Source of the DNA: Falciphora oryzae
Lineage: Eukaryota; Ascomycota; Sordariomycetes; Magnaporthales; Magnaporthaceae
Assembly (NCBI GenBank): GCA_000733355.1
Contig: JNVV01000082.1
Coordinates: forward strand, 72,997 to 136,139
Reading direction: 5' to 3'
DNA: 63,143 nucleotides
Shown: one piece after another, positions 1 to 63,143 of the stretch
How positions within the stretch are numbered: position 1 is the stretch's first letter
Layout of the letters: each line of letters starts with the position of its first letter
Made by a program: the position numbers and the translations under genes
The notes under the pieces: generated by a model
Databases searched by the model: none
Told to the model about the DNA's origin: nothing
What the model saw: only the letters and a program-made list of their open reading frames with translations

Positions 1-330
1 TTCTTCCGGTATACCTACCGGCTGACTGCTTTTCTACCACCAGCTGCGCTTATAGCGCCCCGGCGTTTATTAGCCCAACCGCCGATTGCCCGCTCACCAA
101 CAAGGAGCGCCGGAATGCGGCCCGATGTCCGTGTGCCTTGGGTAGGCTTTTGCTTGCCCTATGGTTTGGTTTGTTAGCCGTCTCGATAGCAACACCGTAG
201 CCTAGTGTCAAGCTTAGGTAGCGCTAGCACGTCGTATGCCCTCAGGGAGGCAGGGAATGGTAGATCCCGACTAGCCCACGTTAAATATACTCTCTCTCTC
301 TCTCTCTCTCGCCTGAATATGGGGCGGCGG
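1..330 (+). repeat. LINE family A 3' tail, copy 1
   Basis: This stretch matches, in the same order, 41400-41660 on the plus strand and the reverse complement of 8450-8713. Shared landmarks are a CCCCGGCG block, GCCCGCTCAC, and AAGCTTAGGTAGCGCTAGCA ahead of the end. The tail closes with GTTAAATATA followed by a CT microsatellite (about 289-310). Because the minus-strand copy is continuous with a LINE ORF2 once the inserted chromovirus is removed, I read this as the 3' untranslated end of a 5'-truncated LINE. It starts before the window. Confidence 0.65.
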
Positions 331-746
331 AGGGAGGGCGTAGCGGCTGTCTGGTGCTTTTGTGGGGCAAATTTTATTTCCGTGTAACGTTTTTGATAAG
401 CGAGCGGTGGGTACAAGCGAGCGGTGGCCTTTTTACGACCCAACAACAACCACCCTCAATTGCCACACAACAACACTATGAACTAACTATAATTACATTA
501 GAAACAGCTGAATTAGATGATTTTGCAGCTTCCCGGCAAGTGCGGGCATTATGGCCAGGCTTGCCGCATACGCCACAGCACCGAACCTTCGTGCGAACCC
601 CCCCTGTACCACTACCATTCGGCTGCATTTTTTGCACTCCCTCCCTACCCACGGCCCCTTAGCCTAGTGTTTCCTGTGCACCTTGTACAATAAGTGATCC
701 TCTAAGCTGTACACGTGTTTTTTTTGGCTCTCCGGCGCTTGCTTAA
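331..746. other. No gene recognised
   Basis: The short open frames here match nothing I recognise. Bases 385-440 contain GTAACG...AAGCGAGCGGTGG, faintly like the subterminal repeats of the MITEs further along, but too diverged to call. Confidence 0.5.
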
Positions 747-1032
747 TGTAACAAGGGGTTAAAAACGGCTTGGAGAAAGAATTTCTAAATTGCAGATAAT
801 CTTTCTATGGGCTTAAGAGATGCTTCAGGAAGAAGGAATCTCTTATGGAAGACATAGGAGATGGTAGGGTTTATATAAACCACCCTGTGATCCGTGCGAA
901 GTATTGAGTACATGATTTACACTGCCCCTCCGGCTTTCGGCCTTTGGGCCTCGGGGCCGTTGGGCACCTATACCGGTTCCCGGACCTTTTGTGGGGCCGA
1001 TTAGGCGAGTCCATAGGTTTTTCCGTATGACA
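747..1032 (-). repeat. 3' LTR of chromovirus 1
   Basis: A 286-bp LTR. It contains the palindromic TTTATATAAA near 872-881, a likely TATA element. Compared with the fresher copies at 62912-63143 it differs mainly by C-to-T and G-to-A changes (for example GGGTCAAAGAC to GGGTTAAAAAC), as RIP produces. Confidence 0.9.
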
Positions 1033-1051
1033 CTATCCTCCTCTTCCTAGG
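1033..1051 (-). promoter_or_regulatory. Polypurine tract of chromovirus 1
   Basis: Read on the minus strand, the bases next to the 3' LTR are CCTAGGAAGAGGAGGATAG, a purine-rich run ending at the LTR. This is where the plus-strand primer lies in Ty3/gypsy elements, and it confirms minus-strand polarity. Confidence 0.75.
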
Positions 1052-1059
1052 GCGCGTTT

Positions 1060-2431
1060 CGAAACCTTTTAAAGCCCGTTTAAAGGATGCGGCCGTGCCT
1101 ATATCTTGTGGCACGCGGGGGTCCTTAAGCTTATCGGGGTTGAGCCGATGAAAGGCAATAACGTGTTGCTTAGATCCGTCGGTATCGAAGTGCTCCCAAG
1201 GTTCCTACGTCCAGTCCTTTTTGCGTGGGTAATCCTCCCATCGGATAAGGTAACGAACCTTCCCGCCTGTATCCATGGAATCCATAACCTTTTTTATAAC
1301 GAAATCTCCTATAACCGAGGGGGCCTCCCGCAGTACCTGGTCAGGGTTAGGTCGTGCTTAAATGCCAGAGCGGTAGGGTTTGATAAGGGACACGTGGAAA
1401 GCGTTATGGATTTTCCAGGTTTTAGGCAGGGCCAATCGTACCGCCGTGGGAGAAATAACTTTAAGGATCCGAAAGGGCCCGAGCATTTTGGCATCGAGTT
1501 TTTTGGCGGGGCGACGGGTTTTTATGTGCCGGGCGTTTAACATAACGAACTGTCCTTCGGTAAGGACCGGCAAGGGGCTTCTCCTTTTATCGGCCCAATG
1601 CTTTATTCGTTCCCGGGCTTTTTTAAGGTGTTGTTTGGCTTTTTCGTGCACCTGGGTTATCCAATGCCGGTAAAGTTGGCTTGCTGGATTGCGTACTCGT
1701 TTTAGGAAAGGGGGATTATTGGAAGCTGGGTGGTACCCGTAGTTGGCGAAAAAGGGAGTAATGGAAGTATTTGCCGAAGATATATTATTATAGGCAAATT
1801 CCGCCGTAAGTAATAGCTCGACCCAATTGGTCATTTCGTAATTTACGAAAAACCTAAGGTAGGCCTCTAGGCTTTGGTTAAGCCTTTCGGTTTGTCCATC
1901 CGTTTAGGGATGGAAGGCAATGCTCATTCTTGGCTTAATGCCTACCAAACGGAGGAAATCTTTCCATAAGTGGCTCGTAAATTTGGAATTTCTATCAGAG
2001 ATAATATTTAAAGGCACACCGTGCAATCGCCAGTATTCTTTGGCGAAAATGCGGATAAGGTCATCCGACTTTTTACCCTCGATTTTGAGGGGGACGAAAT
2101 GCGCCATTTTGGTAAAGGGGTTTACCATTACCCAGATTGAATCGCACCTATCGCTTAAAGGGAGGTCCGTGATGAAGTCCATGGCCACCGTTTTCCAGGG
2201 CTGGTAATGCAGCTTTATAGGTTGTAGGGGTCCAAAGGGGGCATGCTTTGGGGCCTTATTGCGTTGGCACTCCAGGCATCCCCTCACGTATTCCCGGACT
2301 TTTGCTTCGATATTGGGCTACCAAAAGTGCCGAGTAATTAACTCGAGGGTTTTATCCATACCCATATATCCAGCGACTTTTGTGTCATGTTCGGACTCGA
2401 GGACTTCCTTTTGCAGGGCCTCCGTTGGCAC
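1060..2431 (-). pseudogene. Chromovirus 1 integrase with C-terminal chromodomain
   Basis: The minus strand encodes an integrase in consecutive blocks separated by single stops. First comes the zinc-binding region ending in CLECQRNK (about 2270), then the catalytic core with VAMDFITDLP (first Asp) and NIISDRNSKF (second Asp), then a stop in place of Gln in the HPQTDGQ-type motif, then the C-terminal domain ending near 1358. Translation past the stop at about 1357 gives a chromodomain at roughly 1150-1300, with VRYLIRWEDYP and a WT-stop-EPW block where the stop replaces Trp. Chromodomains tether integration to methylated histone in this clade. Several stops make it non-functional. Confidence 0.88.
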
Positions 2432-4040
2432 CTACAGCCTTTCCTTATAATAAAGGAGGCCATCCTTAACTTCTTCACCCTTTTCGGGCTTTTGGAGGCG
2501 GCTTTGGTATTCGGAATCCGATATACCAGTTTGCTTAACTTTGTCAGTAAATTCCGTAGCCCACTTTAGGATTGGAATACTGCAAAGCCGGCCTGGGGAT
2601 AGGAGGAAAGAAGGTGCTCCTTGCGGCAAAGCTTTTTCCATAGGGTTATCTCTTTGTCCTTCCAGGGCTGAAATTCTTGCTGGGAAGTGTTTTTTTTGCA
2701 GGATCGTCGTAATCGGCTGATCCTTACTCCCCCCTTTCTTAGGCTTGTGCTGGGGTAATCTCGATAGCACATCGGCCTTTTCATTTTGCTTTCTTAGCCG
2801 GTAGTTAATCATAAACCAATAACCAGCCAGTTGTTGTGCCCATTTAGTTTGCCTTCGATTAAGGACTTTGGCCGTCAGGAAATATTCGAGGTTCCGGTGA
2901 TCCGTATAAACCTCTATCCGGTGCTTTGCCCCTTCGAGGTAATGCCTCCACCTAGCGAAACAATCGACGACCGCCAAAAGTTCCTTATCGTGGATTTCAT
3001 AGTTGATTTCGGCGGGTGACATTTTGCGCGAATGGAAGGCAACGGGGTGCAGTTTGTTGGTTTCGGGGTCCCTTTGGGATAGCACCCCTCCAAAGGCAAA
3101 GTCCGAAGCGTCTACTTCGATTTGCGCCGGGAGAAACGGATCGAAATGCCGGAGTATTGGAGGCGAAATAAAAGCGATTTTAAAAGCTTCGAAGGCCTGG
3201 TCCATTTCGGAGGTCCATCGCCATTGGCTTTTAGGCAGGGCGTTGGCCGTCGTTATAGGCCTAACGATTCCGGAAAACCCTTTAATAAACCTTTTGTAAA
3301 AGTTGGCAAAGCCGACGAACGATTGGGAGTCCTTAAGGCAGTTGGGGGTCTTCCATTGGATGATAGCATTAACCTTGTCCTTGGATATTGCGATGCCCTC
3401 GGGTCCTATTATGTGACCAAGGAATTCGATTTCGTGTACCCCCCAAACGCATTTGCGAGGGGCCACGGCCAGGTTATGTTTGGTAAGGCGGCGAAGCACC
3501 TCCTTTACCAAACTATCGTGTTGTTCTTTGGTTTTTGCGTATATTAGGAGGTCATCCAAATACACGAAGAGCCCGGCATCGATAAGGTCCATAAAGATAT
3601 GGTTCATCATGCTTTGGAAGGTGGCGGGGGCGTTGATGAGGCCCATAGGCATAACCGTGAACTCGAAGACGCCGTATTTGCAACGGAAGGCTGTAAGCCA
3701 TTCGTGCCCCTTTTTCATCCGAATCAGGTTAAACCCGGTTTTAAGGTCGATTTTCGTTTTCCATTTGGCATTCCGAAGTCGATTTTGGAGCTCCGTAATA
3801 AGCGGGATAAGGCACCGAATCGGAATCGTTTTAGCGTTTACGTCCCTGTAGTCGACCACCACCCTTAAAGGATCGAGGGGGTCTTTTTTTTCTGCGAACA
3901 TAAAGGGCGAACTGTTGGCAGTTTTGTATGGCCTGGCCCGACCGATTCGTATTTGCTTTTCCAGCCACGGCTTTAAAACATCCAATTCCCTTTGGCTTAT
4001 TAGGTATAAGGGGCCATAGGTTAATTAAGCTCCTTCTTTG
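2432..4040 (-). pseudogene. Chromovirus 1 reverse transcriptase and RNase H
   Basis: An open frame of about 517 codons carries the Ty3/gypsy reverse transcriptase. It has VVVDYRDVNAKT (family: DYR.LN..T), KIDLKTGFNLIRM, the catalytic YLDDLLIYA at about 3540-3570 and FLGHIIG. An RNase H domain follows with QIEVDASDFAFGGVLSQ and EVYTDHRNLEYF. It opens with an upstream PYGPLY-like linker. The frame ends at a TAG where related elements have Trp (RL-W-VP). The catalytic residues of this part are intact, unlike those of its protease. Confidence 0.93.
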
Positions 4041-4384
4041 AGGTGAATTTCGTAGTCCCAGGGCTAATAATCGGGAAAACGGGTGGCAGCCGCTTCCGTT
4101 ATAATAGGGAGAAATTCCCTAAACTTCTATGGCACCGATTCGAGGCCGTCCGAATCTGCTTTGTTCACTTCCTTAAGGGAAGGAATACCGTGCCCGTATT
4201 TAATAGCGGCAATAATCGCGGGCTTAATTGTTTTTATGTTCTCCCGAAGGCGTAAGCCTTTGGGCGGCCGTAAATCCTATGGTTTCCGTGCCCGTAGCTT
4301 GTTGCATTTCCGGCATTTGTCCGAATCCATCCGGATATCCCGAAGGTCGCGATCCAGTAACCCCAGCGGTAAGTGTTGCCTTTG

Positions 4385-4680
4385 CTATGCGAAAGGCAGG
4401 ATAATATCGCAATCTGGATCCGTAAGACTGATTTCAAACGTTTCCGTAAAATAGTGCGTTTTGTGCCGGAGGGTAACGTCGATAACTAGTTGCTTTCCGG
4501 CCTTTAGTTCGATTTTCCCTAAAAAGGAGGTTATTACGCGAGGGATAGCTTTGTTAACCAGGTGACCTGGGAGTTGCTTAGCTATTTTGTCCGACATGAC
4601 TTTCGTATCGCTGCTTCCGTTTAAAAGGACCCGGATAGGTATCTCCTTCGATCCCTTCGCCCGTATATATATGCGGAGGA
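4385..4680 (-). pseudogene. Chromovirus 1 protease remnant
   Basis: The frame reads RVLLNGSSDTKVMSDKIA where retroviral-type aspartic proteases have V-L-(I/V)-D-S-G-(A/S). The catalytic Asp is therefore Asn. The fold continues to about 4385. Position between the CCHC knuckle and the reverse transcriptase supports the call; the sequence alone would be weak. Confidence 0.6.
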
Positions 4681-4739
4681 TCGGTTTTGCGAGTTCCTTA
4701 TCCGTTAAGGGCTTTCGGGACTGGTTAGCGGCGATAGTC

Positions 4740-7342
4740 GATGGTTGTTAACAGTCATCGTCCGATTCCGAATCTGATAGTTCAAAGATTTGTAGTTCGT
4801 TCGGGGCTTTTAAGGTAAAGCCAGCGATTTTAGCCTTTTTGGCCTGTGGCTGTTCCTTTTGTTCGTCCGTTGCAGAGCGTTTAAGGATGGATTTGGCACC
4901 GGCCGTTTTTGCTGGTGTAGGAGGGAATTCCTTGCCGTTAGTGTCCTTTTTGGCGTAGCATTCTAACGTATAGTGCCCTTCTTTTCCGCAGCGCTAGCAA
5001 TCGGCTTTAGCCAACTTTCGTGCGTCGATATCGCGTTATTCGATTCCTTCGAGTGCCAATTTGGTGGTAGTCCAAATGTTGTTCTTTTTATCGGCGGCCT
5101 TTTTATCGTTGGCCTTTTTTCCGGAACGGGAGCTTAAGGATGGATTTGGGTTCCTGTTTTTAAAGCCCTTGCCGCGGCGACGGCCCGCGTTCGAGCGCTC
5201 CTGATTCGAAGCGGGCTCGTCTTTTCCCTTTTCCTTTTAGCCCGTTCTTTGCATTAAAGCCTTAATAAAGGCTCTATCCGCGAGCTTTTGCTCGTAAGTG
5301 ATCCCTGCCTTCTGGAAGGCTTCGAGGAATTCGGCGTCGTCCGTAAGGATTCGACCTTTATTAGCATATACCAAATCGGCGATACCTTCAGGTAGCGAGG
5401 ATCGGACGAAATCCCGGAAGGTCGTACCGGTCCATCGGGTAGTGATATTGTACTGCCCCAGCTCCGTTAAGTAGCCGACGATATCGCCGTTGTACTTTAG
5501 GGACCGGAGCTTTTTGGCATCGGTTCGTTCCTCGTTAGGGTCCTTATAATGTTCCTCCAGCGACGAAGCGTATCCTTTCCAGGAATCTTAAACGTTTATG
5601 GATTCCAGTAAACGTGCTTTAGCTACGTGCCATTAGAGGGCGGCTCCTTTTAGGAGGGACCTAACCCAAGTGATGCGGTGCGGGTTACCCGTAAAGCTTT
5701 AGGGGCAGGCGTTTATATAAGCCTGTACCACGAACCACTAGTTTTTAAATTTGGTGCGATCCCTTTCGAAAGCGCTGGGGGTTTTAAGTTGCACGGGGTT
5801 GACCATAAAGACCGTGCCTTAGGGAGTTCCCTTAAGGGGTTGCGAAGCCCTATCGCTTGGCGGAGAGGGTGATCAGAACAGCCGTGGCCTTCGGTTAGGA
5901 GGTTTCGGTGGCAGGTTATTATCGCTATTATCCGATTCCGAAGAGTCCGAAAAGTCCGGATTACCGGCGGGTTGTCCCTGTGTCCGTCCCGGCGTAATGC
6001 TTATGCGGGTTTGGTTTGTTCGGGTTTGTAAATCCCTTAGGGTCTTTTCTATTTGTGCGGTTAGCAAGCCGGCGTTTGATCCGACGATCCGTTCCCGCGC
6101 CATCGAGCTTGTTTGTTTAAAAGCGGAAGGCGGAAGTATATCGGTATCAATTTCGGCCCTATTTTCCCTAGTAGGGACGGGTACGTCCTGGGGAGAGCTT
6201 CGGTTTGATCCGGGTTGTTAAGACGATCGTTGCAGGGCCGAAAATACAGTAGCCGATTTAGGCCGCTTTCTTTGTGCTGCAAGCCGCCGGCTTTCCCGTA
6301 CGGCGTTTTTAATAAACTGGCGAGTTTGGGCCAATATGCGTCGCTCGGCTTCGGTGAAAGCTTCGGGCGAAACATGCTCTTTGGTTAGGAGATTTTGGAT
6401 TTGGGCATCCTTATCGACGGCCTAGTTAGTAACTCCCTTTTCGAAGGTGGAAAGCCGTGCTTGTAGGTTTTGCAAATGGTTTTGTTGGGCCCGAGTAACG
6501 TCCCGAAGCTGAATTAGGGCCTCCGAACGGGTTTGTTGCTTTTTGGCCAAAGTGGCAACCGTAGCCCAAATTTGTTGTGCAAATGCCTGGCTTTCTCCGA
6601 TGATCCGTTGCCGGAATGCCTTTTGTTGCTCGGCAGAAGCGATTAGGCCTTCCTTATATAAGGAGACGACGGTATTGTACGCGTGGGTGATGTGGTCGTA
6701 ATGGGTCCTGATTTCGCGGATTTGTTCCCGATCGGCGAGGATTTTCTGGCTCACATTTCGGGATAGGGCCGAAATTGCTTCGTGCGTACTGATAAATTCC
6801 CGCTGGATTTTAGTCATTCAGCCCGGGGGATCCTGAAGGCGTCCCACGGATATAAGGGCTTGTTGTTCGAGGGCCATGCTGAAAGGGGGTGCCGAATATA
6901 GGATAAGTGCCCTTTGATCGTCGAGCATAGGGGTATTTTGACGTTTTTCCGGTGCAGACCGGGAGGGGCCTTCGGGGGCTTTTCCGGCCGCTTTTTTAGA
7001 TTGGGCCGGTATGGTATCGGCAGGTATACCGGAATCGCTAGGCAAAGAAGGGGATTCCGTTGATTCCCGGGCCGGCATGCCAAAGTCGCTTGGTAGGGAA
7101 GGAGATGTCGTTGTAGACGAGATGAGGGGGTCCGGTTCCCTGTATTCCTGGGCAGCGTAAAGTCCCAAACGTATAAGGGAGATTTTCCGGCCTCTTTTGG
7201 AGTCCCGTGATTTCGCTAGGGCGATTGAGAAGGTGAAACGACCCTTTTGTATATTTTTTTCGCTTTCACCCGTTCGAGAACACCGGTGACAGTTAAAATG
7301 TTTGTGGTGTGGCCCTAGGGTTTTATTCGCTAAAGAAGGCAA
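4740..7342 (-). pseudogene. Chromovirus 1 Gag with zinc knuckle
   Basis: The minus strand holds a broken Gag. The N-terminal part (7342-6818) has a small CHRC-type cluster. The central part (6817-6422) is open and rich in Gln, Glu and Arg, probably coiled coil. Around 5230-5460 there is a Gag-like block with FRDFVRSSLPEGIADLV, and at about 4960-5000 a CCHC knuckle: C, stop for Trp, RCGKEGHYTLEC. Several TAG and TAA stops interrupt it. Function by family is capsid and RNA packaging. Confidence 0.75.
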
Positions 7343-7443
7343 CAGTTGGGGTTTGGGGGTACCGACTGACAGGGCTTTTCCAGAGCTTAGGAGGAAAGAT
7401 AGTGAGGCTTCCGTTAGGGGGCAGAGCGAAAAGAAAGATTATT

Positions 7444-7729
7444 TGTAACAAGGGGTTAAAAACGGCTTGGAGAAAGAATTTCTAGATTGCAGATAATCTT
7501 TTTATGGGCTTAAGAGATGCTTTAGGAAGAAGGAATCTTTTATGGAAGATATAGGAGATGGCAGGGTTTATATAAACCACTTTGTGATCCGTGCGAAGTA
7601 TTGAGTATATGATTTATACTGCCCCTCCGGCTTTCGGCCTTTGGGCCTCGGGGCCGTTGGGCACCTATACCGGTTCCCGGACCTTTTGTGGGGCCGATTA
7701 GGCGAGTCCACAGGTTCTTCCGTGTGACA
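7444..7729 (-). repeat. 5' LTR of chromovirus 1
   Basis: The same 286 bp as the left LTR with a few substitutions (for example TCTAAATTGC versus TCTAGATTGC). The two repeats differ little, so most RIP-like changes shared by both predate insertion or were made in parallel. On the coding strand the internal region begins AATAATCTTTC; I do not recognise a tRNA match for a primer site. Confidence 0.9.
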
Positions 7730-8429
7730 CAAAGCCGCGTTAAGATTTTGCGCGTGCGATACTACCTATACTTTAGTATAGTTACCGCGTGGCAACAAAC
7801 AAAAGCGCGAGCGTTAAGCCAATTTTGCGCGTGCGTGTTTAGGCAGTTTGCGTGCCTAAGCAGGCTAATTTTGCGCCGTGCGTATCGTTGGGATGCGGTC
7901 GACCGAGGAGGAGTCGCGTGTGTGTACGACCGGGAGGGTCGCGTGTGTGTACGCCCGAAAGGGTCGCGTGTATGGCGGGGGACGGCGGCGGCCGGGCCGG
8001 CTATTCGTCCAATGTATTTTAACTGCTTTCCGGTTTGCAATCTTTTTGTGCGTTCGAATCGTTCGGTTCGGTGCGCGAGGCGAAAGCGAAAAGGAAGTCG
8101 AAGGGCGGTCTGGTGATGCGCGGAGGTTAGAGCACCCGATTGTCGAAGGTTTCGGCGCGCGCGAAGCGCGCCTTAAGCGATAGGGTGCAGGCCTTCCCCT
8201 CGACTGGCAATAGGCACCCGCATACCTTTGCCAGCCATTCTCTGCTTTTTTGGCCCAGTTGCGTTGCCGACGTCGTTGTTAAAAGGAGTCGGAAAACGCG
8301 GGTTAAATAGAGCTAAATGGCTTGTTAGACCCTATTGTGCTACCGGCTCATTTTTGGTGGCACCATTACCAAAATGGCCGGGATTCCTTAGCGGCCACTA
8401 ACAGTGGGTCCGATAGGAAAATTTTTTGG
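7730..8429. other. Non-coding G/C-rich stretch with a 25-bp tandem repeat
   Basis: No gene recognised. Bases 7913-7975 hold about two and a half copies of a 25-bp unit beginning GTCGCGTGTGTGTACG, with starts at 7913, 7938 and 7963. The flanking sequence is rich in CpG and TGCGCG words. Confidence 0.6.
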
Positions 8430-8718
8430 GGGGAAGGTGTCGGCGTTGTGTGGAAAGAGAGAGAGAAAAAAAGTATATTTAACGTTATTATATCGGGATT
8501 TACCAATCCCTGCCTCCCAAAGGGCATATGACGTGCTAGCGCTACCTAAGCTTAACACTAGGCTACATGTTGCTATTAAAGCGGCTAGCAGATTAAACCC
8601 GTAAGCATACGGAAGTCGGGCTGCATTCCGGCGCTTTTTGTTAGTGAGCGGGCGATCGGCAGTAGGGCGTATGTGTATACGCCGGGGCGTTGTAAAGCGC
8701 TGCGAATGGTAGTGGTGC
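8430..8718 (-). repeat. LINE family A 3' end, split off by chromovirus 2
   Basis: Reverse complement of the 1-330 repeat. It is separated from the rest of its LINE (19411-20870) by chromovirus 2. Removing 8719-19410 restores the order seen in the uninterrupted copy at 41400-41460 (CGA-AGCACC-CTACCA). The chromovirus target duplication GGTGC lies at 8714-8718. Confidence 0.85.
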
Positions 8719-8927
8719 TGTCACAGCCGGTAGGAGGTGGAAGGGGCCCACTAGTGGGGCAGGGAGACCCCAACCCTTATCGGCACGATAAGGGAGGTGG
8801 GGCTCCTGCAGAGTTTTCTTTGCAGGCCTGCCCGCCCGGCCTCCGGCCTCCTACTCTCTCCTAAACACTATCCTATCTTCACCACCACCAATCGTAATAA
8901 AACCAATCCCCTCTACTGTTTACGATA
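8719..8927 (+). repeat. 5' LTR of chromovirus 2
   Basis: A 209-bp LTR starting TGTCACAGCCGG and ending TTTACGATA, matching 19197-19405. It lacks the usual CA end in both copies, so this is a family trait or an old change. Bases 8751-8800 contain ACCCCAACCCTTATCGGCAC and the inverted ATAAGGGAGGTGGGG. Confidence 0.92.
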
Positions 8928-8929
8928 AG

Positions 8930-8941
8930 TGGTAGCAACTC
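8930..8941 (+). promoter_or_regulatory. Candidate primer-binding site of chromovirus 2
   Basis: TGGTAGCAACTC begins 3 bases inside the 5' LTR. It starts with TGG, the complement of a tRNA CCA end, and lies where minus-strand priming occurs. I cannot name the tRNA. Confidence 0.5.
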
Positions 8942-9539
8942 TCTGCCACTGCAAAGTCACCAATATCCGCCCTTTAGGCTTGTTCTCACGGCTCGCCTAA
9001 AAACTCACGCACTTCCAGCGCGCCTTGTTCTAACGGCTCGGCGCGCGCGTCACCTCCCCCTTCCAGGCTTGTTCTCACGGCTCGCCTAGCACCACGCTAC
9101 CAAGCACGCCTTATTCTCACGGCTAGGCGCGCGCGCGTTACCCTTCCCTAGCTCTTCAATCACGAAATCAGCACCTCTATGATCCTAAGCAACCAATCGA
9201 GACCAAAGAAAAGCCACCCGAAGTCGCTACCTTATCTGGCTCCCCGCAAACGACTCGACTGATCGCGCTTATTCTTACGGCTCGCGCGGGTAGTTGAAAA
9301 GGTTACTTCGTTGCTTTTATCACTTCCCTTTCACTTACATTGCGCCCTCCCTTAATAAACTACCTTCGAAACCGAGATCAAAACCTCCCACTTCCCGCAA
9401 ATGGTTAAGCAACGAAAAAGGACAAATTAAAAAATCCATTGGAATCCTCCCGGTAGTAACATTTATAACCTCGAACCTTCGCTTTGCGACGGCAAATCCT
9501 TTAAAAATCTATAAGCCCTAGCCTGCCGACGGACTACCT

Positions 9540-12009
9540 CTACCACTTGCGAATAAATATTAGGACCCCCGAAATAGTAAAAATACAGGCGAGAAAGCAC
9601 GAAGCAATAGCGAACGAGGTTAACCCGCCCTCAAAAGGCAAAGATCCGGATACGAGCCAACTACCGCTATCGGAAGCGTTGCGTTCTCGCGCTCGCTTTC
9701 TCCCCATACAAAAATTCCAAACCCACGTTTTAAACGATAACGATAAGGACGGAGGAACCGAAGCCGGCAACCCGGACGATAGCCTTATGGACACCCAAAG
9801 CAGACGCCGTACGGACGAAAGCCACACGGCAGAGTTCGACGAAAACGATAATCCTCGGCCCGATCACTTCGGCAAAAACCGAAAATCTATAGCCTGGCTA
9901 AAACGTCGTTAAAATCGTATCCATAACAACTTATTACGATAAATAACGGGCATACAAAACCGTTTTAAGGCAACCATTACCAAAGCTATCGGAAAGCTCG
10001 GCTCTACTATGCAAAGCAACTTCGATAGCATCGACAAGGACTTCGGCATCCTTTTTAACAACCAAAAGCAATTTGCCTTCCGCATTAATAACGCTCGCAA
10101 AAACACGTCGGATTTACAAGCCTAAATGGAAGCGCATTTAAACGCGGGAAAGTTTAGCCGACGCGTTTCCTTTAAGCTTAATACGAACGAAAATCGCCGC
10201 AAAACAGGTGCTCGAACGTCCCTCGGCTCGATAACACTTCGGCGCCTTAGCGCCCGTTATAACAAATCTAACCCTAATATCGGCAGCAGCAAAAATCGCC
10301 CATTGGAAATCGCGGACGATAATTCAACCGACGACTCCGAAGCAATAACGCGGCGCTTTTACAAACTTATTAAATAAAAGGCGTCCAAAGTCGCATATAC
10401 GCAACCCAATACCCGACATCGCAAAACAAACAGCAAACAAATCTAAAAGTTCGACCAAGGCACTCGGACGGCGGCGCCGGCACCGGTCTTCCACAATCCT
10501 TAACAACAACAACAGCAGCAAACTTAGCGGCCCCCTCCTTTCATACCCCTCAACACCGGTATTACCACGCCGGCACAAAAGGCGACGAACCGCTATTTCG
10601 AAATAGCCTACGGATAGCCTCGCCCTAGGTTAGCGCAAACCGCCACTCCAGCGCCTACCGCGTTCCCCAGCCTAGGACGCAACTACCAACAGGAAGCTAG
10701 ACCGGCAGCCCAACGCCCGCTCTTTTAATACAAGCAACAATAGGGCAATATAAGTCACCTTAACCAACCTTTATTAGCCCAGCAATAGCTAACCTAAAAC
10801 TTATGCACTCCCGACCTCGTAACCCATCAGTAGCGAAGCTTTAATAACTTCCAGCCGCCCGGACAGCTTGTAACGGGCTCCAAAAACGGACCTCATCTTA
10901 AGCGAAAAAACGTCGGCATTTTCAAACCCGACCATAAAAACCTTAAAAACCTTAGCACCGTTACCAATGGAAAAAACATTATTTTTACAAACAATTTTTC
11001 TTTCGAAACACGATTAATAAGCTTCCTAATAAACCCCGTTTATACAGCGTTAAACGAAAGTTAGCTTAAAGATATATTCCCAACCTTACTAGGAAAACGA
11101 GCCCTAATTTGGTGGAACAGCCAAATGCCACCCTATATATAGCTAAACCTATACGGCCAAAACCTATTTAGTATGATTACGGCAATTAAGCAACGGTTTC
11201 CTCCCAATCGGATGGAGGCCACTAAAAAATTCTCCGAAAAAACTATTACTATTAAGGACGTCGCCGCTAACCCTAATGCCTTTACGGATTATATCACCAG
11301 CAAGCTTAAGCATGCGCGCACCATAGGTCTCTACACCGAAAGCGGCTAAAACTGGTTTGCAGCCATAGCCCAAATCTAATCTTCTTTTAGCAACGACATT
11401 AAAACCTTCCTACGCCAACCCTCCTTTAACGAATATATCGGAAACTACCTTTTCGAAGTTAAAAACGTTAAGCCGATACTTCTTAATATCGCAGCCCAGC
11501 GTTACCCGCACATCAAACCGGGAAACGACTTTAACGGAAATTTGGAAAGCGAGCATAAAAGCAAAAAGCATCGCAAAAAGGACAAATACAATAAGCACGG
11601 TAACCGTAGTAAAGGCCATAAATCCAAGCTCAAATACAAAAACGACAAAAAAAACAAATACAAATCTAAATACAAAGGCCACGATAAAAATCGCGAGTAC
11701 AAAAAAAAGGATCGCGATTACAAAAAGCGCGACCACAAAAACAAAAAGGAATTCAAAAAGTCTTACGATAAAAAAAAGGATAACAAAGTTAACCTGGTCA
11801 AATCCGACTCCGACAATAACTCCTTATTTAGCGAAAAGGAACAGTCTTCCTTTTCACCTTCGGATCCGTTTTCCAATTCTAACTTTATTTATAACATTCG
11901 TAAAAACAGCCTAACCACCGATTGCAAACGCTATAGCGAAAGCTTCCGATTTCGCAACAAGCTTTTTAAGCACCTAAAAGGCTATAAAGTCACGGAGCCC
12001 CCCCAATAA
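9540..12009 (+). pseudogene. Chromovirus 2 Gag, broken
   Basis: Successive open pieces lie in the Gag position: 9547-9912 (charged, polar), 10126-10377, and a very Lys-rich basic tail at 11542-12009 with repeated K-Y-K and D-K-K patterns. Stops and shifts separate them, and much of 10380-11540 is closed in all frames. The basic tail suits nucleic-acid binding in place of a CCHC knuckle, which I do not see. Confidence 0.65.
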
Positions 12010-12089
12010 ACCGATACCGTTAATTTCACTATAAACGATATCATTTAGGAAAGCGAGCCCAAAAAGGCTGCCTCGTCACACCTAAAAGG

Positions 12090-13645
12090 TTACACCTACC
12101 AGAAAATCATAGTCCGAAGCTTTTTAAACGGCATAGACTTCCCTATTTGCACTAACATAAAATTAGGACGTAACCTAATCGACCGCAAATGGCTTAAAAA
12201 GTTTTTCCTTAATGCGGCTATTAATAAAATCGATAAAAGAGTTCGCCCTAGCATTAAAAGCTGGGACTTAAAAAAACCGATTAAAGCAAAGGAATATACA
12301 ACCTTTTCATTTTTTGCCAAAGGAGTTAAAAATAATAATTCTCCAAGCATCACCACCAAAACAGCTAGGGTTTGGATCGTTAACAAACTGGACGTAGGCT
12401 GTCTATTGGGAACCCCTTAGCTTAAACCTCGTCGTGCCTAAATCGACTTTGGTACCGACTTAATGCACTTCCCAAACGACCGATTTGCTATCCCCTTTAC
12501 CGTCGTTCGCAAAAGCAAGCCCGTGCTAAAGAAAGTTGTTAGCAAAAAAGCGTTCAGCCTCGCTCCTGGAAAAACAGCGGCCATTCCGGTTAAATACGCT
12601 GCCCTCCCGAAAGGCCGGCCCTTTCTTATAGCCGGCATTCACCCAACAGCAATTAACGCCCTAATCGACTGCAATACACCCCAGGTCTGCCTAATGCACA
12701 ACGTCACGAGCAAAACAGTCACGGTACTTCGCAAAACCCAACTCGCAACAATCCAAAAAAGCCTTAACCAAGTTCGATCCGCAATTAACTATAAGCAAGC
12801 CAAAAAGCTTATTAAGCATGAAGGAGGCAAAAGCTCAACGACCATAACCGAAAAGTCCTTGCTAATAGGAAAGGATTAAAACGTTATACTTTTAACTAAC
12901 CCTGCTAACGCTAAAATTTCGTTAAACCCCGAGTTTTTATAGGACGACGACTTTTGGGAAAGCTTAATCGCCGAAAACGATACGCACAACGTCGCCGACG
13001 ACCAGGTCCCTAAAAGCGGCCTCGTAAACGACCCGCCCCCTAAAAAGCAAAAAACCATGCTCAACTCACCCGAACCTTTCCTTAAAATCCTGGAAAAACG
13101 CTTTACTTTAGGCATTAAGCCACCTAACGAAGCACCTTGCATTATTACTAATAAAAGCATCCACGTATATAACGGAAAAACCCCTAAACAAACCCAAAAG
13201 CTCCGAAAAACCTGCGAAAAGTTCATAATCTGGGAGGATAATAGCAAACAGATCGATATCCCAAAGGAGGAAATAATACGTATCCCTTTAGTTGACGGAT
13301 ACGAAAAATACTCTAGCTTGCGATGCCGTCCCTACCCTGTATCAAAAAAGGACCGCGATATTATCAACGAAAGCTACGATAAGCTTTATAGGCATAAACG
13401 CGTGGAATTTATAAAAGGACCAACCCAGTTTGCGTTCCCTTGCTTCGTCGTTTAGCGCCAAATCCATAGCGAAAACAAATCAAAAGTCGTCACCGATTTG
13501 CGACCTTTCAATAAAGCCATTATACCCGACCCCTACCTTTTGCCCTTACAACAGGACGTCGTCAACTCCGTTAAAGGTAAGCTCTACATCACTATAGTCA
13601 ACGCCACAGCCTTTTTTTTCCAATTCCTAATTTATCCCAACAATC
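12090..13645 (+). pseudogene. Chromovirus 2 protease and N-terminal reverse transcriptase
   Basis: A protease-like segment at about 12095-12200 has ICTNIKLGRNLIDRKWL, where related elements have an Asp-Thr-Gly active site; here Asp-Thr-Gly is replaced by Asn-Ile-Lys. The frame then runs through 12463-12879 and 13057-13455 into the reverse transcriptase with VVTDLRPFNKAIIPDPYL and YITIVNATAFFFQFLIYP. The family has Asp where this has Asn in the IVNA motif. The frame is cut at YPNN by the LINE insertion. Confidence 0.85.
13628..13645 (+). repeat. Left target duplication of LINE B copy 1
   Basis: TAATTTATCCCAACAATC is repeated at 16232-16249 as TAATTTATCCCAAAAATC, one mismatch in 18. Removing 13646-16249 rejoins the reverse transcriptase reading frame. 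Confidence 0.88.
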
Positions 13646-14023
13646 CAGATTCGCACAGAAAAACTAGGATTGAATGCCTTCCTTTTCAGCAGGAATGTAC
13701 CCGACGCGGTAACGCCCTTGTGCGAATGCGGGAGCGGGCAAAAAAAAACAGCATGGCACGTGTTAACACAATATACCAAATGGGACTGGGCGCGGACCGG
13801 TACCGGCTTAGATTTGGTTTTAAGCCGAAAAGCATACTTCGAAATGTGGGAAAAAGGCGAAAAAACATACGCGATCGTATTAAAAATGATGTTTCGCACA
13901 GGGAAATTATTAGATTTCAAGGCAGCGAAAAAGCTAAAACGCATCGAAAGGGAGAGAAAAGCGGCAACGCGACAAACAGAACGCCACCAAGCCGGACCAG
14001 AACACCTACCGGAAGCCGTATAA
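13646..14023 (+). CDS. LINE B ORF2 C-terminal fragment
   Basis: An open fragment of about 125 codons, 5'-truncated by the insertion. It starts QIRTEKLGLNAFLF and has the cysteine-histidine cluster LCECGSGQKKTAWHVL, then FRTGKLLDFKAAKK near the end. Fungal Tad-like LINE ORF2 proteins end in this way after RNase H (QIRTEKIGL...C.CG....H...C...RTG.L..F). The last family Cys is Tyr here (LTQY). It cannot work alone. Confidence 0.82.
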   Translation, partial: QIRTEKLGLNAFLFSRNVPDAVTPLCECGSGQKKTAWHVLTQYTKWDWARTGTGLDLVLSRKAYFEMWEKGEKTYAIVLKMMFRTGKLLDFKAAKKLKRIERERKAATRQTERHQAGPEHLPEAV

Positions 14024-14112
14024 AAAAGAACGCCGAACGAAAGCACCAAAAAAAAGGACAGAAGAAAAAACAAAACCAGGATAAGGACCGAACCGTACCA
14101 AAAACGAAGCCA

Positions 14113-15550
14113 TCACTTATCGTCGTTATCATCACCTTCGTCGTCCATATCCCGAAACATTTCATTAGCAACCTTTTCCCGGGCATCCCGAAGGTATTTA
14201 TTAAAAATATCGGGGACCTTCGACTTCTTATCAAGCATTTCGAATTGGCAAAGGAAAAACGGTTAGCGGGCCGGAACAAGAACGGAAGAGAAGCGAAACG
14301 AGGGGACGCACGCGGAACTTAGCACGCTCCAAAGCCAACTTCTCCATCTTTAAACGATTGGATTGATCCCATTGGGAAACCAGGGCGGAAGCCTAGCTAG
14401 AAAGAGCTTGAGCTGGAGGAACCATGTTACCGGACGGGGACCGGACTAAAGCAGAGCTACTACCGGCAACGGAGGAAAGGACATTGCCCAAACCGACAGG
14501 AAACGGAGAGGGACGGGAAGAACCCGAACCAGAGGGGACACCGGAACGTTTGCCGAGGTCCTTCGCAGCGCGCGAGTAGGCGGCGATAGCGTCGACTAGG
14601 ACGCTGTGAGCTTTCTGTTACAAATAGACAACTAGGGTTAGCTAAAGGAACGCCGGAATTAGGGCGGAACAAAGGCGGGACAAACCCGAGCACGAGTTTT
14701 TTCGGCGGGAGACGCGACGTCGAAAGCAGCTTTGTCCTTGGGCAGGATAGAGATATATTTGGTGTGCGCTTTAAGCACATAGGCGACGGCCTCCTCGGTT
14801 CCGACGGGAGGCTACCGGGTTGTGAGCGAAACGGAATCGGGAAAAGAAGGGAATGGAGGAGGAGAACTTACCTACTGGCAGGAGCCGCGAAAAGCGCTGC
14901 AAGGAGCGCAGGTTAAACCTTTGGTGTTTACGAAAAGAAGGTCAGCACCGAGCAGGGAACGGAGCGGAAGAGGGACGCACTCGACCGGTAGCTGTAAGCC
15001 CGGATGGCGCCGGCACTTTCGGTGCCGTTCGCCAAACGCTAAAAGCAACCAACACAGATGGTAACCTTGGGACTGAAAGAAAAGTTAGCAGAACGACGGG
15101 GAAAAGAGCCGGAGAAGGAGCGGCAACGTACGACTTCAGCTGCGAATATAAGACGTAACTTGAGGGAACCTTTAAAGCGGCGCTGTATTCTACCTGATGG
15201 TAGAGGCGATACGGCTATAAAATAACGGAGTTAGCGAGAGGAGCGTAAGCGTGAGTGAAGCGGGAGAGGAACGCTTACGGCTTTGAGGCGAGGATTGACG
15301 GATTCGGGGACCTCGTCGCCGCCGTCGTTCTGACGCGGAGAAATAGGCGCGGTAGATATGGTGGAGGAGCCGAAAGAAAAGACCGAAGCAGAGGAGATAC
15401 CGGTAAGGTAAAGGCACGATCGCGTGCAGGAGAGCAGTGGCAGGTGTGGTAATGGTGGTGGTAGTGAGGGTGAAGAAGGAAGGAAGGGAAAAAAAAAGAC
15501 CTGGAGGAAGGAGGCCTATTTGTAGGTAGGGAAGGCGGGGCGGCACCGGG
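14113..15550 (-). CDS. Antisense spliced gene of LINE B, copy 1
   Basis: Unknown protein on the strand opposite ORF2. Exon ends visible by comparison with copy 2: ...NPRLKA, intron with GTAAGC donor, GCTAAC branch and ATAG acceptor (about 15223-15282), then PYRLYHQVEYSAALKVP. Further on are AVAYVLKAHTKYISILPK and LALERAKFR, a second intron (GTGCGT donor, GCTAAC inside), then IFNKYLRDAREKVANEMFRD and an acidic tail with a TGA stop at 14113-14115. These blocks align with copy 2. The start codon is not resolved; upstream exons look Ser/Pro-rich. Function unknown. Confidence 0.6.
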
Positions 15551-16231
15551 CCGCAGGAGGAAGGTAAAAAAAAGGTGACAGATCCGGAAAGCACGACCAA
15601 TACCGTCGATGATATAGCGAGAAGCTACACCGGGCCCGAGATCTACGAGGATAAAAACGATGGCGTGACATAAGGTAAGCCACAAAGCCGGAACCGACCC
15701 GCAACTACGGAAAAGACCTTCCGAAGTGGAGCTAAAAGCACCGTCCAAAAACCGGCCACTTCGGCCGAAGAAGGTAATTTACCCCGAATTATAAACATAA
15801 CAAATATACCGGGAAGCAAAAGCGGGCCGCTAGCGGCCCGGTCACTTCGGGGTAACAGTTATCAACCAATAAGGGGACAGCCCCAATAGCGCCGCTTCGC
15901 CCGGAGGAAAAGGCGAGGCGGCAACGCCCCGGCCGCGGCACGATTTCCTTGCGTTACCACATTACAATCACCCTTTTCCTTAAATTTACCTTTTTCCTTA
16001 AATCACCCACAATTACAAGGACGCTCTCGCGCAAAGACCCTTAAAAAGCAGGCGTGGGAAAAAAAGCAAACGGCAGCACTGTTTAACATAGGAAGCACCG
16101 TATACGAAAAGCAGACATGGTTTTTCCGCCCAGGAGGCGGGCCGCTAGCGACCCGCCGCCAAAGGTTTTTACATGTACACTAAAAGAGGGACCGAGGTCT
16201 AATTAGACAGAACGGAGTATAACTAAATAAA

Positions 16232-17440
16232 TAATTTATCCCAAAAATCGAAACAAGCTTATTATCGTCAGCCATCGAAGCCTTAAACGTATAAACGTCG
16301 CGATAATAAGCTTTCGAAATTCCCCAGCGTACGTCCAACGGTTTATAAACGGTTTTTTGCGTCCGCACAACAAATACTACAAAGCCTTTATTAACGACAT
16401 CATCATTTTTAGCGACTTATTCGAAAAGCACGTTAAGCACCTGGAAACGATTTTTAGCCTGTTCTAGAACAAAAATATTGCGATTTCCCTAGCTAAATCC
16501 TTTATCGGTTACCCCAGCGTTAAATTGCTGGGCTTTTACGTCGATTTTTTTGGCAAAACAAACACCGAGCATCGCATCCAGGGATTTCGAAACTAACTAA
16601 TGCCCACCAATTTAAAGGACCTCGAAACCTTTATCGGCGCCACCGGCTAACTGCGTTATATAATCCCTTACTACGCACGCCTCGTAAAGCCCCTCCAGCT
16701 ACGCAAAACGGAACTGCTCTTAAAAGGCCGCAAAAAGGGACGAATCGTCCCTAATAACTACGGAAAACGGGCAGCCTATTACCGCTTAACCCATTTCAAA
16801 CCTACCGAAGCCGAAACCCAATCTTTTAAAACTATTAAAAAGATGCTTTGCACTAAGCTCCGATTTTACCATACAAACCCGGATAGATAAATCGTCTTAC
16901 AAATCGACGGTAATCTCGAACGCGGGTTTAGCGTTATAGCCTTTCACGTTAAAAAAAGCTACAACTGGGACCGCTTAACCAAAGCGATCCCGGCCCAAAC
17001 CATCGAACCGATTATATTTATCTCTCGCTGCCTTCATAAGGAAAAGCTCAACTACGGCCCTTTAAAACTCGAGGTGGCCTATCTCGTCTGGGCTTGCAAA
17101 ACTCTACGCACAACTTTTTACTTAAACAACAAAAAGGTCCTTATGCTTACGGACCACGAATCGACTACAGGCATCGTTAACCGCACGACTTTGCTAACGT
17201 CGTTAACTGAGCGTATTAACCGGCGCCTTACAAATACGTCCATCTACCTTTCCAAATACGACCTTAAGGTCCTACATATCCCTAGCAAAATAAACTTCGT
17301 CCTAAACGCACTATCACGCCTACCCACGGCCAGCGACGACAAAAACCGGCAAAAAGAGACACCGCCGACCCTTAACGCGATGTACGACCACATCCTCCTT
17401 ATCGCCGAAGCCCAAATGGCCGAAACAACTCGCTAACGTT
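16232..17440 (+). pseudogene. Chromovirus 2 reverse transcriptase C-terminal half and RNase H
   Basis: The frame resumes after the LINE with SFRNSPAYVQRFINGFLRP and FINDIIIFS, where the family has a catalytic Y-V-D-D. The first catalytic Asp is Asn (AAC preceded by T, a RIP-context change), so polymerase activity is lost. Then come TG-stop-LRYIIPYYA (Trp to TAG), the RNase H DHESTTGI block and a closing LSRLP. 17074-17436 is open. Confidence 0.88.
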
Positions 17441-18639
17441 TTGCTAAAAGCTATATTAAGGACCCAGTTTACCGCAAAATTATACTTAACCTAGCTACTT
17501 CTTAAAGGTCTAAATGCAAGGTTAAAGGCAACGAAGCCGTTGCCAATGCTTCCAAAGTCAGGCATCCTTTCCGTATAGCCGACTATCTTCTCTATTTACG
17601 GGATAACAACGGCCACGAACGCCTCGTAATCCCGAAACCCCTAATTGCGAACTACCTGCGGGAGGTCCACGACGATAAACATCACTTCGGCCGATTCCGG
17701 ATGCTTAACGCCCTCGAAGACGTACATTTCCGAGCAAAAAAACGTCAGGTCGAACAGTATATCAGCAAATGCCATAAATGTGGCATAAACCGATAAAACA
17801 ACCAGCTTCCTATTGGAACCTTTCAACCCATTCAAGCCCCTCCTAAGCCCATAAGCACAATTACCATGGATTTCGTAATTGCACTCCCTATAGTCCCTTT
17901 GGAAGGCACCCTTTGGTCCCAGCGGAAATTTAACTCCTACAATGCGCTATTAACGGTCACCTACAAAACCTTTAAACGTACCCTAATCATCCCTAGCCAC
18001 AACGAATACACGGCACGAATATGGGGTAAACAATTCGGCCGCCAGCTACTCCTAGCCGACTGGTCCTGCCCTAAAGCAATTATTTCCAATAGGGACCCCA
18101 AATTCACCTCCGCCTTTTGGAACAGCCTGTAGCGCATTTTTAGGACCCGCTTGCAAATAACAGCAGCCTACCACCCCCAGGCTAATAGGCAATCCGAACG
18201 CAAAAACCAAACCGTTAAACTGGCTATCCGTCATCATTTAGCCACGACAAACGACCCCTAGGTTAACGTCATCCCTTCTTTACAGTGGAATTTAAACAAT
18301 GCTACTACAACGGCTCTTAGCTATAGCCCCTACGAGTATTTGTTTAGATTTAAAATCCCCGGACCTCTAAAGCTTACAACTTCCGCACGAATTCCCCAAA
18401 AAGTTGCAAAGCTCCGCTTTATACGTAAGCACTTCCGTAAAAACGCTTTATTTGCGATAAACGTCGCAGCCGCCGAGCAGAAGCGTATCTATAACTCCAA
18501 GCACCGTTACGAGGAATTCAATATCGGCGACAAGGTCTAGCTCACTATAAGCCACTACAAAACCAAAGGCAAGCACCTCGCCAACAAGGAAAAGCCCAAA
18601 CGATAGGGACCGTATACTATCGTTCGCAAGGTCTCCCCT
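17441..18639 (+). pseudogene. Chromovirus 2 integrase
   Basis: A zinc-binding region precedes YISKCHKCGINR (about 17760). The catalytic core has TMDFVIALPIV (first Asp, about 17870) and AIISNRDPKFTSAFW, where the family has SDRD, so the second catalytic Asp is Asn. Then come ITAAYHPQANRQSE and PYEYLF. Trp codons of NSLW and DPW are TAG. The C-terminal part reads KV-stop-LTISHYKTK, again Trp to stop. Confidence 0.87.
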
Positions 18640-18996
18640 TTGGCTTACGAGCTTAACTTTTCTAGCACCCCTACCAAAATACACCCGGTCATCAGCATCC
18701 AGCACCTCACTCGCTACAACTGCGACGACGATCCTTTCCAGCGCGTACCTCCGCCTCCGGGCCCTATTAAATACGACAACGACAAAAAAATCGACCCCGA
18801 CGCACACCTCGGAAAGGGCGACATTTTTAAGGTAGATAAAATCCTTGACCGCGAGGACACCAAACTGAAATCTGGAGTTATCCGCACCAAATACTTGGTG
18901 CGCTGGAAAGGTTACGGCCCTAAAGGAAACATTTGGGAGCCTTTGGAAAAGCTTAGCAACGCGGCTGATGCTGTTAAAAAGTACGAGGACCGCTAG
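18640..18996 (+). pseudogene. Chromovirus 2 chromodomain
   Basis: An open block with HPVISIQHLTRY, then VDKILDREDT and KYLVRWKGYGPKGNIWEP, the full aromatic cage and WEP signature of a chromodomain, followed by a short basic tail. It is the C-terminus of the integrase. The domain itself has no stops, unlike the sequence before it. Confidence 0.9.
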
Positions 18997-19196
18997 GCTA
19001 AAGCCCGGACCCTCGAAAGCAACAGGACCAAGGCCAAGGCCAAGGTTAAGGTCAAGGCCCAGGCTCAGGCAAAACCTTTAAGGCGTTCCGCACGCAAGGC
19101 AGGCAAGGACTGAAAACCTTATTAATTGTATTTACCCCTTCATATACAGTAGTTATCTCCCTAAGGACAGGGAGTTCCTTTTCATGCGCCGGCACT

Positions 19197-19405
19197 TGTC
19201 ACAGCCGGTAGGAGGTGGAAGGGGCCCACTAGTGGGGCAGGGAGACCCCAACCCTTATCGGCACGATAAGGGAGGTGGGGCTCCTGCAGAGTTTTCTCTG
19301 CAGGCCTGCCCGCCCGGCCTCCGGCCTCCTACTCTCTCCTGGACACTATCCTATCTTCACTACCACCAATCGTAATAGAACCAGTCCCCTCTACTGTTTA
19401 CGATA
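19197..19405 (+). repeat. 3' LTR of chromovirus 2
   Basis: 209 bp, TGTCACAGCC to GTTTACGATA. It differs from the 5' LTR by a handful of transitions (for example CCTAAACAC versus CCTGGACAC), mostly G-to-A in the 5' copy. Confidence 0.92.
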
Positions 19406-19410
19406 GGTGC

Positions 19411-20870
19411 TGTCGGCCGGCGGGTGTGCCGGAAAAGGGGTAAGGCCGGGTTAGGCGGGGGGGTCCTCGAAACCTCCCCTAGGCCCGGCCGGAGGTGCGG
19501 GGGACTAACGAGCCTACTATTAATCCTAATAGTACAAAGGAAAAGTGAAAAGTGTAAAGGAAAAAGGAAAAGGTTACAAGCGGGCTCAACGGGCCCTGTT
19601 GTTACCGTCCAGCGATAGTATAGTAGTTAATAGCTTCGACGAACGAAGCAAAAAGGGAGGGCTTTTGGAAAAGCCGTTTCCAATATCCCGGCCTATCGGA
19701 GGCCGGGGAAGGGTCCGTTTTAAGCCATTTGTTTTCCGCCGCTTTAGCCAACCTGCAAAATACAAGGTGGGAGGGGGACTTGTTTTTTCCGCAACGGCAC
19801 GGGTTATCGTTTTCGTGCTGGTACTTTCGGTAGTACCAGTCAAAGTCCCCATGCCCCGTGCGTGCGGCTATTAGCCGCTGTAACACTTTCCGGTGCAGCT
19901 GTAAAGCTTCGGGTGCGGGCCGTGGTGCCGGCGGGAGGCCTATAGCCTTATACCGGTCCGGTAGGTTGTTTTCGTACCAGGCGTTTCGGGCGTCCCGGGA
20001 CATTTTCCGGGCTAAAGCCTTTACTCCGGCCACCGTTGGCTTGAAATGTTGGGGTATCGGCAAAGCCGATCCCAGCTTTGCTTTGGCATCGGCCTTTTCG
20101 TTTCCGGGGATTCCCGTATGACCCGGGGACCAACGGACGTGTACCCGGTGTTTGTCCATAAAAAAATGGACCTCTTTAAAAGCCCTTTGTGAACTGTCAG
20201 GGGCCGTGCTTAGGAAGCCGTTGGCCGCCGAAGTGTTATCGAGGCACAGGTGGAAAGTGCAGTTGCGGAAGCTCTAAACGGCTTTGCGGAGGCCCATCCG
20301 GCCCCCTTCCGCTTCGCCGTCGAACACTTCCGCCGGGTGCGCCAGCCGGCCGTGCCCGGAAAGTTTGCGTTGGCCGGCCTGGTGGATTACCCAACCGTAT
20401 CCAACTGCCCCGTTATCCGCTTTGGACCCGTCGCTGTATACTATAACGTCGGTAGGGGGGAGGGTGCGAAGCCACGCTATAAATGCTTTAGCGGCTGTTT
20501 GCTTTTTTTGTGTGGCCACCGTGAACCCTGTATATCTATAAGGGAGATACGCCGGGCGGGTGCACGCCGGAAGGAGTCCGGCCGTCCTTTGTAACGAGGT
20601 CGTAAGCCTGCCGGGCAGGCCTGCTCTAGGCCCCCGGGCGTTGAAAATCGGCTTGGCCGCTGCGGCTAGGGGGTGATCCTCCGGAACCGTCTTTATGCGG
20701 GCCGCAAAACGGAAGCGGGCTTGATCTAAAAGCGCTTCGGCGCCAGGAATGCCGGATTCGTAGTGCAAAGCGTTTATCGGTATGGTTTTCCAAGCTGGTA
20801 CCACTGCCCGGAGGGACGTTTGTAAGGCTTTATCAACCCGCTCGATTAAATGGCCTTGCCGGGTAGTTTT
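19411..20870 (-). mobile_element. LINE family A, 5'-truncated body
   Basis: The 3' half of a Tad-like LINE on the minus strand. 19411-19601 is its 3' UTR, which aligns with 41150-41230 (CCCCGGCCGGGCCTAG block). It continues across chromovirus 2 into 8718-8430. The 5' limit near 20870 is where coding similarity stops. Confidence 0.85.
19602..20804 (-). pseudogene. LINE A ORF2: RNase H and C-terminal zinc cluster
   Basis: Two long open segments, 20804-20274 and 20159-19602, belong to one ORF2. The first has the RNase H start VIVYSDGSKADNGAVGYGW with catalytic Asp. The second has HVRWSPGHTGIPGNEKADAK, the RNase H closing His/Asp motif, then RLIAARTGHGDFDWYY and CRCGKNKSPSHLVFCRLAK, the terminal C-x-C...H...C cluster. 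A stop near 20276 interrupts the join. No endonuclease or reverse transcriptase remains. Confidence 0.88.
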
Positions 20871-22319
20871 AGTGGCTTAGACCAGATAAGGGGCGAAGGT
20901 TACACAAGTCACTTTTTCTCCACTCCTAGCTATAGCATTAATTTAACCAATTATAATCCCCACACAATTTCGCCGCCATCTGGTTTGAGGTCGGATGGTG
21001 CGAAAAGCGTTATTGATTTTTTAAATCCCACCAAACCACCAAACCACCAAAATTGCATTTTTCCATCCCCTTTACCATACCACGCGTGCAATTCGTATCT
21101 ACCAGGCGATTTATTCGAATTTGCGCTTACGAAAATTAAATTCCTACTATTTTTGCAATTTTTGCAATGTTTTCCCCATCGTCTTTTTCCTATTTGCTTG
21201 CCTTCCTTTCCGGGCAGCCGCCGCAAAATGCCTTTGATGCCGCGGTCCTTACGTCGGATTTTACGATTCCCTTAATATTACCACTTCCGCCGCTGTCGCT
21301 CGAATCCGACTTTGACTTCGAATCCGACTCCGAATCCGATACGCCGTTAAATATTTTCCCCAATTTAACGCTTCGTCCGCCTGCTTCCGATTCCCTTTCC
21401 GTCGCCTAGCATCGCCGATTGCAAAACCGTCGACCAAAGGTCGCCGCATCTTCCTACGAACCCCGCCCCCACTTCCTATTTAACGATGCTTTCGAAGCGC
21501 CCGACGAAACCAATATATTCGCCGATAATTTAGTAAACGAAATATTAAAATGCTAGCGCGCCCGTTACTATATTATCCGCGGGCAGCATCATTTTACTTT
21601 CGCACATTTTATTAAATAATGGGCGTACTAGCGCCGCAGCGACGGTTAACGCAATGGACTTCGCTTTTATTAATTCCGCGCTTTTTTGCAAAACCCCGAA
21701 GTTAAAAGCGCTTTCTTCGAAACCGGCGTCGAGGTCCTATTCGATGGCGAAAGCTAACCCGTAAACGCGTACCATACCACCTTCCGCCGAAAGCTCGATA
21801 ACCTTACCGTATTTAACCCTTTTAATACTTTCGACCCCGAATAGTATTGTAAAAGGGAAAACCTTTACAGCGCCAAAAACATTTGCGACGTCATTTGGGT
21901 AAAAAAAAACTTTGTCCAAAGCGATACGCGCTTTTAAAAACATGCGCCTTACTTATACCAGTTGTTAACTGCTGTTATGGCCAATTCCCGCGCCGATTAG
22001 GACTCCTACGGCCCCAACCAACATACCCCCAACCCTATAATAAAAGGGGGACCGTCCCCGCCTAAAAAAGACAAAAACATTGGCCCCCGGTTTTTAATCG
22101 CGAGTTTAATAGCATACGCGCGGGCGCCTAAAAAAAGCAACTATTTGGGGCGGATATTTGGGGTGTATTAGGTGCAAAGCGGGGTTACCAAAAAGGTAAC
22201 GAATGTGCTCGCGAAATTCAGAATTAGTTCGTTTTACAAGGTTACGAAAAAGTAAATGGGCGGGCTGGTAGATAGGGCTATAGTACGTATACCAGCTAAA
22301 TAATATATAATTATATAGT
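20871..22319 (+). pseudogene. RIP-damaged unknown open frame
   Basis: Mostly coding-like on the plus strand with TAG or TAA at probable Trp/Gln sites. 21167-21409 is open, and reading through stops gives segments such as YHTTFRRKLDNLTVF, NICDVIWVKKNFV and YLYQLLTAVMANSRAD to about 22260. It has the look of the N-terminal part of a large fungal transposon-borne protein, but I cannot name the family. It stops just before the MITE. Confidence 0.4.
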
Positions 22320-22321
22320 TA

Positions 22322-22768
22322 ACGTGGTTCACCAGTGAGCGACACAGACCAGCGAGCGACACACTTGCAAAATGCATATTAAACGGCGTTTTTTTTCAGT
22401 TAAATAACTCGCCCAATTTAAGCCTAAAATTAACCAAATTTAAACAAGTTATATTTAACAATGTAGAAAATTTAATTTAATTTTCTTAAATTTTTATTAT
22501 TACTCCTTTAAGGTTAGTTCGCAACACTGTATAATACACTGTGTAAATATGCAAACTAACCTTAAAAGAGTAATAATAAAAGTTCAAGAAAATTAAATTA
22601 AATTTTCTACATTGTTAAATATAACTTGTTTAAATTTGGTTAATTTTAGGCTTAAATTGGGCGAGTTATTTAACTGAAAAAAAACGCCGTTTAATATGCA
22701 TTTTGCAAGTGTGTCGCTCGCTGGTCTGTGTCGCTCGCTGGTCTGTGTCGCTCACTGGTGAACCACGT
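22322..22768. mobile_element. Palindromic foldback MITE
   Basis: A near-perfect palindrome of about 447 bp with ends ACGTGGTTCACCAG and its complement, flanked by TA (22320-22321 and 22769-22770). Subterminal GCGAGCGACAC-type units are repeated and the short centre holds ACACTGTATAATACACTGTG. No coding capacity. The TA duplication suggests a Tc1/mariner-type transposase acting in trans. Confidence 0.9.
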
Positions 22769-22924
22769 TAGTTAATTATAAATATTTTATTTAGAAAAAC
22801 TTTAAACGTATCGCACTCGATCCAAGTTTCATTTTCGTTTACGACAATTTTAACTTTATAAACCGGGTCCAAGATTTCGGTTATGGCCGTAAAAACGTTA
22901 TGCGGAACATTACCATTTGCTTCG

Positions 22925-22997
22925 GCCCTCGTGGTGCAGTGGTTCAGCACTAGGTGGTCCTCTTCGGAGGGCGCAGGTTCGATTCCTGCCGAGGGCA
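22925..22997 (+). tRNA. tRNA-like sequence, probably a pseudogene
   Basis: The length is a canonical 73 nt. Acceptor stem GCCCTCG pairs fully with CGAGGGC, the D stem is GTGC/GCAC, the T arm GCAGG-TTCGATT-CCTGC is perfect, and box B is GGTTCGATTCC. CCA follows directly at 22998-23000, and a TTTTT run (23005-23009) could end Pol III transcription. But the 17 nt in the anticodon-arm position (AGGTGGTCCTCTTCGGA) cannot form a stem, so no anticodon can be assigned. An encoded CCA is unusual in a nuclear gene. Best read as a tRNA-derived or degenerate copy. Confidence 0.5.
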
Positions 22998-23009
22998 CCA
23001 GGTCTTTTT

Positions 23010-23829
23010 GTGTTTCGCGCGAACGTGCACAAAAAGGCCTCGAACTACCCCGACGTCCTACGTGAAGAACCCACAAAGGAAGCCCCACAGACAACAACCT
23101 TTATCAACTATCGACGAACCCACAAACCCGCATCGAAGGAAAAAGCCACTCGTTAGGCTTGCATTACGGGGTCTCTTCCCCGAACCGTGCCCGCACCCCT
23201 AGATTGGTCACCTAGGAGGCGTGCGTGCACGTGGGAAACAAAAGAACAAACAAGCACGAGGATAAACCGGACTGGTCCACCGGGATAAGCTGCACCGATA
23301 TCGAAGCGAGGTTAAACCGAAGATACCAATTCCGATAAAAGAGATAACGCCTGATAACAGAGTGGGACGGACAGAAGATGGCATTCAACGAAGGGAACAA
23401 AGGGTACGCCGCGACGAGGCGGCGGGCTCTATGCAGGAGACAAGGGGCTAGCTAGCGAGCCCCGGCTTGGATGGAGTGGAACCCACTGGATTTGGACCTC
23501 GTTAATAGGCACGCTCGTGGTCGTGCAGGGTGCACGCTCGTGTTCGTGCTTGTTTGATTACTAATGTTCTTAGATAGTTACAAGGAACTAGCACACGAAG
23601 CGGACTCGCAGCGAAGTTGTTGATAGGAGAGTTTCACCCGACCTTATTTAACGATCTGTCGGATCGGAGGCACGGTTTGTATCCTACTAGCTACCCCGAA
23701 CAGAAGATACTCCCTATGGCCTATAGAGGTCGAACAGGGTAAATAAATCTATATAAACCTACGTGCCGCTTTTGGATTTATATTTAAACGAAAAGGTTAT
23801 AAATACGGAAAATAAATAGGAAAAAACCG
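23010..23829. other. No gene recognised
   Basis: No coding similarity seen. 23490-23560 has a short direct repeat around GCACGCTCGTG. The 5' limit of LINE B copy 2 lies somewhere here or just after; I found no clear target duplication. Confidence 0.4.
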
Positions 23830-24575
23830 GGATAACGCAGCGCATTAACGAAATGATAGCGAAAGTAGCGGACCGTTTCCAAAAACTCGGCTATAAAGAA
23901 CGAAAAAAAAGGCCCCACCCCTAAAGCGGACAAACGAAAAAAAAGTGGGCAGTACGATAGGACCGGCCCGAAATAACGCTAAAACCGAAACGAGCACCCG
24001 CCCCCCACGGAAAGGATTGGAAATCCAAACATAAGCACGCAAAGCGCTGGAACCCCAACGTAACAATGGAATAGAAGTTAAAAATGGCCAACATAACGGC
24101 AACAGCGAGGAAAACGAACCGGTACAAAACCGCGTGCCCAACGGACAACCCCCTGTTTACGGAAAAAATGGTCGAATACCACGAAGGGATACCAAAAGCA
24201 CACAGCGCGGTAATAATCCAAATTAAAACGGAAAAACTAGGGCTAAACTCGTTCCTATTCAGCAAAGGCGTACCCGACGCGGCGACGCCACTGTGCGAAT
24301 ATGGCAGCGGATAAAAGGAAACAGCGTAGCACGTATTAACCCAATGCGCCCGATAGGACAAACAGCGGGAAAGCACCGGGCTGGCGCAAACAAATAGCCG
24401 GAAAGCGTACTTCGAGCTATGGGAAACAGGGGGCACACCGTTTAAAGAAGTAGCACGCATAATGTTTCGCACAGGAAAACTATTAAATTTCAGGGCGGCT
24501 AAAAAGGCAAAAAAAAAACGCATAAGGAGAAAAAAGGAAAAGCAACGCTACCGAGCCGAAAACGAACCGAATTAA
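23830..24575 (+). pseudogene. LINE B ORF2 C-terminus, copy 2
   Basis: Read through stops, it carries IIQIKTEKLGLNSFLFSKG, LCEYGSG-stop-KETA-stop-HVLTQC and IMFRTGKLLNFRAAKKAKK, matching copy 1 residue by residue. The two stops in the zinc cluster are Gln/Trp-type. It ends with a Lys/Arg-rich tail. Confidence 0.78.
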
Positions 24576-24691
24576 AGAAAACCATAAAAAAGCAAACGAA
24601 AGCACCATACCCGAAAAGCGAAAAAAAAAAAACCACGCAAATACCGACGCCACGCAACCGAATCGCTACAGGGGGAAAACCGAGGAAACTA

Positions 24692-26109
24692 CTAAGGGGG
24701 GTTAGCAAAAGGACGACGACGGAGGCCATTATCGTTTATATCCCGCTTCATTTCATTAAAAACGTCCTTCCGGCATTCCGACAGTATTTTATCGAAAACG
24801 TCCTCGGTAACGTTTTGCCGAAGGGAAACTTAAAAAATACCGTAGAGTTAGCGGACTAAAAACGGATAGCAAAAGCGAAAAAACAAACACCCACCCGTAT
24901 TTTAGCCCGCTTAAAAGCCAGCTTTTCCATCCGAGTGCGATTTTCCGTGCTCCATTTAGCAACGATCCTTTCGGCCCAGCCCGATATGGCCTGGCCCGGG
25001 GGCACTATGTTACCGGAGGGGGAGCGGACCAAACCCGAACCACCAAAGGCAGCCATAGTAGCGAAGGCATTCCTAAAACTGGCAGGGAACGAACGGCCAA
25101 ACCCGGCGCCGGAAGGAATACCGGACCGTTTAAAAATATCTTTCGAAATACGGCAATACCCGGCGATCGCATGCTCCAAACCGGTATGGCGAGTTTGGAA
25201 GGAAAAAAAATGTTAGAATAGGACAAATAGCGGCCCGGAATAAAGGCGGTATATATTTTGGCAGCAGTATGGATATCCGCAAACGCAGTATCGCGGTCCG
25301 CACTGGTTTTAGGTAGGGATTGCATATAGCGATGGTAGGCACGAAAAACAACGGCAACCTGGTCCTCGGAATTAGTGGGAGGTTACCGCGACGGGAACGA
25401 AACGTTAGCGACGAAATCGCGAGCGGATACCAAAAGGGAGCGACCAACCTAAACGCAGGCACCACGCAACTAAGTGCAGCCCATACAAGTAAGGCCTTTA
25501 GTAGCTGGAATCACCATATCAGCAAAACCGGAAACGGAGCGGAAAAAAGCAGGATAAGGAGCGCTACACACAGGCTTTGTAATAGCACCAGCGCACAATA
25601 CCGGCACCGTCGATACCGTTAGCGAAACGCTAAAAACAGCCAACGCACATTTTACACGAGGGACTGGGAAGTTAGAAAGGCGGAATAGGAAAAACAACGG
25701 GGCGGCAAACATACACCATATCGTCGTAAAAAACGCAATTGTCGGGGACCTCGACCGCCGGCAAATACTCCGATTAACTGTACAGGCGGTAAGGCTGGGA
25801 AAAAAAAAGGAAGTTAGCAATAAAATAGGGAAAGGAACGGAACAAAGCCGCACTTACAGCTTTAATACGAAGGTCCTGGACGCCGTCGCCCGAGCCGCCG
25901 TCGCTCGAGCCGCTGCCGTCGTTTTCGTCCGCAAACGGAAGGCGACTGCGAGAACGACTGCTACCGCTACTACTACCACCACCACTACCACTAGCTGCAG
26001 CGGCGGGAGCGGCGCGGCCACCGCCCGTAGCTCCGCTGCCGGGATTGCTACCGCGACCGCTACCACCACTACCGCGGGGAGATTTGGGAGCTTTATTTTT
26101 AGGAGCCAT
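24692..26109 (-). CDS. Antisense spliced gene of LINE B, copy 2
   Basis: Starts at ATG 26109 (MAPKNKAPKSPRG), followed by a Gly/Ser/Ala-rich stretch and an acidic DENDGSGSSDGG segment. Exon 1 ends ...DLRIKA at 25858. The intron 25795-25857 (63 bp) has GTAAGT, GCTAAC and a pyrimidine-rich CCCAG. Exon 2 begins PYRLYS, then TAA where copy 1 has CAG (Gln). Later blocks are VAVVFRAYHRYMQSLPK and KLAFKRAKIR, an intron of about 92 bp (24803-24894), then VFDKILSECRKDVFNEM, with a TAG stop at 24692-24694. Middle splice sites are unresolved. No known domain. Confidence 0.6.
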
Positions 26110-27100
26110 ACTGCAAAAAAACAGGAAACGGAAGGGAAACGAAACGCGAGCGAGCAGGAACCTAAATGCAGGTAGGAAAAAAGGAAGCGCGGGCAGAAGG
26201 GCAGGACCGGAAGCGGTGGTAAAAAAAAAGCGAAAGGGAGAAAGGAAGGAAGGAAAAAGGGCCTTTTGTAGCTGGGAAAAAAAAGGCCGGTGGAAACCCG
26301 GATCCGGAAGGAAATAAAAGGAAATCACCACCAAAAACCACAACGCACGATAACGCAGCAACAAAAAAAAGTCACCCAAATAACGCGATCCAAAAAAAGG
26401 GAAGCAACTAATAAAAAGATCAAATGCAAGCCACAAAGGCGGACCCGAACCGCACGCGGAGCAACGGCCCCGGAAACGGGCACCTACCAAAAGCTGAATC
26501 ACTTAAAGTTACGAAGCAAAACGCTAGACCCGGAGGGCCCGCCCGCGGCTGGGACCCGGAACAAAGCCGGGCCAACTTACGCGAAAAAGCCACATTAAAG
26601 CGCCATAACACGAGTACCAATACAAACATTCCGCTATAAGGGCGAAACCCGACACCAAAGCGCTGCCCCGGTTGGGACCCGGAGCGGAGCCGGGCTAACT
26701 TACGCGGAAAAGCCACACCAGAACGCCATAACACGAATACTAACACAGCCGTTTCGCTACGAGGGCGAAACCCGGCACCGAAACGCTGCCCCGGCGCAAT
26801 ATACCTTCATTCCTTTACGTACTTTCCTTTTATTCCACTAATTACAAGGACGTTTCTACGACGGAACCTTTACGAGCAGTCGCATAAAAACAAGCAGACG
26901 GTACTACTGTTTAACATAGTAGGACCGTATACGAAAAGCAAATATAGTTTTTACTCCCAGGCTCCGGAGCGGGGGCGACACGCACCCGAGCACCCGAGAA
27001 CGAGTTTAAAGGTTTTTATATGTAAATACTACATAGTAGAGGCACCGAGGTTTTATATAGATATAACGGTAGTATGAATATATATATATATATATATAAA

Positions 27101-27811
27101 TAGATCGCAAAAGCAAATAACCCGGCCGACGCTATAACAAAAAAGCTGCTAAATAAAACTTTAAAAGACCTCGTAAACAGCAATTCAACTACCGTAAAAA
27201 TAAAAAAATAGGTAAAGCGGAACTACAAATAAAAAAAAGCCAAAAAATGCACACAAAATCGTTTTCTATGGTACCAAAACGCCAAAATCTTTAAAAACAA
27301 CGCAAAAATCGACAAAACAAAAATGCTCAAATCAAAAAAGCAACAAACGACCATACCGAAATAACAAACGATTTCACAACCAAACTTTTTCCAAATATCC
27401 CGTCAAACTTTCCTTCACTCCTTCTCCTCGTCATCTCTGCCATTTCCCAACCAAATAACTTCGTACATCCTTAAAGCGGCCGCGCGGCCCGCCGCCTTCC
27501 GCTCTAATCGCGTCATTATTAGGAAATTAGCATTAGCATCCTCCTAATCCCTATCCTTAACCGCCAACTGCAGCATGCATTTGGTAGTAATACGCCATTT
27601 ATTAAAGGTTTAAAAATTATAAAAAAACACGTTAGTAAACGCACCTAAAGCACTAAACTAAAAAAACAAACTTACCTTTTTGTCGCAATTATCGCGACCC
27701 CATTCCACTATAAACTTAAACGCTAAACGCAACGCAATCGAGGGATTAGAGGATAATTAAAACGAGCTTTAAAAAAAAAAGGGAAAATCGAAATGCTTAC
27801 ATAAACTAACA
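27101..27811. other. A/T-rich, no gene recognised
   Basis: Strongly A-rich on the plus strand with no open frame of note. A G/C block (GCGGCCGCGCGGCCCG) sits at about 27478. Probably decayed transposon sequence. Confidence 0.5.
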
Positions 27812-28261
27812 AGTGTAGCCCGACGCGTACAGCCAATAGCGCTTTTTAACCGGGATTGTATCCTGACAGCTATCGCCTTCCTTTATTTTACCGGCGAAAG
27901 CGGACTTTAAGCAACCTAAGCAAAGGATAGCGCGTAAAGCGCCCTTTCCACCGCGCGGACCAGGCGCAAAAACCGTTTTGCCACCAACAGCAGGCCTAAC
28001 GATCTTAATAACCGACTTTTTTTTATCCAACGAAGCAGGCGCAAAACCGGCGTTTTGGAAATCGGCATTATCGTCAAACGGGTTCAGGAATTAATCGTTA
28101 GCGACGCCGAAAGCAGGATTAACCATCGCAAAATCGAAAGCCTCAACGGCAAAGCCTTAGAGCCGCTTTAAGGATTTACCACCGCTGCGCGCGACAAATC
28201 GAGGCTTCCGAGCCTTTTTGGCGACCGCACCAAATTTGGCGTTGCCCTTTTTATTGCCCAT
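27812..28261 (-). pseudogene. Small Lys-rich, Cys-rich protein gene, RIP-damaged
   Basis: From ATG 28261 (MGNKKGNAKFGAVAKKARKP) the frame is coding-like to a stop at about 27812, about 150 codons, broken only by two TAA codons that would be CAA (Gln): after SLKRL and in AND-stop-FLNPF. The C-terminus has LCLGCLKSA...C...C, a spacing I associate with a common unnamed fungal family (PC..C..A...G...C......C). No function known. Confidence 0.5.
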
Positions 28262-29115
28262 AGTAACGAAAGCGATCGAAAGGTCAACCGACAAAAAACT
28301 AATCGAATAAAGCGGGTAAAAAATGCTGCAAACAAAAGGCAATAACAGGCAGACGATCCGGATTAACGAGGTTTACCAAATCAAATTACCCGACCTTTTA
28401 AAAGCCGGAAGGAAAGCTTTTTATAAAGCCTGGACCCGGCTTGCAAAAAGTCCTTAATCTGCGTTCCTATTATCCCGCATTAAATTACAACCTAAATAGC
28501 CCGTTAAGGTTATTTATTGCTATTATGCTTTCTAATTGCACCACCCACCGCTATGCCCGCGTACCGCAAGCCAAATCCGGTGGACCCCATCACGTCATCG
28601 TTCCTATTATCGCTATTAAAAGCGACGAACCGCTTTAAAAGCGGCTATTTACTTTTTTCCTAATCCGGATTACTTGGTTCGGAGATTCCCTTTATTATTT
28701 ACCTTACAAAATCCAATAAAGCTTGGATCACGGGATCTGTCACGTAAAAGGATTTCCTAATTGCCTGTACAAAAAGAAAAAGTTGCCAGTGTTGGATTGC
28801 ACTGGCCTGTGCAGGCAATCGGCAAAGGCCAGAGAGAGTCGGATCCTCCGGTCCCGTAATCTCTAATCACGGGATCCGAGGACCCGCAAGCCCGCGGAGG
28901 TTGGGAGCAGGGGAAGGCCCCTTTAGTGATTTGGATCGTGTATATATAGCCTCCCTTTTGCTCCCTCTCTATTAAATAGATTCCTTTCCTCTTCGTGCAT
29001 AAGAATAGATTGATCCTCTGATATAAAGGATTATTGTTTACCTTCTTTGGAGATCTCCGAGCCCAACAGGAGTACCACTCCTACCAACAACTACTATTTT
29101 TATTACTATTTTTAC
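28262..29115. other. Non-coding; promoter- or LTR-like segment
   Basis: No coding frame. Bases 28743-29100 look like a promoter or an old LTR: GTATATATAGCC at about 28938, a pyrimidine-rich start region, then ACCTTCTTTGGAGATCTCC. ATCACGGGATC occurs twice (28732-28742 and 28866-28876). No partner repeat is present in the window. Confidence 0.3.
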
Positions 29116-29117
29116 TA

Positions 29118-29988
29118 ACGTGGTTCACCAGCGAGTCGGTCAAACCACTAAGTCGATCACTTCGAAATCCCATATTAAACGCGATTTTCGACACCCTTGC
29201 TAACTTGGCCAATTTAAACACAAATTTAACCAAATTTAAAAATGTTATATTTAACTAAATAGGAAATTTAATTTAATTTTTTTGGATTTTTACTACTACC
29301 CCTTTAGGGTTAACGTGGTTCACAAGCGAGTGGCGCACACAAGCGAGTGGCGCACTTGAAAAATGCATATTAAACAGCGTTTTTTTTCGATTAAATAACT
29401 CGCTCAATTTGCAGCTAAATTCTACTAAAATTTAAATAGTTATATTTAATTATGTAATAAATCTAAATTAATTTTTTCAGATTTTTATTTTTACTTTTTA
29501 AGGTTAGTTTTGCAAAATTGTAAAAAATTAACAGTGTTTTACACAGTGTTTGAAACTAACCTTAAAAAGGAAATAATAAAAATCTGAAAAAATTAATTTA
29601 GATTTATTACATAATTAAATATAACTATTTAAATTTTAGTAGAATTTAGCCGCAAATTGAGCGAGTTATTTAATCGAAAAAAAACGCTGTTTAATATACA
29701 TTTTTCAAGTGCGCCACTCGCTTGTGTGCGCCACTCGCTTGTGAACCACGTTAGTTTAATATTTTACACAGTGTATTATATAGTACTACGAACTAACCTT
29801 AAAGCGGTAATAATTAAAATCCAAGAAAATTAAATTAAATTTCTTTTTTAGTTAAATATAACCTGTTTAAATTTGGTTAAATTTAGGCCTAAATTGGCCG
29901 AGTTAGCAAGGGTGTCGAAAATCGCGTTTAACACGTGATTTCGAAGTGATCGACTCGGTGGTTTGACCGACTCGCTGGTGAACCACGT
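29118..29988. mobile_element. Foldback MITE hosting a second MITE
   Basis: Ends ACGTGGTTCACCAGCGAGTC and its complement, TA at 29116-29117 and 29989-29990. The arms (29118-29310 and 29754-29988) are complementary once the inner MITE is removed. It sits inside a TTTTTATTAC microsatellite. Confidence 0.88.
29313..29751. mobile_element. Inner foldback MITE
   Basis: A 439-bp palindrome, ends ACGTGGTTCACAAGCGAG and complement, TA at 29311-29312 and 29752-29753. It is inserted near the centre of the outer MITE. The arms are almost identical, so it is young. Confidence 0.9.
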
Positions 29989-29990
29989 TA

Positions 29991-30060
29991 CTATTTTTAT
30001 TACTATTTTTACTACTATTTTTATTACTATTTTTACTACTATTTTTATTACTATTTTTAC
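29991..30060 (+). repeat. CTATTTTTATTA microsatellite
   Basis: Tandem units of CTATTTTTATTA and CTATTTTTACTA. The same units lie just before the first MITE (29090-29116), so both MITEs entered one A/T-rich array at TA. Confidence 0.8.
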
Positions 30061-30202
30061 TAACGTGGTTCATCAGTGAGTGGGTCAAATCAGCTCGTGG
30101 GTCACTTTAAAATCCCATACTAAACGCCGTTTTCGACCCCCCGGTTAAATCCACCAGTTTTTAATAAAATTCCATGAAAATTTAATATGTTATATTTAAC
30201 TA

Positions 30203-30632
30203 ACGTGGTTCACCACCGAGCGGCACACACCACCGAGCGGCACACGTCAAAATCCTATATTAAACGGCGTTTTCTTTCGATTAAATAACTCGCTCAATTT
30301 GGTGCTAAATTCCACCAAAATCAAACCAGTTATATTTAACTTTACAAAAATTATAATTTAAATTTTCCGCATTTTTACTATTACTCCTTTCAGGTTAGTT
30401 TTTAACACTGTGTAATATACTGTATACATTTTTTAAATTAACTCAAAGGAGTAATAATAAAAATGCGGAAAATTTAAATTATAATTTTTGTAAAGTTAAA
30501 TATAACTGGTTTGATTTTGGTGGAATTTAGCACCAAATTGAGCGAGTTATTTAATCGAAAGAAAACGCCGTTTAATATAGGATTTTGACGTGTGCCGCTC
30601 GGTGGTGTGTGCCGCTCGGTGGTGAACCACGT
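30203..30632. mobile_element. Foldback MITE inside the 30063 MITE
   Basis: A 430-bp palindrome, ACGTGGTTCACCACCGAG and complement, TA at 30201-30202 and 30633-30634. It has the same centre motif (AACACTGTGTAATATACTGT) as the others but different arms. Confidence 0.9.
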
Positions 30633-31594
30633 TATATAACCGAATTTATAATTATTTTTCCACATTTTTATTATTACTATTTTAAAGTGATTTACTATTT
30701 ACACACAGTGTTTTGCACAGTGTTTAAAACTCACTTAAAAATAATGCTAATAAAATTTTGGAAAAATAATCATATATATATATATATTCATACTACCGTT
30801 ATGTCTATATAAGACCTCGGTACCTTTACTATATAATATTTATATATAAAAACCTTTAAATTTGTCCTCGGGTGCTTGGGTGCGTGTCGCCCCCGCTCCG
30901 GAGCCTGGGAGTAAAAACCATATCTGCTTTTCGTATACGGTCCTGCTGTGTTAAACAGTAGTACCGTTTGCTTATCTTTATGCGATTGCTCGTAAAGGTT
31001 CCGTCGTAAAAGCGTCCTTATAATCAATGGAATAAAAGGAAAGTACGTAAGGGAATAAGGGTGTGTTACGCCGGGGCAGCGTCTTAGTGCCGGGTTTCGC
31101 CCTCGTAGTGAAACGGCTGTATTAGTACTTATGTTATAGCGTTCTGGTGTAGCTTTTCCGCGTAAGTTAGCCCGGCTCCGCTCCGGGTCCCAACCGGGGC
31201 AGCGCCTTAGTATCAGGTCTCGCTTTCGTAGCGGAATGTTTGTATTAGTACTCGTATTATAGCGCCCTAATATGGCTTTTTCGCGTAAGTTAGCCCGGCT
31301 TTGCTCCGGGTCCTAGCCGCGGGCGGGCCCTCCGGGTTTAGCGTTTTGCTTCGTAATTTTGGGTAATTTAGCTTTTGGTAGGTGCCCGCTTCCGGGGCCG
31401 TTGTTTCGCGTACGGTTCGGGTCCGCTTTTGTAGCTTGTATTTGATTTTTCTATTGGTTACTTCCCTTTTTTTAAATCGCGTTATTTGGGTGACTTTTTT
31501 TTGTTATTGCGTTATCGTGCGTTGTGGTTTTTAATGGTAACTTCCCTTTATTTCCTTCCGGATCCGGGTTTCCACCGGCTTTCCTTTTTCCAGC

Positions 31595-31602
31595 TATAAA
31601 AG
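31595..31602 (+). promoter_or_regulatory. TATA box of the LINE B antisense gene
   Basis: TATAAAAG about 160 bases before the ATG at 31756. In copy 2 the matching site reads TACAAAAG. The context is pyrimidine-rich afterwards, like fungal core promoters. Confidence 0.6.
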
Positions 31603-31755
31603 GCCCTCTTTCCTTCCTTCCTTTCTCCCTTTCGCTTTTTTTTTACCACCGTTTCCGGTTTTGCCCTTTTACCCGCGCTTCCTTTTTTCCTGCCTGCATC
31701 TAGGTTCCTGCTCGCTCGCGCCTCGTTTCCCCTCCGTTTCCTATTCTTTTGCAGC

Positions 31756-32178
31756 ATGGCTCCTAAAAATAAAGCTCCCAAATCTCCCCGCGGTGGTGGT
31801 GGTGGCGGTCGCGGTGGCAATCCCGGCAGCGGAGCCACGGGCGGTGGCCGCGCCGCTCCCGCCGCTGCAGCTAGTGGCAGTGGTGGTGGTGGTGGTAGCG
31901 GTGGCAGTCGTCCTCGCAGTCGCCCTCCGTCTGCGGACGAGAACGACGGCAGCGGCTTAAGCGACGGCGGCTTGGGCGACGGCGTTTAGGACCCTCGTAT
32001 TAAAGCTGTGGGTGCGGCTCTGCTCCGTTCTTTTCCCTATTTTGTTGCTAACTTCCTCTTTTCCTCCCAGCCCTACCGCCTATATAGTTAATCGGAGTAT
32101 TTGCCGGCGGTCAAGGTCCCCGACAACTGCGTCTCTTACGACGATATGGTGTATGTTTGCCGCCCCGCTGTCCTTCCT
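31756..32178 (+). pseudogene. Antisense gene of LINE B, copy 3, 3' truncated
   Basis: From ATG 31756 (MAPKNKAPKSPRGGGGG) it follows copy 2 closely. A TAG at about 31987 stands where copy 2 has CAG (Gln). The intron 32008-32070 has the same 63-bp length and position as copy 2, with the donor changed to GTGGGT and GCTAAC kept. Exon 2 (PYRLYS, stop, SEYLPAVKVP) is cut at 32178 by the LINE's 5' truncation. Confidence 0.65.
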
Positions 32179-32343
32179 GGAAAAATAATCATAAAATCGG
32201 CTATATAGTTAAATATAACATATTAAATTTTCATGGAATTTTATTAAAAATTGGTGGATTTAACCGGGGGGTCGAAAACGGCGTTTAGTATGGGATTTTG
32301 AAGTGACCCACGAGCTGATTTGACCCACTCACTAATGAACCAC

Positions 32344-32628
32344 TGTCACACGGAAGAACCTGTGGACTCACCTAATCGGCCCCATAGAAGGTCCGGGAAC
32401 CGGTATAGGTGCCCAACGGCCCCGAGGCCCAAAGGCCGAAGGCTGGAGGGATAGTGTGAATTATGTACTCGATACTTCGCACGGATTACAGGGTGGTTTA
32501 TATAAACCCTGCCATCTCCTATATCCTCCATGAAAGATTCCTTCTTCCTCAAGCATCTCTTAAGCCCATAGAAAGATTATCTGCAATATAGAGATCCTTT
32601 TCCAAGCCGTCTTTGACCCCTTGTTACA
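32344..32628 (-). mobile_element. Solo LTR of the chromovirus 1 family
   Basis: 285 bp, reverse complement of the 747-1032 LTR, with an exact 5-bp duplication ACCAC (32339-32343 and 32629-32633). It lies in the right arm of the MITE, 10 bases from its end. It lacks most RIP-type changes of chromovirus 1 and resembles the copies at 62912-63143. It arose by recombination between two LTRs. Confidence 0.92.
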
Positions 32629-32732
32629 ACCACGTTACTATTTTTTATTAAAATTTTTTTTTTTAAAAAAAAAAAAGCCTTTTTAACATGTAAAAATTAT
32701 GCAAAACCAGTGCAAATTTATGCATTAAATGA

Positions 32733-32872
32733 CTTTTAATGACTTTGAAAGTCACTAAAGTCAGTCAAAAGTCAGTCACGAAATCTGAAAGTCAGTCACC
32801 ATAGTGACTTTGACTGACTTGACTTTGAAGTCATGACTTTGACTTTTGACTTTTGACTTTTTTCCGAACCCT
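32733..32872. repeat. GACTTT/AGTCA tandem array
   Basis: Dense repeats of GACTTTGA, AGTCAGTCA and TGACTTTTGAC in both orientations, ending at the point where the HET coding sequence begins. It is preceded by an A/T-only run (32641-32676). Confidence 0.8.
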
Positions 32873-34581
32873 GACTGCTGGGGCCCGACGGCGCAGATGC
32901 GGCTCAAGCTCCTGGCGAGCAATATCGAAGCTTGTGCCAAAGGGACCGACTTCACAGCTCTTTCTTAGAATATGCAAGACGCCATCACCACAACGATTGC
33001 GCTTGGATACTCGTACATCTGTATCGACTCGCTGTGCATCATACAGAAGGATGACAGAGGAGAGGAGACGGGCGAGATGGCCGAGGCGTGGAAAAAGGAC
33101 TGGACGGCAGAGACTCAGGGCAGCAAAATGTTACTCGGGCGCGGTGTGCGCTATCGCGTCGACCGGGTCCGCAACCAGCGCCGGCGGGTGCTTCCACGCC
33201 CGGGACCCAAAGATCCTGCGGCCCGTCAAGATCGGCGTCTCGTCGCCAGACGCCCTATCTCCAAGGTGGATCTACGCGCGCTGCAACGACGTCCTCCACT
33301 TCTCGCGCGGCGTCGACCTGGCGCCGCTGAACGCGCGCGGCTGGGTGATGCAGGAGCGCCTGCTGTCGCGGCGCATCCTGCACTTTGGCGCCGACCTGAT
33401 GTACTGGGAGTGCTGCGGCCGGTCCGCGTCGGAGCTGAGCCCGCACGGGTACACGTACATGAAGCACCCGAGCGGCTACACCGACCGGCGCAGGCCCGGC
33501 TCGCCGCGGGGCGACGTGCTCCGGCAGGTCTTCGGCTGGACCGCGCCGTACCACGCGCGCCTGCGGCCGCCGCCCGCCAAGATCCTCCCGGACGCGCCGG
33601 CGGGCTCGCAGCAGGCGGTGTGGCAGCGCAAGCGGTGGTTCTGGAAGGACGTGCTGGAGCCCGGGGCGGGCCGTGGGCCGACGACGACGCGGGCGGGTGG
33701 GAGGCGCGCGCCGGCTTCCGGGCGGCGTTTGAGCGGCTGCGGCGGGGCGAAGTCCTCGGGAAGGGCCAGTGGGTTGGCCGGCACAGCTTCAGCCAGCTGT
33801 GGTACGACGTGGTCGGGGCTTACTCGCGGGGGAAGCTGACCCTGGCGGGGGACAAGCTCGTCGCGCTCAAGGGCGTCGAGGAGGGGATCGCACGCGTGGC
33901 CAAGTTCACGTATCTTTCCGGCCTCCGGCGGGAGCGCCTGGTCACGGATCTGCTGTGGTTTGCCATCGAGGGCCCGGTCGCCGGTTGACGCTCAAGGAAG
34001 GGACTCGGGACCAAACTGAAGACGGGGCAGTTTCCGTGGCGCCGACTTGGTCATGGGCGTCGATCGAGGATGCGGTCGCGTTGGACCTGCTGCCGCAAAA
34101 CAGCGATTGCGAAATCGGCGAGACCAAGATGCCGGCGGCGGTACTTGGCTACAATGGCAGCACCAGCGGCGACCCGTCTGGAATGACAATCGAGCTGGAA
34201 GCGCCGGTACTTGCCATAGAGACCGTGGTCTCTCGCAGCGGCGTCTGGCATCTTGAGAAAGGCAAGGGTACAAAGCCCTCGGCCAGAATCTTCCCAGACG
34301 TCGAGTCTCCTAGCATCTGCCAGATGGAGGGACTGGTCTGCGCACCCTTTATTGTCCTGCAGCGCGAGAAGGTAGAGGCCTTGATACCGTCATCCAGCGG
34401 GGACGTCCAGGGGCTAGTTCTACGGCGCCTTGAGTCGGCTGGGGCAGGCGCGAACTCTATCGAGTTCTACGAGCGCGTCGGGTATTCCGCGACCAGCTAC
34501 GTCGAGAAGTCCAGAGACTCGCGGCAAGGGCGTAAGGCCTTGAAAAGGGCCGAGAGAAGGCGATTGCTTCTTGTTGGGTAG
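32873..34581 (+). pseudogene. HET-domain incompatibility protein, broken
   Basis: Fungal HET proteins trigger cell death after fusion of unlike strains. The sequence starts abruptly at DCWGPTAQ (family YCWG). It has a TAG at 32966-32968, then MQDAITTTIALGYSYICIDSLCIIQ, the core HET motif at 32972-33060. A frameshift near 33128 leads to YSGAVCAIASTGSATSAGG, another near 33690 to VVGAYSRGKLTLAGDKLVAL, and another near 33980 to VAPTWSWASIEDAV (family PSWSWAS). The N-terminus of the domain is missing. Introns could explain one shift but not all, nor the stop. Confidence 0.85.
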
Positions 34582-35372
34582 GTGGGCAAAGGCTCGAAGC
34601 CGACAACGGGATGTTGGGAACGACGAGGCGAATGGCGCACACGGAAGGTGTGAGTTGTTGATCGGGCGTTTGAGCTATCGCCATCCACATGGCACTCCAT
34701 GTACAAGCTTCTTGTCAACGGGTATAGTGGTCGGCTCGGGGCAACTTGCCACGCGAGCCAAAGTGCGATAAACGCAGGATTCAGCGGGCACCCCTCAAAT
34801 CGGGGCTTCCAAAAGGGGTGGATCTGCACATTGATCGCCATTTTTACAGCTGGAGTTGGCCTCATCTTGGCATAACCCTCGTAGCAGGAAGGCTCGTCAT
34901 CATGCCTAGCAGGTTTGATGACTCCACTCTAAGTTAGCCTCGACCGTCCATCGTGGGGCAACATTGAGGGCGTTGTTCCAGAGACTGGCGAGTTTCGACC
35001 CTAAAAGCAACTCCATCTCCTAGGTACGGGAGCACTTTCAAGTGCGAGAAACCGAGACACCTGGCGCGCATTGACGGGCTCGGGAATTCGCACAAGTCCG
35101 CGCGCACGCGTCTGGTGCTTTCGTGGTTTCCCCATGCGGGCAGGCCAAATAAAGACACATGCTTGCTACAAGACGGCCTCTAAACCGTAATACCGCACAC
35201 GTCTCGGCGCAATCAAGCGCCCGAGATCCGAAGCCCACGATGTTAATTGCGCTGGGCTCTCCCGCAGTTTCGGCTTCCCATGCCGTCTTGGCTCCAACCG
35301 ACTCCGTCTTGGCGGTCGGCTTCTGCTAATGACGATTACATCCACGAAAACTCCCAGTCAGACCACAGCACA
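34582..35372. other. Intergenic, no gene recognised
   Basis: Only short frames without recognisable content. It contains the likely promoter of the monooxygenase; the bases before its ATG read CAGCACAATG. Confidence 0.6.
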
Positions 35373-36662
35373 ATGCCACCCTTCAAAGCCCTCGTCGTCG
35401 GCGGCGGAATTGCGGGCCCCGCCTTTGCCCACTGGCTCTCGCGCATCGGCGCGCACGTCACCATCGTAGAGCGCTCGCCCGCGATGCGCGCGTCGGGTCA
35501 GCAGGTCGACCTGCGCGGCCAGGGCGTCGCGCTGATCAAGAAGATGGGCATCGAGCCCGCCGTGCGCGCCCGGCGCGTGCGCGAGCCGGGCACGCAGTTT
35601 GTGGACGTCCACGGCCGCGTCTGGGCCTCCTTCCCCGCCGTCGAGACCGGCTCCGGCATGCAGGGGGTCACTTCCGAGTACGAGATCATGCGCGGCACCC
35701 TGGTCGGGATCCTCTACGGCCTGACCGCGGACAGGCCGAACGTGAAGCACCTGTTCGGCACGACAGTTGAGGGCTTCACGCAGGATGAGAAGGGGGCGGG
35801 CGAGGGGAAGGTGCACGTGCGGTTCAAGGATGGTAACGAAGAGGACTTCGACCTCGTCGTCGGCGCCGACGGCACGGGGTCCCATACCCGCCGCGTGATG
35901 CTGGGCTCCGGTGCGCCGGACCCGCGCCACCGCAAGGGCGGCTACGTCGCCTTTTTCAGCGCGCCCGCGGAGCCGGATGACCCGCTCGAGTTCACGGGCT
36001 GTATGCTACCAGGCCGCCTGCCGCGCATGATCGGCACGCGCAAGGACATACCCGAGCTGACGCGCGTCTACATGATCATGAACGGCACGGACCCGGCCGT
36101 TGAGGCGGCATACATGGCGGGCGACCGCGCCACCCTCAAGACGGCGCTCGCGGACCTGTACGAGGAGGGCGGCTACTGGAAGTGCCCGCGCCTGATGGCG
36201 GCGCTGCGCCACGCGCCCGAGGCGGACGACCTATACTGCACGCCGTACGAGGAGGTGCGCCTGCCGCGCGGCGACTGGTCGCGCGGCCGCGTCGTGCTGC
36301 TCGGCGACGCGGCGCACTCGGAGACGGCCAACGGCTACGGCACATCCTACGCCCTGGTCGGCGCGTATCTGCTGGCCGGCGAGCTCGCGCGCGCTCTCAG
36401 CAGGCCCGGCCTGACGACGGGGGAGGCCGTGGCGCAGGCCGCCAGGGAATACGAGGACAAGTGGCGGCCCGTCGCGACGGCGACGCAGGGCGACAAGCCT
36501 TGGTTTAAACGCCTGACCAGTCCCAAGTCCAGATTGGGCATCTCCTTTTTCCAGGTCGTTGCCGCGGGGGTTGCCTTTCTCAGGATGGACAGGATGGTCG
36601 GGCTGACGGCTGCGACGGGGAAGTGGCAGCTTCCGGAATATCCAGAGTTATTATCTCTGTAA
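35373..36662 (+). CDS. FAD-dependent monooxygenase (PHBH fold)
   Basis: A single-exon gene of 429 codons. It has the three flavin signatures of class A monooxygenases: VVGGGIAG (residues 8-15) for ADP binding, VVGADGTGS (162-170), and RVVLLGDAAHS (306-316) for the flavin ribityl chain. Length and order fit the UbiH/salicylate-hydroxylase type, which uses NAD(P)H and oxygen to hydroxylate small substrates. The substrate is not readable. There is no signal peptide; a hydrophobic segment near residues 398-410 (FFQVVAAGVAFL) may contact membrane. I chose ATG 35373 over 35247 because the flavin motif then lies 8 residues from the start and the context is better. It converges with the next gene, 95 bases apart. 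Intact. Confidence 0.92.
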   Translation: MPPFKALVVGGGIAGPAFAHWLSRIGAHVTIVERSPAMRASGQQVDLRGQGVALIKKMGIEPAVRARRVREPGTQFVDVHGRVWASFPAVETGSGMQGVTSEYEIMRGTLVGILYGLTADRPNVKHLFGTTVEGFTQDEKGAGEGKVHVRFKDGNEEDFDLVVGADGTGSHTRRVMLGSGAPDPRHRKGGYVAFFSAPAEPDDPLEFTGCMLPGRLPRMIGTRKDIPELTRVYMIMNGTDPAVEAAYMAGDRATLKTALADLYEEGGYWKCPRLMAALRHAPEADDLYCTPYEEVRLPRGDWSRGRVVLLGDAAHSETANGYGTSYALVGAYLLAGELARALSRPGLTTGEAVAQAAREYEDKWRPVATATQGDKPWFKRLTSPKSRLGISFFQVVAAGVAFLRMDRMVGLTAATGKWQLPEYPELLSL

Positions 36663-36757
36663 GGTTGAGAGATCTGGTGCTTTATTTTTCGCGGCGCGTA
36701 GTCGCCTCTTTCCGGCATCGTCTCCGCCTCGTTCCATGTACCATTGTTATACCCACG

Positions 36758-38253
36758 CTACTTCGGCTTGTCTAGAACTTCATGTGACTCCTCGATAGCA
36801 ATGGACCACTCCAAGTCAAGAACAATCCCGCCGCTATTGACGTAGCGATGCTCCGGCGGCATACCGGTGGGGAGAACCCAAGAGACTGTGGTGTGGTGGC
36901 TGGCCCCGCGCTGGAGCGAAGCATAATCCCCGCACCGGTAAACCACACTCCTCTCCCCCCCGCCTCTCCTGTCGTGGCCGGAGCGTTGAGGAAGACTGCC
37001 CCTGCGAGAAGACTCTGTGCTTCGACCGGCGGTGTCACGCTGCGCACCACAGCTAACGCTTCCCCGGCTGCGGCTCGTTGTCGCGCCGTCCACCTGCGAC
37101 GCGAAACTTTCCAGCGCGTACGACGCGGTGAGCTTATGCTTCCGGCGGTTGGAAATCGACAGCTTCCTCCTGGCCCACCCCCGCGCCTCGTCCACCCTGC
37201 CCGGGGCAGCGGCCGCGGTGGCGCCCGTGCCGCCGTACTGGGTGCCGAGCGCCGCGATGAACGGCTTCAGGGCCGCGGTGGCGGTGCTGACGATGGCCGT
37301 GCACAATTCGGCCTGGACGCACAGGGCGACGCCGACGCCGTCAAGAGACGGGTCCGCCGACCGGAGAGCGCCTCTGAGCAAGTAGGCGTGCAGAACGGCC
37401 GGGGCGACCAGCAGCAGGCGGACGCCGAAGACAGTGATGATAACCGCCTTCTTCGAGAGAGGTAGCTGCAGGCCCCCGACGAAGTGGATCGACATCGAGA
37501 AGAGAACCAGCTCGCTGCCGACGTCCAGGATGGTCACCAGAGCCCATCGCACCCACTGTTTACGCCGGTCGGACAAGTGGCAAGTCAGTAAACGAGTTCC
37601 TGCCTCTGTCTCCCTCGTTAAAGGGGGGTGGGGGTACAGGGCTTGTGTGAATACCTACTATCGAGCCGGTGCAGGGCTGCTGGAAAAATATCCACGGGCT
37701 CGCTAGGCGGCATCTCAAGGCGAGCAGGAGGACTGAAATGAACATGAAGACCGTTGACGTCGCCATGGCAGCAAAGGCCACTCTTCGGTGGCTCCTCTTG
37801 GACGATAGACGGACAACAATGAAGGCAGTTGAGCATTTCGTCATCCACATCGTGACAGTAAAGAGGATGTCACTGATGTAGACGGCTTTTTGCCAGTCGG
37901 CAATGTCCCCAGCCGGGCTGTCGTTGATCGTCTTGCCAAAGCCACGGGTGATGGCCCAAAGGACGACGCTGCATTGCGCGAGGGAGACAATCTATCAATA
38001 GGTAGGTACACAGGTAAGCTGCTATGCAAGATTTAACTATCAGATAGGGATACAATACCATGGTAGCCACCGAGGCGACATCATCCCACAAATAGTGGGA
38101 TCGCGGGTTGACTCGCACGCAGACCTTAACCAGGACTGCGAAACATGAGAAGATCATTCCAAAAGTGGTGACGATGGCAAGGAAACCTCTCTGGTCTGTG
38201 GACGATATGACGAGAAGCGGGGGCTCTGTTCCGGGCGGGCGATTGTCCGGCAT
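36758..38253 (-). CDS. Fungal rhodopsin-domain integral membrane protein
   Basis: Three exons: 38253-38059, 37991-37659 and 37555-36758, with introns 37992-38058 (GTATTG...ATAG) and 37556-37658 (GTAGGT...ACAG). Phases agree and give 441 residues. The N-terminal half has several hydrophobic helices and the family's YLWDDVASV motif, SLAQCSVVLWAITRGFGK, CTGSIWVRWALVTILDVGSE and the closing PFIAALGTQYGG. A polar Ser/Arg-rich cytoplasmic tail of about 150 residues ends with VLDLEWSIAIEE. This is the broad fungal rhodopsin-domain/PTH11-like group at the plasma membrane; ligands are unknown. The tail is less conserved and its splicing is less certain. Confidence 0.85.
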
Positions 38254-39048
38254 TGTGGGGTGGTGAGAGTATTATGGGAAGAAGAGGCTCCCGCTTGGTG
38301 GAGCGGGGACAGTAGGCTTTCATCAGGTTTTAGCCAGTCCATCGACGCGAAGGTCCGCACATGCTAGGCTTGTCCGCCCGTGGAGGACCAAGGAGGGGTC
38401 TATAGAGAGCCACATGGTTGCGTTTTTGGGGCCTAGCGGTGCCTGACCAGGCGTCTAAACCAGAATACGGAATCGCCCCGACAGCGCGGACAACCCAGGG
38501 CGACGATACAGAAAAGGGGGTCGGCTTATGCCCTAGAGCAGAGCGCCGGGGAGGTCCGCAGACAGGACAAGGATAGGCCCGATATTTTTTTTTGGGTGAA
38601 CCGAGCGTGCCGGCTGGTTCCAGAGCGAGCGTAGCGTCTTGAGGAGGCGCCATAGTCAAGCCCCAAGGCGCCCGAGATCCGACCGTCCGTGCCACGGTAA
38701 TAGACCGGACAAAAGCTTGAAGGTGTGCCGGCAGCGGAGACAGCACTAGCGGTTTCTCCGAGGCCCTGCCATCAGCGCCGGGTCGTGTCCATCCGAGGAA
38801 TAGGGGCCACAGCCGTCGATCCCTGGCCCCGTGGCGGCGTAGCGCTGACGTGAACTATCCGTAAAACTTTGTAATCCGTCCCGACCAGCGTGATCTGCCA
38901 GCCGATATCATGGCCGCGTTCGACCTCGATTTCGTCCCTTTCCCCCTGCTGACCCCCAGTCTATCCAAGACTACGGCCCGGGACCAACATAGCCAGCCCT
39001 TCGCATTGCCCATTTTGTCCAGGCAGAAGCAGAGCAGCCTTTGCGCCA
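38254..39048. other. Divergent promoter region, no gene recognised
   Basis: It lies between the starts of two divergently transcribed membrane-protein genes. Open frames here (for example 38330-38746 on the minus strand) show no family features. Confidence 0.6.
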
Positions 39049-40989
39049 ATGGCAGCCGAACATCCGCCGAACACCCCCCGTGTTCTCGAGGACACTGACA
39101 GCGGCTCGGTGACGAGGACGGCATCAAACGCAAAATCGGAGCTCACGACGCACTCCCGGCTGGGCAACACAGTCGAGGATGACCGGTACATGCGGGACCT
39201 AGGGCGAAGGCAGGAGCTTAACGCAAGTGACCTCGATTGGCGGGCTTCGTGGAGGGAGCGGTGCGAGGTGCCCGCTGCTGACCATATGGCTCGTTCCAGA
39301 GAATCTTCACCTTCATCCCCACGCTTGGGTTTACCTGCACAATGATGAATACCTGGGATATTGCCTTGATGTGAACATTCTCTACCCCGGACTCAGTCAT
39401 GCAGGACCCGTATTGATGGTCAAGCTGACTTGGAGTTCACGCCCCTCTTCATCCAAGGACGTCGTCATACCCGCTGACCAACGGCGGGCTGGCAGGCATG
39501 GTATGGGGCCACACAGTCGTATGCGCCGGCTACCTTCTCGTGTTTGCTTCCATGGCCGAGATGGCGTCCATGTAAGCAGCCCTTTGGATGTTACACTCCG
39601 ACGATCACCATGTTCACCACTGCACGTGGCAACAGGTCACCGACGTCGGCGGCCCAGTATCACTGGGTCTCCGAGTTCGGCCCCCCGGGCCAGCAGCACT
39701 TCCTCAGCTACATGACGGGCTGGATCGCGATGCTGGGCTGGCAGGCCGGTGTGGCCTCCGTCACGTACGTCGTTGCCGACGTGATCCAGGGCACCATCGC
39801 GCTGTGCTACCCGGACACGTACGTGCCCGAGCATTGGCACCTGACCCTCCTCGCCGTCGGCGTCACCGCCTTCTGCGCCTTCTTCAACACCTTCCTGGCC
39901 CGCCGCCTGCCCATGGTCGAGGGCCTGGTGCTCATCGTGCACATACTCGGCTTCTTCGTCGTCCTGGTGCCGCTCTGGGCCCTGGCGCCGCGCACCAACC
40001 CGGCCCGCGTCTTCACCGAGTTCACGAGCCTGGGCGGGTGGAGCAGCCAGTGCCTGTCCTTCATGATCGGGCTGATGGGGCCGGCCTACAACATGTTCGG
40101 CGCCGACACGCCCGTGCACATGGCCGAGGAGGTGCGCGAGGCCGCCGTTGTCGTGCCGCGCGCCATCATGTGGGCGCTCGTCATCAACGGCGCCCAGGGC
40201 TGGATCCTGGTCGTGAGCCTCGCCTTCAGTATCGGCGACGTCGGGGAGGTGCTCGGGACCCCAACCGGCGTCGCCTACATCCAGGTCTTTTACAACGTGA
40301 CCCAGAGCGCCGCCGCCACGGCAGCCATGACCGCCATGGTCGCCGTCAGCCTGACGTCGTCGTGTGTCGCCACCCTTGCCAGCACGTCGCGCCTGACCTG
40401 GGCCTTTGCCCGCGACGGAGGCCTTCCCTGCTCGGTCTGGATCGCCCACGTACGTCCCGCTTTCCCTCTCCCACCGCATCCCCCAAAGCAGGAAATACGC
40501 TGACCCACCACTGACTGCTCACTGAACAAAAACCAGGTCAAGCCAGGCTGGAACGCCCCCCTAAACTCGGTACTGCTGTGCATGCTCTCGACCGTCGTCA
40601 TCGCGTCCATTAACACCGTCTCGGACGAGGCCTTCCACGCCATCTCGTCGCTGGCCATGTGCGCGCTGCTGGCCACCTACGTCCTACCGATCGCGTGCCT
40701 GATCCGCCGCCGCCTCTGGGGTCCCCGCCTCCCGGCCCGCCGCTGGTCGCTCGGCTGCGCGGGGCTGCCCGTCAACGCCGGCGCCCTCGCCTTCCTGCTC
40801 GTCATCTGGGCCTTCGCCTTCTTCCCCCTCAAGCCGCCGGAGTCGGGCGACGCCGCCGCCGGCGTGGCCCAGAACCTGAACCCGGTCCTGTTCGTCGCCA
40901 TCGTCGCGTTTGCGGTTGTGCACTACGTCGTGCGCGGGAGGAGGGCGTACCGGTCGCCTGCGGATTTGGTGAAGAGAAATGAGGATTAG
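39049..40989 (+). CDS. Amino acid permease, APC family
   Basis: Five exons: 39049-39222, 39300-39370, 39458-39571, 39636-40449 and 40537-40989, 541 residues. Intron 1 (39223-39299) uses a GC donor (GCAAGT) with an AG end; the others are GT-AG. The frame is continuous only with these junctions, giving RRQELNRIFTFIPTLGFTCT, NGGLAGMVWGH and QYHWVSEFGPPGQQHFLSY, as in fungal GABA/choline/amino acid permeases. About twelve hydrophobic helices follow, with MGPAYNMFGADTPVHMAEEV in the middle. It imports amino acids or related amines with protons at the plasma membrane; the exact substrate is unknown. A long hydrophilic N-terminus of about 60 residues is normal. It appears intact. Confidence 0.92.
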
Positions 40990-41134
40990 GTGGGCACAGG
41001 GCACAGGCCCGGGCGCTTTGAGCGGTCATTTGGCATTTCCCCTACAGGGGGGGAGGCAATAGTACCAGCATTTTCTGTTTCTCACCTCGGCCTGCATACA
41101 ACTGTTTTTTTCTATTCCCTTTCTTTTTTTCTTT

Positions 41135-41665
41135 TTCTTTTCTTATTCCAACCGGATTAATAATAATCTCGTTAACCCCCCGCATCCCCGGCCGGGCCTA
41201 GAGGTGACCTCGAAGTCTCCCCCCCCCGGCCTAATGTAACAGCCCGTGTGGTTGGCGCTGCCCTCCTTTGATAAGCTGTGTAGGTGCAGACAGGCGATCC
41301 AAGCAGCAGCTTGGATTAAAGACCTTTTGATTATTGGCTTAGTGGTATAAGGCCCGCGCCGCTGTGTTACACCTAACCCCGGCTTTTCTTTCCTTTGGTA
41401 CATTTACCAACCGATAGCACCTCTACCACCCCCAACGCTTATAACACCCCGGCATTTTTTCGCCCTATTGCCGATTGTCTGCTTATTAATAAACACCGCC
41501 GGAACGCAGCCCGATTTCCATATACTTACGGGTTTAATTTGTTAGCCGTTTTTATAATAGCATTATAACTTGATATAAATAAGCTTAGGTAGCGCTAGCA
41601 CGTCGTATACCTTTTAAAAGGCACGGATAGGTACATCCTGTTATACCGACGTTAAATTAATTCAC
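41135..41665 (+). repeat. LINE family A 3' tail, copy 3
   Basis: 41150-41230 matches the 3' UTR behind the ORF2 at 19411-19540, and 41377-41660 matches the 1-330 tail. Both parts in one piece show what the site at 8718/19411 looked like before chromovirus 2. It is itself split by the miniature element at 41235-41371. It carries RIP-like C-to-T changes. Confidence 0.8.
41235..41371 (+). mobile_element. Miniature LTR-like element, copy 1
   Basis: 137 bp, TGTAACAGCCCGTG to GCTGTGTTACA, with an exact 5-bp duplication CCTAA (41230-41234 and 41372-41376). TG/CA ends and 5-bp duplications are LTR hallmarks, so this resembles a solo LTR of a very small retrotransposon. Near its end is TGGCTTAGTGGTATAAGG, close to a Pol III box A. 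No coding capacity. Confidence 0.85.
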
Positions 41666-41671
41666 TTACTT

Positions 41672-43845
41672 GCCAGTTTCCCCCTTTTTAAGCACCACAA
41701 TTTACTTTCCAAACGCTACAAATAGCCTTCCCAAACGCTCTATAAAGCCTGCCAGCTCGTTATTGCAACATATTTGTCACGGTTCGGCAGTAGGAGCCTC
41801 CACCCACTTGCTACCAAAAGGACGACTAAGCCAAAGTCGAAACTTCGGCTCAATTGGAAGCTCAAGTGCCCTCTGCAAGGCTGCACGAGAGGGCACGCCA
41901 CGCCATAACAATATTAACTAATATAGCGACTAGCAGTTTTTAGTAGCTAGATTCGCCGACTTCGCCGCCTTCCAGCTTGTAAGGGCCTCCTTAGCAGACT
42001 AATAAATACTAAAGTTCGTAAACCCATAAAGACGAAAACAAAAGGTTTAACCATTCAAAGTACTTTGGAACCAAGCTATTAGCTTAAAAGGTAAGCTGCT
42101 AACCCCAATTCAGGAGACAAGCTGCTAAGTTGCAGGAAAAGAGGCTGTAATGAGCCTCCGGCGTCGAATTATTCCAGTACCACCCACTGCTAAAATGATA
42201 CCCAGTTGCGAGAAAAAAAAAATGGCTTGCAAAAATAAATGGAACGGGTGTGTCACAGTGCTGCACCCGGGTCCTGGGAAAAGAGCTCTGTGCTGCCGCC
42301 CGCCCACCGAAAACCCGTCTACTCCGGTCACTTGCGCCCGGCCGAAGCCTTGGTCTCGCACGGAGGGTCTCTGCACGGCAATATGAGCGAACGGAGGCCC
42401 ACCATCATGCCGGTGGCGGCCGGCTCCTGCGTCAATCTGCCCTCCGGTTGCTATGCACAGCAACGCCGTCTGCCCCGACAAGTGGCCGGCCCGCTTCGCC
42501 ACGTGGCGTAACCCTGGCCCACCAGAGTGGGTTGGGCGCAGCTCAGATGGCCTTGGTTCCTCCGACATTCCTTTGGCTACTAAGCGAAACGAGATTGCAA
42601 GCTACTCGTTCTGGCGCAAGGAAACAGGCAGTCCTCAAGTCTGCCGCCAAGGAGGGCCGAGCCGTCTACTCCAACAACGCGTGTTCGTACCCCATGGGCC
42701 TGGGATACTCCATTGATCCTCCCAACCCCCCGCCCCTCAACATCATCGGGCCGGGCTCGTGCACTACGCCGCATGGATCCGGACACGGGTGGAAGATCTT
42801 TCAGAACGCCGTCTGTCCAGGCGGCAAGCCGGCCAAGCTAGGGCTGTGGTTTAATCCTTCCTCTACTGGTCCACCCCTCAGCGTCGGGGAGATCCGGTGT
42901 ACTATGCTGACATGCCGTACCATAAAATACCGTAAGCAGGTAGTCAGGGTGCCACTGCATGACGCTCGACGCCCATCCCAACCCCCGCGCTCGGTAGATT
43001 TGCCGCCGCGCAAATCCTATGTGCTAGCGCCCGTTGGGGTCCCGCATGGCGCCACCCGCACCCCGAGCCCCAGCTAATCGTTTCGGGCAGGTGGTAGGTT
43101 CGACGCCGGAAAGAAAAAAAAAAAAAAAAAAAAACATCTAAGCATTTAGGGGTTCGCTGGTGCCAAGCTGTAGGGAACGGAGCCCTCCCATGCGGGCCTT
43201 GTGTGCACATGCCGCCATAGATCTTGCTTGCGGGTATGTGAAAGGGGTAAACGCGTCCATGGTTGGTTGGCCTGCTCCGGCATATGCAGTTCCTCAAGGG
43301 AACATCCCCGGGGGAAAACCCAATTCGAGCCACCCCCGAGAAGAGCCAATATCGGTTGTGATGCCGCGTTTTCGTTGGGCGTAAATTGCGTATGCGACGC
43401 CCGTACCGGATACGGCAATGGGCGCAACTGGGCGGCGGGACACAACCTGTTCCCCCGCCCGCGAGTGGGGATTGCGAAAGGAGAAACACGCGAATCTACG
43501 GCCATATCGCCAGAATTTCGACTGACAGCCAGGGGTAGGCTTGCATGAGGTTGCATTGCGGTTTGCCCAAAGCCTGTTTCCCCCTCCCCACCCCTCTCCC
43601 CTCGTTTAGCCCAGCGGATACGCCGGTTATGGGGGGGGTATCGCGCTACTTTTTGCTATGTAGATTATGTAGATACTGCGGGCGTGGGCAACATAACGTG
43701 AGATACATATCTCCTGTGGTCGCCGCCTTCGATGTCCAAAAGATGCTTATCCTTGTTTACCCACCAGCCTTCGCACACTCGCTCCAACAGCCACCGCTCC
43801 AGCAACACCGCAGCTTTTCGCGACCGCCCACCTCAAGCAGACAAA
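41672..43845. other. Mostly non-coding; possible decayed gene at 42600-42860
   Basis: An open plus-strand frame at 42250-43077 has one protein-like part (about 42640-42860) with YSNNACSYPMGLGYSID, CTTPHGSGHGWKIF and CPGGKPAKLGLWFN. The spaced cysteines suggest a remnant of a secreted protein, but I do not recognise it. A poly(A) run lies at about 43111-43133. The rest shows nothing. Confidence 0.3.
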
Positions 43846-44412
43846 ATGAAGTTCTCCCTCTTCGCCTTCCTGCCCACTGTTATGGCCGCAGCCCTGCCTG
43901 TGTAAGCACCCGTCCCCTTCCCCGGGCAATTAAGCTTTCAGTTGTACTCTGAGCTTTCCCGCTCTCACGCGCCTCGCCATATTGAAAATCTTTTTACCTT
44001 TCCCCTAATGTGCAGCCGGCTAACTTTGGAACATTTTTCGTTTTACAGCGAGCCTGTCGTTGAGGCCAGGTCTGAAGTCTGGTGCACCTGCTTCGCCCCC
44101 GGCGACAGCACCCCACGCGGCATCGGCCTGTGCTACCACGGCGGCGGCCAGATCCGGGGAGAGAATAACGGCTGGGTAAGCTAGGCCGTGCTCGGCCCTT
44201 TTTTTTTCTGCGCTACCCTGACTTCCGCGAACACCTTTCAAATAGTGTATCGAAATACCGTAACTGACGTTTTCCCTGTTCATTTTGCTTCCGCTGAAAT
44301 ATAGTGCACTGGTACCAGGAACTGGCCTCTTACCGAAGGCTTTACCGACAAGTACTGCGCCCAGGAGGGCGCCGGCGGCCCAGGTGGCTACGCGTTATGC
44401 AAAACTGTTTAA
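43846..44412 (+). CDS. Small secreted six-cysteine protein
   Basis: Three exons: 43846-43901, 44049-44175 and 44305-44412, with GTAAGC donors and ACAG/ATAG acceptors. The product has 96 residues. It begins with a signal peptide (MKFSLFAFLPTVMAAALP) and the mature part has six Cys (WCTC, GLCY, WCTG, KYCA, LCKT), enough for three disulphides. The ATG context ACAAAATG is good. No family recognised. Small, Cys-rich, secreted and lying beside transposon debris makes it an effector-like candidate, which is inference only. The reading frame is intact. Confidence 0.8.
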
Positions 44413-44621
44413 GGGGTTTGGGGGATCTTTTGAGGAAACGCCGGACGAAAGAGAGAAGGAACGGGGATTGAGGTCGTATATATTTAAATTATTTATTTTT
44501 TAAATAACTATGTGAAATAGTTTACGAAACGTTAAGTGGCTGAGAAATAAATTTACAAAGTACATAAATACCTGAAACAGCGAAAAACTAGGTTTTATAC
44601 AATTAAAAACTCAAAAATAGG

Positions 44622-44755
44622 TGTAACACAGCGGCGCGGGCCTTATACCACTGAGCTAATAACCAAAAGGTCTTCAATCCAAGCTGCTGCTTGGATCGCC
44701 CGTCTGCACAGCTTATCAAGGAAGGTAGCGCACACAACCCACACGGGCTGTTACA
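44622..44755 (-). mobile_element. Miniature LTR-like element, copy 2
   Basis: 134 bp, reverse orientation to copy 1, with an exact duplication ATAGG (44617-44621 and 44756-44760). The box A-like word reads TTAGCTCAGTGGTATAAGG here, closer to the tRNA consensus than in copy 1. It lies 210 bases after the six-cysteine protein gene. Confidence 0.87.
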
Positions 44756-44760
44756 ATAGG

Positions 44761-45587
44761 TCCCGCGCTACACGGAGGGCCGTCCTGGCTCATCCCAATA
44801 GAAATTCAAAAATCAACCTACAGGAAACCCAATCAACGTGGTGCTGGATTTCGTGAGGGGGGCAGGTGTATCTTTTCGAATAGGGATGGTTTTTCTCGTT
44901 TAAAAATTTGTGATTGGATTGCCTGGAACATGGGGTCCCTAGTAGGTACCACAAAGTGGGTTGTTATTTTCGTACAAAGCCTCTGTATGTCTGATTTTTT
45001 CTGTGCTCTCCACCATTGGGCGTTGGCTTCCTGGGCCGCGGCGGCGGTCACGCCCGGGCACTGGGCTTCGACACCGCCCTCCCCCGCCAGGCCTCTCCCC
45101 TACTCGTTATGCAGGGGAGCGGCCGCTCTCGCGCATCTCAAGGAATAGTTTTAGCCAGCGCGCTACCCTGTCCGCCTCGTCGACCGGCAGCAGCTCCAGT
45201 CGCAGCAGCAGCAGCTGTAGCACCGCCAGCAGCGCTGGCTCTAACAACACCAACGGTTTTGCCCTCAACGGGAGGCACTATCGGGGCAGGTCACCATAAA
45301 CGTCGGCGGCTGGCGGGCGATTTCGCACCATAGCTCTCGCTCTCCTCCCATCTTCTACACCAGGGCCGCGACATGAACCTCAAGATGCGGCTGTTGCAAC
45401 AACAACAGCAGCAACAACAGCAACAACAACACCTACAGCTGTTAACTGTGATGCGGAGCTGTGGCGGCCAGGCTTTGCCTGAAGCCTCCAACAGCTCGCG
45501 CCGCAGAGCTTCCATCGGGGGCGTCCCTTCGCTGCTCCGTGCGGGCGGCGCGGGCGGCGGGTTTGGAAACGGCAGTCCTGCCGCGGC
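44761..45587. other. No gene recognised; CAG/CAA repeat
   Basis: 45397-45429 is a CAA/CAG repeat that would encode polyglutamine in an open frame at 45373-45654, but that frame has no other support and overlaps the DUF6601-like fragment. 45180-45235 is rich in AGCAGC. Confidence 0.4.
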
Positions 45588-46043
45588 CTACGCGACCAGC
45601 CGCAGCGGGTCGTCGAAGTCGGTCCCCGACGATAGGAGACAGGCGTACGTGTAAAGGAAGCCCGGCGTGATTTTCCGCAGTTCCATCTTGCACGAGGCGG
45701 GCGGACGGTCCTCCCACGCACACGCATCCGGACACTCCAGGTGTTTGCGGCAAAAGTCCAGATCGAAAAGAAAGCTCGGAACGGGCTTAAGAAAGAGCCT
45801 CCCGTTGTTAGCCCAAAGGAGGTGCGGGTCCATACGGTCGGCGACGACGATCTCTCGGCCCATGGCGACTTGCAGATGCAGTTGTGTGCCGGGGTGCCGG
45901 GCGTCAGCAAGCGCGAGATGCGGAAGCATCTCGCCCAGGTCTCCGAGGGACAGCTCCGTCTCGAGGAAGCGTGTCACGTCGTGAGCTGGATTGCCGACGA
46001 TACGGCGCTTCCTCCTCCCGCGGCAGTGGAGACAGAACGACAC
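45588..46043 (-). pseudogene. DUF6601-like protein fragment
   Basis: The minus strand reads FLETELSLGDLGEMLPHLAL, then MGREIVVADRMDPHLLW, GRLFLKPVPSFLFDLDF and KITPGFLYTYACLLSSGTDF. That order (GREI...hLvW...fLKPvPrfLl...GFL.SYa.li..esDF) is what I recall for fungal DUF6601 proteins. It stops at a TAG right after the SDF-type motif and begins without a start region, so both ends are missing. Confidence 0.55.
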
Positions 46044-46213
46044 GGATGAGAAATGCCTGCACGACCTACGAGACGGACCCCTGCGACATCAAGACTCGCA
46101 TCCTGGAAACTAAGGGCGACATGCTCGCTGACGCGTACCGCTGGATCTTCGACTACGCTGACTTCCGGCGCTGGCGCGACGAGCCCCATTGTCCACCCTC
46201 TAGCGCCTTCTAA
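46036..46213 (+). pseudogene. NLR (NACHT-type) linker fragment
   Basis: DEKCLHDLR, a one-base shift, then TDPCDIKTRILETKGDML and AYRWIFDYADFRRWRDEP. Fungal NLRs have this linker (CL.DLR.TDPR.DK.RIE.TKGGLL.DSYRW....DF..WR) just before the NACHT Walker A. Here it ends in a stop at 46211-46213 before any Walker A. Fungal NLRs act in self/non-self recognition and cell death. Confidence 0.75.
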
Positions 46214-47548
46214 CGCCTTATGGCTGCCGGATGTTGATGGTGGCCGGGGTTTTGGTGCCAGGGATGAAGGATGTTGTTACCCCGAATCACAATCAGAGTT
46301 TTTTTTTTTTTTTTTTTTTTTTTGGCCTGCTTCCTCCGACGCGGGCGAGAGTCCCACGCTCCCGAGGAGCGGCTTGTTGGTGCTTCCTTTCCCTCCCCCC
46401 GTCGGTACGCCCGAGAGTTCTCATGCCGCTTTAGCCCTACTTGCCCTGTGGAGGGGGGAGATCGACCGGAAAGCTCCCCGTCAAACGAAACGCCACCGGT
46501 GTTCGACAAAGCGCATATCTTCCCCCCTCCCTCTTTCCTTCAGGCATGGGCCCAGCTTTAGCTATAGTTGGTAGGGGTGGGCGGTGTGATTACCACCTTC
46601 TCTTTGTTGGGCCTCGGGCGAGAGTGTGTCACTGTGTCATCACCGTTGCTTATTGGACCTCGGACGAGAGGGATGATGCATGCCGGTCTTGTGGGCAAGG
46701 AGAGGGAGGAAGAGGGCGGTGTGTGCGTCACCGCCGTCGTTTTATTGGATCTCTGGAGGGAAGGATGTTGGGTGGTCACCGCCGTCGCCCTACTGGACCC
46801 CGGGCAAGAGAGAGAGAGCCTTTCGAGTAAGGAGGACAATTTGGGACAAGGTAAGCGGAACGCAAAACTTGTCAGCAATCGAAATGTGTTCCCGACTCCT
46901 CTCAGCCCGCGCGGTTCATGTGAACCAACGCCGAGCCCGGTGGTTATGTCACTGCACGTCATTTTATTGGGTCTCTCTTCTTGAAGCCAGATTTTTTCCT
47001 TCGAACTTTTGAAACACGGGGGCAGGGCTTACATACAGTCTCGGTTAAGCATGGAAGCGCACTTGACGTGCTTGTTCGTTCTACGCCTCGTTCCAGCCGG
47101 GCCTTTTAGCTAGGAGTTAAGTTCGTCCGGATGGCGGGCAAATACATACAGGTAAATTAAATGCGGATTTCAAATGTGGATGGTGAAGTTCGGGATAGAT
47201 ACACGGGAGGAAAATAAGGCAGAGGGGGGAGAGGGGAGATTAGACACATCAGGACAGCAGCACAAGAGCTTCTGGAGGACATCACCTTCCCCCCACCCAC
47301 TACCCAAGGTCGTCATCCATGGGGAGGAAAACAGTTCCAGGAGAATATCTGATTGAGAACAGACCATCACGTCTCCGCAGCAGAGCAATCCCTTATGCCA
47401 CTGTATGTATCTTTGCCTCCGCTTCTAACAAGTCCATCTGCTTGTGATAGGTGAGATCTCCACTTGGCCTTCCCGATCCCTCCTGCAAGTAGGCGACCCA
47501 GAAGAGAGGTGGTAATGGAGCCCGCAGCAATTACAGGATTTCCTCAAA
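46214..47548. other. Insert between two NLR fragments: poly(T) and tandem repeats
   Basis: A 25-base T run lies at about 46299-46323. 46570-46960 has several degenerate copies of a unit around GTCACCGCCGTCG...TATTGGA.CTC...GAGAG. No gene. In an intact NLR the parts on either side would be about 0.3-0.4 kb apart, so about 1 kb was inserted here or this block replaced the Walker A region. Confidence 0.5.
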
Positions 47549-47806
47549 TTGTCACTTCCAAAAGTCCTGGAAATATTTCTAGTCCTACTCTTCATCGACG
47601 CGCTCGACGAACGCGGTGAAAAACCTGCTCGCGAACTGCCGCGCCGAACCTCAAACCTCGTTCGCGATCTCGATGGCATTTTTCATTTTTGTCCGGAGCG
47701 TAGCCTGGTTCCAGAACCAAAATATGAGTTCCGATTGGCTGCCCAGATTTGGCGCGAATCCTGCGCGGATCATGGATGCGGCCCGTGCGCTACGCCCCCA
47801 ACGTAG
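47549..47806 (+). pseudogene. NLR NACHT Walker B-like fragment
   Basis: LVLLFIDALDERGEKPARE matches the NACHT Walker B (LFIDALDE) and the acidic/polar stretch that follows it in fungal NLRs. After about residue 40 the frame no longer resembles the family. Confidence 0.5.
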
Positions 47807-48799
47807 CTTCCCCCGCCCCTCGAACTTCAGTGGTCAACAAATTGCCGTGGCGTCTTGCCTCGAGGAAATAAGCGGGTGCGACCTCGGAGTTTTTTCAAAG
47901 TGACCGGAAGGGCGAGTCCCCCCAGCCGTGTCGTCACTGTCGCACGGGGTGCACGTGATTAGGACGAGAACATGGCCTGTGCGCACGATGTCAGTCGGGA
48001 GGGGATTCCCGGTATCGCAGGGTTTGGAGTCAGCAGCTCCTGCGAGGTGGCTATGCAAATCGGACAAGTGAGGAATGTGTGGACATAAAATGGTGTCTAT
48101 CGCATCTTTGCGATCAGAGATGAGGGGGGGGAAGAAACAGTCCCATCAGATTCCATCAATTCGCATTGCGCTGTGCCACGGTCACCTTCATTGCACTGGG
48201 TCCCGCCGATGAAATCGCACCTAGATAACATGGAATTCCATCACCCATTTCATCCCGGTTTGAATTCCCATACGTCCAGACGAGAGGCGAAGTCGGACAT
48301 CCCAAAATGGCATAAACCTTGCGAAAAAAAATCACGAAGGTTGTGCTTAAACTTTCGCTGCGCTGCTACACACACACACACACACACGCACACGCTAGAT
48401 TGAAGCTTGGCAGTGTCACGTTCCACGTCCGCTTGCTCCCAAGCGGCGAGCCAGCTAAACCAACACTGACTGGCGACTGGCTCAACATACCTGCCTATTC
48501 ACCTACCTACTACCCCGCTCAAGCCAGCTCATAGATGGAGTTCTCTCTGCCCTGGATATTAAATGAGAACTTACAGAGCAGCCAGCTAGATGTAGGTGCC
48601 CATCTAGTTTGGGCAGGCAGCCACCAAGGGCCGGGCCGACGGAACTCGGCACGGGGTAATCTCGCCCGCAATGGCCCATCGCCTTCCCCACTCACTCCAC
48701 AAGTCGCGCTAATGGGCATACCTTTGTGCTTACTGGGAGTGCCTGCTTGTGCACCACACCTCATACGGCTTCTGCAAGCTGTACCCTGGCTTGGGTGCT
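47807..48799. other. No gene recognised; CA microsatellite
   Basis: Only short frames. A (CA)n run lies at about 48369-48388. It ends at the assembly gap. Confidence 0.6.
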
Positions 48800-49270
48800 N
48801 NNNNNNNNNNNNNNNNNNNNNNNNNNNNNNNNNNNNNNNNNNNNNNNNNNNNNNNNNNNNNNNNNNNNNNNNNNNNNNNNNNNNNNNNNNNNNNNNNNNN
48901 NNNNNNNNNNNNNNNNNNNNNNNNNNNNNNNNNNNNNNNNNNNNNNNNNNNNNNNNNNNNNNNNNNNNNNNNNNNNNNNNNNNNNNNNNNNNNNNNNNNN
49001 NNNNNNNNNNNNNNNNNNNNNNNNNNNNNNNNNNNNNNNNNNNNNNNNNNNNNNNNNNNNNNNNNNNNNNNNNNNNNNNNNNNNNNNNNNNNNNNNNNNN
49101 NNNNNNNNNNNNNNNNNNNNNNNNNNNNNNNNNNNNNNNNNNNNNNNNNNNNNNNNNNNNNNNNNNNNNNNNNNNNNNNNNNNNNNNNNNNNNNNNNNNN
49201 NNNNNNNNNNNNNNNNNNNNNNNNNNNNNNNNNNNNNNNNNNNNNNNNNNNNNNNNNNNNNNNNNNNNNN
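48800..49270. other. Assembly gap (471 N)
   Basis: Unknown bases. Any open frame drawn across it is an artefact. The promoter or first exon of the next gene may lie partly inside. Confidence 1.
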
Positions 49271-49489
49271 CTTCTTTTCTACAATTTCTACTATTAACCC
49301 TCCCCCAAATCTTCGTTCCATCCCCGCGTCGTTAACCACCCCTCCCGACCTCCATCCAAACTGGCCTCTATCCTCTATGTTTTCCATTTGCCATAACCGC
49401 CACCACCACCACCGCCGCCGAAGGTCCTCCTGAATGTCGCCCGGCCGCTGCCGCCACCACCAGCCGGCCACGACCCCCTCACGCCTCTT

Positions 49490-51008
49490 ATGGCTCCGGG
49501 ACCGGTCTTCTACGACTCCCTGCTCGCCCGGGGGAACGACGGCGGGGACCCCGCGGCGGCGGGGTTGGCCACCCCGTCGCAGCAGCAGCAGCAGCAGCAG
49601 CAGCCCGGGGCCCCTGTCCAGCCTCTAGCGGGCACAATCGCGAGCCTCGCGCTGGCCCTCATCGCGACCACTGTTCTGTCGGCGCTCCTGGCAGTCCGGA
49701 CGCGCGCGATCCGGTCGTGGCGCCTGGTCCCCTGCGCCGTGTGGCTCCTCCTCACCATCTACGTCGACTCTTACGCCTTCGCCTTCTGCTCCGCCGTCGT
49801 CCAGTTCGGCGTCGGCGTCAACACGGGCGTCGGCGAGTGCGACGCTGCCATCCTGACCTGCCTCTTCTTTTACGTCACCGCCAAGATCCTCATCTACCTG
49901 TTCCTGGTCGAAAAGGCCTACATAATCAGGGGCTACACGGACGGGAAACGCCGCATGCGCTCCAAGCTCTACCTTTTTAACTCGTTTATAGTAATGGCCA
50001 TTTTTGCTATTATTATCATCTTCAACTTCGTCTACCGCATCAGGCGCGTCGAGAACGGCCTGTGCTACATCGGGATGGAGAAAAAGGCCATGATACCTTT
50101 GATATCTTTCGACGTCTTGGCCAACGTGAGTTCCAGCCTAACCCCTGGCAGTTGCGGGAGGACGAGGAGCCAGCTGGGGCTTATAGTAGTGGTGGACGGC
50201 CTTGGTTGACTGACGCCGTTATGCTTTGTTTTCTCCGAACCACAGGTCTACCTAACCATCCTCTTTCTAATACCCTTGACAAGTAAGGCTTCTGCCCTCC
50301 CATAATCCGGCCCCAAAGTACTAGGAAGGCATGAACAGCGCGGGGATTTGCACGCAGACCCAGAAGGCTAACAGTTTCTCACCCGCTTGTCATTTTGTTT
50401 TTATTTTGCAGGCCTCTACACCTTCCGGAACGTCGCCGGGACGCCCACGACGAGGCTGCGAAAAATGGTCATCAAAACCTTCATCGGCTCGTGCTGTACC
50501 CTGACCAGCAGTGTAGTGTAAGCCATCCAGCGGGTAACAGGAACTACGCACCACCCCACTGGATACGATGGTCCGGACTGGGAAAAGACAATATCCAAGC
50601 AATCAGCTGACCAAAGACACTCCGTCTTGTCCCTGGTCTGTTTAGAAACCTGACCTTACTCATGGTACTCAACGGAGAGCCAGGCTGGGTGTGTCTCACG
50701 TGCTGCAACAGCGAACGTAAGTTACCACCAAGGGCTATGAGCGGTATGGGAGGGGGCACTTTTGTTGTTGGGGACTTGCTAGCTAATTACCTTGCCTAGT
50801 TCTCTTCTCCGCCATCGTCCTGTCCTGGATCACCTCCAAAGACAACGCGGCGAGCAAGGCCTCCGGGAGCTACATCCGCGACGGAGGCGGCGCTGGCAAC
50901 AACGCGTGGCGGCATCCCAGGGCCGCAGGTACGGCGCCCCCCCAATCTCCGCTCTGCAGGCACGGCACGACTCGGCCTGCTCAGGTACGAGCGGCGCCGG
51001 CGCAATAG
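49490..51008 (+). CDS. Multi-exon fungal transmembrane protein
   Basis: Exons 49490-50125, 50246-50282, 50412-50517, 50646-50716 and 50800 onward. All junctions are GT-AG and in phase. The N-terminus has a CAG-encoded polyglutamine run (residues 31-38). About seven hydrophobic helices follow, with CAAILTCLFFYVTAKILIYL-like segments, RVENGLCYIGMEKKAMIPLI, VYLTILFLIPL and NGEPGWVCLTCCNSELFSAI. I recall this order from a widespread unnamed fungal membrane family. The 3' end is uncertain: unspliced reading stops at 51006-51008, while another frame continues with an acidic Asp/Ser tail to 51406. The start is supported by the length of the hydrophilic N-terminus only. Confidence 0.7.
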
Positions 51009-52272
51009 CGGCAGCAAAGAGAGCAACGGGTGGCGCTGATGCCGGCAGAAGCCAGCCGCCGGCGACGCCGCACGAGGAGGCGGCGGCGGCGTTGTCGACC
51101 ATAGTTCTCGCGCCCCCCGCCCCGGCGGTGCGAAGGCCGCCGCGCAGCGCCGTAATGACGGACAACGAGGAGCAGCTTCGCGACATAGAGGCGGCGCTGC
51201 GCGGGGCGTCCAAGACCGACTCGTCCGAGGACGACGGCGGCGGAGGCCGGTCGCCCCGCAGCTCCATTTTCGACGACAATAATCACGACGAGAAGCCGGA
51301 CGACAACGACGATGACAATGACGATAAAGGCGGCGATGGTGATGACCGTGTTGGTGGGAATGGGGAGGGAACCAGCAGCGGCAGCGGTGACGGCGATAAA
51401 AAGTAAAAAGAAGGCTGCCTCGGTACGACCGGCGGAGGTCATTAACGAGCCTCCGGATCCGAGCGGGCAGGGCAGGGGCCCAAAGGAGTAGCTCCCCATT
51501 TCTCCGACGCTACGGCTCCGATTAATTCTCCCGCCCTCGGGATTTTCCCCCCAAGCCTCCTCCCACACCTATCGCTTGGTTCTTTGTCACCGAAAGAGCT
51601 CCCGGACGAACGAGGCTATGGACGTGTAGGCGGAACCCTATCTAATACCCCTTTTCAGCGGCGTTTTGTATCCTGTTGAACCTCTCCAATATTTTTCTTG
51701 TATTGGGGGGAAATGTGAGGAGGTCGTTGCTGTTTGGTGAAAACGGAGTTGAGGATACTGGTGATATGTTCCCTGCTTTTTTCCCCTCCCTCCCACGGCG
51801 CCGTTGCACTGTCCTTCAGGTCGGGTGTGGCCCTGAACAGAGCCACCCATGCCTGCTCACCCCAGGCCAGCCGCACGCTCTCGCACCAGCAGTTGTCGAA
51901 GCCTATCACCCCGAATGCCGAGCTCGACACAATCCAACCCGCGCTGAAAAAAGCCGCCACCCGGCCTCCTAGCCGTCCAAAAACTGCCACCGCCCGCATG
52001 AATTGGAACGCCGCGCTGTTTGTTTGGTAGTCCTGGACGCGCAGGAGCACTGCCCGCGACGCCAAGGCGCTGAAAACAAACAGAAAAACGGAAAGCGTCG
52101 ACAAGGCGCCATACAACACGTAGCTGCCGCTCCGACACCCGAGCCCCTTAGGGTCGGTGAAGTAGGCGATGATAATGCCCGAGCCCGTGGTGCCCCATTG
52201 CACGATGACAGCCATGATGGTAGCCCCAAGAACGTGGGACCACAGCGGGGAGCTAGGGCGTGTTTGATACTA

Positions 52273-52532
52273 ATGGTTTTTTAGTTTTGTAACAAACTTA
52301 CCTCGTGGAGACGGTCCAGTTTTACCCGAAAGTATTTCCGGGGCTACGCAAGGGGTGCACGTACCCAATACCACATTGAAACGGTGATAGCATAGATACG
52401 ACTCGCTGTCCTGGTTGAAAAAGTGCTTGTAGCGGGTTAAATTTTTAAGCTTTCAAACTTTTGTCACGGATCCATGACCTGGTTTTTGGAAAATTGTATG
52501 TAAAAGACCAAAAAAAAAAAAAAAAAACCATT
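52273..52532. mobile_element. Small insertion in the left arm of the DNA element
   Basis: The sequence from ATGGTTTTTTAG to AAAACCATT is absent from the matching place in the right arm (GATACTACTTGTG). It is flanked by TA on both sides (52271-52272 and 52533-52534). The inverted ATGGTTTT/AAAACCAT ends and TA duplication suggest a second tiny MITE. Confidence 0.75.
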
Positions 52533-52678
52533 TACTTGTGCGGACTAAAAGCGTCTCGCACGAATCGGCCCTCCGGGGATTAGTGCGGCGCAGCGATCTG
52601 TCGTTTTCCGGTCAATCTGTCGTTTTTCTGGAACATTTTTCCCCATAGAAATTAGCGCTGAATCAATGTATTCTCAAT

Positions 52679-53194
52679 TTGGCCTGTGACTTCCCCAACT
52701 GCATATTTCACAGGCATATGCATGCCCGAGCCGACGTCGTGCGCCCTCAAAAAGATGCCCGAGCCAACGAGGCAACCCTCCTCGACAGATACTGGCAACA
52801 GCGCCGGGAGCGCGACGATCGGTTCTATGCCCTGCAGAAAAAGGCTTTGCTTCTTGCCCGCCTACAATCTGATAGGGAAAAAGACGACGTAGCCCTTCCT
52901 CCTACCTGGCAGCCTGCCGAAGCGCTCTCTCCCTACACGCCGTGGCGCTTTACGGTACGAGACGAGGGCACGGTCCGGAAGGTAATGCGGTTTTTCTGGC
53001 GAGATAAGTACGGCCCAGAGTACGCCTTGGGGGTCTTTTTTCCTGGCAAATATACGGCAGAGGACTACGAGGCCTCCTCTCCGGAGGGCACAGATACGGA
53101 GGGAAGCGTCACCTCCGCGTCAGATACTGCTGATCGCGATAATCAAGACGAAAAGGCTGATCTAGGCGACTTGATTGATCCCGCCCTGGCTTGA
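52679..53194 (+). CDS. Unknown 171-residue protein inside the DNA element
   Basis: An uninterrupted frame lying exactly between the two inverted arms. The N-terminal half is charged and helical (RYWQQRRERDDRFYALQKK); the middle has PYTPWRFTVRDEGTVRKVMR and FFWRDKYGPEYALGVFFPG; the tail is acidic (DTEGSVTSASDTADRD). The start may be the first codon at 52679 (TTG/ATG uncertain) or Met at 52720. No domain recognised and no DDE motif evident. Lack of stops in an otherwise non-coding element hints at recent activity or selection. Confidence 0.5.
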   Translation: MACDFPNCIFHRHMHARADVVRPQKDARANEATLLDRYWQQRRERDDRFYALQKKALLLARLQSDREKDDVALPPTWQPAEALSPYTPWRFTVRDEGTVRKVMRFFWRDKYGPEYALGVFFPGKYTAEDYEASSPEGTDTEGSVTSASDTADRDNQDEKADLGDLIDPALA

Positions 53195-54034
53195 ATAGCT
53201 TCATTTTTGATCAATTTACTGCAGAGTGCATTTCTTTTGATTTGCACGAACAGGGCTTGTGCGCTGGAGGTGGCCCGTGTTTTATGCAGTTGAGTAGGTT
53301 ATGCGCATAATTGAGGGTACATTGATTCGCGGCTAATTTGTATGGGAAAAAATGTTCCAGAAAAACGACAGATTGACCGGAAAACGACAGATCGCTGCGC
53401 CGCACTAATCCCCGGAGGGCCGATTCGTGCGAGACGCTTTTAGTCCGCACAAGTAGTATCAAACACGCCCTTGATTTCGTCGGTAGTGGGATACTCTAGT
53501 AGCTCGGCGTTTCCTGAAATGCCGTAGTAAACCCCCATGCGGGGCATTCAGGTGCCGGATTCGGAGCAAGGATCCCTATGGAGGTGCAAAATACCGGAAA
53601 ACTCCACTTGTATCTTGATCTTCCCCGCGTTGTGGTGCCGCTCTCGGCAAGGGCGGGATGGATCATCACAAGTCCTTTGCATTGAAAAGCAGCACCAAGA
53701 GGAACCACACCGATTAAAATTACTCCATGTCCGTCGTCCGCTGGTCGCTCTCCACATATGTGGTTCTTGGACTGGGTGTCGGTTTGCAGCAGCGTTAACA
53801 CACCTGCAGGACGGCACGTAGGCCAAGTTGCATCGTCGGAGCGGCTGCAGAAACCTGCCTCGGACTCGGCCAAGTCGGTCAAGTCCCCGACAGCTTGGGT
53901 ACCCCGCGCGCCGAGCGCCCGGGCATTTTTCCGACCCGCGTCCGGTATCGTCGTCCACCGCAACGGTTTCTGTCCGGAGCAACCCGAAAGCTTCCCCCAG
54001 GAAACCCCACGCTTGACTCTTCACTCCAGCAAAA

Positions 54035-55783
54035 ATGGGCGGAAGCAGCAAGAGCGATGCCACCTCCGAGGCAGGCCAGGGCGACGAGGTACAACAAGCG
54101 GGGCACCAAAATGCCACACCCAAGCCCCCGGCGCCCGTGGGGCAGGTCAACCAGGAGCACCCCGAGCTGTACATGGAGGCACTAGAGCGGTATCCGAACG
54201 ACGAGTCCATCGATGCGGCTCAGGAGAAGCGTCTTGTGCGCAAGCTAGACATGCGACTGCTCCCTCTGCTAGGAATCTGCTACTTCTTCTACGTATGCTT
54301 CACGGTGCAAATCTTCCCAGAGGCGGACTCGTGCTGACATTCTAACCCTCAAACCCCGCCTCTCCCCTCAGTATGTCGACAAGACGACGCTCTCGTACGC
54401 CGCCATCTTCGGCCTCAAGGACGGCCTGGGCCTCAAGGGCGAGGAGTACGCCTGGCTGTCGAGCAGCTTCTACTTCGGCTGGCTCGTCTGGGCCATCCCC
54501 TCGAACCTCATCATGCAGCGGTGCCCGCCCGCCCACTACCTGGCCTTCAACATCTTCATGTGGGGCGCCCTGCTCATGGCCCAGGCCGCGGCGCAGAACT
54601 TTGCCGGCCTGCTGGCCCTGCGTGTCCTTTCGGGCGCCTTCGAGGCCATCGCGGACCCGGCCTTCATGCTCGTCACCTCCATGTACTACACGCGTGCCGA
54701 GCAGCCCTCGCGCATTTCCGCCTGGTACGCCTGGAACGGCATCGGTGTCGCAGGCGGCGGTCTGATCGGGTACGCCATTGGCCACATCAAGGGCGCGCTC
54801 GCGTCGTGGCGCTATGAGTTCCTGGTCGTGGGTGCCTTCTGCTCCGCCTGGGCTATCGTCTTGGCCTTCCTGCTGCCCAACTCGCCGCGCAGCATCTGGG
54901 GTTTCTCGCGCGACGAGAAGCTCATTATGATTGCACGCATGCGCCGCAACCAGACGGGCGTGGAGCAGCGCCGCATCAACTGGGCGCAGATCCGCGAGAC
55001 CTACGCCGACTACAAGACGTGGCTGTTCACCCTGCTGGGCTTCGTCGCCAACATCCCCAACGGCGGCATCTCCAACTTCTCGACCCTGGTGATCCAGGGG
55101 CTGGGGTTCAACACGTTTGAGACGGCGCTGCTCGGTATCCCGCAGGGCGCACTCGTGGTCATCTGGATTGGCCTGGGAGCGCTGACCAATAGGTTCATGC
55201 CAAACAACTGTCGCACTATGGTCTGTGCCATGTTTATGATCCCAACAATCGCGGGTGCCCTGGGCTTCCTGCTGGCGCCCCACGACGCCTACGTCGGTCG
55301 CCTCATTTGCTTGTGAGCTCCGCGTGCCCCTGCCTTCCCGCTTCGTGTGTCGCGTCCGGGACGCCTGTCTAACTCGAACACTGCCTGACTTGCTGCAGCT
55401 ACCTGACCGGGTCCTACCAAGCCTCGTTCGTCATCTCCCTGTCCCTCATCACGTCCAACACGGGCGGCCAGTCCAAGAAGATGATCGTGTCGGGCATGAT
55501 ATGGTTCGGCGCGTGCGTCGGCAACATCATCAGCCCATTCTTCTACAAATCGGACCAGGCGCCCAAGTACCCGCTCGGCATCGGGTCGCTCCTCGTGGCG
55601 AACTGCATCGAGCTCGGTCTGTTCTTTGTGTTCCGTTACGCGTTCATCTGGGAGAACAAGAAGAAGGAGCGCCAGCGCCAGGCGTTGCGGGACGGCGGGG
55701 TCCCGCTCGTCGGTGAGGAGAGCGCCACGGCGTTCACCGACTTGACGGACAAGGAGAATCCCAACTTTGTGTATGTGTATTGA
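54035..55783 (+). CDS. MFS transporter, Dal5/allantoate permease type
   Basis: Three exons: 54035-54292, 54372-55312 and 55399-55783; introns 79 and 86 bp, GT-AG, phases consistent, 527 residues. The N-terminus has EKRLVRKLDMRLLPLLGICY followed by YVDKTTLSYAAIFGLKDGL, the anion:cation symporter signature (R-x-D-x-R-x-x-P..., D-K-x-x-L-x-x-A). About twelve helices follow with the central loop INWAQIRETYADYKTW and a late TGGQSKKMIVSGMIWFG. Family substrates are organic anions such as allantoate, ureidosuccinate and nicotinate; the substrate here is unknown. The start AAAATGG is good. Intact. Confidence 0.93.
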
Positions 55784-56146
55784 TGGGCAGGGGGCTAAAA
55801 AGTTTGTGTTGCGCAAATTTCTCGTTCCACTACCCATGGCGACAAGGCTGCTGGGATCTACGGCGTCGCCTCGTGACCTTCCCCTCGCAGGAAGACAGAC
55901 AAGATGGCATTTGGTTGACTGCTGCCTGGCGCCATCGCTACCTGTGTGCCGATAATACGGCCGTAAGTAGTACAGACCTCGTGTCTGGAGGGCTTCAAAT
56001 GTTGCGTCTTCGCCACATTATTGGGCTAGCCATCAAAAGCCGTAGCGAGCGACGTCTTTTACTTCCCCACGAGTCGATCTTTGCCATTCGTCAAGGCCCC
56101 CTGCCTATGCAACTCTCCTGTTTCTTCTTTCCCATCCTCCACCATC

Positions 56147-56779
56147 ATGCTCAACCTCAACATTTCTCACCTTGAGGTCCCTGACGGCTACGAGAAGCGG
56201 CTGGACACATGGGGCCGCGCGTATTATGTGAACCTCGATGCGAATACCGAGTCGTGGCGGCACCCCCGCACCTACCAGGCTCTGCAGGACCTCGGGATTG
56301 TGGATTGTCCCGAGAAAAGGTGCACCGTGCCTCCGTTCCTGGAAGCGCTCAACGCGCCCGATGTCGAGGTCCCCGCACCCTGGAAACGCATCCAGCATCA
56401 ATCTGGGAGCATCGCCTACATCAACGACGACGACGGGACGCAGAAGTTCGAGCACCCTTATGCCAACATCGACAACGTTTTCCCGCCTTGGATACTTCTT
56501 CAGGATCACGACGGCGAAGTCTACTACTGGAACGACGACGAGGAGAGGTCACAGACCGTGAACCCGTACGAGGATATTGTGAACGATGCGGTGCAAGCAG
56601 CACAGGACCGAGAGGAAGGCTACTGGCTGAAGAAGGGACATCTGCCACCCTGGATCATCGAAGAAACGACGGTGCCGCCGTCCGGATCCGAGGCGGAGCT
56701 GTATTGGGTCAACTACCGCACCGACACTGTTTTACTGAGCATAAACATACTGCGGCCGCATGGGAAAGATATCGCCTAA
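56147..56779 (+). CDS. WW-like repeat protein
   Basis: 210 residues, single exon. It has WW-domain-like units: VPDGYEKRLDTWGRAYYVN...ESWRHP (residues about 10-40, first Trp replaced by Tyr), PAPWKRIQHQSGSIAYIN...FEHP (about 77-105, second Trp replaced by Phe), PPWILLQDHDGEVYYWN (about 112-128) and PPWIIEETTV...LYWVNYRTDT near the C-terminus. WW domains bind Pro-rich peptides, but the altered aromatics make binding uncertain. ATG 56147 (CACCATCATG) is preferred to the in-frame 56081. A related gene lies at 60992-61632. Confidence 0.72.
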   Translation: MLNLNISHLEVPDGYEKRLDTWGRAYYVNLDANTESWRHPRTYQALQDLGIVDCPEKRCTVPPFLEALNAPDVEVPAPWKRIQHQSGSIAYINDDDGTQKFEHPYANIDNVFPPWILLQDHDGEVYYWNDDEERSQTVNPYEDIVNDAVQAAQDREEGYWLKKGHLPPWIIEETTVPPSGSEAELYWVNYRTDTVLLSINILRPHGKDIA

Positions 56780-57825
56780 TGTCAGGTACCTGACCAGTCC
56801 CCATGCTTGCCACGATACCCAATGCCGCCGGACCGAGGGGACAAATCCCCTGCTACAGAAGGTAGGTAGGTACTTACAGATTTCTGCCCATCAGTTGCTT
56901 TCCTTCAGAGCTCCGCAAGTGGAGCGGCTAAGAGCACAAAGAATCTGTGTGGGCGAGTGCTTACCTACCTATGGCATCTAGTATGCACCAACGGGGATTA
57001 TGGGGTCCGAAAGAGCAGAGTAGTTTGGAGGTGGTGGTAAAATGAGGTATTTTAGGAAGAATTGCAAAGCCAAAGGCTTGTGCTTGTGCGGTCGGGTGCA
57101 GGATATTTGTCGATGACTAGAGGTGGCTGCATTTTGGGGGAAAGGGGAGGTTGTTGTCATCGTCAAGAGCGAATTTCAAGCCGGGCAGCCGTGGGAGGCC
57201 TGGACATTATCACCTAGACTATTACAGGTCTCCAGGATCAGAATTGTTAGTGCAGTGGATCCTTCCTATTTAGGCCTCGTACCCAGAGACATCTTTCCGC
57301 GTAGAAAATGTACCCAAATCAATGTACCTCTACCCACGACCCACACCCTATGAAACGCTATGGAACCTCATAGAAACCCACCATTTGAAGGCCAATCTGC
57401 ACCGCGATACCTTCAATCGATTCCCTTCGACGCCGGCAATCTGCACCGCCTTTAACAACAACGATACATTGATTTGTACTACAGATTGTGCGGCAGCCTG
57501 TGTACCGTTACCCCCTGGCTAATACCCCGGCTTACCCCCCTTGTCTGGGTCCACTACACTAACAATTCTAATCCTGGATATCTGTACAACGCTAGTATCA
57601 CACGGCCTCGGTTTTTATGTATAGCCGGCCACTTTGTACCCTTTTGGTTGCTGTCGCCTCCGTGGGCTATTATTACTGTCACGGCACTGGCGAGGGCGAA
57701 AATGCCGGGCTGTAACGAACCCTGCCGAGCCAACATTGCATAACATGGCCGCATGGGCGGGATCTCCAAAGCATTAGAGGATAACTATGCGTGCCATCTT
57801 CGTATTCACGACTCGAAGATGTTTA
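56780..57825. other. No gene recognised
   Basis: Only short frames without family features. Confidence 0.6.
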
Positions 57826-59798
57826 TCAAACCTTAATCCTCCGGGACCTCGTCGCTTTCGAGCCGTCGCTGAGCCCCTGCTGGACCTCACGGTGGCGGTA
57901 GCCGACGAAACGGATGGCGTAGTAGAAGAACCTCAACGACAGGATGGCCAGGGCGACCACAGAGCTGAGCCAATAGGGGAGCGACGTGTTTCCCACACCG
58001 TTAGGGGGACGGACGAAAGGCATGACGATTAGGAACTGTTTTGGGGGGCGGTATTAGCTTTTTTGCTTTTGGCCATGCCTCTGCCACGAAAAAACATCCC
58101 CAGGCGCGAGGGAGAGGGGTGGATGGGAAAATGCGAAGGGGCGGCTTACAATGTTGCCGGCGAGGTAGATCCCGATAAGCACCCAGGGCGCCGGGATAGG
58201 GGACGTAAAGTCCCCGCCCCTGGCCGCTTCGATGCGGAGCTTGACGAGCCCGACGGTGACGGCCGTCAGCGGGACCGTGGTCGGGTAGCTGGACAGGCTG
58301 ATGATGAAGTTGAAGGCGTCGCCGGCAGGCGGGCCGCAGATGAAGATGACGGTGACGCCCAGGTGAAGGATCAGGGCGTAGATCGGGGTTCTGAAGGGCC
58401 GGTTCTCCATGAACAGGTCTGAGAAGGGCGGGACGCCGTCTTTGGCGAGTTCCTGGAGGAGGCGGGCTGTTTGGATCCGTTAGGCTTCTTTTGCCCTCAG
58501 ATGGTGGCTAAGGGTGCAGGCGCCTTACGGATTGTGGAGGCAACTCCAAAAAGATGGCCGAGTGCGGATAGGGCGACCAGGGCGGGCAGGGTGCGGGTGT
58601 TGCAATCCCATTGCGCCACACAAGCTAAAAGCGAAGCCCCGCTTATCAACCAGGTGGCTGACAATCGGGTCAAATATGCTTTGCGACAGCGGGCCCCGGC
58701 GGTGTCTCCAAAGGTGTTCCGGAACAGAGTCGCGGCGACGGTCACCTTGGCGGCAATGAAGTCCTCCCTGGGGACTGCGGCGAACTACAACTCCGTCAAC
58801 CTGGTCAGTGGGCTCGGTCGGAAGATGCCTGTTCAGTGACGGTTTCTACCTACATATGCCACGTTGGCCAGGAGGTAAAGGACGCTGATGACGGCCATGG
58901 CCAGGGGCAGGGCAATCCGCGGCGTCCGCTTGGGGTCCCGGACCTCGGACAGGGCCGCGTTGACGTTGTCGTAGCCCTGGAACGAGAAGATGACGCTGAG
59001 GATGGCGGTGCCGATATTGTAGCCGTTGCCGGACGTGCCCTCGAACGCGTCCACGAAGTTGTTAGTCGGCTCGACCCGTAGGTGACCCGCCAGCGCCGCG
59101 AAGCCGCAGCAGACGATGAAGAGCAGCGTGAAGAGCTTGACGGCCGGCAGGGCGTCCTGGATGCCGCGGCCGATCCTAGGCGCGACGGCGTGGACCCCGG
59201 CCGCGAACACGGCGCCGGCGATGGCGACGCCCCGCAGCTTCCACGTGCCGGAGAGGACGTAGGACGAAAAGGCGATTGCGTTGGACGCCGAGACCTGCAG
59301 GAAGACGCAGTGGAAGACGTACAGGCACGTCTGCAGCAGGCGCGGCGGGAAGGACCGCTCGAGGTAGTTCTTGATGCTGCCGGAGCGTGGGATGGCGCCG
59401 CCGAAGTCGAGCACGACGAAGACGCCGCAGGTCGAGATGACGGCGCCGACGACCCAGCACACCATGGCCATGCCGACACTTCCCGACAGCTTGAAGACGC
59501 TTCTGGGCGTCGAGAAGATGCCGGACCCGACGATCTTGTTGACAATGAGCGAGACGGCGCCGAAAACGCCGATGGTGCGCTCCTGGAGGACGTGCACCTC
59601 GACGACGCCCAGGGTGGCGTCCTTGTCCGAGCCATCCCCGCCTACGGCGTGGACGCCTGGTGCGACTGCGGAACGGGAAGCGTTAGATGTTATCTCCGTG
59701 GTTTCCCACGGCGGGAGACGGGGGCATTGGCCCTGGACGCACCTTCGATAGCATCCTTCTTTGTCGACAACCTCCCCGTTTGAGAACGGATACCGCAA
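57826..59798 (-). CDS. Mup1-type high-affinity methionine permease
   Basis: Minus-strand exons about 59798-58854, 58784-58529, 58466-58150 and 58035-57826; introns of 69, 62 and 114 bp, GT-AG, phases consistent. The Mup1 signature is clear: ERTIGVFGAVSLIVNKIVGS, GIFSTP, FGGAIPRSGSIKNYLE, NANVAY-FAAVPREDF and QELAKDGVPPFSDLFMENRP. About twelve helices. Mup1 imports methionine at the plasma membrane. Two oddities: no ATG is visible before the conserved block (the frame opens with TTG; the true start may lie in a further upstream exon), and about 33 extra residues (about 58705-58607) lie between DTAGAR and LPALVALSALG with no standard splice donor. Confidence 0.85.
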
Positions 59799-60991
59799 GG
59801 TAGGGCATCAGCGTCGCAGCAGCTATCGATCCCCAGACCCGCTTCGCCGTGGGATTAGGAGTCTAGTCGAGCACGCAATACTACAGCTGCGATGTCGTAT
59901 GTCGTTCACCCAGGTTGTGTTCAAGGACTGTTGCGGAGGGGCGCCATTACCGTCAGGGGCAGTCGCAGGATCCGCAGGAGGTACTGCGAATGGTAGCCAC
60001 TGCGCACTGCAAAAAAAAAAAAAAAGGCATCCTCCTGCGCTTTTTTTGCGTTGCGCGCAACGAGGAGGTAAATAAACCAATCCAACCGCGCGCCTCGGTC
60101 CCAAGGTGATGCGCTCACTGCTAATCTTCCAACTTCGCAACAAGGACAGCATCACGATGCGGAGTGAGGTCGTCTCCTACTAAACAGATGTCGTGATCGA
60201 AGCTGTAAATTCCGTGCCGACTGGGACAGGGCCGTCCCCACAGCGAGGACTGGGCAAAGCTTACACTATCATCCCCCCTTATTGACCCGCCACTACATGT
60301 GCGAGGTAGGTACAAGGTCCATAAGAAAAGCGTCGCAGCACTCAGCGGACTAGTGATCGCCACGACATCTTCAACCTCGGGTTATCGAACAAATAAGCCC
60401 TACACTGGCGTTTTCTATCAGCTGGATGCGAGTTTGTTTACTGGTTACCGCCTTTGTTCTGCTTCCCCGTCGTGGTACATTTTTTTGAAGAGGACATTAT
60501 ACACTCAACAGATAATTAAATTATTAATACGGATGGAAAACAAAAATGAAAAAAGGTAACACGTTCCCCTTTTTTTTTTTTTTTTCATTCGTGAAAGTTG
60601 CGGAAATTTCGATGCATTCGATTTTTTTCGGTTTTACGCGAAAACAAGGCGAAATTTCAAGCGAAAATACCTTCGACATCAAATCCATTCTGAGATATTA
60701 GCATCGTGCCCTCACAACCTGGCGGTGATTTATTAAAATCTGGGGGTTGTGCAAGCGGTCCTTTGCAGTGTGACAGCCTTACTCTTCATTCTCTAATCCT
60801 TGTGCATTGATACATGCACCCGTAAATCAAGCCAGACCTTCCCACACACAAGGCTTGGAAGGAGCACTGTGAGTTCTCCAGCTTCTTTAATCCCTTCAGC
60901 ATTCCGTTCCTTATTTCAGTCCAGACCGCTCAGACTCCATCTTCCGTGAACTGCTCTTCAGCTTACACCAGAAATATTTCTTGCCACCACC
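59799..60991. other. No gene recognised
   Basis: Intergenic. Poly(A) at about 60010-60024 and poly(T) at about 60571-60586. The bases before the next ATG read CCACCACCATGG, a strong start context. Confidence 0.6.
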
Positions 60992-61632
60992 ATGGAAGGC
61001 CTCCCGCCGGAGTCCCCTGAGCCAGACCAGGTCAGCCCTTATCATTACCTGAAGCAGATTGACGTCGAGGGCCGCACATTCTATAAGAATCGCTACACCG
61101 GTACTTGGACGTGGCTGGACCCTTATGTCAAGCAGCAGTTGCGGGACAAGGGCTTCGTGCCCGCCTCTTGCTACGAAGACCCCCGCCCGACTACGTCGAG
61201 AGCCTCGACTCCGCAGACGCGCCGGTGCCGCCGGGGTGCAGGCGCGCCTGCACCGGGTACGGTCTCCTGCACTACATCACCACCAATGAGGAGGGCCAAG
61301 AGTGCGCACCTTTAACCCACCTCCTGGCCGTGGAGCAGGAACTCGCAGCAGACGTGACCGTCGAGGAAGCCGAGAAGCTCGGGAGGCCGAACGAAGAGGA
61401 CATGTACCTGGAAAATGGGCAGGTCCCGCCATGGGTGGTGAAAGGGAGAGCCAAGGAGGTTCCCGAGGACGGGCTGGAGTCGTGTCCGTACAGAGTCAAC
61501 TACCAGACCGACACCGTGGACTATGTCCACCCGCTCGACAGGTATGCCGAGCGCAAGGCGAATCAGCCGAAGAAGAAGAAGGCAACGCTTGAGGATGCCT
61601 TTAAACGTTTCAGGGTGTCCATAAACGCTTGA
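60992..61632 (+). pseudogene. WW-like repeat protein, frameshifted paralogue
   Basis: It starts MEGLPPESPEP, then YLKQIDVEGRTFYKNRYTGT with WTWLDP (a WW-like unit). A one-base loss at about 61190 (in GACCCCCGCCCGACTAC) shifts the frame; the other frame continues DYVESLDSADAPVPPGC, GLLHYITTNEEGQE, NGQVPPWVVKGRAKEVPE and CPYRVNYQTDTVDYVHP, ending KRFRVSINA. Layout matches the gene at 56147. One missing base is the only defect seen, so a sequencing error is possible. Confidence 0.65.
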
Positions 61633-61829
61633 GGGCACCCTTCAGCCTTTAAGGGCGCGCTCGCTGACACTTAGGAATGTCCTTAAAACTGTTATGGCCT
61701 TGGGCTTCTAAATAGCGTCGATACAGCAAGATCGGGGGATGATGCGAGACTAGCTATGGTCCAGTTTAGAACCTTTTTCTCCGTCCCTTCTTCTTCAGCC
61801 AAGTAGACTGCTGGCCAAAGAAACCATCC

Positions 61830-62911
61830 TCACGAAGTGAACCACGGCTGTCCAACCGCCTCCGCCACCGCCCGCCCAACAAGCTTGTGGATATGCACCC
61901 CCGGGTGGTAACTGTTGAACCACAGGCAGCTGAGTCCATCCTCGCCGAAACAGGTGGCATCCCGAGCGCCATAGGCCTTCGGGTTGTTGATGGCCTCGTT
62001 GAAGGGCGCGACCGTGTCGACGATCCACGAGGTCACGTCCGCGTTCTTGGCTCTGAACGACACGAGATTGCTGGCAATGAGGTCGTTGTACTGCTTGATC
62101 CCCTTTTCCAGCAACGCGTTCGAGTCTGGGCCGTTGGCGAGCATGAGGGGCGTCTTCTGCGTGGCTGGTTTGAATGTGTCCGTCTCAGCCGTCGTTATTC
62201 TCGCACGAGGGAATAAGGGGGGGCTGGGGCAGGGACGATGGAGCAACTCACGCGGGACGCCAAGGAGCACAAACTTCCGAACACTTGCGTCGTACAGAAT
62301 CTGCAGCTGATCAAAATACCGGCCCACAACCTTCACCAGCAGCGCCTCCAGGTCAGGCGAGCTGAAGGTGTTCCCGACGTCGTTGACGCCCATCCACACG
62401 CTGACGAGCGTGTTGTCAGCCGTCCAGGGCGTCCAGGGCGGCCGCGCCGCCAGGCTGCCCTTGAACTCGGCGACCTGGTCGACAAAGGTCGAGACCGTCG
62501 GCAGGTAGGGCTGGACGAGCGTGCGGTCGGTCGTGGCGCCCCCCGAGGCCAGGTTGTACGAGTAGGTCAGAGACGAGTTGAGCTGCGTCACCAGGAAGCC
62601 GGCCCAGTTGAGCCCGCCGCTCGTGGTCCAGCCGGGTAGGCTTGGGTTGCCGAGGGGGTTTCGCGGGTTCGGCTTGGCCAGGCTGATGTTGAAGCCGGTC
62701 TGGGAGTACGAGTCTCCGCTGGGTCGCAGTTCATGGCGTTAGACTGTGCATTGTTTGTTGCATATGTGGGCCTCGCACCGACGGGGACTTACAACGTGAC
62801 GAAGTATTTTACGTTGGCCGGGCCGGATGTCTGGGTGACGACCGTTGTCGAGCTATCGGTTGCGGCGGAAGCTGGGACACTGGTTGGAGGCTGGGTCGAG
62901 GATACGGCTGG
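61830..62911 (-). pseudogene. CE16-type GDSL acetylesterase, 5' end lost to an LTR
   Basis: Secreted SGNH esterases of family CE16 remove acetyl groups from hemicellulose oligosaccharides. Exons: 62911-62793, 62718-62252 and 62164-61830; introns 62719-62792 (GTAAGT...CCAG) and 62165-62251 (GTGAGT...CCAG). Joined, they give VKYFVTFGDSYSQTGF (block I with the catalytic Ser), VWMGVNDVGNTF (block III-type), LLGVPPTQKTPLML and the Asp/His end LSCLWFNSYHPGVH. Before block I lies a Ser/Thr/Pro-rich linker (PPTSVPASAATDSSTTVV), as in enzymes with an N-terminal carbohydrate-binding module. The linker runs straight into the LTR at 62912, so start codon, signal peptide and any binding module are missing. 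Confidence 0.88.
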
Positions 62912-63004
62912 TGTAACAAGGGGTCAAAGACGGCTTGGAGAAGGATCTCTATATTGCAGATAATCTTTCTATGGGCTCAAGAGATGCTTGAGGAAGAAGG
63001 AATC
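62912..63004. repeat. LTR fragment of the chromovirus 1 family
   Basis: The first 93 bases of the LTR (TGTAACAAGGGG... to GGAATC), broken by the next LTR start. It carries fewer C-to-T changes than 747-1032. Confidence 0.88.
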
Positions 63005-63143
63005 TGTAACAAGGGGTCAAAGACGGCTTGGAGAAGGATCTCTATATTGCAGATAATCTTTCTATGGGCTCAAGAGATGCTTGAGGAAGAAGGAATCTTT
63101 CATGGAGGACATAGGAGATGGCAGGGTTTATATAAACCACCCT
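63005..63143. mobile_element. Second LTR of the same family, running off the window
   Basis: It starts TGTAACAAGGGG directly after GAATC and continues 139 bases to the end, including TTTATATAAA. It is either an element of this family inserted into its own LTR, or a tandem LTR. The right-hand flank, expected to begin GAATC, is outside the window. Confidence 0.85.

Follow-up and report, generated by a model that had tools for sequence, protein, structure and literature searches.

A LINE family with a predicted intron-bearing gene on the opposite strand of its 3′ region

The 63,143-nucleotide stretch of Falciphora oryzae DNA analysed here (the window) contains three copies of a LINE whose 3′ region carries, on the strand opposite ORF2, a predicted gene of seven exons. 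LINEs are usually viewed as elements with one RNA and one or two sense ORFs. Judging from sequence comparisons, we lean on balance toward the view that this antisense (AS) gene is the element's own, that it has been inherited together with ORF2 since the family split into subfamilies A and B, and that it likely encodes a helper protein acting in trans. Many 5′-truncated copies still carry the gene. The initial annotation had proposed a LINE family with a conserved, spliced AS gene that moves with the element as a unit, and this proposal is supported, as far as prediction goes, by how often the arrangement recurs across the genome, by target duplications, and by the ratio of nonsynonymous to synonymous substitution (dN/dS).

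The LINE family and its copies in the window

The family has a full length of about 7.7 kb and is an APE-type LINE (non-LTR retrotransposon). As in other LINEs of the APE class, ORF2 combines an APE endonuclease (Pfam PF03372 and PF14529) with a reverse transcriptase (PF00078, E 1.6e-38 for the ORF2 of locus L033), copies are truncated at variable 5′ ends, and the fixed 3′ end bears a simple-repeat tail. Clear target duplications, consisting of 16–23 bp repeats with at most one mismatch, border 10 of 11 full-length copies, and duplications of at least 15 bp were found at 12 of the 18 LINE loci checked. What this family adds to the common APE-class plan is a gene with introns that runs toward ORF2 from the opposite strand. 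An RNase H domain (PF00075) was not found in the 1052 ORF2 residues scanned, which are followed by about 90 more. RNase H after the reverse transcriptase is typical of the Tad1 clade. The family is putatively akin to fungal Tad1-like LINEs. Relatives of ORF2 occur at 39-48% (for example, Chaetomium globosum CHGG_06803), and those with names include two proteins of that species (40 and 46%). A search of ORF2 against viral and prokaryote contigs returned nothing useful.

Copy 1 (13646..16231, plus strand) is a 5′-truncated member of subfamily B that comprises the ORF2 C-terminus and everything between it and the LINE 3′ end. Its ORF2 portion (13652..14023, plus strand) shares 71 of 120 aligned residues with the ORF2 of locus L022. 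The AS gene follows on the minus strand, with the 3′ part of exon 1 at 15279..15344 and exons 2–7 at 15132..15214 (PYRLY), 14981..15072 (first CxxC), 14872..14918 (LTCxxCx6C), 14686..14811, 14312..14614 and 14113..14241 (NEMFRDMDDEG end, with a predicted acceptor that lacks AG). A TATA-like CTACAAATAGG lies upstream of the gene (15515..15525, minus strand). A single target duplication of 18 bp (13628-13645 / 16232-16249; one mismatch) encloses both the ORF2 end and the AS gene. This bears out the earlier reading that they moved as a unit.

Copy 2 (locus L024; 23755..27102, plus strand) shows the same ambisense layout, as first described for both copies. It is a subfamily A LINE without its 5′ part and with a (TA)n 3′ tail, and the best candidate target duplication in its flanks is only 10-11 bp. 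Its ORF2 C-terminus, with ends read by eye, occupies 23763..24587 on the plus strand and has several in-frame stops. The seven AS exons lie on the minus strand at 25858..26109 (MAPKNKAPK, Gly/Ser-rich), 25715..25794, 25572..25663, 25449..25495, 25257..25382, 24895..25194 and 24689..24829, and together contain five in-frame stops. Upstream of the AS gene are a TATA-like CTACAAAAGG (26262..26271, minus strand, position read from the sequence) and, within the LINE 3′ region, tandem repeats of a 123-bp unit (26541..26795). Copy 3 (30775..32177, minus strand), also of subfamily A, is an inverted version of the same element within a perfect 16-bp duplication (30759-30774 / 32178-32193). Its 5′ side is cut within AS intron 2, leaving AS exon 1 (31756..32007, ATG at 31756, donor at 32008) and exon 2 (32071..32150, start at 32071, donor at 32151) on the plus strand.

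The arrangement recurs throughout the genome. Taking the 73 ORF2 C-termini of the family that reach the end of the query, AS exon 6 was sought in the adjoining 2.5 kb in the opposite orientation and was found at 55. The spacing between ORF2 and exon 6 is 583-587 bp at 32 loci (subfamily A) and 573-574 bp at 11 loci (subfamily B), and these latter 11 correspond exactly to the 11 B-type AS exons. At 10 of them the ORF2 ends give long matches that share just 47-55% identity with the A query, and the remaining one is the short fragment of copy 1. Thus, the AS gene and ORF2 appear to have been co-inherited since the A/B split. One might instead suppose an artefact, in which two unrelated elements happened to insert next to or into each other, given that the window is full of nested repeats. 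However, chance nesting is ruled out by the near-fixed spacing at 43 loci and by the presence of both parts inside one target duplication; the genome-wide recurrence and the conservation of the AS protein likewise exclude chance, and we assign this explanation a negligible probability.

Predicted structure of the antisense gene and protein-level constraint

The AS gene is convergent with ORF2 and is located between the ORF2 stop and the LINE 3′ tail, with seven predicted exons separated by six introns of 51-76 nt. These introns are present in all 16 aligned subfamily A copies and in copy 1 of subfamily B, and a search of 49 records (363 kb) turned up no exon-exon junction, with 11 mismatches in 36 in the closest match. 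The proposed survival of the introns through retrotransposition is therefore upheld. The predicted protein begins with MAPKDKAPK followed by a Gly/Ser-rich segment; in copy 1, the first CxxC is in exon 3 and an LTCxxCx6C motif is in exon 4.

The individual signals listed for the gene fared unevenly. GT donors, CTAAC-type branch sites and AG acceptors are present, but other signals named in the initial annotation were not confirmed. In copy 1, the start of the AS gene was not found, and the recognizable part of exon 1 precedes a GTAAGC donor without containing an in-frame ATG. The GTAAGT donor of copy 2 reads GTGGGT in its least mutated relatives. Finally, the description of the gene as TATA-driven fails outside copy 3. 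A comparison of 18 copies, made up of copy 3 and 17 distinct aligned ones, shows a true TATA box, TATAAAA, in copy 3 alone (CTATAAAA, 31594..31601, plus strand). The other 17 have CTACAAA or TTACAAA at this position, which rules out a TATA box as a family feature.

Most copies of the gene are decayed. Only one of 17 distinct AS copies, at locus L025, is free of in-frame stops (0 in 345 codons), and in this least mutated copy the acceptor of intron 2 is changed. The LINE at L025 matches the full-length LINE only from the ORF2 end onward, and the locus holds a second AS copy. Other subfamily A copies differ from L025 almost exclusively by transitions, with 0-7 transversions over about 2.8 kb, a pattern resembling RIP. 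Consequently, dN/dS within subfamily A is uninformative as a test of constraint.

Comparison between the subfamilies is more revealing, with the caveat that one B copy represents its subfamily and all copies come from one genome. The A and B proteins are identical at 128 of 255 residues (about 50%), and the blocks first noted as common to copies 1 and 2 (PYRLY, RAK and the NEM end) are indeed shared. All six introns agree in position and phase, with A/B lengths of 63/64, 51/59, 76/62, 66/60, 62/71 and 65/70. When the same substitutions were shuffled, 75 ± 5.4 identities remained, and none of 2000 shuffles attained 128. The dN/dS value for the AS gene between A and B is about 0.25 (NG86; dS is 1.9, near saturation and inflated by RIP-like mutation), well below 1, as expected had the gene been conserved across subfamilies, and close to the 0.21 obtained for the ORF2 C-terminus. 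Raw nucleotide identity differs little between introns (0.55-0.61) and exons (0.54-0.64), so the constraint is visible in the protein rather than in raw identity. Exon transversions by codon position number 65, 50 and 75, a lean toward the third position that is not significant (p 0.08). The dN/dS value and the excess of identities over the shuffled set show protein-level constraint on the antisense strand.

A regulatory antisense RNA, with coding capacity that is incidental, would offer a different account of this conservation. HeT-A, a non-LTR element of Drosophila, is described as having an antisense promoter and as producing antisense RNAs that are spliced and conserved (PMC5537684). However, one frame of one strand is best conserved here: the five other frames keep 59-105 identities (105 in one reverse frame), although the alignment was built on the protein and so favors the true frame. 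The splice phases also preserve the coding frame. We regard an RNA-only role as quite improbable. The resemblance to HeT-A extends to a non-LTR element with an antisense promoter and spliced antisense RNA, here predicted from sequence; the description there is of transcripts, whereas here it is of a predicted gene for a conserved protein.

Copies without the gene, and its possible origin

The initial annotation had said that full-length LINE copies without the AS gene would refute its proposal, and this objection holds in part. Most ORF2 ends do have the gene nearby (the 55 of 73 noted above), but an obligatory association is contradicted by copies without it: C12, C16 and C98 have full-length ORF2 matches and no AS gene, and a common junction that deletes the entire gene occurs at five LINE loci. 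Flanks differ at the two gene-less loci compared. The common junction and the differing flanks suggest that this derived, gene-less form likely spread. Given such loci, the AS gene seems dispensable in cis.

This dispensability at five loci is compatible with a passenger, namely a host gene captured in reverse in the LINE 3′ region before the A/B split and without a role for the element. The host-like, intron-bearing make-up of the gene and the absence of a known domain also favor such a capture. Nevertheless, a passenger would be expected to drift, above all under RIP, and this does not fit a dN/dS about as low as that of ORF2. Moreover, no free-standing host relative, which the initial annotation had said would argue for a single chance capture, was found with the exon 6 query among 65 matches, although a much diverged relative would escape it. 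Of these matches, 55 adjoin ORF2 ends, 6 lie near LINE 3′ ends, 2 near contig starts, and 2 are short fragments. We therefore hold a passenger to be unlikely.

Searches for homologues gave few leads. Neither the whole AS protein, whose Gly-rich start may have absorbed candidates, nor an A + B alignment of exons 2-7 found a homologue among 5.8 billion proteins. No domain was found in Pfam, and three weak PDB matches (E 0.29-0.7) to the low-complexity part are not convincing. The idea that the AS gene is a reversed relative of ORF1 was also rejected, since tblastn with the AS protein (E 1e-3) against the first 6.2 kb of 20 oriented loci recovered only the second AS copy in L025.

The gene might alternatively serve the host, as LINE-derived effector genes reportedly do in powdery mildew. 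Fungal gene families descended from a LINE ORF1 have been published (PMC4641428). In the present family, however, a signal-peptide-like start is not seen by eye, and most AS copies are broken, with stops in 16 of 17. Service to the host is thus improbable.

A possible supply in trans and comparison with known systems

Returning to the AS gene as a component of the LINE, we propose that a Pol II promoter near the LINE 3′ end may drive it toward ORF2. Its introns would survive because the retrotransposed RNA corresponds to the other strand, where splice signals would be lacking. Truncation of LINEs usually affects the 5′ end; a gene near the 3′ end with a promoter of its own could therefore remain whole in many dead copies, and these could supply protein to live elements. 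The AS protein is zinc-finger-like by motif and is perhaps a regulator or an anti-silencing factor. The derived gene-less form at five loci would fit help in trans.

We tentatively suggest, as one possible elaboration, an ambisense LINE with dead copies that still work, in which a self-promoted 3′ AS gene is spared both truncation at the 5′ end and the loss of its introns, truncated copies act as helpers by supplying a protein that the live element uses (perhaps to counter silencing), and copies lacking the gene depend on this supply. A LINE that keeps a second, convergent, spliced gene under selection would show how a retroelement can pass through its RNA cycle with its introns intact and with a gene under separate control, and 5′-truncated copies, otherwise regarded as junk, would become possible helpers. 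Two subfamilies, together with copies that have the gene and copies that share one deletion of it, form a natural set that makes need in cis versus in trans directly testable.

Several known systems have elements of this arrangement. Antisense genes of retroviruses, such as HTLV-1 HBZ, are encoded opposite to the retroelement RNA, have their own 3′ promoter, and are spliced. The AS gene has the same predicted arrangement, although HTLV-1 is an LTR retrovirus and the element here is a LINE; to our knowledge, the HBZ protein is unrelated to the AS protein. Human L1 ORF0 is likewise an antisense coding sequence in a LINE, but it is short, of different origin, and at the 5′ end, whereas the AS gene is at the 3′ end. 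Bdelloid LTR and Penelope-like elements carry extra ORFs (PMC5408684) and so also exemplify retroelements gaining accessory genes. They belong to other element classes, and an antisense or intron-bearing accessory gene is not described in the portion of that report used here. Nuclear group I introns can hold antisense homing-endonuclease genes with a short (47 nt) spliceosomal intron, for which a Pol II transcript is proposed (PMC9548176). These too are mobile elements with an antisense protein gene split by a spliceosomal intron, but they sit in rDNA and the gene encodes the mobility endonuclease itself, whereas the host element here is a LINE.

Antisense gene and LINE family

The initial annotation had described, in copies 1 and 2 of a LINE in the window, an ORF2 end followed by a gene on the opposite strand. 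Both components were seen in both copies, and the 18-bp target duplication reported around copy 1 is present with one mismatch. Copy 1 (13646-16231, + strand) and copy 2 (23755-27102, + strand) lack the 5′ part of the element, and the target duplication of copy 2 is unclear. Copy 3 (30775-32177, − strand) is of the same element type and carries a perfect 16-bp target duplication. Copies 2 and 3 belong to subfamily A and copy 1 to subfamily B.

A search with the 3′-terminal 1.4 kb of the element, in which 40 of 104 candidates were scored, matched at least 44 stretches in the 50.2-Mb genome. Among 20 fetched loci, one of which (L024) is copy 2, 11 share a 5′ start and continue to the 3′ end; the L033 copy measures about 7.7 kb. 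Ten of these full-length copies are bounded on both sides by repeats of 16-23 bp that differ at no more than one position, and the other (L039) by an 8-bp repeat, with lengths taken without a shuffled control in a test covering 18 of the 20 loci. The other seven loci tested gave 15 bp (L022), 17 bp (L028), and, in five, only 7-11 bp with no clear repeat. The L033 ORF2 carries APE endonuclease and reverse transcriptase domains, and a scan of its 1052 residues to the first stop gave no RNase H match. ORF2 has 58 database relatives; of the eight named by organism, seven are fungal and one belongs to a tick.

Genome searches yielded 65 matches to antisense exon 6 (66/66 candidates scored) and 95 to the ORF2 C-terminus (96/96 scored). 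We used 80 of the latter, dropping 14 short second pieces of listed copies and one weak 47-residue match. Seventy-six extend to the query end, including three distant LINEs with 28-31% identity (G000:C36:127436, 165963, and 176864). The initial annotation had asked whether every ORF2-bearing member carries the antisense gene; within a distance of 2.5 kb, exon 6 was detected on the strand opposite to 55 of the 76 ORF2 ends and not at the other 21. The 55 spacings cluster at 583-587 bp (32 pairs) and 573-574 bp (11), with 12 elsewhere (404-1218 bp). Ten of the 65 exon-6 matches have no neighboring ORF2 end: in L025 and L035 the alignment to the full-length element covers only the part that follows most of ORF2, through the 3′ end; four adjoin LINE 3′ ends, two are close to the start of a contig, and the last two are short fragments.

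Gene model and coding constraint

The predicted gene reads toward ORF2, and in L022 its stop lies about 0.1 kb from the ORF2 stop. The L025 model has seven exons and 345 codons with no in-frame stops; its introns (63, 51, 76, 66, 62, and 65 nt) have CTAAC-type branch sites, with CTGAC in intron 5 and an altered acceptor in intron 2. Of 17 distinct aligned copies (16 from A plus copy 1, with L024 and W2, both names for copy 2, counted once), only L025 has a stop-free frame. GT is found at 81 of 96 donors in the 16 A copies.

Differences between A copies and L025 are nearly all transitions, mainly C-to-T and G-to-A, and thus only the A-B comparison is informative on selection. RIP-like mutation is present in repeats of this genome, which, with the mostly fungal ORF2 relatives, makes a filamentous fungus its likely source. 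Exons 2-7 of L025 and copy 1 have identical phases and lengths of 80/83, 92/92, 47/47, 126/126, 300/303, and 141/129; copy 1 retains six of six GT donors and five of six AG acceptors. Identical residues occur at 128 of 255 aligned codons, compared to 75 ± 5.4 when the same substitutions are shuffled (0 of 2000 shuffles reach 128). The other five frames give 59-105 identities, in an alignment made on the true-frame protein that favors the true frame. For these exons, the NG86 method gives dN 0.47, dS 1.88, and a ratio of 0.25, and the ORF2 C-terminus of L022 versus copy 1 gives 0.21 (71 of 120 identical versus 47 ± 3.7 shuffled); both ratios are rough because dS is near saturation and copy 1 is RIP-damaged. 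The antisense ratio is not near 1, the value that would have spoken against a conserved gene.

The predicted protein begins with a Gly/Ser-rich stretch, followed by CxxC, LTCxxCx6C, and a conserved C-terminal part; judged by motif, the cysteines may form a zinc finger. Pfam and protein database searches returned no relative, and PDB matches were weak and confined to the low-complexity part.

Copies lacking the gene and a possible mode of action

The 21 ORF2 ends without exon 6 include the three distant LINEs. Five further loci share a junction in which the whole antisense gene is deleted and the ORF2 end is fused to the sequence that normally precedes that gene: those on contigs C12, C16, and C98 by sequence, and two on C69 by pattern alone (0 and 1 mismatch). 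The junction pattern has 29 matches; the 24 with two mismatches were left out of the count because some of them, including the L025 and L033 copies, are known to carry the gene. The deleted form has likely moved, since the C12 copy and the C16 copy are followed by different 3′ flanking sequences. C57 carries a separate deletion, and about 0.7 kb of the gene is missing on C87 (L037). This account covers 10 of the 21.

The retrotransposed RNA would be the ORF2 strand, on which the antisense introns would carry no splice signals. These introns are retained in the aligned copies, and no antisense exon-exon junction was found in 49 records (363 kb), which fits an ORF2-strand RNA as the retrotransposed form. 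A 3′-end gene with its own promoter would persist in truncated copies; the whole antisense span is kept in six of the nine non-full-length loci among the 20 fetched. Its retention there and the existence of five loci with the gene-less form suggest that it acts in trans, perhaps as a regulator or anti-silencing factor. In the titles and abstract openings of the one literature library searched (including PMC5408684, PMC5537684, PMC9548176, and PMC10648671), we found no LINE described as carrying an antisense protein gene that is both conserved and spliced.

Surroundings of the copies in the window

Copy 1 interrupts a Gypsy-like element (about 12463-19000, + strand) with a terminal chromodomain and a weak RNase H-like piece. 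A fragment of a different LINE (19602-20804, − strand) contains a partial RNase H domain, a match (E 1.7e-4) that falls short of the family cut-off. A predicted tRNA-Asp (GTC) at 22925-23000 (+ strand) lies near inverted-repeat elements and may belong to a tRNA-derived repeat. A 123-bp tandem repeat (26541-26795) lies upstream of the antisense gene, and its copy number seems by eye to differ between loci. Nested inverted-repeat elements at 29118-32340 share, by eye, a AACGTGGTTCA-like terminus, and copy 3 seems, again by eye, to lie inside one of them.
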